This document shows positions 1 to 45,125 of a stretch of DNA of 45,125 bases, one piece after another. The stretch lies in contig NZ_JNKO01000021.1 in NCBI RefSeq assembly GCF_000702885.1, positions 1 through 45,125 of the forward strand, written 5' to 3'. Every line of letters starts with the position of its first letter. Positions within the stretch are counted from its first letter, which is position 1. The translations under genes and the position numbers were made by a program. Source of the DNA: Oribacterium sp. P6A1 (GTDB lineage Bacteria; Bacillota; Clostridia; Lachnospirales; Lachnospiraceae). The notes below the pieces were generated by a model that did not search any database, was not told the DNA's origin, and saw nothing but the letters and a program-made list of their open reading frames with translations.

Positions 1-80
1 GATGGATTACTGAGAATAACTTATAAAATGTGGTGTACAGTTTTCAAGAGACGATACCTAATATAGATAAAAGCTTTAGA

Positions 81-110
81 AGTTCCGATGGTTACATCGG
101 GACTTTTTTG
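81..110 (+). terminator. Rho-independent terminator of a gene upstream of the window
   Basis: Ten-base stem (AGTTCCGATG pairs with CATCGGGACT, one G-U) with a 4-base loop, followed by six T. It must end a transcript entering from the left, whose gene lies outside the window. From here to 325 I see no gene, only AT-rich DNA that probably holds the promoter of the next gene. Confidence 0.75.
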
Positions 111-325
111 TATTCAAATAATGACATAGAACAGAAAAAGCGGCAGGATATACACCTGTTTTTTGTAATCGCATGTTTGCGCGCAATATAATAGCTATCA
201 ATTATATTAAGAAAGTGTTAAATATTGCGGAATAACACCCATTTTTTCCTCAATGTGTTATTCTAGTAAAGAACAAGTCAAAATATGAAAATATGTTCAA
301 ATGTTAAAGAGAGGAAGGACAAAAT

Positions 326-607
326 ATGAAGAAACTTGGAATTATGATGGCTACAGCTGCTTTTACCATGGCTGCAACATTATCGGCATTTGCATATCAC
401 GGGAATAGTCATAATTATGCAGCAAATTATTGTAACGATTACGTTTGTGACGAGACTTCGGAATATGGCGCATATTGTGCAGGAAATTACGAAGCTTGTT
501 ACCGGGGTAACGGAAACGGAGCAGGTGCGTATTGTACCACCAGGAATTACAGAGGATGCGCAGGAATCGGTTATTGCAGTAACAGTTCCTACAGAAGCTG
601 CAGATAA
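326..607 (+). CDS. small secreted Cys/Tyr/Asn-rich protein, unknown function
   Basis: 93 residues. The N-terminus is a Sec signal peptide: MKK, a hydrophobic stretch to about residue 22, then an Ala-Phe-Ala type cleavage site (SAFA|YHG). The mature part of about 70 residues is very rich in Tyr, Asn, Gly and Cys, with eight cysteines, several in NYxxC / GYC-like spacing, suggesting disulfides or metal binding outside the membrane. A clear ribosome binding site (GAGAGGAAGGAC) precedes the ATG and a strong terminator follows at once, so it is a monocistronic gene. I recognise no family. It could be a small surface or envelope-stress peptide or a bacteriocin-like peptide; no export or immunity genes sit beside it. 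The gene call is firm, the function open. Confidence 0.7.
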   Translation: MKKLGIMMATAAFTMAATLSAFAYHGNSHNYAANYCNDYVCDETSEYGAYCAGNYEACYRGNGNGAGAYCTTRNYRGCAGIGYCSNSSYRSCR

Positions 608-612
608 AAAGG

Positions 613-654
613 AAACAGTCGAATGCCTGAATATTAAGGCTCGACTGTTTTTTT
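613..654 (+). terminator. Rho-independent terminator after the Cys-rich peptide gene
   Basis: Perfect outer stem AAACAGTCGA / TCGACTGTTT with an inner GCCT/AGGC stem and a run of T. It starts six bases past the stop codon. Confidence 0.85.
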
Positions 655-783
655 ATCTATAATGAAGTGTGACAGTACTGTGATAATAGGTGGTATATAG
701 TATCGGAGTAGACAAAAATACAGACATAATTAATGGAAATGCTACGAGATTCTGCCGGTTTTGTAACATAGAGGGGTAAAACT

Positions 784-1008
784 ATGAAAGTCAGAGAAAT
801 TGAAAATCCGATGAAATTTTTCTCAATTGTGGATATGTGTCAGGGCGATGTTGAACTGGTATCAAGAGTCGGAGACTGTATAAATTTAAAAAGTAAAGTT
901 ACACAGATGTATACTCTGGTAAATGTGTTTCGTCATGGATACGTAAGAGAATTGGAGCTCTCCGTAGCCAATCCGTCAGACAGAGAGTTGATTGACAGAT
1001 CCATGTGA
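784..1008 (+). CDS. small HPr-like domain protein (phosphorylation histidine absent)
   Basis: 74 residues, cytosolic, no signal peptide. The middle (GDVELVSRVGDCINLKSKV and the Leu-rich stretch after it) resembles the second half of the PTS phosphocarrier HPr, where a 'DLVS...DAKSI' segment leads into the second helix. The active-site His near position 15 of true HPr is not present; the only His lies around residue 50 (RHGY). If the resemblance is real, this is a degenerate HPr fold with a regulatory or binding role, as small HPr-like proteins in clostridia often are. It has its own terminator downstream and no PTS genes nearby. The gene is likely real (AGAGGGGT before the ATG); the family call is tentative. 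Confidence 0.5.
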   Translation: MKVREIENPMKFFSIVDMCQGDVELVSRVGDCINLKSKVTQMYTLVNVFRHGYVRELELSVANPSDRELIDRSM

Positions 1009-1094
1009 AAATTGACATAAGGTTCTTATGTGATGTCTGGCGCCATATAGCAGAATCCTACGGAATCTGCCACGGGTCATAACACTTAATGTAA

Positions 1095-1135
1095 AAAAGC
1101 TGAGGTTCCGGAATGATGGAATCTCAGCTTTTTAT
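1095..1135 (+). terminator. bidirectional Rho-independent terminator
   Basis: Stem AAGCTGAGgTTCC / GGAAtCTCAGCTT flanked by A-run on the left and T-run on the right, so it can end both the HPr-like gene (+) and the convergent minus-strand gene that stops at 1195. Confidence 0.8.
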
Positions 1136-1194
1136 GTGAAATAGGACAGCAGTTAAAAACAGTATATAACTGCACATAACAGTAAATCTGCAGA

Positions 1195-1623
1195 TTACTT
1201 TTTGAAGAGTTTATTTAATTTTCCGAGGAAAGAAGAGTGAGCCTTTTCTTCCTCAGCTTCAGCTTCAGCAACTTCTATTTTCAGCTGAGTATCCAGCAAC
1301 TCTGAAAATAGCGGAGTATCGTTAGGGATACCCTTTGGAAACCTGGAGATAACTTTGGAATAGGCACGATATATAATTCTTGATTCATGTTCTTCAACAT
1401 AGTCATGCATTACATTGGTTACGTTATGTTCGACGCCATATGAAATGATATTGTAGGCTCTGCAGTAATAAAAAATATCATTGTTTTCCATGGAGATATC
1501 TTTGCCCCAGAATACAATTTCGTACATGAAATCAGTAATTTCTTTAATGCTTTTTTCTTTCAGCTTCTCATTTAAATAATCCAGAGCTTTCTTTTTTGAA
1601 ATATTGTTAATATTACCTGCCAT
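1195..1623 (-). CDS. hypothetical acidic cytosolic protein
   Basis: 142 residues from the ATG at 1623, chosen because AGGTGATG lies six bases upstream; an earlier in-frame ATG at 1641 has no such site. No signal peptide or membrane segment. It is mostly helical, with an Ala/Glu-rich stretch near residue 120 (EVAEAEAEEEKAHSS) and a basic Lys-rich C-terminus (KLNKLFKK). I recognise no family. It runs convergent to the HPr-like gene and lies downstream of the GGDEF gene on the same strand, 130 bp away; whether they share a transcript is unclear. Confidence 0.6.
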   Translation of the reverse strand: MAGNINNISKKKALDYLNEKLKEKSIKEITDFMYEIVFWGKDISMENNDIFYYCRAYNIISYGVEHNVTNVMHDYVEEHESRIIYRAYSKVISRFPKGIPNDTPLFSELLDTQLKIEVAEAEAEEEKAHSSFLGKLNKLFKK

Positions 1624-1752
1624 ATCATCACCTGCCTTCAAATGTAGTTATAATTATTGTAGTTTAATCATAGATTATATTCAACATCATAGTGTAAGTC
1701 TTATCCCACGTGAGCATAAAGCTTGAAGCAGTCCTATATCGACTCCTGACAC

Positions 1753-3192
1753 TCATGTCAGATCAGTAGAGCTTAAACTGTCATGATAGATTTTTTTGTT
1801 CTCGTACATGTTCTTATCAGCTTCATAATACATGGCATTAATGGATTTATATGGTGTATTGCCGGACTCTCGGATGGATATGCCATGGGAAACAGACAGT
1901 TTGAAAGATGAATTTTCAGAATTATTTTCATGTTCTATTGCTTCGTTAAGTTTTGTGAGTGAAATCTCATACTTTTTATGAACATCACCTGAAAGAATGG
2001 AAATAAATTCATCGCCGCCTATTCTGCCTATAAATCCTTCGGTTCCGAAGCTGATCTTTAAACAGTTTGAAAAAACTTTTAATGCTTCATCTCCCATTTG
2101 ATGGCCGAGGGTGTCATTGATTTCTTTAAACTTATTCAAGTCAAAGCATATCAACATGGTGTTGTCTTCCAACTCATTGAAATAATTAAGCATCTCATGG
2201 CACTTCTGTGCATTTCCGAGACCTGTAAGGTCATCTGTGTATGCCATGGACTTTGTCTTAATAGCCCAATACTGATGCCTGAAAATCAGGATAAAAGCAA
2301 GAATCATCATAATGATGGACACTGATTGAACCACCAGAATGTTCCAAACGCCGCGCATGATCAGGTCATCCTTCATGATATATATGATTTTCCAGTGACA
2401 ATAATTCAAGTCGGACATTCCGACGTAATAAACATCATCATGGTACCCCAGATGACTGGAAATAGTTTTGGGGCTGTGAAGTCCTTTAGAAATAAAATCA
2501 ACTACCACAGGGGAATCAGAGAAAGTGTCCAGTGCATTGTCCTGGGCTATTACTGAGGCTACATCTTCATAGAGGACATATTCACCGTTTTGTGTGATAG
2601 CGGCAATTATTCCTGTACTGTACATATTTTTAATTTCCGAATATAGGACATTCAGGTTTAGAGCGCCGCATAAAGCACCAACTTTTTGATCATCCTCATC
2701 ATATATAGACACACATAAGGTTGCTAATGGGGCATTATTCTTTTGGTCGTAATATGGATCAGAGATATATCTGTAGTTTGAAACAGCGAATTTGAAAATA
2801 TCTTCGTCATAAAGATCATAGTCAGTACCGCTGTTAATAAAAAAGGGTTCTTTATCATTATTTACTACGAACATATATTCAAATCCCACGGAATCAACCT
2901 TTTCGCTCAGATATCCCTGCTGGGTCACTTTATCCATACCGTATACTTCCGGTAGCGAAGCAATATAGTCCAGCACTGCAAATTTAGAATCAAGATTGGA
3001 CATGATACGCTGTTTCATCATATCGGAGCGCTCGGAAACAAAAGCTTCTCCCCTTACAACCATGGAACTGTAAGTCGCATAACTGAAATATAAAGAAACA
3101 GAAAACACTATTAACAGAGCCACTACGGTAGTGGCCCACATGATTTTTTCTTTTAAGCTGAAACCTATATGGTTGATTTTTGCAACTTTCAT
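1753..3192 (-). CDS. membrane-bound diguanylate cyclase with extracytoplasmic sensor and GGDEF domain
   Basis: 479 residues. An N-terminal membrane segment (about residues 16-36), an extracytoplasmic region of roughly 240 residues of the dCache/PAS-like size class, a second membrane segment (about 283-303, IMMILAFILIF), then a GGDEF domain from 'DDLTGLGN' (about 320) to the C-terminus. The catalytic motif is intact (RIGGDEF, GGDEF at 392-396), as are the nucleotide-binding features 'DLNKFKEINDTLGH', so c-di-GMP synthesis in response to an external ligand is expected. The RxxD inhibitory site normally five residues before GGDEF is missing (the segment reads FGTEGFIGRIGG). No EAL domain. The start is the first ATG; its ribosome binding site is weak. 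It appears monocistronic. Confidence 0.9.
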   Translation of the reverse strand: MKVAKINHIGFSLKEKIMWATTVVALLIVFSVSLYFSYATYSSMVVRGEAFVSERSDMMKQRIMSNLDSKFAVLDYIASLPEVYGMDKVTQQGYLSEKVDSVGFEYMFVVNNDKEPFFINSGTDYDLYDEDIFKFAVSNYRYISDPYYDQKNNAPLATLCVSIYDEDDQKVGALCGALNLNVLYSEIKNMYSTGIIAAITQNGEYVLYEDVASVIAQDNALDTFSDSPVVVDFISKGLHSPKTISSHLGYHDDVYYVGMSDLNYCHWKIIYIMKDDLIMRGVWNILVVQSVSIIMMILAFILIFRHQYWAIKTKSMAYTDDLTGLGNAQKCHEMLNYFNELEDNTMLICFDLNKFKEINDTLGHQMGDEALKVFSNCLKISFGTEGFIGRIGGDEFISILSGDVHKKYEISLTKLNEAIEHENNSENSSFKLSVSHGISIRESGNTPYKSINAMYYEADKNMYENKKIYHDSLSSTDLT

Positions 3193-3553
3193 AATTTATC
3201 TGTAAAACCCCAAAAGGCTTTTGAATGGTCAAAGAAAAAACCTAAACAATGAGTGTTCTATACTTATATCGGAGATTTACACAGAAATATAAAACAATAT
3301 AAGTGTCATAAATCTACACTCATGGATGCGATTTTATGTCAACTTTTTGACTCCCACATCATATTTTCAAATTTAATTACAGTTTTCAGACTCATTTAAG
3401 CTATTAGGGCTAATATGACCAATGTCAGAAACAAAAACCGTTTCTAAAAAAACTTAGATATTTGTCATGGTTTCAGTGAAAACCTGACTTGTACAGGCAG
3501 CCCAAAGCCTGATGGATCCACAGGGCTGACCTTTAGGAAAGAGAGAATATTAT
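3193..3553. other. intergenic region between divergent genes
   Basis: 361 bp with no gene on either strand. It must carry the divergent promoters of the GGDEF gene and the beta-helix lipoprotein gene. The last 70 bases contain a short stem (CAGCCC ... GGGCTG, 3498-3526) ahead of the ribosome binding site GGAAAGAGAG; I could not match it to a known riboswitch. Confidence 0.4.
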
Positions 3554-5134
3554 ATGAAGAGAAAATTACTATTGGTAATGGCGGCATCAATGCTTGCTGC
3601 AAATGTAGCAGCCTGCGGATCAAATAAAACTGCAGAGACTACAGTGGAAGCAACAGAAGGGAAGATTGATGCAGAGACTCCGGCTATGGAGTCAAAGACT
3701 GAGTCTGTAAAAGAAACCTATGAGAACAACGAGGATGGCGGACATGCAATCCATGCTGACGGTGAGGATGCAGAATACGAAAACATTGAAGTAAAAAAGA
3801 CAGGCGATTCAAACAGCGAAGAGGCTGATTTCTATGGCGAGAATGCGGCTGTTTTTGCTGAGAACGGAGCAACACTCACTATAAAGAATGCTGAAATCAC
3901 AACAGACGGCAGTCATGCCAATGCGGTATTCAGCTACGGAGAGGGTACAACAGTAAACATCTCCGATTCAAAGATCAGAACCACTTCCAATAATTCAGGC
4001 GGTCTTATGACAACAGGCGGCGGTACCATGAATGCCGAAAATCTTGATGTCATCACACAGGGAGGTTCATCGGCAGCTATCCGTTCCGACAGAGGCGGTG
4101 GAACTGTTAATGTAACAGGAGGTTACTATGAAGCAAACGGTAAGGGATCACCTGCTGTTTACTCAACAGCCGATATCACTGTAAAGGATGCAGAGCTTGT
4201 TTCAAATTCAGCTCAGGGCATCGTTGTGGAAGGAAAGAATTCAGTCACATTGGATAATGTTTCTCTTACCGCTAACAATGTCACGAAGAACAGTGATAAA
4301 TCATCGGTATATCAGGCAGTAATGCTCTACCAGTCAATGTCAGGTGATGCTGATGAAGGAACGGCTTCATTCAGGATGACAGGCGGTTCTTTGATTAATA
4401 AGAACGGCGGCATGTTCTATATCAACAACACAAAGGCTGAGATTGAAATCGAGGATGTGGACTTTACATACGCAAGTGATGACTTCCTTCGTATCGAGGC
4501 AGCAGGCTGGGGAAGAGAAGGCTCTAACGGCGGCCAGGTTACATTTACAGCCGCAAAGCAGAATTTTGAAGGAAATACTATAGTTGACAGCATTTCAACA
4601 CTTAATATGTATCTCAATGACGGAACACTCTACTCAGGTTCCATCAATACAGATGGCGTAGCCGGAGCTGTTTATGTAGAAATTTCGGATGATTCCACAT
4701 GGACACTTACAGGGGATTCATATATCACAAGTCTTACCTGTGATGAGGATGCCATCGATCTTGACGGATTTACGCTTTACGTAAACGGTGAAGCTTATTC
4801 CGAGGGAACAGAGTCAAAGGGCACAGCTGTAGAAGCCTACAAGAGTGAAGCTTCGGATGACAGTAAGGGTCAGAGACCTGAGGATGGCCAGGGTGGCCCT
4901 CAGCAGGGTGAAGCTCCTTCAGGAAAGCCCGGCGATGGTCAGGCACCGGCAGACGGCCAGGCACCGGCAGGTATGAGTGATGGACAGCAGCCACCTGAGA
5001 AGCCGGAAGGTGATGCTCAGGGTAATGGCCAGGGCGGCGCTCCTATGGGTATGCCCGGTGACGGACAGACTCCTCCGGATGGAGCAAACGGACAGCAGCC
5101 ACCTGAGATGCCTACCGGTGCAGCAGCAAACTAA
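3554..5134 (+). CDS. surface lipoprotein with right-handed beta-helix repeats and Pro/Gln/Gly-rich C-terminal tail
   Basis: 526 residues. The signal peptide ends in a canonical lipobox (VAAC, Cys21), so the protein should be anchored to the outer face of the membrane. After a Glu/Thr-rich spacer (about 25-90) comes a region of about 330 residues with repeated short strands of the type 'A.ITTDGSHANAVFSYGEGT' and 'TVNISDSKI', with Asn/Gly/Ser turns, typical of right-handed parallel beta-helix proteins (pectate-lyase-like or Cthe_2159-like carbohydrate binders). From about residue 440 to the end the sequence is low complexity with recurring GDGQ, GQ(A/T)P and QQPPE units. I see no catalytic motif. 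A polysaccharide-binding or adhesive role is inference. It is monocistronic with a strong terminator. Confidence 0.75.
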   Translation: MKRKLLLVMAASMLAANVAACGSNKTAETTVEATEGKIDAETPAMESKTESVKETYENNEDGGHAIHADGEDAEYENIEVKKTGDSNSEEADFYGENAAVFAENGATLTIKNAEITTDGSHANAVFSYGEGTTVNISDSKIRTTSNNSGGLMTTGGGTMNAENLDVITQGGSSAAIRSDRGGGTVNVTGGYYEANGKGSPAVYSTADITVKDAELVSNSAQGIVVEGKNSVTLDNVSLTANNVTKNSDKSSVYQAVMLYQSMSGDADEGTASFRMTGGSLINKNGGMFYINNTKAEIEIEDVDFTYASDDFLRIEAAGWGREGSNGGQVTFTAAKQNFEGNTIVDSISTLNMYLNDGTLYSGSINTDGVAGAVYVEISDDSTWTLTGDSYITSLTCDEDAIDLDGFTLYVNGEAYSEGTESKGTAVEAYKSEASDDSKGQRPEDGQGGPQQGEAPSGKPGDGQAPADGQAPAGMSDGQQPPEKPEGDAQGNGQGGAPMGMPGDGQTPPDGANGQQPPEMPTGAAAN

Positions 5135-5151
5135 GCAATATTTAAAATCAC

Positions 5152-5194
5152 ACTCTCCTTTGTCGGAAAAAACCGGCAGGGGAGAGTTTTTTTA
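5152..5194 (+). terminator. Rho-independent terminator of the beta-helix lipoprotein gene
   Basis: Stem ACTCTCC / GGAGAGT with an inner TGTCGG / CCGGCA stem, followed by seven T. Confidence 0.85.
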
Positions 5195-5318
5195 ATTTAA
5201 TGTTATATTGGCGGATAAACCATACGAATTATATATATGAAAAAGATGTTGGGGTAAGAATGTTTTATTTTAAAGCAGGAATCGTATTTTAAGATTATTG
5301 GGGAAAGGATCTTAAGTT

Positions 5319-6263
5319 ATGAAGAAGAGAATACTCATATTCATATTGGTGATTCTTGTGGGATTGACGGCGTTTTATGGGTATCACTATGTCAGGCTGG
5401 AAGTATTGGCCCCGGCAGCAGGTGCAGAGACCGGTTCAGATACTAAAAAGCAGGTTGTTTCTGAAATGACATTCAGCGGACGTGTGGAGAGTTCCGAAGC
5501 ATTCACTGTTGACTCATTGGTCACAGGTAAGGTCTTTCAGGTTTATGCCAATAAGGGAAGAAAGGTACTGAAAGGCGATGCCATATTACTGATAGATAAC
5601 AGAAAAGAGGTTGAAGAGGCGAAGAGCGTATGGGATGAAACTGTATTTAAAGTGACGGAAGCAAGAGTAAAAGCTTCTTCTGCTGTTTCCGAATTAAACA
5701 GGATCACTCCTGCATTTAATACAGGTGAGATGAATGCAGAGGCTTATCAGCAGGTTGTGGATATGGTAAATCTTGCAAACGAAGAACTTAACGAAGCCAT
5801 ACGCATATCCGAGGATGCAAAATCAAAATATGAAACTGCCGCTGACAATGCTTTGGTAAAGGCACCGGCGGATGGCAGAATAGGTGAGATAAAGGTCAGG
5901 AAGGAGCAGGAAGTTGCCCCGGGAGATACATTGTTTGAACTGGAGGAAACTTCGGTAAAATATGTTCTGTTCAGAGTAGAGAAGGAGCTTCTTTCTGAAA
6001 TATTTCCGGGAAAGAAGCTGACTTTCCTGATACGAGATATAAAGATTTACGGAAGCGTAATAGGTATCCGGCAGGATAGTGACGATGAAAATTATTATAC
6101 GGTTAAGGCTTTCCCTAAGGAGGATGTAAATCTGCCGGAGGGAATGAGTGTAAGTGTAAAGCCGGGAGTGGTCGAAGACGAGTCCATGGAGGCGGAGGAT
6201 ACGGGAGTATCATCGGAGGATCAGAAAGATAAAGAGGACAGTGGGAAGAAGCAGCAGGAATAG
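5319..6263 (+). CDS. HlyD/MacA-type membrane fusion (adaptor) protein
   Basis: 314 residues. One N-terminal membrane segment (about 4-24), then the split biotinyl-lipoyl domain typical of adaptor proteins: first half 'VTGKVFQVYANKGRKVLKGDAIL' (about 67-89), a coiled-coil hairpin (about 95-185, Glu/Ala-rich), second half 'VKAPADGRIGEIKVRKEQEVAPGDTLFEL' region, then a beta-barrel. The C-terminal 30 residues are a charged Asp/Glu/Lys tail. In Gram-positives such proteins work with an ABC exporter of the MacB type, but no ATPase or permease lies next to it here. The preceding lipoprotein gene has its own terminator, so the gene stands alone. Ribosome binding site GGGGAAAGGA. Confidence 0.8.
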   Translation: MKKRILIFILVILVGLTAFYGYHYVRLEVLAPAAGAETGSDTKKQVVSEMTFSGRVESSEAFTVDSLVTGKVFQVYANKGRKVLKGDAILLIDNRKEVEEAKSVWDETVFKVTEARVKASSAVSELNRITPAFNTGEMNAEAYQQVVDMVNLANEELNEAIRISEDAKSKYETAADNALVKAPADGRIGEIKVRKEQEVAPGDTLFELEETSVKYVLFRVEKELLSEIFPGKKLTFLIRDIKIYGSVIGIRQDSDDENYYTVKAFPKEDVNLPEGMSVSVKPGVVEDESMEAEDTGVSSEDQKDKEDSGKKQQE

Positions 6264-6440
6264 CAGGTCTAAAAATTTATTATTTTATTTTTCAAAACGA
6301 AAAGTATAAGTTAGACTTATATGTATAATCTGTTATGTATTAATACGGATCGTTCCGATGATGGATCATGATATCCGATTAAGTGATCCTGTTAGTCGGT
6401 AGTACTCACATCCTTTGGATTCGTTGAAGGAGGAGAAGCC

Positions 6441-7061
6441 ATGGTGAAGTTCTTTGCCGGAAAAAGATATTATGAAGCGATGAATTTCGCGGCATTTGCG
6501 CATAGGAAACAGCTGCGGAAGGGAGTGGATATTCCGTATATCATTCATCCTATTGAGTGTTCAATGATAGTAGCGGCTATAACCGAAGACGAGGATGTTA
6601 TAATTGCTGCGCTGCTTCATGATGTCATAGAAGATACAGAGTACGGTTACGAGGATATAAAGGAACGTTTCGGATCAAGGGTTGCAGATCTTGTTCAGGG
6701 AGAGACTGAGGATAAGAGGCGTGACCAGTCGAAGAAGCATACATGGGCTGTGCGTAAAAAGGAAACCATAGAACAGCTCAGAAAATCCGATAGGGATTCA
6801 AAGATTATTTGTCTGGGGGATAAACTTTCCAATATTCGTGCTTCAGTAAGAGACCACGAAGACAACAAAGAATCCTTTTGGGAGAGATTCAATCAAACGG
6901 ACCCTGACTTTCAGGGATGGTACTATGAAAGCATAAGAGACATACTTTCAGACGAGCTTTCGGATACAGATGCCTGGAAGGAATATGATGAGCTCTGCAC
7001 TTCACTTTTTGGTAATCTGGATTTGAATGAGATAGAGAAAAGAATGAATCAAAAAACTTAA
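6441..7061 (+). CDS. small HD-domain hydrolase of the RelA/SpoT (MESH1-like) type, putative (p)ppGpp hydrolase
   Basis: 206 residues, cytosolic. The N-terminal 150 residues match the HD hydrolase domain of SpoT/MESH1 alarmone hydrolases: 'AHRKQLRKGVDIPYIIHP', then the metal-binding HDxxED motif in 'LLHDVIEDT' (about 58-66) and the helix 'IKERFGSRVADLV'. 'CLGDKLSNIRA' supplies the downstream Asp (KxxDxxxN-like). There is no synthetase, TGS or ACT domain, so it is a stand-alone hydrolase, expected to cleave the 3'-pyrophosphate of (p)ppGpp; related nucleotides are possible. A strong ribosome binding site (GAAGGAGGAG) fixes the start. It is monocistronic. Confidence 0.8.
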   Translation: MVKFFAGKRYYEAMNFAAFAHRKQLRKGVDIPYIIHPIECSMIVAAITEDEDVIIAALLHDVIEDTEYGYEDIKERFGSRVADLVQGETEDKRRDQSKKHTWAVRKKETIEQLRKSDRDSKIICLGDKLSNIRASVRDHEDNKESFWERFNQTDPDFQGWYYESIRDILSDELSDTDAWKEYDELCTSLFGNLDLNEIEKRMNQKT

Positions 7062-7147
7062 AGAGCATATATGTGGCAGTTTGTCATACTAGAGGCTCAT
7101 AGTCTCACGGATATAACGAAACCAATGTGAGACTGACATAAAAAAGC

Positions 7148-7190
7148 GGACCTCCGGACTAAGTTTCTGATTAGTTCGGGGGTCCTGTTC
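7148..7190 (+). terminator. Rho-independent terminator after the HD hydrolase gene
   Basis: Long stem GGACCTCCGGACTAA / TTAGTTCGGGGGTCC with a few G-U pairs and a 7-base loop, followed by a T-rich but interrupted tail. Confidence 0.6.
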
Positions 7191-7542
7191 GTGATTTTTG
7201 ATAATTTTTTGAGGGTTTGCCGGAGGAGTAGGGTTATCCTCCGGCGGAGTAGTATGAAAAAACTTCGTTTGTCAGATCTGTTTCATCTGACAGGACTCAT
7301 AATACAGCCGTTAGCTGAAATGGTACTGAAAATAAAGTCTTTTGAAAAAATAATGAATATCATCGTTTCAATGCTTAGCGCTATGCGTTTTGATTGTTCA
7401 GTACCATTTCTATACTGATATTAGCAAAGACTCTTAAAATGATTGGAATGGAAAAAATCATTTACTTTTTTTATGAATGGGTATATGATGATTTTCGGAA
7501 AAGAAAATTTTTTTATAATAATCATTTAATAATTACATATTG
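7191..7542. other. intergenic region upstream of the FMN riboswitch, with a long-range inverted repeat
   Basis: No convincing gene: one 75-codon open frame here has no ribosome binding site or recognisable protein. It contains a perfect 14-bp inverted repeat, GAAATGGTACTGAA (7317-7330) and TTCAGTACCATTTC (7397-7410), 66 bases apart. Near its right end TATAAT (7514-7519) is a plausible -10 box for the riboflavin transcript. Confidence 0.5.
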
Positions 7543-7649
7543 ATCTTCGGGGAAAGGTGAAATTCCTTATCGGCGGTATAGCCCGCGAGCCTTATGGCAT
7601 GATCCGGTTTGATTCCGGGGCCGACAGTAAAGTCTGGATGGAAGAAGAT
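7543..7649 (+). promoter_or_regulatory. FMN riboswitch (RFN element) aptamer
   Basis: All conserved RFN blocks are present in order: ATCTTCGGGG, then AGGTGAAATTCC, CGGCGGTATAGCCCGCGAGC, the variable stem, GGTTTGATTCCGGGGCCGACAGT, AAAGTCTGGATGG and the closing AGAAGAT that pairs with the 5' ATCTTC. It lies directly before the riboflavin genes and a terminator, the classic arrangement in which FMN binding stops transcription of the operon. Confidence 0.97.
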
Positions 7650-7693
7650 AAGATATACGATTAAAGAACAGTTTTATCTTTTGGTATAGTTAT

Positions 7694-7727
7694 ACACCCC
7701 CGGAACGTGATGTTTCGGGGTGTTTTT
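7694..7727 (+). terminator. riboswitch expression platform: intrinsic terminator
   Basis: Stem ACACCCCcGGAAC / GTTTCGGGGTGT with a GTGAT loop and a T run. It sits 45 bases after the aptamer and before ribD, so the FMN switch most likely works at transcription termination. Confidence 0.9.
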
Positions 7728-7860
7728 AGCTGCTGAAGAAGATAAAGCAGTTTCTTATCACACTAAGCATAGGCAATAGAAGCTTATGACTTATCTAAAA
7801 TTCCATGCCGGAATCGGATCATCACAGGAAATCTCCATCGAAGATCGGAGAGGAGTCCAT

Positions 7861-9153
7861 TTGGAAAGTCAGGATTATATGCGTCGGGCCATCGCTCTTG
7901 CAAAGAAGGGTGAAGGCTGGTGCCATCCCAATCCTCTGGTTGGAGCAGTTATAGTCAAAGATGGACGCATAATAGGTGAAGGTTACCACGAGAGATACGG
8001 GGATCTTCATGCGGAAAGGAATGCTATCCGTAATCTGAAAGAGTCCGCAGAAGGTGCGACTATATATGTGACACTGGAACCCTGTTGTCATCATGGAAAA
8101 CAGCCTCCCTGTACCGAGGCCATAATTTCTTCCGGTATCAGAAAAGTATTTATCGGTTCAAGAGATCCGAATCCCCTGGTATCAGGTAAAGGAGCAGAAT
8201 TTCTCCGGCAGCATGGAGTGGAAGTTGTTGAGGATTTTCTTAGGGATGAATGTGATGAACTGAACCCGGTATTTTTTCACTATATCACGACCAAAAGACC
8301 ATATGTCACCATGAAATATGCCATGACCATGGATGGTAAGATCGCAACAAAAACCGGCAGGTCCAAATGGATAACCGGTGGGGAAGCCAGGGAGAGGGTT
8401 CATGTAATGCGTCATGCAGCAATGGGAATCATGGCGGGGATAGGTACGGTTCTTCAAGATGATCCCATGCTTAACTCGAGGATAGAGGGAGGCAAATCTC
8501 CTGTACGGATCATATGTGACAGCAGGCTGAGAATTCCTTTGGATTCGCAGATAGTGAGGTCTGCGAAGGAATACAGAACTATAGTTTCATGCGGTATCAG
8601 GGAGATACCGGAAGGGGAAATCACAAAGGATATTGTCTCCGGAATTTCAGCAGATTGTTCATCTGACAATAAGACAAATGCGGTGACGCATGGTTATAAA
8701 GAGAAAATTCTTTCTCTGTTGGATGCCAAAGTCGAGATTATTAATTTTCCGACAAATAGGAAAGCATATTCGGAAACTGAAAAGATACGGCAAATAGTTC
8801 ATGAAGGTGTCCCTGTTCAAAGTGAAAATCATTCAGAGAATTCCGGAATATCTGACAAAGTGGATCTAAAAAAGCTTATGGCTTTTCTTGGAGAAAAGGG
8901 GCTGGACAGTATTCTTTTAGAAGGCGGAGGAAGCCTGAATGAGAGTGCGTTAAAAGCGGGGATCGTGAATGAAATTGACGTCTTTGTGGCACCGAAGATA
9001 TTTGGCGGCAATGCTAAATCACCGGTCATGGGTACCGGGGTTACTGATCCTGAGAATGCCTATCAATTCAGCCTGAAAGATATGGAACGGATCGGAGAGG
9101 ACATACTTCTCAGGTACAGGTTACCTGAGGCGGCTGGAAATCATGATGTTTAG
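7861..9153 (+). CDS. ribD: RibD, bifunctional diaminohydroxyphosphoribosylaminopyrimidine deaminase / 5-amino-6-(5-phosphoribosylamino)uracil reductase
   Basis: Second and third steps of riboflavin synthesis, cytosolic. I place the start at TTG 7861, because GGAGAGGAG lies five bases upstream and the protein then begins ESQDYMRRA as RibD proteins do; the ATG at 7786 has no such site and adds 25 unmatched residues. That gives 430 residues against the usual 360-370. The deaminase domain (about 1-145) has the zinc motifs HAERNAI and PCCHHGKQPPC. The reductase domain starts at 'RPYVTMKYAMTMDGKIAT' and ends with 'ILLEGGGSLNESAL' and 'DVFVAPKIFGG'. The excess length is an insertion of about 60 residues in the reductase domain (roughly 8630-8860), poorly conserved in character. 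First gene of the FMN-controlled operon. Confidence 0.95.
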   Translation: MESQDYMRRAIALAKKGEGWCHPNPLVGAVIVKDGRIIGEGYHERYGDLHAERNAIRNLKESAEGATIYVTLEPCCHHGKQPPCTEAIISSGIRKVFIGSRDPNPLVSGKGAEFLRQHGVEVVEDFLRDECDELNPVFFHYITTKRPYVTMKYAMTMDGKIATKTGRSKWITGGEARERVHVMRHAAMGIMAGIGTVLQDDPMLNSRIEGGKSPVRIICDSRLRIPLDSQIVRSAKEYRTIVSCGIREIPEGEITKDIVSGISADCSSDNKTNAVTHGYKEKILSLLDAKVEIINFPTNRKAYSETEKIRQIVHEGVPVQSENHSENSGISDKVDLKKLMAFLGEKGLDSILLEGGGSLNESALKAGIVNEIDVFVAPKIFGGNAKSPVMGTGVTDPENAYQFSLKDMERIGEDILLRYRLPEAAGNHDV

Positions 9154-9171
9154 GGAGAAGAGGCATTTCAG

Positions 9172-9921
9172 ATGTTTACAGGAATAGTAGAGGAAAGAGG
9201 CAGCATCCGAAAACTGGATATCAGAGGGAGCTCCGGAAGGATAGAGGTTCAGTGCAGGAAGGTGCTGGAGGGAACAGTGATTGGCGACAGCATAGCAGTG
9301 AACGGGATATGTCTTACTGTGACGGAGCTTTACGATGACGGATTTTCAGTGGATATAATGGCGGAAACCGTCAGGAGAAGTTCTCTGTCCGCAGCGAAGC
9401 AGCAGGACCATGTAAATCTGGAACGGGCCATGGCGGCAAACGGAAGATTCGGTGGACATATAGTATCCGGACATATAGACGGGACCGGAGTTGTGCAGGA
9501 AGTTAAAAATGAAGAGAATGCGGTGTGGTTCACCATAAAGGCACCTTCCCGGATTTTGAGATACATAATCGAGAAAGGCTCCATAGCCATAGACGGAATC
9601 AGTCTTACGGTGGCATACGTTGACGAAACGGTTTTCAAGGTGTCCATCATTCCGCATACCATGCAGGAGACAACATTGGCATCAAGAAGGCCCGGGGACA
9701 GAGTGAATCTTGAAAATGATTCTGTCGGAAAATACGTGGAGAAGCTCCTGGGGCTTGGTTACGGAAGAACAGGAAAAATTGATGCAGAAACCGGCGCAAA
9801 GGATTTTTCCGGAGGAATATCAGGGTCCGGGAGAAGTGATGACTCTATAGAGGCCGATGGGAATTATGGTGGTGGCCGGTGCGGAATCACCATGGAATTT
9901 CTGGAGAAATACGGGATATGA
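9172..9921 (+). CDS. ribE: riboflavin synthase alpha chain
   Basis: Dismutation of two 6,7-dimethyl-8-ribityllumazines to riboflavin and the pyrimidine substrate; homotrimer in the cytosol. 249 residues against about 215 usual. It has the tandem lumazine-binding barrels: the first begins MFTGIVEERGSI with 'DSIAVNGICLTV', the second holds 'GGHIVSGHIDGTG' and 'GSIAIDGISLTV'. After 'VNLENDSVGKYVEKLL' there is an unusual Gly/Ser/Asp-rich insert of about 40 residues before the family's C-terminal helix (ITMEFLEKYGI). Eighteen bases separate it from ribD. Also called ribC in Bacillus nomenclature. Confidence 0.95.
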   Translation: MFTGIVEERGSIRKLDIRGSSGRIEVQCRKVLEGTVIGDSIAVNGICLTVTELYDDGFSVDIMAETVRRSSLSAAKQQDHVNLERAMAANGRFGGHIVSGHIDGTGVVQEVKNEENAVWFTIKAPSRILRYIIEKGSIAIDGISLTVAYVDETVFKVSIIPHTMQETTLASRRPGDRVNLENDSVGKYVEKLLGLGYGRTGKIDAETGAKDFSGGISGSGRSDDSIEADGNYGGGRCGITMEFLEKYGI

Positions 9922-9980
9922 AAAGTATAGGCTGACGTTATTAATGGGCTGCAAAAAGGGAAAATGGGAGGTAAATATAA

Positions 9981-11246
9981 ATGGAGAAACATTATGCAAG
10001 TATCGAAAAGGCGCTGGAGGATTTAAGGAACGGGAAGATCATTCTCTGCTCGGATGATCCAGAGAGGGAAAATGAGTGCGACATGATCTGTGCGGCTGAG
10101 TTTGCAACACAGGAGAATATCAATTTCATGGCAAGCTTCGCCAAGGGGCTTATCTGTACACCCATAAGCCAGAAGCATGCCGGACGACTGGGACTTCCCC
10201 CGATGGTCATCGAAAATACTGATAATCATGAGACAGCATTTACGGTATCGGTGGACCATGTTGATACCACAACGGGAATCTCGGCAAAGGAGAGAGGCCT
10301 CACCATGCGGAGGCTTGCGGCAGGTGACTCAAAGCCCACGGATTTCAGAAGACCGGGACATGTATTTCCGTTGATTGCAAGAAGGGGCGGAGTGCTTACA
10401 AGAAACGGACATACTGAGGCGACGGTGGATCTTATGAGGCTTGCGGGGCTTACTGAGTGCGGTGTCTGCTGTGAGATCATGGCGGAAGACGGTACCATGA
10501 TGCAGAGTGAGGAGCTTTGGGAGCTTGCCGATAAGTATGATCTCAGTTTCATAACCATAAAGGATCTCCAGACTTATATCCGCATCAATGAGAAGCATGT
10601 GGTTCAGGAGGCTGTTGCCAAGCTTCCTACAAAATACGGTGATTTCAGGATGTATGGATATATCAATGACATCACCGGAGAGCATCATGTGGCTCTGGTG
10701 AAGGGGGATATCGGTGACGGAAAGGATGTGCTTTGCAGAGTTCATTCAGAGTGCCTCACGGGAGATACCTTCGGGTCCCTGCGATGTGACTGCGGACTTC
10801 AGCTTGAAAAATCCATGGAGCGGATTGAAAAGGAAGGCCGGGGGATAGTCCTTTACATGCGACAGGAGGGGCGTGGCATCGGTCTTATCAACAAGATAAA
10901 AGCCTATGCCCTTCAGGAACAGGGCTACGATACTGTTGAGGCCAATGTCAAGCTCGGTTTTGCACCGGACCTCCGGGAGTACTGGGTAGGGGCACAGATT
11001 CTGAAGGATCTTGGGGTTAAGTCCCTGAGGCTTCTCACCAACAATCCGGATAAGGTATATTCACTGTCGGATTTCGGTCTGACCATCAGTGAACGCGTAC
11101 CTATCGAGATACCGGCTCAGATTTATGACAGAAGATATTTAAGAACTAAGATGACTAAGATGGGACATATTTTCAAGGCCATAGATCTTGAGGGAGATGA
11201 TGGGATCGAGGATAAGGGAACTCAGGCAGATTCTACCTGCGCGTGA
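9981..11246 (+). CDS. ribBA: RibBA, 3,4-dihydroxy-2-butanone-4-phosphate synthase / GTP cyclohydrolase II
   Basis: Supplies both precursors of lumazine: the four-carbon unit from ribulose 5-phosphate and the pyrimidine from GTP. 421 residues, of normal length. The N-terminal RibB domain (1-200) has the acidic metal/substrate loop '[13 protein letters not shown]' and '[11 protein letters not shown]'. The C-terminal RibA domain has the zinc-binding cysteines in '[19 protein letters not shown]' and the catalytic '[13 protein letters not shown]'. A good ribosome binding site (GGGAGG) lies nine bases before the ATG. Third gene of the operon. Confidence 0.97.
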
Positions 11247-11486
11247 GAGCGCTATGCAAGGAAGGATTCGATGTCGGATTTTGACACTCATATCATAATA
11301 TGAGACTGAGATTATGAAAGACTAAAGGTGTCTATGCATAGGATTTGGTGATAAAGAAGTATATTCAGAAGTATTGCGGAAATAAAAAGGTTATTAATGT
11401 ACCCAAACTGTTAATTGCGTAATAGTTGAATATCTGTAGTGGTACTTTTAAATAATAAAAGAGTAATCAGAAAGGAAGAAAATAAA
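11247..11486. other. gap between ribBA and ribH
   Basis: 240 bp without a gene, longer than the other gaps in the operon. It holds a palindrome CTCATAT-N4-ATATGAG (11287-11304). No terminator with a T run is visible, so read-through into ribH is plausible; a separate promoter for ribH cannot be excluded. Confidence 0.4.
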
Positions 11487-11960
11487 ATGAATGAGATCAA
11501 TGTTTTAGAGGGAAAGCTTGTAGCAAAGGAAGGCATGAAGGTTGGAATCGTGGCAGCGAGATTCAATGAGATTATCGTAAATAAGCTTCTTGGGGGAGCT
11601 GTGGACGGTCTGGTACGTCACGGGGTAGAAAGCGACAATATCACAGCTGCCTGGGTGCCGGGAGCCTTTGAAATACCCGCAGTTGTAAAGAAGATGGCAA
11701 AAAGCGGCAAGTATGATGCTGTCATCGCTCTCGGAGCTGTTATCAGAGGACAGACCAGCCACTATGATTATGTATGCAATGAGGTATCAAAGGGTGTTGC
11801 ACAGGTGTCACTGGAGACAGGGCTTCCTGTTATGTTCGGAATCCTCACAACCGACAACATCGAGCAGGCTATCTCAAGAGCCGGAAGCAAGGCCGGAAAC
11901 AAAGGCTATGACTGTGCGGTGGGAGCCATCGAGATGGTCAATGTGATGGAGCAGATCTAA
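11487..11960 (+). CDS. ribH: 6,7-dimethyl-8-ribityllumazine synthase
   Basis: Penultimate step of riboflavin synthesis; forms icosahedral or pentameric assemblies. Start chosen at ATG 11487 because AAAGGAAG lies ten bases upstream and the product, 157 residues beginning [10 protein letters not shown], then has the normal length. Conserved segments: '[17 protein letters not shown]', '[11 protein letters not shown]', '[18 protein letters not shown]' with the catalytic His, and '[15 protein letters not shown]'. Last gene of the riboflavin operon; its stop is immediately followed by ABC-transporter debris. Confidence 0.97.
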
Positions 11961-11965
11961 AAAGT

Positions 11966-12451
11966 ATGCTTTTTGATGATACGGTAATGGAAAACATTCG
12001 CCTTGGAAAGCACGGTGCATCGGATGAAGAGGTTCTGAACGCGGCCCGGGCGGCGAACTGTGATGAGTTCGTGAAAAAGCTTCCGGAGGGCTATAACACC
12101 AGGATAGGAGAAAACGGCACGAAGCTTTCGGGAGGTGAGAGGCAGAGGATATCCATCGCCAGAGCCCTTCTTAAAAATGCGCCCATCGTCCTTTTGGATG
12201 AGGCAACAGCTTCGCTTGATGTGGAAAATGAAACAAAGGTCCAGAGTGCGTTGTCGAGGCTTCTGAGAAATAAAACAGTGCTTGTTATAGCTCACAGAAT
12301 GAGAACTGTGGAGAAGGCTGACAAGGTGGTGGTTCTTAAGAATGGACGTGTGGCAGAGGAAGGAAATCCTGTGACGCTGAAGCAGGATTCCAACAGTATC
12401 TTCGGCCGGATGCTGGAACTTCAGACTCAGGGAGCTGCGTGGAGCATCTGA
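11966..12451 (+). pseudogene. C-terminal fragment of an ABC exporter ATPase
   Basis: About 160 codons equal to the second half of an MsbA/LmrA-type nucleotide-binding domain. It begins just after where the Q-loop would be (LFDDTVMENIRLG) and keeps the signature LSGGERQR, Walker B 'IVLLDEATASLD' and the switch His (IAHRM). The membrane domain and the Walker A half are absent, so it cannot bind ATP normally. It starts five bases after the ribH stop with no ribosome binding site. Most likely a deletion fused this gene end to ribH; expression as a free fragment is conceivable but I see no support for it. Confidence 0.85.
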
Positions 12452-12478
12452 GAATTTTAAAAAAAATAATATTTTTTG

Positions 12479-12507
12479 TTGACAAAGGCTTTTCAGTTGT
12501 GTATTAT
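12479..12507 (+). promoter_or_regulatory. sigma-A promoter of the tRNA genes
   Basis: TTGACA (12479-12484), exactly 17 bases, TATTAT (12502-12507), preceded by an A/T-rich stretch like an UP element. tRNA-Gly(UCC) starts 41 bases downstream. Confidence 0.8.
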
Positions 12508-12547
12508 AACACTCGCGTCACCGATAAGTGGTTCGCGAAAAGCCTTC

Positions 12548-12618
12548 GCGGGTGTAGTTCAATGGTAGAATGTCAGCCTTCCAAGCTGAACATGTGGGTT
12601 CGATTCCCATCACCCGCT
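12548..12618 (+). tRNA. tRNA-Gly (anticodon UCC)
   Basis: 71 nt cloverleaf without encoded CCA. The acceptor stem GCGGGTG pairs with CACCCGC; T-loop GGTTCGATTCC is present. Anticodon TCC (12580-12582) in the loop CTTCCAA. Confidence 0.95.
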
Positions 12619-12623
12619 CTGTT

Positions 12624-12696
<73 letters not shown>

Positions 12697-12750
12697 CTCA
12701 AGATACTGAATCTCAGCGATAACATTCACACTGGTTTTCATTATCTTTTG

Positions 12751-12756
12751 TATAAT
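12751..12756 (+). promoter_or_regulatory. possible -10 box for the second tRNA-Gly
   Basis: A consensus TATAAT in the 105-base gap between tRNA-Phe and tRNA-Gly(GCC), 45 bases before the latter. No good -35 at 17 bases, so a separate promoter is only possible. Confidence 0.4.
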
Positions 12757-12801
12757 GTTTTCGTTCTTCACAGAAATGAAAGTTGAACGAACATTAATAG
12801 C

Positions 12802-12873
12802 GCGCGAGTAGTAGAGTGGTACTACGTCTCCTTGCCAAGGAGAAGATCGCGGGTTCGATCCCCGTCTCGCGCT
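12802..12873 (+). tRNA. tRNA-Gly (anticodon GCC)
   Basis: 72 nt cloverleaf, acceptor stem GCGCGAG / CTCGCGC, T-arm GCGGGTTCGATCCCCGT, anticodon GCC (12834-12836) in the loop TTGCCAA. Its last 14 bases recur at 12993-13006. Confidence 0.95.
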
Positions 12874-12878
12874 TCTCA

Positions 12879-12911
12879 AGAGCCTCAGGAGTGACCTGAG
12901 GCTCTTTTCGC
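12879..12911 (+). terminator. Rho-independent terminator of the tRNA cluster
   Basis: Perfect 11-bp stem AGAGCCTCAGG / CCTGAGGCTCT, loop AGTGA, then TTTT. Confidence 0.9.
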
Positions 12912-12959
12912 GTTCAACGAGGATCGAACCTACGGTTCGTCTCGCCTGCCGTCTCGGTC

Positions 12960-13006
12960 GGCGCTAAGCACATGCCAAAGGGCATGTAGCGCCCCCGTCT
13001 CGCGCT
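12960..13006. repeat. stem-loop plus copy of the tRNA-Gly(GCC) 3' end (possible attachment-site relic)
   Basis: A 14-bp exact copy of the tRNA 3' end (CCCCGTCTCGCGCT, 12993-13006; original 12860-12873), 133 bp downstream. It directly abuts a strong hairpin, GGCGCTA-AGCA-CATGCC-AAA-GGGCATG-TAGCGCC (12960-12993). Duplicated tRNA 3' ends are typical of integrase attachment sites, but there is no integrase gene here, so this is at best a relic. Confidence 0.5.
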
Positions 13007-13015
13007 CGAATAAAG

Positions 13016-13070
13016 AAAAGGCGGAAATCCTAGAGAAACCTTGAAATTTCTAGAGATTTCCGCCTTTTTT
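13016..13070. terminator. strong bidirectional hairpin terminator
   Basis: Long stem starting AAAAGGCGGAAATC and ending GATTTCCGCCTTTTTT, with an inner TAGAGAAA / TTTCTAGA stem. A runs on one side and T runs on the other would end transcripts in both directions. Confidence 0.8.
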
Positions 13071-13138
13071 GTGTCCTAAAGCGGTCAAAAATAAACCGCT
13101 TACAGTCATATTTCGGTCACAAAATTGCCCAGTAAATT

Positions 13139-13164
13139 GCCCGGTGAAAATATCACCGGGCTTT
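13139..13164. terminator. hairpin, probable terminator for the minus-strand gene
   Basis: Perfect 9-bp stem GCCCGGTGA / TCACCGGGC with a 5-base loop. T tail is short on both strands (CTTT on plus, AATTT on minus). Confidence 0.5.
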
Positions 13165-13259
13165 CATATTACTAGAACATTGTTTTGAGTTTTCTGCGAA
13201 TGCTGTTTGAGATTCGCTCTCCTGTTTCTTCTTGGTATACATGCCAAAATAAACATTAC

Positions 13260-13296
13260 CGAGTGAAAATCGAGTTTTTATCGAGTGGCACTCGAT
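13260..13296. repeat. 37-bp direct repeat, copy 1
   Basis: Identical over 37 bases to 13358-13394. The unit starts CGAGTGAAAATCGAG and ends in the palindrome-like ATCGAGTGGCACTCGAT. This copy lies outside the gene. Confidence 0.85.
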
Positions 13297-13357
13297 ACTA
13301 TTTACATAGTAAAACGCTAGCATTTATGCGGCCTACTATAGGCTAAACGTTTATTAT

Positions 13358-13394
13358 CGAGTGAAAATCGAGTTTTTATCGAGTGGCACTCGAT
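13358..13394. repeat. 37-bp direct repeat, copy 2, overlapping the end of the AlbA/Schlafen-type gene
   Basis: Second copy, 61 bases after copy 1. Its right half encodes the last residues (KSSATR and stop) of the minus-strand protein that ends at 13376, so the gene's stop codon lies inside the repeat. Confidence 0.85.
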
Positions 13395-15037
13395 TTTATG
13401 TACTTTGCAGAGCGAGCTGCTCCGGTCAGTCTTATTAAAGCTTCGTTTCTCATCTTATCAAGAGTTCCTCTTGCCTGCTGTTTACTAAATCCACACAATT
13501 CACGAGTCTTTTCATTGGTGATAGAGCCGTTGGCCTCAATGTATTCAAGTATCATTTCTTTTGCTTTGATATATTGTATTGACTTATCTTTTGTGTATTC
13601 GATAGAAGATTTCATGGCTTCGTACATTCTAGCGGTGAGCATATACTCTTTTCCAGATACTTCGATAAGGCCATCTTTTATAAGGCTATTGCAGCTTTTC
13701 TGGGCTTGATCGCGAGTACTTTGAACTAATTCTGTAGCAGATTTTAAAGAGATCCTGCGATTGTCCGTCAAATATCTCAGTATCATCAATTCTGATAAAG
13801 ACAGGTTTCTTTGAAGATCATTTTGCTCTTTGGCAATGAATTTAACAAATTCCACATCATCAATAGCACTGTAAATTGTCAGCGAAACGGCGTCATTATA
13901 CGATCTGTATTCAGGATAAGGTTTTCCAGAAGAAACCATTTCACGGAAAATAATATCGACACCTTGCCCGGTTCTTTGAACATATTTAAGACGTTGCAAT
14001 GTTTCGGCAATTAATTTGTTTCTTGGGACAGAAGGATGTGTAATGATGTTAGATGTACTTATACCTTCGGGGAAACCACCAGGATTTTCTATTACAATCT
14101 TATCCGGATAATGTTTTACGTATATAGCTGATGTATTTTGATAATCCCTGTGGGATAGTGCGTTTAGTAGTGCTTCCTGGAATACTTTTTCAGAGAAATC
14201 AACTATTTCTAATCTAAATAATCCTACTTGTACATTTACTATCCTGTTGGAATTTTGGATTCTTTCAGACAGCCTATCTATAACAGAAATAATGGGGGCT
14301 TTCATATCAAGTCTTGCATCATATTCTTCCAGATTGTCTATTGAATAATGAAGATATATAACTTCGGCTTGAGGAAGCAGCCTTATAAGTGATTGCTCTT
14401 TTCCCACAAATAGCAAACCTGCTATAGTGAGCTTTGGTGTACCTGCTTCATATTTAATCAGGCCAAGATCTTTTAGGAAAGCCATATCATCCAGATTTGG
14501 TAAAGTGGACTCAGAATCTCTGACTCGTAGCTTTTCTTTAAGACTATAAACCTCCATTATATTAACATCATCGATAGTACTTTCTGTTATTATGCGCCCT
14601 GAAAAATCTGGGTTCTGTGTTGTTGAGTATTTATTGCTCATTTCTTCCGGATAGTAGGGCTTTGAATTCTTGCCAAGTCGCTTCAAGCATTTTCCGCTCG
14701 TGGTGGCATAGGTGATTCCATCATGTTGAACATGAATAGCTAATACATCACCTTTAGTATGTTTTATGACTTCTATTTCTGTAAAAAGTGGAGGGCGTGT
14801 CTTATCATAAATGGCTTCAATGAGATTTTGGCAATCATATTTTGTGCATCCGGTTATAGTTCCATCATCTTCGACACCAAAATATACCGTGCCGCCATTT
14901 GCATTCGCAAATGCCATCAATTCATCCACTGCAAGGCTGATGCGCTCCTTCATCGTAGATGTATTTATCCATGATTTGAATTCAACAGTTTGAGATTCAC
15001 CATTGGTTATTATGTTTTCAAATTCTTTTAACGTCAA
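13376..15037 (-). CDS. AlbA_2/Schlafen-domain ATP-binding transcriptional regulator
   Basis: 553 residues, cytosolic. The N-terminal 130 residues are the AlbA_2 (Schlafen AAA-4) domain: 'ESQTVEFKSW', 'ELMAFANANGGTVYFGVEDDG'. A GHKL-like ATPase segment follows in the middle ('ALSHRDYQN', 'IVIENPGGFPEGI'). The C-terminal 150 residues look like two winged-helix units ('ILRYLTDNRRISLKSATELV' and 'SITNEKTRELCGFSKQQARG'). Such proteins are common on mobile or defence-associated DNA; precise roles are mostly unknown. The start is TTG, with AAAGGAG eight bases before it; a nearby ATG is out of frame and meets TGA at once. It lies behind a frameshifted HTH remnant on the same strand, and its 3' end is inside a direct repeat. 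Confidence 0.85.
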   Translation of the reverse strand: MTLKEFENIITNGESQTVEFKSWINTSTMKERISLAVDELMAFANANGGTVYFGVEDDGTITGCTKYDCQNLIEAIYDKTRPPLFTEIEVIKHTKGDVLAIHVQHDGITYATTSGKCLKRLGKNSKPYYPEEMSNKYSTTQNPDFSGRIITESTIDDVNIMEVYSLKEKLRVRDSESTLPNLDDMAFLKDLGLIKYEAGTPKLTIAGLLFVGKEQSLIRLLPQAEVIYLHYSIDNLEEYDARLDMKAPIISVIDRLSERIQNSNRIVNVQVGLFRLEIVDFSEKVFQEALLNALSHRDYQNTSAIYVKHYPDKIVIENPGGFPEGISTSNIITHPSVPRNKLIAETLQRLKYVQRTGQGVDIIFREMVSSGKPYPEYRSYNDAVSLTIYSAIDDVEFVKFIAKEQNDLQRNLSLSELMILRYLTDNRRISLKSATELVQSTRDQAQKSCNSLIKDGLIEVSGKEYMLTARMYEAMKSSIEYTKDKSIQYIKAKEMILEYIEANGSITNEKTRELCGFSKQQARGTLDKMRNEALIRLTGAARSAKYIKSSATR

Positions 15038-15063
15038 AACATCAGCTCCTTTCTATAGTTTAA

Positions 15064-15253
15064 CTATGTAATCATCCAGTTGCTTATGGCGAGCCGGAAG
15101 CTCTTTTTATTACCTGATATGTAAGATGGAGAAACGTCAAAAATTTTTTGCATATTTGACTATAATTTCATAAGGGACAGCTTTGATTCTATCCTTTTTC
15201 TCATATCTTTGAGCTGTGGATAAGGGTGTGTTATTTCTTATTGAATTATTATA
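15064..15253 (-). pseudogene. frameshifted HTH (XRE-like) regulator remnant
   Basis: Minus-strand translation gives 'NNTPLSTAQRYEKKDRIK' and 'VPYEIIVKYAK', then a break at a run of six A (plus-strand T run 15144-15149). Removing one base continues as 'IFDVSPSYISGNKKSF' to a stop at 15064. Segments such as 'VPYEIIVKYAKIFDVSPSYI' match the C-terminal part of helix-turn-helix XRE domains. There is no credible start codon, so it is truncated as well as frameshifted. It sits directly upstream of the AlbA-type gene on the same strand, suggesting they once formed an operon. Confidence 0.55.
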
Positions 15254-15612
15254 GCATGATAAACAACTTAAAAGGATAATTAGGCAGTAACAGGTGAGTT
15301 CAATAATAGTTCTATGGATTTCTGGAGAATCATAGGGTATGGGAATTCCGCATTAATATTTTACTTTCAAAAAAATAATATATACCTTATACTTTATAAT
15401 CTATATGCTTGATTGAAAAAGATCATGTATGAGACTTTTGATTGATGCATGAGTGGGTGGCGGCAACTTGTGTTTATATAGCCAAATAATTCGGAATATA
15501 TAAGTCAGATATTATGGGTAAATACAGTTTGAGGGATTAGCCATTCAGATATGCGGCTGTATGTCAGATAGAGCGGCAAAAATACAACGTTATGGATAGT
15601 AGGAGAACAGAA
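15254..15612. other. intergenic region upstream of the NifX-FKBP gene
   Basis: About 360 bp in which I find no gene or clear hairpin. The promoter of the downstream gene must be here, but no convincing -35/-10 pair stands out. Confidence 0.4.
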
Positions 15613-16539
15613 ATGAAGATAGCAGTAACATATGAGAATGGTCAGGTATTCCAGCATTTCGGAAAAACAAAGGAGTTCAAGCTCTACACAGTAGAGAATG
15701 GAAAGGTTGTTTCAAGCGAGATTCTTGGATCAGGTACAGCGGGTCATGAAGCTCTTGCAGGTGTTCTTAAGGACGCAGAGGTTGAGACTCTGATCTGCGG
15801 AGGTCTGGGCGGCGGTGCACAGGCAGCCCTTGCAGAGATGGGTATCGAGGTTATTTCAGGAGCATCGGGAAATACAGATGATGTTGTTGAAAAGTTCCTT
15901 GCGGGTGACCTGGTGTCACAGGGGGTTAATTGCGACCATCATGACCACCACCATGAAGAGCATCATGAGGAAGGCGGATGCAGTGGCTGTGGACACCATG
16001 GTGAAGAAGAAAGCTGCGGTGGTTGCGGAGATGATTGTGAAGAGGGATGTGGCGGCTGCGGAGGCGGTTGCGGCGGCTGCGGAAGCCATGAAATGCGAGT
16101 TATTTATGAGGGTAAGAATGCAGGTAAGTCCGTAAGCGTTCACTACACAGGAACTCTCGATGACGGAAGCAAGTTTGATTCATCATATGACCGAAATGAG
16201 CCATTGTCTTTTATTGCAGGTGTCGGAATGATGATTCCGGGATTTGACCGTATCGTTGTTGATATGGAAGTCGGAGAGAGCAAGAGCATCCATATAGAGC
16301 CGGCAGATGCATATGGAGAATACAATGAAAAGAGAGTTCTTGTTTCTAAGATCTCAGATATTCCCGGTGCTGAAAATCTTGAAATCGGACAGAATGTCAT
16401 GCTCATGAATGATATGGGAATGCGTTTTCCTGTTACCGTAACCGAAAAGACAGAGGATTCAGTTACCTTTGACGGAAACCACAGACTTGCGGGTAAGGCA
16501 CTGAATTTCGACATTACCCTTCTGGAAGTGGCAGAATAA
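15613..16539 (+). CDS. fusion protein: NifX/NifB-type cofactor-binding domain, His/Cys-rich linker, SlyD-like FKBP prolyl isomerase
   Basis: 308 residues from ATG 15613 (AGGAGA seven bases upstream; an earlier ATG at 15592 lacks a site). Residues 1-105 form a dinitrogenase iron-molybdenum cofactor-binding domain ('MKIAVTYENGQVFQHFG', 'ETLICGGLGGGAQAAL', 'VEKFLAGDL'), a small RNase-H-like fold used to carry metal-sulfur clusters. Residues about 108-163 are almost only His, Cys, Gly, Asp and Glu (CDHHDHHHEEHH, then repeated CGGC), an evident metal-binding segment. Residues about 170-308 are an FKBP-type isomerase with the inserted flap of SlyD ('VSVHYTGTLDDGSKFDSS', 'MMIPGFDRIVVDMEVGE', 'EPADAYGEYNEKRV'). 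SlyD normally carries its metal tail at the C-terminus; here metal binding precedes the FKBP. A metallocofactor chaperone is likely; the client is unknown. No nif or hyp genes nearby. Confidence 0.9.
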   Translation: MKIAVTYENGQVFQHFGKTKEFKLYTVENGKVVSSEILGSGTAGHEALAGVLKDAEVETLICGGLGGGAQAALAEMGIEVISGASGNTDDVVEKFLAGDLVSQGVNCDHHDHHHEEHHEEGGCSGCGHHGEEESCGGCGDDCEEGCGGCGGGCGGCGSHEMRVIYEGKNAGKSVSVHYTGTLDDGSKFDSSYDRNEPLSFIAGVGMMIPGFDRIVVDMEVGESKSIHIEPADAYGEYNEKRVLVSKISDIPGAENLEIGQNVMLMNDMGMRFPVTVTEKTEDSVTFDGNHRLAGKALNFDITLLEVAE

Positions 16540-16583
16540 GAAGAAAGAACGAATGCAGCCGGAAGAACTGCATGAACTGTTCA

Positions 16584-16619
16584 GGGATGTTAACTAAAAG
16601 TAGTTAACGTCCTTTTATT
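16584..16619 (+). terminator. terminator of the NifX-FKBP gene
   Basis: Stem GGATGTTAACT / AGTTAACGTCC with an A/T loop and a TTTTATT tail. Just downstream (about 16629-16672) is a second imperfect inverted repeat, TTCATTTTCAAA ... TTTGAAAATGAA, without a T tail. Confidence 0.75.
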
Positions 16620-16718
16620 GTATCATTCTTCATTTTCAAAACGTTACAAATTGCAACGCTTTGAAAATGAAAGCAGCTGAATATGGTAAATCCGTATTTT
16701 AATTTAAGATTGGATTAT

Positions 16719-16773
16719 GCTACGATATAAGCAGTCTATAAACGTTGATTTATGCTTATATCGTAGCTTTTTT
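16719..16773 (+). terminator. strong hairpin terminator ahead of the Wadjet operon
   Basis: Perfect 15-bp stem GCTACGATATAAGCA / TGCTTATATCGTAGC followed by six T. It insulates the jet operon from upstream transcription, so the operon promoter should lie in the 100 bases after it. Confidence 0.8.
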
Positions 16774-16873
16774 CGCATGTAATAAAAGCAAAAATCAGAG
16801 TCTGAAAGTGGTTCACAGGAGGGAATCTGTACGTATGGGTATGTACTCTAATCCCGGCTCTAAATGAGGTTAT

Positions 16874-17929
16874 ATGAATTGTGAAGGAGTGGACTGGACG
16901 GGAAATATGGGGATTAAAGAGAGTCTGTTTAATTACGGGAAAAAGAGTATAGTCACAGAGGAGCTGGCTGTACTTTTAAAGGTGAGACAGTCGGATACGG
17001 AAAAACTATTCGAAACAATAGAAGCTCTTAAGTCTGACGGGGTTATAGAACCTGTGAAAAGCTCCGGTACAAATGGGAATCTCAGATACCCTTTGTATAA
17101 AAAGTACAGGATTCTGGTTAAGAGAGAGGCGGATGAGGAGACGATTAAGGCCGTTAACAGGCTTCATCCTGTGCTTTTAAAAAGCGGATATCTTACGGCT
17201 GACCATGTAAGATATCTTGAATTCAGGGAAATTATTGATGGTCTGAACAGTTTTTTCTTTTCTGAGAGGAACGGGGATTATATATCGAGGAAAGAAAGAT
17301 CCTATGAGTTGTTTGGTCGTGAGAAGGTGCTGAATGACAGCAGAGTAAAAGGACTTCTCAATAAGCTTGGTATATCCCGGGAAGATCTTCGGTTTTATGA
17401 TACTCCTGAGTACTGTTTTCATGATTATATTCCGGTGAGAAAAGACAGTATGATCCTCCTTATCTGTGAGAATAAAGATATATGGTTCAACATCAGAAGA
17501 TGCATGTTTGAGGATGAGTGGAAAAGTCTTTTTGGAGTTCCGATAGATGGAGTTGTCTACGGAGAAGGAAACAGAATTTCACAAAAAGAGGGAGCCCTGT
17601 CAGAGTATGTAAAATTTATGGGTGAACCTCAGGTTAGTTTCTTGTACTGGGGAGATATAGACAGAGAAGGATTCGATATATTTAAAAGAACCAAAGAAGT
17701 AAATACTTCTCTAGATATTTCGCTGTTTATTCCAGGATACAGGAGAATGCTTGAAAGAGCAAAGGGCACTCTGCTTGAAGACAGTCCGTCTTCAAAAAAG
17801 AAAGGAAGAGATTTCGGCGAACTGTTAACAGAGTTCACTGAGGACGAGCAGATATATCTCGATACAGTACTTGAAGAGAACAAACTGATACCGCAGGAAA
17901 TCATATCCTATACGCAGCTGAAACCCTGA
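16874..17929 (+). CDS. jetD: Wadjet component JetD, Toprim-domain nuclease subunit
   Basis: 351 residues. Winged-helix-like N-terminal part (about 1-110), then a DUF2220-type Toprim domain. The catalytic signs are the Glu in 'LLICENKD' (E199) and the Asp pair in 'LYWGDIDREGFDIF' (D261, D263), the usual Toprim E...DxD layout; Glu231 in 'VVYGEGNRI' is a further candidate. In Wadjet systems JetD cuts circular plasmid DNA after the JetABC motor has extruded loops. It is the first gene of the four-gene operon here. Start: first ATG, with GAGG five bases upstream; an alternative ATG at 16907 (M12) cannot be excluded. No signal peptide. Confidence 0.88.
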   Translation: MNCEGVDWTGNMGIKESLFNYGKKSIVTEELAVLLKVRQSDTEKLFETIEALKSDGVIEPVKSSGTNGNLRYPLYKKYRILVKREADEETIKAVNRLHPVLLKSGYLTADHVRYLEFREIIDGLNSFFFSERNGDYISRKERSYELFGREKVLNDSRVKGLLNKLGISREDLRFYDTPEYCFHDYIPVRKDSMILLICENKDIWFNIRRCMFEDEWKSLFGVPIDGVVYGEGNRISQKEGALSEYVKFMGEPQVSFLYWGDIDREGFDIFKRTKEVNTSLDISLFIPGYRRMLERAKGTLLEDSPSSKKKGRDFGELLTEFTEDEQIYLDTVLEENKLIPQEIISYTQLKP

Positions 17930-18042
17930 GCATTCGGATCAGCATAGGAGACATATATTTCCGAAGGAATGAGAGCGACACAAACTCAGATTTATGGCGA
18001 TTTTTGACATTCACAGAATTATTATAAAAGGGAGGACACCAC

Positions 18043-19590
18043 ATGCTTCGTTCTGACATTAAAGAGTTGCTTCAGGATTTTCAGAACAGAATGAAGTTTA
18101 TAGATATAGTCAGGAGCATAACGGTTACAAGTTATCCTGACGAAATAAAGAAAATGTTTAAAGGCGACTACGATGTTTTAAATAACCTCGTGGTTGCCGT
18201 TCTTTTGTATATAAAAGAAAGAACATTAAGTGACAGGCAGACCTGCAGTATAAAAGACGTAGCGGAGTTCTTGGATAATATAGTCCAGATAGTGCCGGAA
18301 GAATATGAGATAGATACCTTTAAGCTCGCCGGCTTCATAGTTGTCAATGTTCTTCAGAACAACGGAAAGCTCATTGAATATCAGACTTATTATGCAGATT
18401 CAGAAAACTTCAAGAAGATGCCGGTGCGTCTTATCAATGAAGAAAAAGGTTCCTATCATCTTACGGACGATGTATTTGATTTCCTATACAGATCAAAGGA
18501 GATAGAGTCGGAACTTGATTATTCTGTCACCCGTTTCAAGATGCAGGAGTATATGAAGCGAAAGAACTATACAGAAGCTCTTACCCAAAGTAAGGAGCTG
18601 GTGGCGAGACTAAGGAACATGCATCACAGTATGTATGATTTTATACTTCGCTGTCGCCAGAACATTGCGAAGATTACTGTTGATGAATACGAGAGAATAG
18701 TGGGACAGTTCAGAAATCTCATGGTTGATGAACAGAAAGAACTTGAAGAGATACAGAGAAATGCAAGAAGAGAGGCAGAATCCATAAGGAGTGCCCTGGA
18801 AAGCGGGGCGGATACGGAGGAAGCCAGAAAGAATCTTCAGTCTCTTGAAGAGATAAATAAGAATCTTGACATAACCATACTCCAGCAGCGTGCACTTATA
18901 ATTACAAAAAGTTTTGTTTCAGAATCGTATAAGCAAATGCTGAGAGACAGCTTCGTCATAAAAAGTTTTGAACGGATGAACTTTGAACAGGATATCATGC
19001 GAAGACTTCGTAAAGCAGGAGACGAGCTCGGCGATGCGGTAAAAGTATTGCTTTGGCCTTTGGTAAAACCGGAACTGGAGAAAAGATTCAGCATCGAGAA
19101 TTTTTATGCCATGAACGGTAGTATAGCTGATGCCATAGAGGAAGAGGGAGTTAATCTTGATTCTGAGGATGCTGAGGCGGAAGACATCAATCGGGAAAGA
19201 AATGAGATATATCTTGAGATAGTTACATCCTTTTTCGCATTTCTTCAGGACGAAAAGACTTCCGAGATAAAGAAATATATTCGTTCTCTTTCCATGGATC
19301 AGCTTCTAAGATGGAACAGAGACAGTATGCTTCCCAATACCCTCATGACCATGTATCAGAAAAAGGAGATAGACCTCGAAGCTCTTCGTAATGAAACCGG
19401 ACTCTTTGTGGCGGAACCGCTGGGTGAGCTGGATCTGCTCTGGGTTTTGACAAAACTTCCGAAAAGCCACCTGAGCATGAGGAAGATAGCATTTGAAACG
19501 TCCGGGGAAAAATGCGAATTTACTGTTTTGGACGGGGAAAACAAAACGACCATAGAAATGACGAACTTTGTTGTTGAGATAATCAGGTGA
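18043..19590 (+). CDS. jetA: Wadjet component JetA (DUF5716-like kleisin/MukF-type subunit)
   Basis: 515 residues, cytosolic. Predominantly helical: a winged-helix-like N-terminal region (about 1-150), a central coiled coil (about 195-300, e.g. '[20 protein letters not shown]'), and a mixed C-terminal region. Sequence character, length and position between JetD and a small JetB-like gene match the DUF5716/JetA family of Lachnospiraceae. In the complex JetA is the kleisin bridging the SMC heads (MukF equivalent). Strong ribosome binding site (GGGAGG). Family assignment is from recall, not from a search. Confidence 0.82.
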
Positions 19591-19611
19591 CAACCTTTAT
19601 AGGAGAAAGAC

Positions 19612-20319
19612 ATGAATACAAATACTCTAAAACTCTATCACGAGCTTATGAAGAAGGGCTGGATAGACCGTGACGATAACAGTCTCATCTGGAGCTGCAC
19701 CGAGGATCAGGAAGCGAGGGATGAGCTTGATCAGATGGGGATAGAGCTTGGATTTGAAATCATCCCGGCACCGAATCGAATTTATATGGTTCCGACCCAG
19801 GAAAATGACCTGTTCCTGAAGAATAATGTGGATTACCGTTCCGATATCAAGGCAGGCAGCGATGTCAGAACCAGAGATCTGTATCTTCTTAATTATCTCG
19901 CCGTATTTGTTCTGTTCACCTTTTTCAAAGGTGAAGGTAACGAAGCTCAGGTAAGGGAATTTATCACTAAAGAAGAGATGATAAATGAATTTACGGAACA
20001 TTGTGAGAAGGTTACCAAGAAGGGCATTGAAGGAGAAGACAAGGTGACCGATTTCAGCGAAAATTTCTATATGCTGGCGGAGGACTGGCTTGGTAAAAAA
20101 GAAGGGGATCCCGGAAGCAGGAGAGTTGAGGACCGGTACGGTATCATTAACAAGATAATGCTTAAGTTCAGGGCAGATGAACTATTTACGGAGTATGAGG
20201 ATGGCAGGATAAAGCCCACAAAGAAGACCCAGGATCTTATGCCCTATGTGCTTCGAAAAGACAGAATACAGGTGATCAATGAGTGGCTTCAGGAGGAACA
20301 GCATGCCGCAGATAAGTAA
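19612..20319 (+). CDS. jetB: Wadjet component JetB (MukE-like KITE subunit, DUF6063-like)
   Basis: 235 residues, two winged-helix-like halves. It begins 'LKLYHELMKKGWIDRDDN' and has the central 'TRDLYLLNYLAVFVLFTFF' helix. By position between JetA and the SMC ATPase and by size it is the KITE/MukE-type accessory subunit that binds the kleisin. Ribosome binding site AGGAGA seven bases before the ATG; 21 bases after jetA. It overlaps jetC by 17 bases, indicating translational coupling. Confidence 0.8.
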   Translation: MNTNTLKLYHELMKKGWIDRDDNSLIWSCTEDQEARDELDQMGIELGFEIIPAPNRIYMVPTQENDLFLKNNVDYRSDIKAGSDVRTRDLYLLNYLAVFVLFTFFKGEGNEAQVREFITKEEMINEFTEHCEKVTKKGIEGEDKVTDFSENFYMLAEDWLGKKEGDPGSRRVEDRYGIINKIMLKFRADELFTEYEDGRIKPTKKTQDLMPYVLRKDRIQVINEWLQEEQHAADK

Positions 20320-23300
20320 GATAAGGATAGTCAATTTCAGTTATAACGATGGCAAACGTTTCATACCGGATGAGCTTTATGACCTCACATCCTCCGAGGG
20401 TGAGGCGCTGAATTCTCTGTTTAATCTCAATAACGGCGGAGGCAAGACGGTGCTTGTCCAGCTCATGCTTCAGCCGGTTCATCCTAAGGCTATGGCCGGA
20501 GGAAGAAAGATAGAGGACTACTTTGGGCGTCCGGGGGAGCATTCCTTTGTTCTCATAGAGTGGAATAAGGACAGAAGTAAGGAAAAGCTTCTTACAGGCA
20601 TAGCAATAGCAGGAAGAGCCAATGCTTCTTCGGAAGACAATCAAAGGGGCAACGCTGTAAGGTACTATACATTTTTATCTGAGTATGAAAGACACTCTCC
20701 CTATAGCATAGCTTCTTTGGAACTTAGTAAAAATGAAAACGGAAGATATGTTCCGGCTTCTTTTGAGTATGTCCGTGAAAAAGCAAAGCAGAGTAAAGGG
20801 CTTATGACCCATTATTCTTCAGATGAAAGTGTTCTGTGGGCGAAAAAGCTTTCGGAATACGGTATCTACAGATCTGAATGGGAAACGGTCATGGAAACCC
20901 TCAATAAAGATGAAGGTGGTCTTAATCAGTACTTTGATGATGCCAAAACCTCAGATAAACTTATAGCCAAATTCTTCATTCCGGCAATAGAGCAGAAGAT
21001 GAGAAGCGCAGCTGGCGGGGGAACTGACAGTTCTCTCGAAACTATGCTCATAAACTATGCAAAAAAGATTTCGGAAAAGGATGAGGTTATCCGGGAGAAG
21101 AAGGTAAATGACAGTCTGCTTCAGGAGCTTAGCGGGTTAAATCAAATGAGTGAAGAGCTCTATACGGTCAATGATAAACTGACGGAAAGCATAGGGGAAG
21201 TATGCGGATTTAAAGCGGCTCTTGGAAGAAGGATTTCATCTATCGAAAGTGAGTCATATGATGCCACTGAAAAGATACAAGGCCTGGAAAATGAGTTAAG
21301 ACATATCGATCATGAGGAAAAGTCAAAGGAATACCATGAGGCTCAGGCACTTCGGGAGACTGCGGAGACTGTTTTTGAAGAAGCATCTCGCGCTCTTTCC
21401 GAAGCCAAAACTGAGTCCGACGTAAAAAAGCATGAAGAGGATATCCTTCAAAGTGCAAAGCTTTACAGAGATATGACAGAGGCAGAAAACGAAATCACAG
21501 TCCTTAAAAAGCTTATTGATGAAAAGGAAAATGATTCGGAGGATGCGGAGCAGATTGCGAGACTTAAGTATTCTGTACTTGTAAAAGCTGAGAGCGCTGC
21601 TTCTGAAGCAGAGAAACGAAAAACTATAAAAGATACTGAGACAGAAGAAAAGAAAAAAGCATTATCTGACTGTGAAGCGGAAATGAAGAGAGCCGGAAAG
21701 GCCTATGAAGAAGCAAAGGACAGATATAATTCGCTGAGATCAAGGCTTGATGCAGCAAGGGAAAGCTCAGATGAAAGGATCAAGACCCTGGCAATAAATG
21801 TCATGCGAAGATTTGATGGTTTTTATCCGGAGGAGGAGATCCTAAAGGAGAAACTGGAAAGGGAAGAGAAGGAAGCTGCATTAAAATCAGCCGAGGAAGA
21901 GCTTAAATCCGAAATACATGAGCTTGAGAACAGGAAGAATCAGATACCTGAGGAAATGGCGGATGTGAAGCTTTCAGTGGGAGAAAAAGAGTCCGAAAAG
22001 AAATCTGCCGAAAGTGAGCTTTCCGAATATGATGATTTATATGAGAGACTCCTTAAGATATGTGAGAAGTATAGTCTTGAAAGCAATGTGATCTTTACCG
22101 GACGATTGAAAACAGTGGTTAAGGAAGATCTTGATATGACAAGAGCTGATATCCTAAAGTGCGGTCAGGATAAGGAGGCTCTTTTGGAAAGACTTCATGC
22201 CGCAGAAGAGGGACACCTTCATGTACTGCCGGCAGTCATGGATTATGTAGTGTCCACAGGAATAAGCTGCCAGACCGGAGAAGAGTATCTGTGCGGCCTT
22301 TTGGAAACCGGAGCTCTGACTAAGGAAAGGGTTGAAGGAATACTCAGAGACTATCCTGAGCTTGCTTATTCTATTCTTTTCAGCAATGAAAAGGATCTGG
22401 AAAGACTCCTTTCTGCGGGTAATAAAGAGTGGCTTCCTGCTCCGGTCCCACTATTTACCATGGAGCAGATGGATGAACTTATGAAAGGAAGTCTTTCAAA
22501 GGCTCAGTTTCTGGCTATTTGTGACAGGGCTTATTTTTCTGACAGAGAAGGATACTGGGATGAGATCAAAGAGCAGATAGGAACTTTGGAAGAGAAACAG
22601 AGGATGCATACAAGTCATCTGACAGATTGTGAAGCTTCAGATGAACTGGTGGCAAAATTTGATTATCCTGAGAACTGGAGGGATGATAAAGAAAAGTATA
22701 TTGAAAATATCCGTAGTGAAGTTGATATGCTTCGTACAAGACAAAAGGAGCTTGAGAAAGAGTTTGCTGAAACCGGAAAAAAACTGAACGATTTAAGAGA
22801 TAAACTTGAGGAAATACAAACCGGATTAAGGGATATCGATATATGGCTTGGTTCATTTTCAGAGCTTACTGTAATGCTCTCGAAGGAAAAAGAATGGAGT
22901 CTGAAGCTTGATGATGCATACAATTTAAAGCAGGATGCTGATAATGCTTATAAAAAAGCATGTGAGGAATATGAGATTATAAAGAATGATCTTGAAGTTC
23001 TTTACGTGGAGCGGGATGGTATTTCAGCAGAGATTTACGAAATACAAGCTAAATATGATAAGGTTAAAGGGGCAAGAAAGACAGAAGTTCTGGATGGTGA
23101 ACTGGAGTCCCTTTATATGCAGTATATGACTCTTTTGAAAAGTCTCAGTGAAGGTCTACTGGAACTTAAAAACCGGCTTGATGATAAGCACGAGAGAAGG
23201 GCATCTCTTGAAGCGGCGCTTGAGACCTATTCCTGCGAAAAGGCGGAATATGAAGCGGTACGTTTCTCGCCGGAGAAGCTTCGTGATGTTAAGCTTCAGG

Positions 23301-24682
23301 TGAAAGAAGCTTCGGATAAACTTGAAAAGTGCCAGAGAAGTTTCAGCGATGCCAATGCTTCTTACGTTAAGTTAAATGATAGAGTAGAGAGAGCGACTTC
23401 TGCCCTTTATGAATTTGATGGTGTGATTCTTCCTAAAAATGAGATCGGTGATGATTTCAAAAACAGGAGAAGAACAGCAAAAGCAGATATAAAGAAGTTC
23501 TCTGAAACACTCACAGAGCTTGGAAATGAGAAACGGGCTATGGAGAGGATTTTTGACAATGTAGGAAGCCTGCTTGATGATTTTCAGTTTGGTGAAGTTG
23601 TTAAGGCAGTGACATTGGAAGAAGCACCCGAAGAACAGTGGAAGAAGATACGCGGAGAGCTGACAAGGCACAAAAATGAGTATCAGGACAGAAAGGATAA
23701 GCTGTACAGAAGCATCGGAGATACAGTCAGAGAGTTTAAGGATATGGCTCTTTCTGAGATAGTGAATAAACTCGGCGACATAGGAGGGATGCTTTCGGAT
23801 GCAGGAATAAAGGGTGACAGACTCTTTACTGTTAGTGAGAGCATCACTGCCATGATGGATTCTATCGAAAAGATAAACCGGAAGATAGAGACGGATCTCA
23901 GGGAAATCGAAAATGATTTCAACGACATCGTGGACCAGTGCATGACTCAGGGGAAGCGGATGTATACGGATCTTTGGACTATAGTTCAAAGTTCAAGGGC
24001 TCATATATTTGAGGGCAAGCCCCAGATCCAGATGGTGAAAATGAATCTCCCGGAGGAGAAGGAAATCTCCGAGGAAGCGTCAAGGATATCCATTAGGACT
24101 GAAATCGAGCAGGGAGCCAATGAGATAAAAGATCTGCTTAAGGCTCAAGCTGATGATAAACAGATTCTGAAAAGAGCAAGGATCATAGTAGGAAGTGAGA
24201 GGCTGCTTCATAAGTATATAAGACAGGAGTCTATACAGGTGAAGGTTTATAAGATAGATATGAACAGTGCAAATTCCCTCTACAAGAGATGGGAGGACAC
24301 TCTTACCCAGAGTTCCGGGGCTGAGAAGTTCGTAGTGTTCTTCTCAGTTGTTTTGACACTTATGAACTACACGAGATCTTCAGCAGGTCTTGTAAGCCGC
24401 TACAACAAGAGCGTGCTGATCCTGGATAATCCTTTCGGAAAGATCACTTCCGCACATCTCCTGAAACCCATGTTCGATATAGCAAAGCACTTTAATGTTC
24501 AGCTGATATGTCTTTCGGATATAAACAAGAGTGATGTCATCAACTGTTTTGAATGTGTTGTGAAGCTGGTTATAAAACCGCAGAATCTAAGTAACTATGA
24601 AATCATGACCCATGAAGGAAATGAGAGGATAGAACACGGTTACTACAAGATAATGAATGGGCAGATGAGTCTGTTTCAGTGA
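20303..24682 (+). CDS. jetC: Wadjet component JetC, MukB-like SMC ATPase
   Basis: 1459 residues from ATG 20303, chosen because AGGAGGAA lies four bases upstream inside jetB and the product then starts MPQISKIRIVNF like other SMC heads. Walker A 'NNGGGKT' (43-49); signature motif 'SSGAEK' (1337-1342); Walker B 'LILDNPFG' (1372-1379). Between them are two long coiled-coil arms (about 265-600 and 770-1110, rich in Glu/Lys heptads) around a compact hinge-like segment (about 610-730). The layout is that of MukB/RecN-like SMCs, which extrude DNA loops. With JetA, JetB and JetD it should sense and destroy small circular DNA. No frameshift or missing motif, so the system looks functional. Confidence 0.92.
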   Translation: MPQISKIRIVNFSYNDGKRFIPDELYDLTSSEGEALNSLFNLNNGGGKTVLVQLMLQPVHPKAMAGGRKIEDYFGRPGEHSFVLIEWNKDRSKEKLLTGIAIAGRANASSEDNQRGNAVRYYTFLSEYERHSPYSIASLELSKNENGRYVPASFEYVREKAKQSKGLMTHYSSDESVLWAKKLSEYGIYRSEWETVMETLNKDEGGLNQYFDDAKTSDKLIAKFFIPAIEQKMRSAAGGGTDSSLETMLINYAKKISEKDEVIREKKVNDSLLQELSGLNQMSEELYTVNDKLTESIGEVCGFKAALGRRISSIESESYDATEKIQGLENELRHIDHEEKSKEYHEAQALRETAETVFEEASRALSEAKTESDVKKHEEDILQSAKLYRDMTEAENEITVLKKLIDEKENDSEDAEQIARLKYSVLVKAESAASEAEKRKTIKDTETEEKKKALSDCEAEMKRAGKAYEEAKDRYNSLRSRLDAARESSDERIKTLAINVMRRFDGFYPEEEILKEKLEREEKEAALKSAEEELKSEIHELENRKNQIPEEMADVKLSVGEKESEKKSAESELSEYDDLYERLLKICEKYSLESNVIFTGRLKTVVKEDLDMTRADILKCGQDKEALLERLHAAEEGHLHVLPAVMDYVVSTGISCQTGEEYLCGLLETGALTKERVEGILRDYPELAYSILFSNEKDLERLLSAGNKEWLPAPVPLFTMEQMDELMKGSLSKAQFLAICDRAYFSDREGYWDEIKEQIGTLEEKQRMHTSHLTDCEASDELVAKFDYPENWRDDKEKYIENIRSEVDMLRTRQKELEKEFAETGKKLNDLRDKLEEIQTGLRDIDIWLGSFSELTVMLSKEKEWSLKLDDAYNLKQDADNAYKKACEEYEIIKNDLEVLYVERDGISAEIYEIQAKYDKVKGARKTEVLDGELESLYMQYMTLLKSLSEGLLELKNRLDDKHERRASLEAALETYSCEKAEYEAVRFSPEKLRDVKLQVKEASDKLEKCQRSFSDANASYVKLNDRVERATSALYEFDGVILPKNEIGDDFKNRRRTAKADIKKFSETLTELGNEKRAMERIFDNVGSLLDDFQFGEVVKAVTLEEAPEEQWKKIRGELTRHKNEYQDRKDKLYRSIGDTVREFKDMALSEIVNKLGDIGGMLSDAGIKGDRLFTVSESITAMMDSIEKINRKIETDLREIENDFNDIVDQCMTQGKRMYTDLWTIVQSSRAHIFEGKPQIQMVKMNLPEEKEISEEASRISIRTEIEQGANEIKDLLKAQADDKQILKRARIIVGSERLLHKYIRQESIQVKVYKIDMNSANSLYKRWEDTLTQSSGAEKFVVFFSVVLTLMNYTRSSAGLVSRYNKSVLILDNPFGKITSAHLLKPMFDIAKHFNVQLICLSDINKSDVINCFECVVKLVIKPQNLSNYEIMTHEGNERIEHGYYKIMNGQMSLFQ

Positions 24683-24774
24683 TTGAAGAATGAGCCTCTT
24701 GTGACAATCGCTGTTGGTCAATAGTTCAAGTAAGCGTACTGTCAGAGAGTATGAAGGATGAAGGAGTATAGAGT

Positions 24775-25773
24775 ATGAAGCTGATTAAGAAAAAAATATC
24801 AATTCTCATGATGATAATGTCTATGGCAGTGTTGCAGTCAGGTTGTGGGCAGTCATTAAATACACCGGCTGTATCGGATACGGTTTCGGAATCCGAAATC
24901 GAAGAAGAAACTCAATCAGGAACGGAAACTGATTCAGAAACTGAATCTAAAGCTGTAAATGAGTATGAATCCGCAACAGTCAGTTATCTGGGACCTGAGG
25001 GAACATATACCCAGGAAGCCTGCGGTGTGTTTTTTGACAAGAAGGGTAAATATATACCATATAAGACGGTTGCTGAGGCAGTGGAAGCACTGGTAAACGG
25101 AGAAAGTGAGTATGCTGTGATTCCTCAGGAAAATACCATTGGAGGAGCTGTTATAGATTATGTTGACATCCTCATCGGACAGAAAGATGTTTCTGTTGTG
25201 GGTGAGGTGGAACTCCCTATCAATCAGAATCTCCTTACTTTGCCCGGGACAAAACTTGAAGAAATAAAAAAAGTTTACTCTCATAAACAGGGAATTGCCC
25301 AGGGAAAAGACTGGCTGAAATCCAACCTTCCCGGTGCAGAGATCATAGAGGTTTCCAGTACAGCCGAGGGAGCTAAGCTTGTGGCGGAAGAAGGGGATAC
25401 TTCAAATGCTGCAATTGCATCAGCGGCCTGCGCCGATGTATACGGATTGGAAGTTCTCGCTGAGAGCATCCAGAATAATGACAGTAATAAAACCAGATTC
25501 TATGTTCTTTCAAAGAATGAGCCTTCTCGGGAAAAAAGTGACAGGATGGCTTTTGTAGCGTCCGGAAAAGCAGAGGATCTTCCGGAACTCATGGATGATC
25601 TTGAAGATTCAGAAATGAAACTTGTAACCATCCATGACAGACCGAGAAAAACAGAGCTTGGAGAGTATCATTATATTATCGAGTGCTCGAACGCCGGCTA
25701 TGATGATTACGAAAAACTCACAGAAAAGCATCCCTTTGAGTTTAGATTCCTGGGGGGCTTCTCATTGAAATGA
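24775..25773 (+). CDS. exported (putative lipoprotein) prephenate dehydratase with ACT domain
   Basis: 332 residues. A signal peptide of 23 residues ends at Cys24 (VLQSGC; -3 is Gln, so the lipobox is not fully canonical), then an acidic Ser/Thr/Glu linker to about residue 67. From 'ATVSYLGPEGTYTQEAC' a complete prephenate dehydratase domain follows, with 'VIPQENTIGGAV' and the catalytic TRF motif in 'NKTRFYVL', then an ACT-like domain ('MAFVASGKAEDLPELM', 'VTIHDRPRKTELGEYHY') in which the usual ESRP phenylalanine-binding motif reads HDRP. Prephenate dehydratase normally works in the cytosol, converting prephenate to phenylpyruvate; outside the membrane it may have become a binding protein or act on extracellular prephenate/arogenate. 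It is monocistronic, 92 bases after jetC. Confidence 0.8.
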   Translation: MKLIKKKISILMMIMSMAVLQSGCGQSLNTPAVSDTVSESEIEEETQSGTETDSETESKAVNEYESATVSYLGPEGTYTQEACGVFFDKKGKYIPYKTVAEAVEALVNGESEYAVIPQENTIGGAVIDYVDILIGQKDVSVVGEVELPINQNLLTLPGTKLEEIKKVYSHKQGIAQGKDWLKSNLPGAEIIEVSSTAEGAKLVAEEGDTSNAAIASAACADVYGLEVLAESIQNNDSNKTRFYVLSKNEPSREKSDRMAFVASGKAEDLPELMDDLEDSEMKLVTIHDRPRKTELGEYHYIIECSNAGYDDYEKLTEKHPFEFRFLGGFSLK

Positions 25774-25794
25774 GGAGATACCCCTACAACAAAG

Positions 25795-25850
25795 ACAGGA
25801 GCTTTCGCTTTTGATGACCAGCATCAAGGCGAGAGCTCCTGTTTTTAACC
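25795..25850 (+). terminator. terminator of the exported prephenate dehydratase gene
   Basis: Stem of about 20 bp (ACAGGAGCTTTCGC... / ...GAGAGCTCCTGT) followed by TTTTT. Confidence 0.88.
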
Positions 25851-25953
25851 CGGCCGGATGGTCGGTTTTTTATCCTGATACACTCTTAAAAACCCATTTT
25901 AATGGCATAAAAGGTCTAAAACAAATGACAATGTTAATGACAAAAATGGATGA

Positions 25954-26832
25954 CTATTTATCTTTACTATTGAAGTGATCATATATCTTTTGATACAGGT
26001 CCTCCACCACAGGAGATATGGTACTTCTGGGCCAGGCCATGGAAATCTTCAGCTCTCCGCCCAGGTCCATGGTATGGATATTCGGATGATGTACACCTTC
26101 ATACCAGGAATCAAGAACAGCTACACCCAGGCCGTTTTCAACAGATGCGAATACTGTGCTTATATTCGGTACAGCAAGAAAACGGGGGATGAAGCTGTAG
26201 GGTTTAAACATTAGCGCTATATCCTGACAAAGTTCGGCAACCTTTGGGTCATCCATCATATAGAAGGTGTAATCCTTGAAATCTGCGGGAGTTTTGATGT
26301 TTTCGAATCCAGGGAGTTTTTCCGAATAGGTTATGATACGTTTTATGGACGTGAAGTTCTGTCTCAAAAGATCCGAGCGTCCCTCCATATAATCATCTGT
26401 GCAAATGATGGCGTCCAGATGCTTATCATCAAGACCCTGCAAAAGATCCCGGAAGCTGATACATTCCAGTGAGATTTCAAAATTCGGATGGTCTTTTCTG
26501 TATGCTTCAATAACATCCGGCAAAAAGGATGACATATCCCAGCCCACGTTATATCCAAGTCGAAGACTTGTCATGCTATGGGAAAGCATCTTTCTTATGT
26601 TTATAAACTCCGCGTAATATCTCTGGAAAAAATTGAAGTACAGCTTGCCTTCATCCGATAAGGTGATATGACGGCTGTTTTCGCGTATGAAAAGAGTAAC
26701 CCCCAGTTCCTGCTCCAGGGCAGAAATATAGCGGCTGATGGCGGGCTGGGGCAGATAGAGATTCTGTGCGGCCTTTGTAAAACTCTGATGTTTTCCTGTT
26801 TCTAAAAATGCTTCAATCTGTTTATCATTCAT
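25954..26832 (-). CDS. LysR-type transcriptional regulator
   Basis: 292 residues from ATG 26832, where the product starts MNDKQIEAFLETGKH as LysR proteins do. A start 12 codons earlier (26868) lacks a ribosome binding site. N-terminal winged HTH ('SFTKAAQNLYLPQPAISRYI', residues about 16-35, and 'LEQELGVTLFIREN'), then a periplasmic-binding-like effector domain (about 90-290). It lies downstream of the LVIVD gene on the same strand (127 bp) and next to the divergent catabolic operon, so it is the probable regulator of that island, sensing its substrate or an intermediate. Confidence 0.9.
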   Translation of the reverse strand: MNDKQIEAFLETGKHQSFTKAAQNLYLPQPAISRYISALEQELGVTLFIRENSRHITLSDEGKLYFNFFQRYYAEFINIRKMLSHSMTSLRLGYNVGWDMSSFLPDVIEAYRKDHPNFEISLECISFRDLLQGLDDKHLDAIICTDDYMEGRSDLLRQNFTSIKRIITYSEKLPGFENIKTPADFKDYTFYMMDDPKVAELCQDIALMFKPYSFIPRFLAVPNISTVFASVENGLGVAVLDSWYEGVHHPNIHTMDLGGELKISMAWPRSTISPVVEDLYQKIYDHFNSKDK

Positions 26833-26959
26833 GAGGACATTATAGCAGAAATGTTTTTGCAGAGGCATGGATTATTGAAATATAACAACATTCCCGGACC
26901 AATCAAAGATCCGGGGATATAAGGAGAATAAAAAACAGGTTATTTGGGGAAAATAATCA

Positions 26960-28333
26960 TCAAACGAGGCACTTCAGAATATAAATACCGTCGTGCATTG
27001 CATTAAGGTATATATAACCTCTGTCGTCAACTACAAGATCTTCTGCGGTTCCGAGAGGCTTGTTAGGCATCTTCACATCGAAGCAGAGCTTCTCAGGGTT
27101 AGGAGGAATGAAGTATGCGATCTCCTTTGGAACGTATGGATCGCTAATGTCATAGACCCTGAGTCCTGCGTGGAAATAGCAGTCATAGGCTCTGTCGCTT
27201 CTGTCCTCAAGCCATGGCTTTCCTGTCATAGGCTCATGAAGGTTGTGGGGACCGAAGGATGTGGGGTATCCGTATCCAAGGTCGTTGAAGTTCTTGTAAG
27301 GGAAGTTCTCAGGAACCTCAGGATAAGGAAGAACAGAGATGAGTACAGGATCCTCAGGATCTGATATATCGAACATTTCGATACCGCACATAGCCTGAAC
27401 ACCGAATTTCTCAAAATCCTTTCTGTTGTAGGTCCACTGACGCTCGCCTTCCTGCATTCCGATGGCATACTTTGTGCCGTGAATAGGCATGAAGGTATGA
27501 CACAGAGCGCCACCGAACTTGGTTGCAAAAGGAGGCGTCATTTTTGCTTCACCGATGACCTGTGGCCACTCAGGATTTGAAACATCCAGAATCATAAAGC
27601 CTGCGCCGGCACAGCTTAAGTATGCTGTGTCTCCGTCAACATAAGGGAAATGAACAAATCCCGGATAGGTATTGTAACCCTGCCAGCCGTTCCATTCCTT
27701 TTCTCTTGTTTTCTTTGTCTGATTTCCGTAGAACTGTCCCGGATTCCACCAGCGCCCAACTTCCTTGGGATTTGTCGGGTCGGAAATATCTACTATTCTG
27801 TAAATGAAATCCTTAAATCCTACAGCGGTTGCGGAAAGATGGAGATATTTGCCTCCGTTATAGGTGAATCGGTGAACTCCTGCACCGGGGTTATCAGTGT
27901 CTCCGGTCGCCCAGAAGGAAAGCTTTTTAGGATGTTCCGGATCTTCCTTAAGTGAGAAAATATGAACTCCGCCTGGAGCCGGTGTGTACTTTTCAGGAGC
28001 CGGTCCGTGAAGGAATTCAAGGCAGTTTCCGTTGGAAACAATCATTAAATCATCCGCGATCTGAACCTTGGGTGTTGACATGTATGGATACTTCTCGGGA
28101 TCCATAACGGGCATGTACTGTACATGACGTGGATGTGCAGGATCTGTTACCTCTATGATCTCAACACCGTAGCCGTAGAAACATCCGCCGTAAAGATAGT
28201 AGCGGCCGTCCCCGGTCTTATAAAGCTGTGACTGGAAAAGATAGTGGTTGTCCGCATCATGGTAAGCCACAACCTCCATATTCTTTATATATCCCTCATT
28301 TCCGGGACTCTTCGCATAGAATTTTTCGCTCAT
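26960..28333 (-). CDS. LVIVD-repeat beta-propeller protein, unknown function
   Basis: 457 residues from ATG 28333 (GGAGG seven bases upstream). It contains repeated blades of the form 'VEIIEVTDPAHPRHVQYM', 'YRIVDISDPTNPKEVG', 'FMILDVSNPEWPQVIG', 'IEMFDISDPEDPVLIS' and 'LRVYDISDPYVPKEIA', the signature of LVIVD beta-propellers. There is no signal peptide, so it should be cytosolic, unlike many LVIVD proteins. Conserved His/Trp/Cys outside the repeats ('GVHRFTYNGGKYLHLSATA', 'GALCHTFMPIHGTKY', 'SFGPHNLHEPMTGKPW') look like an enzyme active site. It is divergent from the EthD-fold gene. I infer an enzymatic or scaffold role in the catabolic island; no function is established. Confidence 0.75.
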   Translation of the reverse strand: MSEKFYAKSPGNEGYIKNMEVVAYHDADNHYLFQSQLYKTGDGRYYLYGGCFYGYGVEIIEVTDPAHPRHVQYMPVMDPEKYPYMSTPKVQIADDLMIVSNGNCLEFLHGPAPEKYTPAPGGVHIFSLKEDPEHPKKLSFWATGDTDNPGAGVHRFTYNGGKYLHLSATAVGFKDFIYRIVDISDPTNPKEVGRWWNPGQFYGNQTKKTREKEWNGWQGYNTYPGFVHFPYVDGDTAYLSCAGAGFMILDVSNPEWPQVIGEAKMTPPFATKFGGALCHTFMPIHGTKYAIGMQEGERQWTYNRKDFEKFGVQAMCGIEMFDISDPEDPVLISVLPYPEVPENFPYKNFNDLGYGYPTSFGPHNLHEPMTGKPWLEDRSDRAYDCYFHAGLRVYDISDPYVPKEIAYFIPPNPEKLCFDVKMPNKPLGTAEDLVVDDRGYIYLNAMHDGIYILKCLV

Positions 28334-28773
28334 ATATAACCTCCAAATTATAAAAATCAATCTAAACAGTAACTTTAAAATTCAGTGTATTGGTAGTATC
28401 AGTTCCATAAATGTACCGTTGAATTCTAAAATCCCTGACGGAACTGTTTGCCGATGCTGAAAGTCTAGCGGATAAAGGTTCTTTCCGTCCAATATCTAAC
28501 TTTTTCGAAATCTATAACAGATTTGTTATGGAAAGTCGCGAATATTGATATTTTTTCTTCAAAGTCAGAAATGATATATTAGCGTCACCGCAAAGATGCA
28601 CAAATAAAAAGCGTTAGCAAAGCCTAACTTAGTGCATGATGCGACATTAAGAGAAAGGTTTAACGTCATTGTGCATATGATATGCGACTGACAGAAATCC
28701 TTTTGTCGTGGCTTATGTCGGGTTCCTGAGTAGACAGGAAGAACCGATTTTATAAGACAACGGAGGTTTAATT
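28334..28773. promoter_or_regulatory. divergent control region with candidate LysR operator
   Basis: 440 bp between the LVIVD gene (-) and the EthD-fold gene (+), no gene inside. It contains ATAAC-N6-GTTAT (28514-28529), a classical dyad form for LysR-type operators; a palindrome GCATAT-G-ATATGC (28673-28685); and a leader hairpin TCGGGTTCCTG / CAGGAAGAACCGA (about 28717-28746) just ahead of the EthD gene's ribosome binding site. Which protein binds here is inference. Confidence 0.45.
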
Positions 28774-29625
28774 ATGGCTTACGACTTTAATATCATGAGA
28801 AGTCTTATTTATGTGGGACTTGCAAAGGAAGAGTACAGACCGAAGCTTGAGCACTGGCTTTACTATCATCATGTACCTGAGAGCATCAGCAAGTTCACAC
28901 CTTATGTAACGAAGTATGCATTTTATCAGTGTTATCCTACACCACCTGAAGGTGACAGATTCGGTGCCAGAAAGATGCAGCTGACTGAGCACTACTGGAT
29001 GGTGGATGAGCATCTTCCGGAGATGGCAAACAATATTTTCTGCGAGTATATGCCTATGGATGTGCTTCGCTGGCAGGGATGTATTCCGGATGTGGATTCT
29101 GCAACGGTTCATAACAATGCAGACTCCGGAGATGCAGGACGTGCAGCAGGAGGCGGAGATTTCCCGCCATTTATTTTCTCTTTCATTCCCATGAACTGGG
29201 AAGAGGATTTCAAGGGCAAGGGAAGAACTCTTGAAGATGGACCAAACTTCCGCTGGCAGTTCCTGATCCAGTATCCTGAAGGTGTTTCAAAGGAAGAGGG
29301 AGAGAGATGGTTCCACGAGGAAGTGGTTCCTTTCCTTACAGGCAGCGTAAGAGTAAACCGTGTTGTCAGCAGCAGGGTAATGAAGAATTACGGCGCTCCC
29401 GAGGCTCAGTTTGACAGAGTTTGCGAGGTCTGGTTTGAGGGACCTGAAGAGTGGTATGACCTTTGCGTAAATCTTGCAAAGACACATCTTAAGAAGCCTG
29501 AGTGGGCACAGCAGGATGAGTTCCCCTTCTTAAAGCCTCAGCACAACATAGCATCGGTATTCCTTGGCGACAGATGTACATCAGATAATCTGACACAGTA
29601 CAGGGGCTATATAACCATGAGGTGA
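28774..29625 (+). CDS. tandem EthD-like (dimeric alpha-beta barrel) protein, unknown function
   Basis: 283 residues, cytosolic. Two ferredoxin-like EthD/Dabb units are visible. The first is 'YRPKLEHWLYYHHVPESI' with the usual W..xH pattern (about 22-39); the second is 'EEGERWFHEEVVPFLTGS' followed by 'FDRVCEVWFEGPEEWYDL' (about 170-235). Between them lie a His/Asp-rich stretch and a Gly-rich loop (about 110-130). EthD-fold proteins include ring-modifying, decarboxylating and cofactor-independent oxygenase enzymes. Strong ribosome binding site (CGGAGG). As first gene of the plus-strand set, divergent from the LVIVD gene, it is a candidate for the first catalytic step of the island. Function unknown. 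Confidence 0.65.
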   Translation: MAYDFNIMRSLIYVGLAKEEYRPKLEHWLYYHHVPESISKFTPYVTKYAFYQCYPTPPEGDRFGARKMQLTEHYWMVDEHLPEMANNIFCEYMPMDVLRWQGCIPDVDSATVHNNADSGDAGRAAGGGDFPPFIFSFIPMNWEEDFKGKGRTLEDGPNFRWQFLIQYPEGVSKEEGERWFHEEVVPFLTGSVRVNRVVSSRVMKNYGAPEAQFDRVCEVWFEGPEEWYDLCVNLAKTHLKKPEWAQQDEFPFLKPQHNIASVFLGDRCTSDNLTQYRGYITMR

Positions 29626-29781
29626 CAAGGGAGAACACGGCTTTCAGCGGTCAACTGAAAGCAGAGAATGTTCTGATATAGGGCTGTGACCATCTTAAAT
29701 ATAGTTTTCTTAATCCGGTGGGATGAAGAGTGGTTCAAAAGTCGAAAGAAGCAATGGTTTTATTGAAGTAAAGAGGTGAAC

Positions 29782-30489
29782 ATGGAACTTTTGGAAAAAA
29801 CATTGGCAGAAGGAAAAACAAACTTCGTGCTTATAGGTGAGGCGGGCTGCGGAAAATCAGAGATAGCTCTTAATCTTGCAAAAGTTCTTCATGAGCTTTC
29901 TGGAAAGACGGTTCATCTCTTCGATATGGACATGACGAAGCCGCTGTTCAGGTCAAGAGACCTTTTGAACTGCGAAGAACTGTCCGGTGTCACCATTCAT
30001 TTTGAGGAACAGTTCTTTGACGCACCAACCATCGTCGGGGGTGTGAGGGAACTTCTGAAGGACCCGGACAGCCTGGTGGTCATGGACGTCGGCGGCGATG
30101 ACATCGGCGCCAGAGCCATAGGAGGTTTCATGGCAGCGGCGGACAGGAACAGCCTTTATGTCATGTATGTTCTCAATTACTACAGACCTTTCTGTCAGGA
30201 CATAGATCATATCGATCAATTCTTAAGAGAAATCCTTACGGTATCACATCTCGGTACCGAAGATATCCATTTCATAGACAATCCGAATATCGGCATCTCC
30301 ACCACGGAAAATGAAGTGGTGGAGGGTGCTAAACGGATGGATGAGCTTGTTTCAAAGTACAAGCCCATCGAGATGGTTATGGTCAGAAATGAGCTGGAAG
30401 AAGCAGTTCGGGCTAAGCTTCAAGGGACAATACTTTTCCCGGTGCAGCTTTATCTGACCTATGACTGGCTGAAACCGGATATGGCATGA
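29782..30489 (+). CDS. MinD/CobQ-like P-loop ATPase associated with the 2-oxoacid oxidoreductase
   Basis: 235 residues from ATG 29782 (GAGGTG five bases upstream; the preceding GTG is part of that site). Walker A 'GEAGCGKS' (19-26), a switch-like 'DMDMTKPLFRSRDLL' and 'LVVMDVGGDDIGARAIGG' (Walker B region) place it among SIMIBI-type NTPases, with the feel of CooC/MinD nickel or iron-sulfur maturation ATPases, although the paired-Lys deviant Walker A is absent. It precedes the ferredoxin and KorABC-like genes by 114 bp, so a role in maturing or gating that enzyme is plausible but unproven. Confidence 0.7.
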   Translation: MELLEKTLAEGKTNFVLIGEAGCGKSEIALNLAKVLHELSGKTVHLFDMDMTKPLFRSRDLLNCEELSGVTIHFEEQFFDAPTIVGGVRELLKDPDSLVVMDVGGDDIGARAIGGFMAAADRNSLYVMYVLNYYRPFCQDIDHIDQFLREILTVSHLGTEDIHFIDNPNIGISTTENEVVEGAKRMDELVSKYKPIEMVMVRNELEEAVRAKLQGTILFPVQLYLTYDWLKPDMA

Positions 30490-30548
30490 ATAAATAGAGT
30501 CTAAAAGTTGATTCAGGAATGATTTTCCTATGAATACCTTCGCGAAGC

Positions 30549-30582
30549 GTCAGCCCTTTGCGAAGTTATATAAATGGCTGAC
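30549..30582 (+). promoter_or_regulatory. repeated leader stem-loop, copy A
   Basis: GTCAGCC (30549-30555) pairs with GGCTGAC (30576-30582); the loop starts with CTTTGCGAA. It is the same pattern as at 32015 and 37429. It lies 21 bases before the start of the ferredoxin gene. Confidence 0.5.
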
Positions 30583-30603
30583 TTTGATTTTGGAGGTCAG
30601 GAA

Positions 30604-30819
30604 ATGGCAAAGTTCAGAATAAATGTGGTTTCCGAGCGGTGTAAGAGCTGCGGTTACTGCATTAAGTTCTGCCCAAAGCATGTGCTTTCGGTAGGATCAG
30701 AGGTTAATGCTAAAGGCTACGAATATGTGGTAGCGGAAAAGCAGGAGGACTGCGTAGGCTGTCTTACCTGCGGACGTATCTGCCCGGATGGGGCTATAGA
30801 GATTTATAAGGAGGACTGA
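30604..30819 (+). CDS. 2x[4Fe-4S] ferredoxin subunit of 2-oxoacid:ferredoxin oxidoreductase (KorD/VorD-like)
   Basis: 71 residues from ATG 30604, which follows GGAGGTCAGGAA. Two CxxCxxCxxxCP motifs: 'CKSCGYCIKFCP' (about 13-24) and 'CVGCLTCGRICP' (about 49-60). It is the delta subunit that passes electrons from the TPP-containing core to external ferredoxin. One base separates it from the alpha-subunit gene, so the two are translationally linked. Confidence 0.9.
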   Translation: MAKFRINVVSERCKSCGYCIKFCPKHVLSVGSEVNAKGYEYVVAEKQEDCVGCLTCGRICPDGAIEIYKED

Positions 30820-30820
30820 A

Positions 30821-31900
30821 ATGGCAAGAACATTTATGAAGGGCAGTGAGGCTGTTGCGGAAGCTGCTGTACGTGCCGGTTGTCGTTTCTTTGCCGGCTA
30901 TCCCATCACACCTCAGAACGAGGTTCCGGAGTACTTCGCAAGAAGACTTCCCGAGGTGGGCGGAACATTTATACAGGGTGAGTCAGAGGTTGCATCCATC
31001 AATATGGTTTACGGTGCGGCATCTGCAGGTGTCAGAGCCATGACATCTTCATCTTCACCGGGAATCGCACTTAAGAGCGAAGGTATCTCATACTGTGCCG
31101 CAGCCCGTATCCCCATGGTGTATACAAACTTCCAGAGAGGCGGCCCAGGCGTAGGTTCCATTCAGCCTGCACAGATGGATTACTTCGAAGCAACAAAGGC
31201 TTCAGGAAACGGTGGCTTCCAGATGATGGTTCTTGCACCGTCAACAGTGCAGGAGGCTGTGGATCTCACGGTAAAGGCATTTGAACTGGCAGACAGAGAC
31301 AGAAATCCTGTTCATATCCTTGCTGACGGTGTTATAGCCACCATGATGGAGCCTGTAGAGCTTCCGGAGATGATGCCGGAGGAGAAGGTTCAAGAGATAA
31401 GAGAGTCAAAGAGGAAGTGGGCTTTAGTAGGTCACAAGCTTGATTATCAGAACCGTGCATGGATTCAGCCGGGACAGTGGCAGACCACAGTTATGCAGCA
31501 GTGCAATGAGGAAGCAGCAGAGCTCTATGAGTCATGGAAGAAAAATGACGTCATGGTTGAGGAATATGAGCTGTCTGATGCCGAAATCGTGCTCACAGCT
31601 TACGGAATCTCAGCGCGTATCGCAAAGTCAGCTGTTGATATCCTGAGAAAGAAGGGCGTGAAGGCAGGACTTATCAGGCCTATAACATTGAACCCCTTCC
31701 CGACAGAAGCATTTGAGAAACTTGACTACGGACATGTTAAGGCAATTCTTTCGGTGGAAATGTCTATCCCTGCCCAGTATGCAACTGATGTTGAGGCTGT
31801 TGTGAGAAAGCGCTGTCCTGTTGAGAAGTGCTTGTGCTCAGGCGGAAACATTATGTCAAGAGAAGCCGTGATAGAGGCTGTGATGAAGATTATAGGATAA
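30821..31900 (+). CDS. 2-oxoacid:ferredoxin oxidoreductase, alpha subunit (KorA/VorB-like)
   Basis: 359 residues. The N-terminal pyrimidine-binding domain starts 'KGSEAVAEAAVRAGCRFF' with the family motif 'GYPITPQNEVPEY' and 'GESEVASINMVYGAASAG'. The C-terminal part (about 255-359) is the transketolase-C-like domain ('GLIRPITLNPFPTEAFE'). With the delta, beta and gamma subunits it decarboxylates a 2-oxoacid to acyl-CoA and reduces ferredoxin. The four-gene split resembles 2-oxoglutarate and branched-chain 2-oxoacid enzymes; the true substrate cannot be read from sequence. Confidence 0.93.
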   Translation: MARTFMKGSEAVAEAAVRAGCRFFAGYPITPQNEVPEYFARRLPEVGGTFIQGESEVASINMVYGAASAGVRAMTSSSSPGIALKSEGISYCAAARIPMVYTNFQRGGPGVGSIQPAQMDYFEATKASGNGGFQMMVLAPSTVQEAVDLTVKAFELADRDRNPVHILADGVIATMMEPVELPEMMPEEKVQEIRESKRKWALVGHKLDYQNRAWIQPGQWQTTVMQQCNEEAAELYESWKKNDVMVEEYELSDAEIVLTAYGISARIAKSAVDILRKKGVKAGLIRPITLNPFPTEAFEKLDYGHVKAILSVEMSIPAQYATDVEAVVRKRCPVEKCLCSGGNIMSREAVIEAVMKIIG

Positions 31901-31983
31901 ATATCGATACTTGAGATGAATATCGATGTGGGACATCACTTTTAAGTTAGTTAGAAACTCAGTTGGTGATGTTTGAAAAAAAT

Positions 31984-32053
31984 ATGCCGGATTCTACATG
32001 AACCCGGCATGCAGCATCAGCTCTTCGCGGAGCGAATTTTCAATGGGCTGATG
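31984..32053 (+). promoter_or_regulatory. tandem leader hairpins before korB, including repeated stem-loop copy B
   Basis: The gap between the alpha and beta subunit genes is 175 bp, long for subunits of one enzyme. It contains a hairpin ATGCCGG / CCGGCAT (31984-32010) and, directly after, CATCAGC (32015-32021) pairing with GCTGATG (32047-32053), whose loop starts TCTTCGCGG. The second hairpin matches copies A and C. Confidence 0.5.
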
Positions 32054-32075
32054 TTTTCAAAGAAAGAGGCTTTAT

Positions 32076-32819
32076 ATGGCAGAACTTTTATATAGCAGAA
32101 CAAAAAACATCCAGGAAGACAAGGTTTCCGGATTCTGTCCAGGATGTATGCATTCAACCATCATGAAATTGATCGGTGAAGTTATCGATGAGATGGGAAT
32201 CATTGATAAAACTGCGATGGTACTCGGCATCGGATGCTGCGGTCTTCAGATGGATTATATGGCATTTGACAATATCACTGCCCCTCACGGGAGAGCCTGT
32301 GCAGTTGCAACAGGACTTAAGAGAGCTAACCCGGGTACTCTTTACTTTACCTATCAGGGTGACGGTGACCTTGCTTCCATCGGACTTGCAGAGACCATGT
32401 CTGCAGCAAACAGAGGTGAGAACTTCACTGTTATTTTTGTAAATAACGGTATCTACGGCATGACCGGCGGTCAGCTTGCGCCTACAACTCTTTTTGGTAT
32501 GAAGGCAACAACAGCACCAAAGGGACGTATTGCAGAGGAGCATGGTTATCCCATGCATGTGTGCGAGACCCTGAACCAGCTTACAGCACCTCAGTATCTC
32601 GTAAGAACCAGCTGCAACAATCCTGCAAATGTTATGAAAACAAAGCAGGCCATCAGGAAAGCATTTGAATATCAGCTGGCAGGAAAGGGCTTCTCACTTG
32701 TTGAGATCGTAACAAGCTGCCCCACAAACTGGGGACTTGATTCCCTTAAGGCACTTGATTTCCTTGAGGAGAACATGCTGAAGGAATATCCCCTTGGCGT
32801 GATCAGAGATAAGGGCTGA
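32076..32819 (+). CDS. 2-oxoacid:ferredoxin oxidoreductase, beta subunit (TPP-binding, KorB-like)
   Basis: 247 residues. TPP/Mg site 'YQGDGDLASIGLAE' followed by 'NRGENFTVIFVNNGIYGMTGGQ' and the family's 'GFCPGCMHSTIMKLIGE' and 'GIGCCGLQM' cysteine segments near the N-terminus, all as in KorB/VorA. Ribosome binding site AAAGAGG. The gamma gene follows after 14 bases. Confidence 0.93.
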   Translation: MAELLYSRTKNIQEDKVSGFCPGCMHSTIMKLIGEVIDEMGIIDKTAMVLGIGCCGLQMDYMAFDNITAPHGRACAVATGLKRANPGTLYFTYQGDGDLASIGLAETMSAANRGENFTVIFVNNGIYGMTGGQLAPTTLFGMKATTAPKGRIAEEHGYPMHVCETLNQLTAPQYLVRTSCNNPANVMKTKQAIRKAFEYQLAGKGFSLVEIVTSCPTNWGLDSLKALDFLEENMLKEYPLGVIRDKG

Positions 32820-32833
32820 AGGAGGTAAAAATA

Positions 32834-33394
32834 ATGGAAACAAATTTATGTGTAGCCGGCTTCGGCGGACAGGGCGTCATGACCCTTGGAAAATTCCTTG
32901 CTTCAGCTACCTGTGATTCTACAGATAAGAATGTAACATTCTTCCCGTCCTATGGCGCTGAGCAGCGTGGAGGTACAGCAAACTGTTATGTTGTAATTTC
33001 GGATGAACTTATCGGTGCACCTCTCGGGGATGTGATGGACGACCTTATCGTTATGAACGGACCGTCTCTCAACAAGTTCATCGGAACACTGAAGGAAGGC
33101 GGAAGACTTTTCATCAACAGCTCCATCGTAAAGGACAGAATCGAGAGAGATGATATCGAGATCGTTTCGGCACCTGTAACTGAGCTTGCCCTTGAGATGG
33201 GTAATGCAAAGGTCCTCAATGTCATCATGCTTGGTGTATATGTTGGATACACAGAGGTTGTTGCCCCTGAGATTGTCTGGGGAACAGTGGAGCATAAGCT
33301 TTCAAGCAAGCCAAAGCTTCTTCCTCTTAACAAGGCAGCCTTCGACAAGGGCCTTGAGATAGGAAGAGAGTTCAGAGAGAAGAATAAACAATAA
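32834..33394 (+). CDS. 2-oxoacid:ferredoxin oxidoreductase, gamma subunit (KorC-like)
   Basis: 186 residues, CoA-binding domain. Typical opening 'LCVAGFGGQGVMTLGKFLA', then 'FFPSYGAEQRGGTANCYVV' and 'NVIMLGVYVGY'. It completes the four-subunit enzyme. Strong ribosome binding site (GGAGG). Confidence 0.93.
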   Translation: METNLCVAGFGGQGVMTLGKFLASATCDSTDKNVTFFPSYGAEQRGGTANCYVVISDELIGAPLGDVMDDLIVMNGPSLNKFIGTLKEGGRLFINSSIVKDRIERDDIEIVSAPVTELALEMGNAKVLNVIMLGVYVGYTEVVAPEIVWGTVEHKLSSKPKLLPLNKAAFDKGLEIGREFREKNKQ

Positions 33395-33487
33395 AAAGAG
33401 TTGCACAATAAGAAAATGCAGGGGATGTGGGCCAGGCCCCGCCCCGGTCGTTTCTGAATCAAGTGCCTATTTGAAAGGTTAGAACAA

Positions 33488-34399
33488 ATGGTATTTCACA
33501 ATTTCGAAGAACTGATCGCCAAGGTTAAGGGCGAGCCTTCACGAAAGGTCATGGCGGTAGCCTGTGCCAATGATGAACACACTCTTGAAGCAGTTGTTCA
33601 TGCAAGACGTGAAGGAATCGTTGAGCCGTTACTGGTTGGTGACAGAAAGGTAATAAAGGAAATTCTCTCAGGTCTCGGTGAAGAGATTCAGGAGGAAAAC
33701 ATTTACGATGTTCCCATGGAGGACCTTAAGGGAGCCTGCGAAAAGGCAGTAAAACTCGTACGGGATGGCAAGGCTGACTTCCTTATGAAGGGTAAGGTTG
33801 ATACAAAAATCATCCTCAAGGAAGTTGTCAACAAGGAATACGGTCTCGGACAGGGCAAACTCATGTCTCATTTCTCCATCTTCCAGGTTCCGGGCTATCA
33901 CAAGCTTATCGTTCCTGTGGATGGCGGAATGGTACCATACCCTGACCTTCAGCAGAAGAAAGAAATCATTGAAAACACTGTAGATACTCTTGTTTCCATG
34001 GGATATGACTGTCCCAAGGTGGGAGTGCTTGCCTGTGTTGAAAAGGTGAATCCGAAGATGCCTGAGTCAGTGGATGGAGCAGAACTTCAGGCCATGAATG
34101 AGAGAGGCGAGATAAAGAACTGTATCGTGGAAGGACCTATACAGTATGACTGTGCCATGAGAAAAGACATCGCAGATTTCAAGGGACTTGAGTCAAAGAT
34201 CGCCGGTGATCCTGATGTACTGGTTGCGCCCAATATTCACGCCGGAAACATTATGGGAAAGATGTACACCATTAGCTGCGGCGGAAAGATGGCAGGTTTC
34301 ATCGTTGGTGCCAAGTGCCCTATCGTTATGGTTTCCAGAGGCTCTTCAGCAGAAGAGAAATATCTCTCCATCGTGGTATCGGCAGCAGCCAGCAAATAA
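33488..34399 (+). CDS. ptb: phosphate butyryl/acyl-transferase (Ptb family)
   Basis: 303 residues. It converts acyl-CoA plus phosphate to acyl phosphate plus CoA in the cytosol. The sequence matches the phosphotransbutyrylase family: 'LLVGDRKVIKEILSGLG', 'ADFLMKGKVDTKIILKEVV', 'NIHAGNIMGKMYTISCGG'. It lies between the oxidoreductase and the kinase, so its natural substrate is probably the acyl-CoA produced by that oxidoreductase (for example a branched-chain or butyryl-type CoA). Gap of 93 bp with a GC-rich stretch but no T-tailed terminator. Confidence 0.92.
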   Translation: MVFHNFEELIAKVKGEPSRKVMAVACANDEHTLEAVVHARREGIVEPLLVGDRKVIKEILSGLGEEIQEENIYDVPMEDLKGACEKAVKLVRDGKADFLMKGKVDTKIILKEVVNKEYGLGQGKLMSHFSIFQVPGYHKLIVPVDGGMVPYPDLQQKKEIIENTVDTLVSMGYDCPKVGVLACVEKVNPKMPESVDGAELQAMNERGEIKNCIVEGPIQYDCAMRKDIADFKGLESKIAGDPDVLVAPNIHAGNIMGKMYTISCGGKMAGFIVGAKCPIVMVSRGSSAEEKYLSIVVSAAASK

Positions 34400-34416
34400 G
34401 AGATAAATTTGGAAAA

Positions 34417-34435
34417 TGACAGGCAGATAACCTGT
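34417..34435 (+). repeat. small hairpin in the ptb-buk gap
   Basis: GACAGG-CAGATAA-CCTGTC, 20 bases before the start of the kinase gene. No T tail, so not a terminator; it may tune mRNA processing or translation. Confidence 0.45.
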
Positions 34436-34454
34436 CGTGAAGTAAAGGAAATAT

Positions 34455-35522
34455 ATGTTAAACGAAAAAATACTGGTTATAAATCCCGGTTCCACATCTA
34501 CAAAGATCGCAGTGTATCAGGGTGAAGAGCAGCAGTGGACCGAAAGCATTGCCCACAGTCTCGAGGATCTGAAAGCATATCCCACAATCTATGATCAGCT
34601 TGATATGAGAAAGGAGCTTATCCTTGCAAGTCTCGTAAGTCACGGAGACAAGCTTGCTTCATTTGCAGCAGTTGTAGGTCGTGGAGGGGCGCTTCCACCG
34701 GTGAAGACAGGTGCGTATGAAGTTAATGAGAAGATGGTGGAAACCCTTCACTATCATCCTGTAGATCAGCATGCCAGCAATCTGGGGGCAGGAATCGCCT
34801 ACAGCATCGCCAATGAAATCGGCGTTAAAGCTTATATCTACGATGCCATCACCGTTGATGAGATGACTGAGGTCAATAAGATCACAGGCCTAAAGGGTGT
34901 AAGAGTTCCTGCAAAGGGTCACAATCTCAATACCCGTGCAGCAGCTCTCAAACTTTGCAGAGACAAGGGGCTAGATTACAACAAGGTAAACATCATAGTT
35001 GCACATCTCGGCGGCGGAATCACTGTAAACCTTCATTCCAAGGGTAGAATCATTGATTTCTTCAATGATGAGATCGGAACCTTTGCTCCGGAGCGTGCAG
35101 GGGGACTTCCCACCTACGCACTTGTAGATATGTGCTACAGCGGGAAGTATACAAAGGAAGAGATGATGAAGAATCTTCAGCGTCGAGGCGGCATGATCTC
35201 CTATTTCGGAACTGCCGACATGCGCGACGTTGAAAAGCTTATCGATGAAGGAAACGAAGAGGCAGCGCTTCTTTATGAAGCCATGGCTCTGAACACTGCA
35301 AAGACCATCGCCCGTATCGCTCCATCGGTTGACGGACAGGTTGACTGCATCGTTCTCACAGGAGGACTTGCATACTCTGAGCGTTTTGTAAACTCAATCA
35401 GAAAGCATGCCGGATTTGTAGGGCCTATAGAGGTTATCCCCGGGGAGAATGAGATGAAGGCCCTTGCGGAAGGAACCCTCAGAGTGCTTCGCGGCGAGGA
35501 GAAAGCGCGGATTTTTGAGTGA
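34455..35522 (+). CDS. buk: butyrate/branched-chain fatty acid kinase
   Basis: 355 residues, acetokinase family. It makes ATP from acyl phosphate. N-terminal phosphate loop 'ILVINPGSTSTKIAVY', 'NIIVAHLGGGITVNLHSKG', and the C-terminal 'DCIVLTGGLAYSERFV'. Paired with Ptb it forms the substrate-level phosphorylation end of the pathway. Same strand, 55 bp after ptb. Substrate specificity within the family (butyrate, isobutyrate, isovalerate) cannot be read from sequence. Confidence 0.94.
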   Translation: MLNEKILVINPGSTSTKIAVYQGEEQQWTESIAHSLEDLKAYPTIYDQLDMRKELILASLVSHGDKLASFAAVVGRGGALPPVKTGAYEVNEKMVETLHYHPVDQHASNLGAGIAYSIANEIGVKAYIYDAITVDEMTEVNKITGLKGVRVPAKGHNLNTRAAALKLCRDKGLDYNKVNIIVAHLGGGITVNLHSKGRIIDFFNDEIGTFAPERAGGLPTYALVDMCYSGKYTKEEMMKNLQRRGGMISYFGTADMRDVEKLIDEGNEEAALLYEAMALNTAKTIARIAPSVDGQVDCIVLTGGLAYSERFVNSIRKHAGFVGPIEVIPGENEMKALAEGTLRVLRGEEKARIFE

Positions 35523-35561
35523 ATTTAAAGATATAAAAAAGAAGGGTTTAGTGATTAATAA

Positions 35562-36800
35562 ATGAAACAATTAAACAGATGGCTTTATGCCATTGCCGGA
35601 GTGCTGATCCTGCTCTTTGCCGGACTCATCTATGCCTGGTCCGTTCTTTCGGGCCCCATGGCAGCGGAGTATCCGGGATGGAGTAAGGGGGCAATGTCTC
35701 TCTGCTTTACTCTTGCCATGAGCTTTTTCTGTATCGGCGGTCTCGTAGCCGGTCTTTTGGCCGGAAAAGTAAAGGAAAAAGTGATTTTCTTTCTGTCAGC
35801 CATACTGTTTCTGCTTGGATTCTTCCTTGTAAGTAATATGAAAACGCTGATTCAGCTTTACCTTGGTTTCGGCGTTCTTGCGGGCCTTGGCGCCGGATTA
35901 TCCTATAACACTGTTATGGGCTCCGTCACCAAGTGGTTTCCTGATAAAAAAGGTCTTATTTCGGGAATCCTTCTCATGGGTTTCGGAATGGGCGCTTTTA
36001 TAATAGGAAAGCTTTATACAGCTTTAAATCAGACTTTCAGCTGGAGAACAGAATTCAGTGCACTTGGCGTCATGGTTTTCCTGGTGATTCTTTTCTGCGG
36101 GATGATTATCAGAAAGCCAAATGCAGAAGAGATTTCCGGATATGTTACAGCATTCAAAGGGACAGCACAAAAGAAGGGCAATGACTTTACCACAAAGCAG
36201 GTGATAGCAGATCCATCCTTCTGGTTATTCTTTGTTTATGCGGTACTTCTCAGTGCTGCGGCTCTCGCCCTTATCGCCCAGGCAAGGGGAATAGTGACGG
36301 ATACTGCACCGGAACTCAGCGCCGGAAACATTGCCACCATAGTGGGACTTATCTCAGTGTTTAACGGAGTGGGAAGAGTGATCTTCGGCGGGCTTTATGA
36401 CAGGCTGGGACAGAAGATGACAATGCTTCTGAATTGCGCTCTGTACCTGGTCTCGGTGCTTGTGAACCTCGGCGGACTGAAAACCGGAAGCCTTCCGCTC
36501 GTAATTCTTGGCTTTATTCTTTTCGGACTTTCTTACGGAGGAGTTCCCCCAACGAACTCGGCATTTATGATGGATTTTTACGGAACGAAGCATTATCCCG
36601 TAAACTTCTCAATCGTAAATCTGAACCTGCTGTTTGCCTCTTTCGGTGGAACTCTTGCGGGAGTGATCTACGACAGACAGGGAAGTTATATGACCATTTT
36701 CATGATCATGATGGTGGCAGTGGTCATGGCGGTGGTTTGTACCATGCTGATAAAAAAGAACACTACAGCAGCTGAAGAATGTGAAGCACAAATGGGGTGA
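35562..36800 (+). CDS. MFS transporter of the OFA (oxalate/formate antiporter-like) family
   Basis: 412 residues, 12 predicted membrane helices. It begins 'LYAIAGVLILLFAGLIYAWSVLSGPM', with the 'GLGAGLSYNTVMGSVTKWFPDKKGLISGI' loop characteristic of OFA proteins and a second-half 'FNGVGRVIFGGLYDRLGQK' MFS loop. OFA members carry small mono- or dicarboxylates, by antiport or proton symport. In this island it is the likely importer of the substrate or exporter of the fatty-acid product. 39 bp after buk. Confidence 0.88.
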   Translation: MKQLNRWLYAIAGVLILLFAGLIYAWSVLSGPMAAEYPGWSKGAMSLCFTLAMSFFCIGGLVAGLLAGKVKEKVIFFLSAILFLLGFFLVSNMKTLIQLYLGFGVLAGLGAGLSYNTVMGSVTKWFPDKKGLISGILLMGFGMGAFIIGKLYTALNQTFSWRTEFSALGVMVFLVILFCGMIIRKPNAEEISGYVTAFKGTAQKKGNDFTTKQVIADPSFWLFFVYAVLLSAAALALIAQARGIVTDTAPELSAGNIATIVGLISVFNGVGRVIFGGLYDRLGQKMTMLLNCALYLVSVLVNLGGLKTGSLPLVILGFILFGLSYGGVPPTNSAFMMDFYGTKHYPVNFSIVNLNLLFASFGGTLAGVIYDRQGSYMTIFMIMMVAVVMAVVCTMLIKKNTTAAEECEAQMG

Positions 36801-36905
36801 TGGCTTTCGTTATGACCTGCGTAAATACAGAGGGAGCCTGATTAGATCCGGTTCTGCAGGTCAGGCATAAAACGCGCCGGAATACGGTCATAGAGGGATA
36901 TTGAT

Positions 36906-37328
36906 ATGAGGGAAAAAACCCGTTTTTTCAGGTGGAATGTCATTACAAATATCTGTATGGCGCTGTCCATCAATACAACAGCAACCCTTCTTGCAGGAGG
37001 TGACATCCTGTCCGGCTGGGTGAAAGGCTGTTGCTGTGCTTTCACCATCAACACAGTGGCGGCGGTCATCATACCGGTGGGAGCCATCGGTAAATGGTTC
37101 GCAGAGGACCTTTTAAAGACAAAGCCCGGCAGATTTTCTGAGATGCTGGCAAGAAACTTTATCATCAATGCAATTTATGTCACCATAGTGAGCCTTTCCA
37201 TGGCGCTTATCAATGTTGGAGCCGGGGATGAATTCCTGGGCGCCTGGTGGTCAACATACCCCATACTTCATGTGGTGGGGCTGATCACCAGCCTTATTAT
37301 CGAGAAACCGTTAAAAGCATTGGTGTAA
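36906..37328 (+). CDS. DUF2798-like small membrane protein
   Basis: 140 residues, four hydrophobic segments in two similar halves ('ICMALSINTTATLLAGG ... FTINTVAAVIIPVGAIG' and 'FIINAIYVTIVSLSMALINVG ... PILHVVGLITSLII'), as in DUF2798 proteins. Function unknown; may be a small carrier or accessory membrane subunit. Follows the MFS gene by 105 bp. A second, distantly similar gene starts at 38631. Confidence 0.65.
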   Translation: MREKTRFFRWNVITNICMALSINTTATLLAGGDILSGWVKGCCCAFTINTVAAVIIPVGAIGKWFAEDLLKTKPGRFSEMLARNFIINAIYVTIVSLSMALINVGAGDEFLGAWWSTYPILHVVGLITSLIIEKPLKALV

Positions 37329-37383
37329 GCTGTCAGGTTCCACAGAGGTGTATGAGTATATTTCAAATACAGAACATTAAATC

Positions 37384-37463
37384 ATAAGACATTAGCATGG
37401 AGAAAAGCAGTGTCTTATACAAAAATACCGTCAGCCTCGCAAAACGAATACCAAGGGCTGACG
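37384..37463 (+). promoter_or_regulatory. tandem leader hairpins before the flavoprotein gene, including repeated stem-loop copy C
   Basis: First hairpin ATAAGACA / TGTCTTAT (37384-37418), then CGTCAGCC (37429-37436) pairing with GGCTGACG (37456-37463), with the loop starting TCGCAAAACGAA. The two-hairpin layout is the same as before korB. The ribosome binding site AGGAG follows seven bases later. Confidence 0.5.
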
Positions 37464-37479
37464 TAAACAGGAGATTTAT

Positions 37480-38418
37480 ATGAAGATTTTAGGTTTATCT
37501 TTCGGAACAAGAAACGGCAACAACGATACTATGTGCCGCGTTGCTCTCGAGGAGGCACAGAAGCTTGGTGCAGAGATCGAGTTTATCCACGTATTTGACT
37601 GGGATATCAAGTACTGCTCAGGCTGTGTTGCATGTTCAAGAGGTCTTGTTATGGGTAAGGGCATGATCTGTTCACAGAAGGACGATTATGCAGCGCTTTT
37701 TGACAAGATGGCTGAGGCTGACGGTGTACTGGTTGTTGACCCTATCTATGAGTCAGGCGGGTCAGGACTTTTCCATGTCGTATGTGACCGTATGGGTCCG
37801 GGACATGATCTCGGAATGCTTTTCATGGCTGATGCAAAGCTTAAGGAGCAGGGAAAGGAAGGACTCGATCCAAAGTATCTCAGAAAGAAGGCTATTTCTT
37901 TCGTTGGAATCGGTGGTTCCGACTGGGCATGCCGCGTAGAGACAGATCACGCAATGCTTGCCATGAGCCCTTCATGGACAGTTATCGACAATGACTGGTT
38001 CTCATGGTCAAAGGATGTCATCATGCAGGATGACAAGATCGAGAGAATGAAGCAGATCGCACGTAATCTCGTTGAAGCAGCAAAGGATGTGGACAATGCC
38101 AAGTGGCAGGGTAAGGAAGGCGCATGTCCTCATTGCCAGGGCAACAACTTCTATATCTTCCCGGGCACAACTCACTGCGTATGTGAGCTTTGCGGACTTG
38201 AGGGAACACTTGAAGTAGTCAACGGTGCTTTCAAGTTTAAGTTTGACCCTGCCGACGAGCACAAGGCTCACGATACCATCTCGGGAAAGAAGCTTCACGG
38301 CGATGATATCTTCAGAAATGAAGGAAGACTCATGAACCTTAACAAGGATCCTGAGTTCAAGGCACGTAAGATGCACTACACAGCAGTCTGCGCACCTACA
38401 CCAAGCCCAAGCAAGTAA
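37480..38418 (+). CDS. flavodoxin-fold NADPH-dependent FMN reductase-like protein with C-terminal zinc ribbon
   Basis: 312 residues, cytosolic. N-terminal flavodoxin-like domain (1-200): 'ILGLSFGTRNGNNDTMCR' FMN phosphate loop, the family Cys cluster 'KYCSGCVACSRG' (C46, C49, C52) plus C64 before 'QKDDYAALFDKMAEADGVLVVDPIY'. After residue 210 there is an added zinc-ribbon-like module, 'CPHCQGNNF' and 'CVCELCG' (C216, C219, C235, C238), then about 70 residues of unknown type ending in a Pro/Ser-rich tail. Such flavoproteins reduce quinones, nitro-groups, or unsaturated or aromatic substrates. Strong ribosome binding site and well-translated codon pattern suggest high expression. Likely the reductive step of the island; exact reaction unknown. 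Confidence 0.8.
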   Translation: MKILGLSFGTRNGNNDTMCRVALEEAQKLGAEIEFIHVFDWDIKYCSGCVACSRGLVMGKGMICSQKDDYAALFDKMAEADGVLVVDPIYESGGSGLFHVVCDRMGPGHDLGMLFMADAKLKEQGKEGLDPKYLRKKAISFVGIGGSDWACRVETDHAMLAMSPSWTVIDNDWFSWSKDVIMQDDKIERMKQIARNLVEAAKDVDNAKWQGKEGACPHCQGNNFYIFPGTTHCVCELCGLEGTLEVVNGAFKFKFDPADEHKAHDTISGKKLHGDDIFRNEGRLMNLNKDPEFKARKMHYTAVCAPTPSPSK

Positions 38419-38630
38419 GATCGATGCTGAAATCGGCATCACAGAACATATAATTCCTAAGCATTACTTCAGACAGGTAATGCCATAGCCATCAGATGGC
38501 TGAGGGCCGGTATGCATGCTTATCGGACGTACTGCCGTCTGGTGCAGTATTTTTCAATACAGATCACATGGAATGAGTATTCCTTAATAGAACAGTCAAT
38601 AACTGTCATATTTTACAGGAGATTAATCAT

Positions 38631-39098
38631 ATGGAAAAGCCAAGCTTAAAATTCTTTATAGTTTTCAATCTGGTCATGAATATTCCACTGGCAACAGCCA
38701 TGTCCATCGGTGGAATGCTTTTTTCGGGTAATGCTGACAAGCTCCTTACCCCGGCTCTTTTAGTAAATATTTTACTGGGATTTGTGTTTGCATGCATCGT
38801 CAATGCAGCTCTTCCCATCCCCCTTATCGCCATAAGTTTTCCTAAATTATTTAAGATAGAGCCTGAAAGTGTTCCCGGAAGGATTCTCGGAAATGTACCG
38901 GTGGTATTTATCTTCGTGATCATAATCGGACTTGTTATGAATTTTGCCAATGTCCAGGTATTCGGAGGAGCTCCGTTCCCTGCGTTTATCTTTGCATTCC
39001 TTGGCACCTTCATTCCGATGTATGTACTTTGTTTTGTGGTTGCCATGATATTTATCCCCATCGCACAGGGCGCAGCAGGCAAAAGTGTTGCTGCATAA
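38631..39098 (+). CDS. DUF2798-like membrane protein
   Basis: 155 residues, four hydrophobic segments in two halves ('FNLVMNIPLATAMSIGGMLFSG ... FVFACIVNAALPIPLIAISF' and 'VVFIFVIIIGLVMNFANVQVFGG ... FPMYVLCFVVAMIFIPI' region), same architecture as the 36906 gene. Function unknown. Its leader of 212 bp (38419-38630) holds no gene but several short complementary stretches (e.g. AGCCATC-AGATGGCT, about 38486-38500). The last 35 codons are closely repeated at 43677-43781. A strong terminator follows. Confidence 0.65.
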   Translation: MEKPSLKFFIVFNLVMNIPLATAMSIGGMLFSGNADKLLTPALLVNILLGFVFACIVNAALPIPLIAISFPKLFKIEPESVPGRILGNVPVVFIFVIIIGLVMNFANVQVFGGAPFPAFIFAFLGTFIPMYVLCFVVAMIFIPIAQGAAGKSVAA

Positions 39099-39113
39099 TG
39101 AGTGCAAGACAGG

Positions 39114-39149
39114 AAAGCGCGGTCATCGAAACTGATGACTGCGCTTTTT
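39114..39149 (+). terminator. terminator of the catabolic gene set
   Basis: Stem AAAGCGCgGTCATC / GATGACtGCGCTTT with a 6-base loop and TTTTT tail. Confidence 0.88.
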
Positions 39150-39183
39150 CTTTATCTACAAGCGTTCTCATATATTGACGCAA

Positions 39184-39244
39184 AATTCCCCTACAGCGTG
39201 ACCGATGTTAAATAAATGACATTGAGTCACACAACCGGGGAATT
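39184..39244 (-). terminator. long hairpin, possible terminator of the minus-strand hydrolase transcript
   Basis: AATTCCCC (39184-39191) pairs with GGGGAATT (39237-39244), with inner GTGAC/GTCAC and GATGT/ACATT pairs. Read on the minus strand the stem ends in GGGGAATTTTG, a short T tail. Confidence 0.5.
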
Positions 39245-39273
39245 CGTTATAAAACCATAATTTTTAATGAGTG

Positions 39274-39438
39274 TTAACGCTCGTCAGAATTTTCTAAACT
39301 AAGATTAAGGACTCCACTTCCGGCTTGATCCAAAAAAGAAGTCTGCAAACCGTCGAAAGATGCGAATGAATCACTTCCAATTTGTTTCAAACTGTTGTCA
39401 GATTCAAATTGAATATCTTGCAGTGGGGTAAGTCCCAT
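39274..39438 (-). pseudogene. 54-codon remnant, possibly of a leucine-rich (BspA-like) protein
   Basis: Minus-strand open frame: 'MGLTPLQDIQFESDNSLK', 'QIGSDSFASFDGLQTSF', ending 'LENSDER'. The 'LKQIGSDSF..F.GLQ' pattern recalls one BspA-type leucine-rich repeat. No ribosome binding site; the preceding stretch is open in another frame ('DGTFSKCEWLNPDYNGC', 'SYGTYPTARYSI'), which suggests decayed coding DNA. It fills most of the 39150-39500 gap. Confidence 0.3.
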
Positions 39439-39501
39439 AAGAGAATCTGCAGCCGTTATAGTCTGGGTTCAACCACTCGCATTTGGAAAAAGTTCCATCT
39501 G

Positions 39502-40551
39502 TCAAAGATCTGCTTCTTCAAGCATGCTCAAAATGAGACCTGCAACTTCAAGGCTATTTTTCTCGAGCATCATCATGTGACCGTTTCCGTGAATGCCTCT
39601 ATTTTCCAGACGCACAAATTGATGCGGAACACCGCACTGTTCCAGAACACGGCTTGTCAGATGATCGTATCCTGCATGATATGAGGATTCACTGACAACG
39701 ATCCATATTGGAATACCAGCAAGACGGGGAAGCTGTGGAGCCGGTTCCTGAAAAATCCAGCCGGAGTTGATGCCGGGTGTATCCGAAGTAAGAAGTTCAA
39801 GTCTTATATCTTCGGGTGAACTGATCTCAGGTTCATAATGCAGTGGAAGATCTGCAATACCGAAGTTTTGTGAAACCGGGACGTCTGTATTCATAGAGAA
39901 CGGAGGTCCGGATGGTTCCAAAGCCATTATTCCCTTAACAAGCTCCGGACATGCGTCTGCCAGAAGCCACCCGAACGGTCCTGCCTGTGAATGAGTGAAA
40001 AGAATGGCAGGTCCTGTATCTTTCAGAAGTTTTGTTCCTGCAGACAGCATGAGACGCTGGGATTCTTTGTTGGACGGAAGATACTCAACCTGTGAAGCAA
40101 TAAACTGACGGTCTGTTTCGTCATCGAATGCAAGGCTTCCTTCCCCAGGCCACTGGGTATGAAGTTTTGACTGCGGCCAGCTGCCGTTATCAGCCATGAA
40201 CCGTTGCAGTGATTCCAGGGAATGATAGATCCTCGGTCCATTTTGATCGGGATGATATGCAGAACGACCGCGGGAAGGTTGTTCGCACAGATATACGGCA
40301 TATCCTTTGGAGACGAACCAGTCTGCCCATCCCATTCTTCCGTCCGGCGTCATCAGCCAGTTAACATTTGTCTGACCTGCTCCGTGGAACATGATAATAG
40401 GCCACGGTTTTGTCTGTGTTACGGGAAAGAAAGCTTCTACATACATCTGATTGTACATATGCTGTTTTCCGGAATCACGAATTATATCACCTTCGATATA
40501 GAAAATACTTTTTGATCCGACAAAACTCTGATCGATTTTTTTGATTTTCAT
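39502..40551 (-). CDS. alpha/beta hydrolase (esterase-like)
   Basis: 349 residues, no signal peptide. Alpha/beta hydrolase features: oxyanion region 'IIMFHGAGQTNVNW', nucleophile elbow 'LFTHSQAGPFGWLL' (Ser in HSQAG, a variant of GxSxG with Thr at the first Gly), a candidate acid in 'YHAGYDHLTSRVL' and the catalytic His in 'GIHGNGHMMMLEKN'. It resembles the esterase group with 'GHSQ(A/G)' elbows. It lies 58 bp downstream of the carrier gene on the same strand, so the two probably form an operon for taking up and hydrolysing one substrate class. Ribosome binding site AGGAG. Confidence 0.85.
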   Translation of the reverse strand: MKIKKIDQSFVGSKSIFYIEGDIIRDSGKQHMYNQMYVEAFFPVTQTKPWPIIMFHGAGQTNVNWLMTPDGRMGWADWFVSKGYAVYLCEQPSRGRSAYHPDQNGPRIYHSLESLQRFMADNGSWPQSKLHTQWPGEGSLAFDDETDRQFIASQVEYLPSNKESQRLMLSAGTKLLKDTGPAILFTHSQAGPFGWLLADACPELVKGIMALEPSGPPFSMNTDVPVSQNFGIADLPLHYEPEISSPEDIRLELLTSDTPGINSGWIFQEPAPQLPRLAGIPIWIVVSESSYHAGYDHLTSRVLEQCGVPHQFVRLENRGIHGNGHMMMLEKNSLEVAGLILSMLEEADL

Positions 40552-40609
40552 GTGATTTCTCCTGTTTTCTGCAATACTCAGAAGTTTGTTTGAATTCTGA
40601 ATACTTGAA

Positions 40610-41992
40610 TTAATAACCCATCTGTGCCGCGATGATCAGAAGGATACTTCCGACCACACACCAAATTGCAAACAGTTTAATAGCATATTTGAACCATTTT
40701 GTGAACGGAATGTTTGCACATCCGATAAAGCCCATCGTTGCTGCAGCATGCGGCAGAATAAAGTTGCAGAATCCATCGCCAAAGTTGAATGCAAGAACAG
40801 CGGTTTGGCGGGAAATACCTACGAGGTCTGCCACCGGAATGAAGATCGGCATAGTTACAGCAGCCTGGCCGGAACCGGATGTGACAAAGAAGTTTATAAT
40901 GACGTGCATGAAGAACATAACAGGAGCCTGAATGATCTTCGGAAATAATCCAAGGGCACTTGCCAGGGCATTGACGACCGTATCCATTACACCACCGGCA
41001 GAGAGAATTCCGGAAATGGCATAGGCGAAGCCGAGCAGGATTCCAGTTGTTGCCATGCCTTTAGCACCGTCGCAGAACTTTTTGCACATATCGTCAACAG
41101 GCATACGGTAGACTATACCGGAAAGAACACCCATGTACATAAAGATGGAAGACGAAATCGCGAAGCTCAGAGTGGAGAAGATAGCGGTATAAACCATGTA
41201 TATAATGCCTATAGCAACAACGATTGCAACAGGAATATGTTTTTTCTCGAATTTCGGAACATTTTCAGGATCAAATGTTCCAAAATCAAGCGGTGTGCCG
41301 TAAACAAGACTCTGCTCAGGATCTTTTTTGACCTTTTCACCGTAACGTACTACGAATAGGATTGTCACTATCAAGAAAGGAATCATGCAGAACAAACGGT
41401 AAGCCATACCTGAGAAAACCGGAAGTTCGGCAATTGCCTGTGCGGTACCAGTGTTTGAGAGATTCATTGCACCGCAGGAGAATCCGACAGCGCCTCCGAG
41501 CATGATGATTGAAATACCGACTATTGCATCATAACCCATTGCCATTGCAACGATAATGCCAAGAGGAGCGAAGGGAATGAAATAATTCAGGTTGATCGGA
41601 ATGCAAAGCAGAGCGAACACGACCATAAGAAAAGCAACGATCAGCCATTCTTTACCCTTTGCTTTTTTGCTTAATGTACATGCAGCACCCTGAAACATGT
41701 TGGTGGACAGAATGATTCCAAGTCCGCCGCCGGCACACATAAGTGCGAAAATGATCTGAGCTGCGCTCTGCAGCCCCGGGAATACATAATCCAAAACTTG
41801 CAAAGGATTAACCGGCGTCTTTTCAATAAGATGATAACTTCCCGGTACGACTACAGTTCTTCCGGTGTCGTCCTTGACTCTTTCAAATGTACCTCCAGGT
41901 ATCAGATAAGTCAAAACAGCGGCTGCTACCATTACAGCTAAAATGATGGCCAGCGAATGAGGGACTTTGAACTTTCTTTTATTCTCTTTCAT
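40610..41992 (-). CDS. YfcC/DcuC-family C4-dicarboxylate or short-chain acid carrier
   Basis: 460 residues with about 12 membrane helices. The opening 'FKVPHSLAIILAVMVAAAVLTYLIPGGTFERV' is characteristic of the YfcC branch of the DcuC family; the late 'FFMHVIINFFVTSGSGQAAVTMPI' substrate-loop motif is also present. The transported compound (dicarboxylate, amino acid, peptide or short-chain acid) is not predictable. Ribosome binding site GGAGG. First gene of the carrier-hydrolase pair. Confidence 0.9.
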   Translation of the reverse strand: MKENKRKFKVPHSLAIILAVMVAAAVLTYLIPGGTFERVKDDTGRTVVVPGSYHLIEKTPVNPLQVLDYVFPGLQSAAQIIFALMCAGGGLGIILSTNMFQGAACTLSKKAKGKEWLIVAFLMVVFALLCIPINLNYFIPFAPLGIIVAMAMGYDAIVGISIIMLGGAVGFSCGAMNLSNTGTAQAIAELPVFSGMAYRLFCMIPFLIVTILFVVRYGEKVKKDPEQSLVYGTPLDFGTFDPENVPKFEKKHIPVAIVVAIGIIYMVYTAIFSTLSFAISSSIFMYMGVLSGIVYRMPVDDMCKKFCDGAKGMATTGILLGFAYAISGILSAGGVMDTVVNALASALGLFPKIIQAPVMFFMHVIINFFVTSGSGQAAVTMPIFIPVADLVGISRQTAVLAFNFGDGFCNFILPHAAATMGFIGCANIPFTKWFKYAIKLFAIWCVVGSILLIIAAQMGY

Positions 41993-42097
41993 TTATTTTT
42001 CCTCCATGATCTTTTCATTTTCGACTCCTCATTACAGGATTTCTTTATAAATAAAGGTTAGCCGAGATGTAAAAAAAAGGAAAATATATGAAATGAA

Positions 42098-42111
42098 TCC
42101 TAAAAATAGGA
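42098..42111. promoter_or_regulatory. candidate operator upstream of the carrier gene
   Basis: Palindrome TCCTA-AAAA-TAGGA just after the LysR stop codon and about 105 bases before the carrier start; position and shape fit a LysR-type regulatory site. Confidence 0.35.
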
Positions 42112-42116
42112 ATAAC

Positions 42117-43055
42117 TTATTCTTCGATGTATTTGGTTTCTTTCAGAATGCGGATTGCTTCTTTCCTGAGCGGATCAGGATACTCCTGTTTCCTGTAATA
42201 GATGTAGTTTGACCAATAACCGTGCAGTGAGGAATCCAGAGAGAATGAAACAAGCTCCGGAAACCGGTGAATATTCTGCTCTATATATTTTTCAGGCAGG
42301 ATGACCAGTCCAACAGCCTGCGCAGCAAGAGCCCAAGCACCCGGAAAGCTCTGTGTGGAGAGCAGTGCTTTCGGTGAAATACCCGCTTCATGGAAGATAT
42401 GATCAGTTATGCGGCGTATGCGTTGATTATCGTTAAAAAAGATGAACGGTAGATCCTTCAGTTTTTGTAAATCAGCAGGTTCATTGTAGGAGATACCCAC
42501 CTTATTCAAAATACTTCTGTTTCCGATCAGACGAAATCTTTCAATTTCAAGGAGATCTCTGCAGATATCTTTGGCATAGTTCTCTTTTATGCCCAAATAT
42601 TCAGATGGATACTCATGCGCAATGATGATATCTATTTCATGCCCCTTCAGCATATCCAGAAGATCCGTTGTCCGTTTTTCCACGAGCTTGATCTGTGCAT
42701 CAGGATAAAGCTGACTGAATCGTTTAACAAAAGCCGAAAAATAGATCAATGTATTGTACCAGGAAGCTCCAAGTGCAAGATGCCCGTTCATGGGATCCTT
42801 CATCTTTCTGAGATCCTCCCGGAATGTTTCAATCCTGGAAGAAACATCACGAGCCATATCAATATACAATTTCCCGGCATCAGTAAGATCCAGACCGTAT
42901 TTTCTCCGAGTAAACAGTCTTGTATCCAGTTCTATTTCAATCTTCCTGAGACATTGTGTCAAAGAAGGCTGGCTGATATTAAGCCGTTGGGCAGCATGTG
43001 TAATGTTTTTTTCTTCAGCGATTGCAAGAATATATATTAGTTCCTGTTCAGTCAT
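42117..43055 (-). CDS. LysR-type transcriptional regulator
   Basis: 312 residues. N-terminal HTH ('NITHAAQRLNISQPSLTQCL', then 'IEIELDTRLFTRRKYGLDLT'), effector-binding domain from about 90. Same strand and 124 bp upstream of the carrier-hydrolase pair, which it presumably controls. Ribosome binding site GGAGAAC. Only 12 bp separate it from the stop of the short amidohydrolase fragment, so both may share one transcript. Confidence 0.9.
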   Translation of the reverse strand: MTEQELIYILAIAEEKNITHAAQRLNISQPSLTQCLRKIEIELDTRLFTRRKYGLDLTDAGKLYIDMARDVSSRIETFREDLRKMKDPMNGHLALGASWYNTLIYFSAFVKRFSQLYPDAQIKLVEKRTTDLLDMLKGHEIDIIIAHEYPSEYLGIKENYAKDICRDLLEIERFRLIGNRSILNKVGISYNEPADLQKLKDLPFIFFNDNQRIRRITDHIFHEAGISPKALLSTQSFPGAWALAAQAVGLVILPEKYIEQNIHRFPELVSFSLDSSLHGYWSNYIYYRKQEYPDPLRKEAIRILKETKYIEE

Positions 43056-43067
43056 GATGTTCTCCGC

Positions 43068-43220
43068 TTATGCATGATTTGAAAACTCTCTGTGAGTATT
43101 ATAAAGGGTATGCGCATCGCCGATAAAGGCGAATACACCGTTTTTGACCACCGCAGCTATTGCTGTCGGACGCCTGAGATCCATGGTGATGATGTTGTCC
43201 AAAACAAGTGTTGGTTGCAT
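43068..43220 (-). pseudogene. N-terminal 50 codons of a YtcJ-type amidohydrolase, truncated
   Basis: Starts at ATG 43220 behind a perfect AGGAGG eight bases upstream: 'MQPTLVLDNIITMDLRRP', 'TAIAAVVKNGVFAFIGDA', ending '...FSNHA' and stop. This is the first beta-strand domain of metal-dependent amidohydrolases of the YtcJ type (pattern 'NG.I.TMD...P.A.A.AV..G.I.AIGD'). The entire TIM barrel is absent, so it cannot be an enzyme. The intact start region followed directly by the LysR gene points to an internal deletion, or to a retained leader that is still translated. Confidence 0.7.
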
Positions 43221-43255
43221 GATATTAACCTCCTATATTATTCAGTGGTAACAGT

Positions 43256-43561
43256 TCAGCCGGTGGACCAAGGGGACGGACTTAGTGGTCCATTATATAT
43301 CTTCTCCATGATCATTGCATTAACAAGCGAGATAAACACTGCCCAAATGAATATAAGGATCGATACCCTCGGAAGCAGGATCACGGCTGTCAAAACCAAT
43401 AAAGCTGTTTTGATAAAAAGCTCCCCTCTGTTTCTATGATGCAAAGAGAGATCAGACAAAGAATAAATTAGCGCAAACAACAGATATTCAAAAAAGTACC
43501 ACCACTCAACATTTATAGCGCTTAGGTCTGTTATCAAAGCAAGGACAGATACGATGTTCAA
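43256..43561 (-). CDS. possible small membrane protein
   Basis: 101 codons from a TTG, with three to four hydrophobic stretches ('WWYFFEYLLFALIYSL', 'ALLVLTAVILLPRVSILIFIW'). No ribosome binding site before the TTG and no family recognised. It might be the remnant of a larger membrane protein in this debris-rich zone. Weak call. Confidence 0.3.
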   Translation of the reverse strand: MNIVSVLALITDLSAINVEWWYFFEYLLFALIYSLSDLSLHHRNRGELFIKTALLVLTAVILLPRVSILIFIWAVFISLVNAMIMEKIYNGPLSPSPWSTG

Positions 43562-43567
43562 ACAACA

Positions 43568-43612
43568 AAGAGGCAGGGATAAAGCCTCATTGTATAAGCC
43601 TTATCTCTGCCT
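43568..43612 (-). repeat. long inverted repeat
   Basis: AGAGGCAGGGATAA / TTATCTCTGCCTCT, 14 bp with one mismatch, loop about 18. On the minus strand it is followed by TTTGTTGTTT and may act as a terminator or attenuator ahead of the small membrane frame. Confidence 0.5.
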
Positions 43613-43676
43613 CTTCTGCTAGTTCAGTTTCTTCAAATTCAATGATTTATATTTAATGGTGACAGGAACCACTGTC

Positions 43677-43781
43677 TGCGTTTATCTTTGCATTCCTTGG
43701 CACCTTCATTCCTATGTATATTCTCTGCTTTGTGGTTGCCAAGATATTTATCCCCATCGCACAGGGCGCAGCAGGAAAATA
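43677..43781 (+). pseudogene. C-terminal fragment of a second DUF2798-like gene
   Basis: 35 codons, 'FIFAFLGTFIPMYILCF' then 'VVAKIFIPIAQGAAGK' and TAA, nearly the same as the end of the 38631 gene (38981-39084) but with a few differences, including its own stop position. The upstream part of the gene is missing. Followed by a hairpin with G-U pairs (43788-43812, ATTTTAT tail), the likely old terminator. Confidence 0.8.
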
Positions 43782-43964
43782 AAAAACAGGGTTGTCGCAT
43801 TGCGGCAGCCCTATTTTATGTCTTAATAATGTTTAAAGAATTTCTGTTTATTCGGTTAGTTTCATGTCGTTCTGTTAATTATGGATTGACCTTAGAAACA
43901 GAGAATGATAAAACTCTTGAAATAAGATTGAGTAGTCAATGATATTTTCAGAAAAGAAGGTTTT

Positions 43965-44885
43965 ATGGAATTTCAGGAATACGCAGAACATTATTTTGAT
44001 ATGGAGAAAGCTATCCCCTACTTTTTGATATGCTTTGCAGCTCTTCTGGTTGTTATGGGCATAATCCTTGTTATTGCAAGGATCAGAAAAGAACTGGACA
44101 GGAAGAGTTCTGAGGGCGAGTATATAGACGAATCTGATATGGGCGCCTTTGATTCGGAAAATGCATATGGGGATAATGTTTACTCTGAAGATGATGACTT
44201 AAGACCGGATGCACGCACGCAGCAGTACTATAGGAGACGCTCACGAAGACGTCAGGGTTCATTGAGGCGTCAAATTGATATACGTCCATTTGTCTTTATT
44301 GAGTCTTTTTATGAAATGGCATTTGCAAGTACTGCGGTGTTGCTGCTGCTAAGTCTCTATTACATCATCAATGACCGTATAAATCTAAGGGAAGTACATA
44401 TGCTTTGGGATACCTACAAAGACTGGATTCTGGTGGCATTTCTTATAGTATCTATGGTCATGAACCGAATCTTCGACCGCCTGCTTGTGAGACTCAGATA
44501 TATAGATGCAAAGCAGCGGGCCGGTATACGGCTTCTGAGTTCCATATATGTCATACTGATACTTGTATATATCTGCTTTATCTATCAAAGTCCGAATTAT
44601 GGAAGCATCATCATTTATTTTGTGATGATGGTTATCGGCAGACTCTTTTATTTTGACGTAACCTGGGAGAATTTCAGAGGAGATATCATCAGTATCTGGA
44701 AAAATCTTCCGATACTGTTTATGATGATTGCATATTCAGGCTTCACCATCTGGTACGGTTTCCATAGCGGGTTCTTATGGAAGTCGAACGGTGTGCTTGT
44801 ATCGACTCTGATAGCACACATTTTTATGGATGTTGGTATAGTTATCATTCATCATCTCAGGCTTGTGAGATGGATTCTTGGATAA
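43965..44885 (+). CDS. membrane protein with seven predicted helices, unknown function
   Basis: 306 residues. One N-terminal helix (about 14-37), a charged cytosolic stretch of about 70 residues with Asp/Glu then a basic 'YYRRRSRRRQGSLRRQ' patch (about 87-102), then six more hydrophobic helices ('AFASTAVLLLLSLYYII', 'WILVAFLIVSMVMNRIF', 'SIYVILILVYICFIY', 'SIIIYFVMMVIGRLFYF', 'LPILFMMIAYSGFTIWYG', 'LVSTLIAHIFMDVGIVII'). No known family recognised. Ribosome binding site AAGAAGG; own terminator. Confidence 0.75.
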   Translation: MEFQEYAEHYFDMEKAIPYFLICFAALLVVMGIILVIARIRKELDRKSSEGEYIDESDMGAFDSENAYGDNVYSEDDDLRPDARTQQYYRRRSRRRQGSLRRQIDIRPFVFIESFYEMAFASTAVLLLLSLYYIINDRINLREVHMLWDTYKDWILVAFLIVSMVMNRIFDRLLVRLRYIDAKQRAGIRLLSSIYVILILVYICFIYQSPNYGSIIIYFVMMVIGRLFYFDVTWENFRGDIISIWKNLPILFMMIAYSGFTIWYGFHSGFLWKSNGVLVSTLIAHIFMDVGIVIIHHLRLVRWILG

Positions 44886-44897
44886 AATGCTGTGGTT

Positions 44898-44947
44898 AAG
44901 ACTTTTCTTTGGCACATAGCCGGAGAAAAGTCTTTTTCTGTCTTAAG
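44898..44947 (+). terminator. terminator of the seven-helix membrane protein gene
   Basis: Stem AAGACTTTTCT / AGAAAAGTCTT with T run. From here to the end of the window (44948-45125) no gene is visible. Confidence 0.85.
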
Positions 44948-45125
44948 GATTCATATATAGTCTCTATTTTATCTGTCATACATAACGCCTTCAATTGACC
45001 ATATACCCTTAAATCGGATATTATTTATATATAACTCAAACTTCCCACACCCAAAAGGTGTGATGCACCTTGAAAACTCTATACTTCAGACAATAAAAAA
45101 GGCATAGGTCACTTTCAAATAAGGT

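Follow-up and report, generated by a model that had tools for sequence, protein, structure and literature searches.

A predicted flavonol-catabolic gene island in Oribacterium sp. P6A1, with an LVIVD propeller protein as candidate cleavage enzyme

Flavonols of the quercetin type are common polyphenols of the diet, and rumen fluid and several gut bacteria form 3,4-dihydroxyphenylacetate (DOPAC) from them as a main product. The literature found gives no gene-level explanation for the cleavage of alphitonin, for the carbon that vanishes or for the energy that the bacteria gain. The island at positions 25954..39098 of a 45,125 nt stretch of Oribacterium sp. P6A1 (contig NZ_JNKO01000021.1; the whole stretch is called the window below) raises the question of whether one gene set could account for all three. 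The original prediction had read it as an undescribed catabolic island. All of the listed ORFs were found, and the LysR regulator, LVIVD protein, P-loop ATPase, ferredoxin subunit and MFS carrier were borne out by family search. The features are as follows:

25954..26868, - strand: LysR-type regulator (PF00126 7.7e-19, PF03466 8.3e-18), on the divergent side, adjoining LVIVD
26960..28333, - strand: LVIVD seven-bladed beta-propeller protein, 457 aa (PF08309 7.6e-11), candidate diketone/alphitonin C-C hydrolase
28514..28529, no strand: operator-like inverted repeat ATAACAGATTTGTTAT in the LVIVD-CHI intergenic region, putative function
28774..29625, + strand: bacterial chalcone isomerase (CHI), 283 aa (PF18232 3.8e-54; PDB 4d06, 3zph, 4d4f, 8b7u)
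29776..30489, + strand: P-loop ATPase accompanying the four-subunit Kor (PF01656 3.7e-06)
30574..30819, + strand: KorD, ferredoxin subunit with two [4Fe-4S] motifs (Fer4 families)
30821..31900, + strand: KorA/VorB-type alpha subunit (NF005507 435.6 bits, cut-off 399), same group as the C. drakei Hpd-cluster protein
32076..32819, + strand: KorB, TPP beta subunit (TIGR02177 5.6e-32, under cut-off)
32834..33394, + strand: KorC, gamma subunit (PRK08537 2e-27, under cut-off)
33488..34399, + strand: Ptb-like phosphate acyltransferase (PRK05805 1.2e-95, under cut-off)
34455..35522, + strand: Buk-type acyl kinase (TIGR02707 421.9 bits, cut-off 289.1)
35562..36800, + strand: OFA/monocarboxylate-type MFS carrier (PF07690 1.7e-39; SfMCT model 269.7 bits, under cut-off 320)
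36906..37328, + strand: DUF2798 membrane protein (PF11391 4.7e-06)
37480..38418, + strand: flavone/flavonol reductase (FLR) homologue, 312 aa (PDB 7d38 6.9e-89, residues 1-307)
38631..39098, + strand: small membrane protein, which close relatives also have together with the set (L021-L024 and L026-L028, identity 76-96%)
39112..39149, + strand: terminator-like hairpin of 17 pairs at the end of the set

The protein encoded at 28774..29625, first read as a tandem EthD protein, is, by its domain and catalytic residues, a bacterial CHI of the Eubacterium ramulus type. It matches the four PDB entries at 7.8e-95 to 1.6e-93, over the full length for 4d06 and 3zph (4d06, the best, across residues 3-283). 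In excerpts of PMC9694015, catalytic His33 of this CHI type is accompanied by His73 and a Glu91-Arg125 pair; His33, His73, Glu91 and Arg123 (the Arg125 equivalent) are kept in 81/81 sequences, and position 36 is Asp in E. ramulus and Glu in the window (Asp 50/81, Glu 31/81). From family homology, the enzyme is predicted to open flavanones and contract flavanonols. The "flavodoxin-fold reductase" of the original prediction was a misreading: this protein is a homologue of Flavonifractor plautii FLR, and its match to 7d38 spans both domains and the C-terminal extension. Gly106 and Trp149 are kept, as are the equivalents of His271 and Ile275 (at 273 and 277), while the FMN or dimer positions Met10, Ser14, Trp72 and Lys92 have changed to T, N, A and S. 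FLR mutants at Gly106, Trp149, His271 and Ile275 are given as strongly reduced in the available text of PMC7862272, which also describes F. plautii CHI and FLR as flavone/flavonol degradation enzymes with neighbouring locus numbers. By homology, the window protein would reduce flavones or flavonols.

All four subunits of a VOR-type Kor are present, the counterpart of D, E, F and G of HpdDEFG. The Kor reading stood for the alpha subunit, over its cut-off, and the ferredoxin subunit, with the beta and gamma matches falling short; that of ptb and buk stood for a butyrate kinase, with the phosphate butyryltransferase-like protein under its cut-offs. KorA is 74% identical to a Clostridium drakei protein from an operon ending in 4-hydroxyphenylacetate decarboxylase (KorB 81%, KorC 84%, Ptb 62%, Buk 52%). 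In C. drakei, Kor-Ptb-Buk lies two genes downstream of LVIVD-CHI-FLR and directly before the decarboxylase, and this cluster is called identical to the characterised hydroxyphenylpyruvate oxidoreductase cluster of C. scatologenes (2026; PMC13285125). The sequence comparison was with C. drakei, and the tie to HpdDEFG runs via this statement. HpdDEFG is active on arylpyruvates and has no activity on pyruvate (PMC13285125), and by likeness to it the Kor of the window would be an arylpyruvate:ferredoxin oxidoreductase. The VorB subfamily score (window 435.6, C. drakei Hpd-type protein 433.4) does not separate the valine type from the Hpd type, since the C. drakei protein passes too. Against TIGR02706, Ptb of the window scored 313.4 bits and that of C. 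drakei 340.5, both under the cut-off of 410.5.

Taken together, the genes probably encode a redox-neutral, ATP-yielding fermentation of quercetin-type flavonols to an arylacetate and phloroglucinol. FLR would reduce quercetin to taxifolin (flavonol to flavanonol), and CHI would open taxifolin to an alpha-diketone that equilibrates with, or closes to, alphitonin; both activities are known for the families. LVIVD would then hydrolyse the bond that joins the phloroglucinol ring to the carbonyl next to it, and so release phloroglucinol and 3,4-dihydroxyphenylpyruvate. KorABCD would convert the arylpyruvate and CoA to arylacetyl-CoA, CO2 and reduced ferredoxin, and Ptb and Buk would form arylacetyl phosphate and then arylacetate (DOPAC) and ATP; the corresponding reactions have been shown for HpdDEFG on hydroxyphenylpyruvate and for HpdJ and HpdK (PMC13285125). 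By our own arithmetic, the net reaction would be quercetin + 2 H2O + ADP + Pi -> phloroglucinol + DOPAC + CO2 + ATP, with the water on the ATP side uncounted. The pathway would be redox-neutral because FLR uses two electrons and Kor gains the same number. The carbon leaving as CO2 would be flavonol C-4, so the Kor decarboxylation in this model would explain the lost carbon.

Parts of this scheme have published counterparts. FLR and CHI homologues with kept catalytic residues are shared with the F. plautii/E. ramulus pathway (FLR, CHI, EnoR/Fcr, Phy; excerpts of PMC7862272, PMC9694015 and PMC11868195), to which the island adds LVIVD, Kor, Ptb and Buk in one operon-like set. The flavonol scheme in the available part of PMC12203004 ends at alphitonin, and the alphitonin-cleaving enzyme is there termed "unknown". 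An arylpyruvate intermediate has already been proposed as a hypothesis for Catenibacillus, with the same 3,4-dihydroxyphenylpyruvate from alphitonin and the same oxidative branch to 3,4-dihydroxyphenylacetate; as set out in the accessible text of PMC11170127 it comes without genes, whereas the island offers conserved genes in agreement with it. HpdDEFG, HpdJ and HpdK are of the same gene types as the Kor, Ptb and Buk of the island, but are described for tyrosine to p-cresol, and the word "flavonoid" is absent from the main text of PMC13285125; unlike in the Hpd cluster, no 4-hydroxyphenylacetate decarboxylase was seen among the island ORFs. The claim that the island is undescribed thus fails for CHI and FLR, and for a trio with a comparable one published for tyrosine, and holds for LVIVD and for the link between the two halves. 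The front-end reading, with LVIVD, "EthD" and the flavoprotein supplying Kor and Ptb-Buk with an aromatic 2-oxoacid, was right in outline and incomplete.

The set is, judged from gene content, flavonoid-catabolic, and other Bacillota and Chloroflexota have it too, conserved but with its genes rearranged; it recurs in other genera with differing gene orders and is therefore not a product of chance. CHI and LVIVD occur in exactly the same 5 of 342 sampled genomes of the order (3 genera), and KorA in those five plus one (Fisher tests 2.6e-11 and 1.6e-10, uncorrected for phylogeny). Among 398 genomes of the phylum, LVIVD was found at E<=1e-100 in exactly the 3 with CHI. KorA is present at 23 of 80 CHI loci and IorA at 8, never both, and at some loci the arylpyruvate enzyme IorAB stands in place of Kor (IorA of locus L018 exceeds the indolepyruvate oxidoreductase cut-off). 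Ptb accompanies 27 and Buk 24 of these 31 loci, and the P-loop ATPase 23/23 KorA loci and 0/8 IorA loci. LVIVD and CHI were thus found together with Kor sets, as predicted, and not mostly apart from them. The linkage is partial: of the 39 CHI loci with LVIVD, 14 lack a Kor/Ior gene on the stretch fetched, and 6 of the 41 without LVIVD do carry one. Among 17 searched genomes with a KorA-less CHI locus, KorA of the same group lies elsewhere in 9 and was not found in 8. E. ramulus, for which quercetin breakdown via alphitonin is reported, has LVIVD and Kor unlinked to CHI; F. plautii has FLR, CHI and LVIVD together (L040).

We put at about even the chance that LVIVD is the enzyme that hydrolyses the diketone or alphitonin to phloroglucinol and 3,4-dihydroxyphenylpyruvate; our literature search found no paper tying these genes to that step. 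His154, His279, His363, Glu295 and Glu431 are invariant in 30/30 aligned sequences, and in the predicted structure (pLDDT 87.4) the three histidines and the acids lie at the starts of the strands taken as innermost. No obvious signal peptide was seen by eye. The likeness to a propeller hydrolase holds for individual blades: the match to the Sphingobium haloalkylphosphorus hydrolase/phosphotriesterase propeller (PDB 5hrm) is scattered over single blades, WD40 non-enzymes have equal or higher fold scores, and the 5hrm substrate is unrelated. The LVIVD proteins adjoining CHI form 4 groups at 58% identity, and that of C. drakei is just 41% identical to that of the window, so a single function for all is an assumption.

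It is possible, if on the doubtful side, that the pathway is right and that the diketone is cleaved by an unlinked phloretin-hydrolase-family enzyme, LVIVD then acting on the auronol as an isomerase, a lactonase or a binding protein. The window genome encodes a full-length PF18089 protein elsewhere that matches the solved phloretin hydrolase 5xe5 (3.1e-20) and could perform this step; phloretin hydrolase splits a dihydrochalcone into phloroglucinol and an aryl acid. Against this, LVIVD tracks CHI in both genome samples, a tracking with which the PF18089 genome-wide search, limited to the window genome, gives no equal comparison, and the full-length type is found at just 5/80 CHI loci (L046, L060, L065 and L091 clear, L097 weak). 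A small relative, PhyS, points both ways. At E<=1e-50 it is present in 6/6 tested CHI genomes without LVIVD and in 5/35 with LVIVD; at E<=1e-5 the latter count rises to 14/35 (p 0.009), with added matches 28-49% identical that are perhaps of the full-length type. Since five genomes hold both (side by side in C. puniceum), LVIVD and PhyS may perform different steps. PhyS scores under the PF18089 cut-off of 22.7 (L058 21.1, L069 18.6 bits) and alone matches no PDB phloretin hydrolase, and a profile including one canonical member matches 5xe5 at 4.8e-07. It shares His45, Glu99, His158 and Glu162 with the canonical member, residues that we presume to bind metal. Our fuller reading, put forward tentatively and at somewhat under an even chance, is that LVIVD is a C-C bond hydrolase of a new class (an auronol/diketone hydrolase), replaced elsewhere by a phloretin-hydrolase-fold protein, that with Kor/Ior and Ptb-Buk flavonols are fermented redox-neutrally with ATP gain, and that the "tyrosine" Hpd trio is, at least in part, a flavonol set.

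The Kor-Ptb-Buk trio may itself serve amino acids, because HpdDEFG, HpdJ and HpdK were assayed on tyrosine-derived substrates, which also induce their genes, and 3,4-dihydroxyphenyl compounds are absent from the account of them (PMC13285125). In other gut anaerobes, OFOR loci with Ptb/Buk homologues are also tied to the oxidation of amino acids (excerpts of PMC13290082), and one genome of the order (G173) holds the KorA group without CHI. That the trio is a tyrosine/phenylalanine fermentation module merely neighbouring a flavonoid module is nonetheless unlikely, given the lack of an aminotransferase among the island ORFs, the share of CHI genomes among KorA-positive genomes of the order (5 of 6) and the two enzyme types, Kor and Ior, that adjoin CHI and never co-occur there. 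Very improbable is a Kor that oxidises a housekeeping 2-oxoacid to supply FLR with low-potential electrons, Ptb-Buk just recycling the acyl-CoA: the complete electron chain to FLR is described in the literature as yet to be explored and the alpha subunit scores as VorB, but IorAB at the same place and the co-occurrence of CHI and LVIVD with Kor would be left unexplained, and VOR-type enzymes preferring aromatics are published. Least probable of all, and scarcely credible, is the reverse direction, in which Buk-Ptb activate arylacetate and Kor carboxylates it to arylpyruvate for aromatic amino-acid synthesis. Rumen bacteria turn phenylacetate into aromatic amino acids by such carboxylation, and the relatives include genera that we take to be rumen inhabitants. 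All steps of the C. scatologenes pathway are described as thermodynamically reversible in the available text of PMC13285125; however, this reading leaves CHI, FLR and LVIVD without a role.

On the flavonol reading, a conserved gene set of a gut-type bacterium looks able to break flavonols down to simple phenolic acids with energy gain, and among its products is a likely candidate for the missing cleavage enzyme. It offers a hydrolase candidate for alphitonin cleavage, an oxidative decarboxylation for the vanished carbon and a kinase for the energy gain. With it, genomes and metagenomes could be scored for flavonol degradation that yields DOPAC, and the arylpyruvate-oxidising trio of amino-acid fermentation would gain a further source of substrate. 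A locus of C. nigeriense (L058) brings together, within ~16.5 kb, phloroglucinol-type SDR, cyclase, BKACE and 3HCDH genes with PhyS, FLR, CHI, Ptb, IorAB and Buk. The SDR, BKACE and 3HCDH types are shared with the C. scatologenes phloroglucinol cluster (excerpts of PMC10470551), and the placing of the cyclase among such genes is our own predicted assignment. A search of the window genome and 7 other CHI genomes found no homologue of this cyclase at E<=1e-10; a divergent one could be missed, since F. plautii, said to carry a phloroglucinol degradation cluster, gave just 4.8e-11 over part of the protein.

From CHI to the last gene all genes lie on the + strand with gaps of 1-212 bp, and a LysR orthologue adjoins LVIVD in L009-L013 (67-97% identical). 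The LysR of the island may regulate the divergent pair. The repeat ATAACAGATTTGTTAT has 10/16 columns invariant across 8 aligned intergenic regions; its pattern has one site in the whole window, from which it was derived, so that the shuffle control is not independent. The terminator-like hairpin carries little weight, as a scan of 14 kb gave 21 such sites, and shuffled sequence 11.4. The P-loop ATPase matches the CbiA family at 27.3 bits, barely above the cut-off of 25.4. For the carrier, predicted as OFA-type, the lactate/OFA models are the closest, at a score under cut-off; it may be a flavonol importer or a phenolic acid exporter, and the small membrane proteins may likewise transport substrate or product. 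Two of the latter had been called DUF2798-like, which holds for one; the protein at 38631..39098 matched no family in the Pfam search, and the label may still hold for it because both proteins align to the same gene of L018 (38%, and 25% for the DUF2798 protein).

The region 25954-39098 is a conserved flavonol-catabolic operon-like set. All of the genes named in the original prediction are present, but two of them have changed identity, and with them the meaning of the island. The product of 28774-29625 had been read as an EthD protein; this reading was rejected, as the protein carries a chalcone isomerase N-terminal domain (3.8e-54) and its alignment to solved chalcone isomerases spans the whole protein (best 7.8e-95). 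Chalcone isomerase (CHI) has a two-domain ferredoxin-like fold, which presumably gave the EthD impression. Of the key residues described in PMC9694015, the catalytic His33 is found in 81/81 sequences (the window and the best 80 of 114 confirmed CHI loci), as are His73, Glu91 and the Arg125 equivalent, which lie near it. At 37480-38418, the predicted flavodoxin-fold protein is there, and can be named more precisely as a homologue of F. plautii flavone reductase (FLR; 7d38, 6.9e-89). It retains the four residues whose mutants are strongly reduced according to PMC7862272, and does not retain Met10, Ser14, Trp72 and Lys92 of the F. plautii enzyme. The outline of the predicted catabolic island stands; its novelty of substrate class does not. 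The island combines known parts in a new way and adds one conserved protein of candidate function, the LVIVD-repeat beta-propeller protein (LVIVD).

Flavonol reduction by FLR, ring opening by CHI, and the steps of the 2-oxoacid:ferredoxin oxidoreductase (KorABCD) and of the phosphate acyltransferase and acyl kinase (Ptb-Buk) are published for relatives; we infer all substrates in this organism, the diketone cleavage step, the role of LVIVD and the direction of the carrier. Taxifolin chalcone has a diketo tautomer (PMC9694015). Hydrolysis of the ring-carbonyl bond of this diketone, with LVIVD as the candidate hydrolase, would yield phloroglucinol and an arylpyruvate, and the latter would pass through Kor and Ptb-Buk to 3,4-dihydroxyphenylacetate (DOPAC), CO2 and ATP. 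By hand arithmetic, the formulae balance as C15H10O7 + 2 H2O = C6H6O3 + C8H8O4 + CO2, with the electrons spent by FLR given back by Kor. PMC11170127 proposes, as a hypothesis, that 3,4-dihydroxyphenylpyruvate is formed first and is then turned into DOPAC or an aryllactate. Among the matches listed, no title or abstract opening connected LVIVD, Kor or Ptb-Buk genes with the cleavage of alphitonin or of flavonols, although full texts could differ.

CHI is found in 3/61 relatives, 5/342 sampled genomes of the order (representing three genera) and 3/398 genomes of the phylum. LVIVD is found in the same five order genomes and, at E ≤ 1e-100, in the same three genomes of the phylum sample, where three weak, partial relatives (1e-33 to 1e-37) also occur, in genomes without CHI. 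At E ≤ 1e-120, KorA is found in the five CHI genomes of the 342 and in one genome without CHI. Gene content was then compared across the best 80 of the 114 confirmed CHI loci. Some genomes contribute more than one locus to this set (e.g. those of E. ramulus strain 21 and of the isolates RUI314 and SUG297), as do some species (e.g. C. difficile, with three records). Counts were taken from tblastn maps because ORF clustering lost genes lying under long opposite-strand frames. FLR is present at 65 of these 80 loci, LVIVD at 39, Ptb at 28, Buk at 25, KorA at 23, an OFA-type carrier at 16 and the indolepyruvate-type counterpart IorA at 8, and KorA and IorA never occur together. Where KorA or IorA is present (31 loci), Ptb accompanies it at 27 and Buk at 24. 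One or other alpha subunit is found at 25/39 LVIVD loci of the best 80 versus 6/41 other loci (p 8e-6, an uncorrected Fisher value that ignores phylogeny). The P-loop ATPase gene is present at 23/23 KorA loci and 0/8 IorA loci of this set, and therefore belongs to the four-subunit enzyme.

Among the loci compared, CHI-linked alpha subunits are at least 71% identical to that of the window, except for that of locus L034 (63%), and other matches are at most 57% identical. Some genomes carry the gene elsewhere: KorA with at least 72% identity was found in 9 of 17 searched genomes whose CHI locus lacks it (these 17 account for 18 of the 57 loci without KorA). In F. plautii this KorA lies with Ptb and Buk; in E. 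ramulus the surrounding 20 kb has neither.

The substrate of Kor is approached through two comparisons. At locus L018, IorAB stands in place of the Kor genes, and its alpha subunit scores 693.3 against an indolepyruvate oxidoreductase equivalog cut-off of 650.9. Gene identities, conservation, linkage and this replacement are direct results of the present analysis. According to PMC13285125, the indolepyruvate oxidoreductase family acts on arylpyruvates; C. scatologenes HpdDEFG is a hydroxyphenylpyruvate:ferredoxin oxidoreductase, with HpdJ and HpdK as acyl-CoA phosphotransferase and arylacetate kinase; and the C. drakei cluster is identical to this Hpd cluster. C. drakei (L061, L180) carries LVIVD, CHI, FLR, a DUF1097-like gene, a regulator, Ptb, the P-loop ATPase, KorDABC and Buk, followed by all three 4-hydroxyphenylacetate decarboxylase genes, each above its equivalog cut-off. 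In this species, LVIVD-CHI-FLR has the published tyrosine/p-cresol type cluster two genes further downstream. The flavonol front end and the arylpyruvate module are therefore adjacent also in a species that carries the studied cluster. Identities to the window proteins are 74% (alpha), 81% (beta), 62% (Ptb), 52% (Buk), 52% (CHI), 46% (FLR) and 41% (LVIVD); other locus-map identities are the better of two query sets. 4-Hydroxyphenylacetate decarboxylase would convert DOPAC to 4-methylcatechol. The latter is a rumen product of quercetin (PMC8780962), and the same C. drakei cluster could decarboxylate flavonol-derived DOPAC to it. The word "flavonoid" does not occur in the main text of PMC13285125.

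Oribacterium, Butyrivibrio and Pseudobutyrivibrio relatives have the same gene order where the contig allows. Other orders are seen at L014, L018, L029-L032, L044, L046, L050, L061 and L082, indicating that linkage survives rearrangement. Two Leptolinea MAGs (L042, L043; Chloroflexota) have FLR, CHI, LVIVD, IorAB, Ptb and Buk. Beyond Bacillota, CHI and FLR occur together in these and in a Deltaproteobacteria MAG (L065), which suggests lateral transfer. On C. difficile contigs L035, L036 and L089, LVIVD, FLR and CHI lie close to one another with a DUF1097 membrane protein; the genome of L035 has no Kor of the CHI-linked group (best match 50%).

Identification of LVIVD by PDB sequence match was rejected, as similarity to 5hrm/5ioj is at blade level only. 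The VIA-align list for the LVIVD model is full of WD40 propellers, which reflects fold, not function. LVIVD was also compared with PhyS, a small phloretin-hydrolase relative, in 41 genomes that we picked from those with CHI; LVIVD status came from genome searches for 23 (the window genome and 22 picked because their CHI stretch lacks LVIVD) and from locus maps for 18. Several LVIVD-like genes are present in each of the genomes G782, G772, G790, G797, G800 and G781, perhaps for different flavonoid substrates.

In C. nigeriense, L058 47-16503 may be a complete flavonol degradation cluster: it carries phloroglucinol-type genes, PhyS, FLR, CHI, Ptb, IorAB and Buk, interspersed with sigma-54-type regulators. 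A search of the window genome with the L058 cyclase gave no match at E ≤ 1e-10, and use of phloroglucinol by the window organism was set aside on this ground. The organism may excrete the compound, and the kinase step may be its sole source of ATP from the flavonol. This is suggested only weakly because F. plautii, which has a phloroglucinol cluster according to PMC10470551, gave only a partial cyclase match (4.8e-11).

The gene set terminates at a terminator-like hairpin. Features within and around the set are:

20279-24682, + strand, JetC3/DUF3584-type protein, 1467 aa, Wadjet-like (PADLOC 2.4e-105)
24775-25773, + strand, prephenate dehydratase domain protein (PF00800 4e-62)
28514-28529, inverted repeat in the LVIVD-CHI intergenic region, 10/16 columns invariant in 8 aligned regions
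39502-43055, - strand, separate set of an alpha/beta-hydrolase-like protein, a DcuC-type carrier (PF03606 1e-62) and a second LysR

Rightward extension over 39502-43055 was rejected because, in L009-L014 and L018-L020, the hydrolase and carrier have no match and the second LysR only weakly matches other LysR genes. Leftward extension to 24775-25773 was likewise rejected, as this gene matches only the window's own stretch among the compared loci. A lipoprotein-like signal seen by eye (MKLIKKKISILMMIMSMAVLQSGC) precedes its prephenate dehydratase domain, and the product is apparently an exported chorismate-pathway enzyme, an unusual arrangement. The JetC3/DUF3584-type gene lies immediately to the left of the island and outside it.
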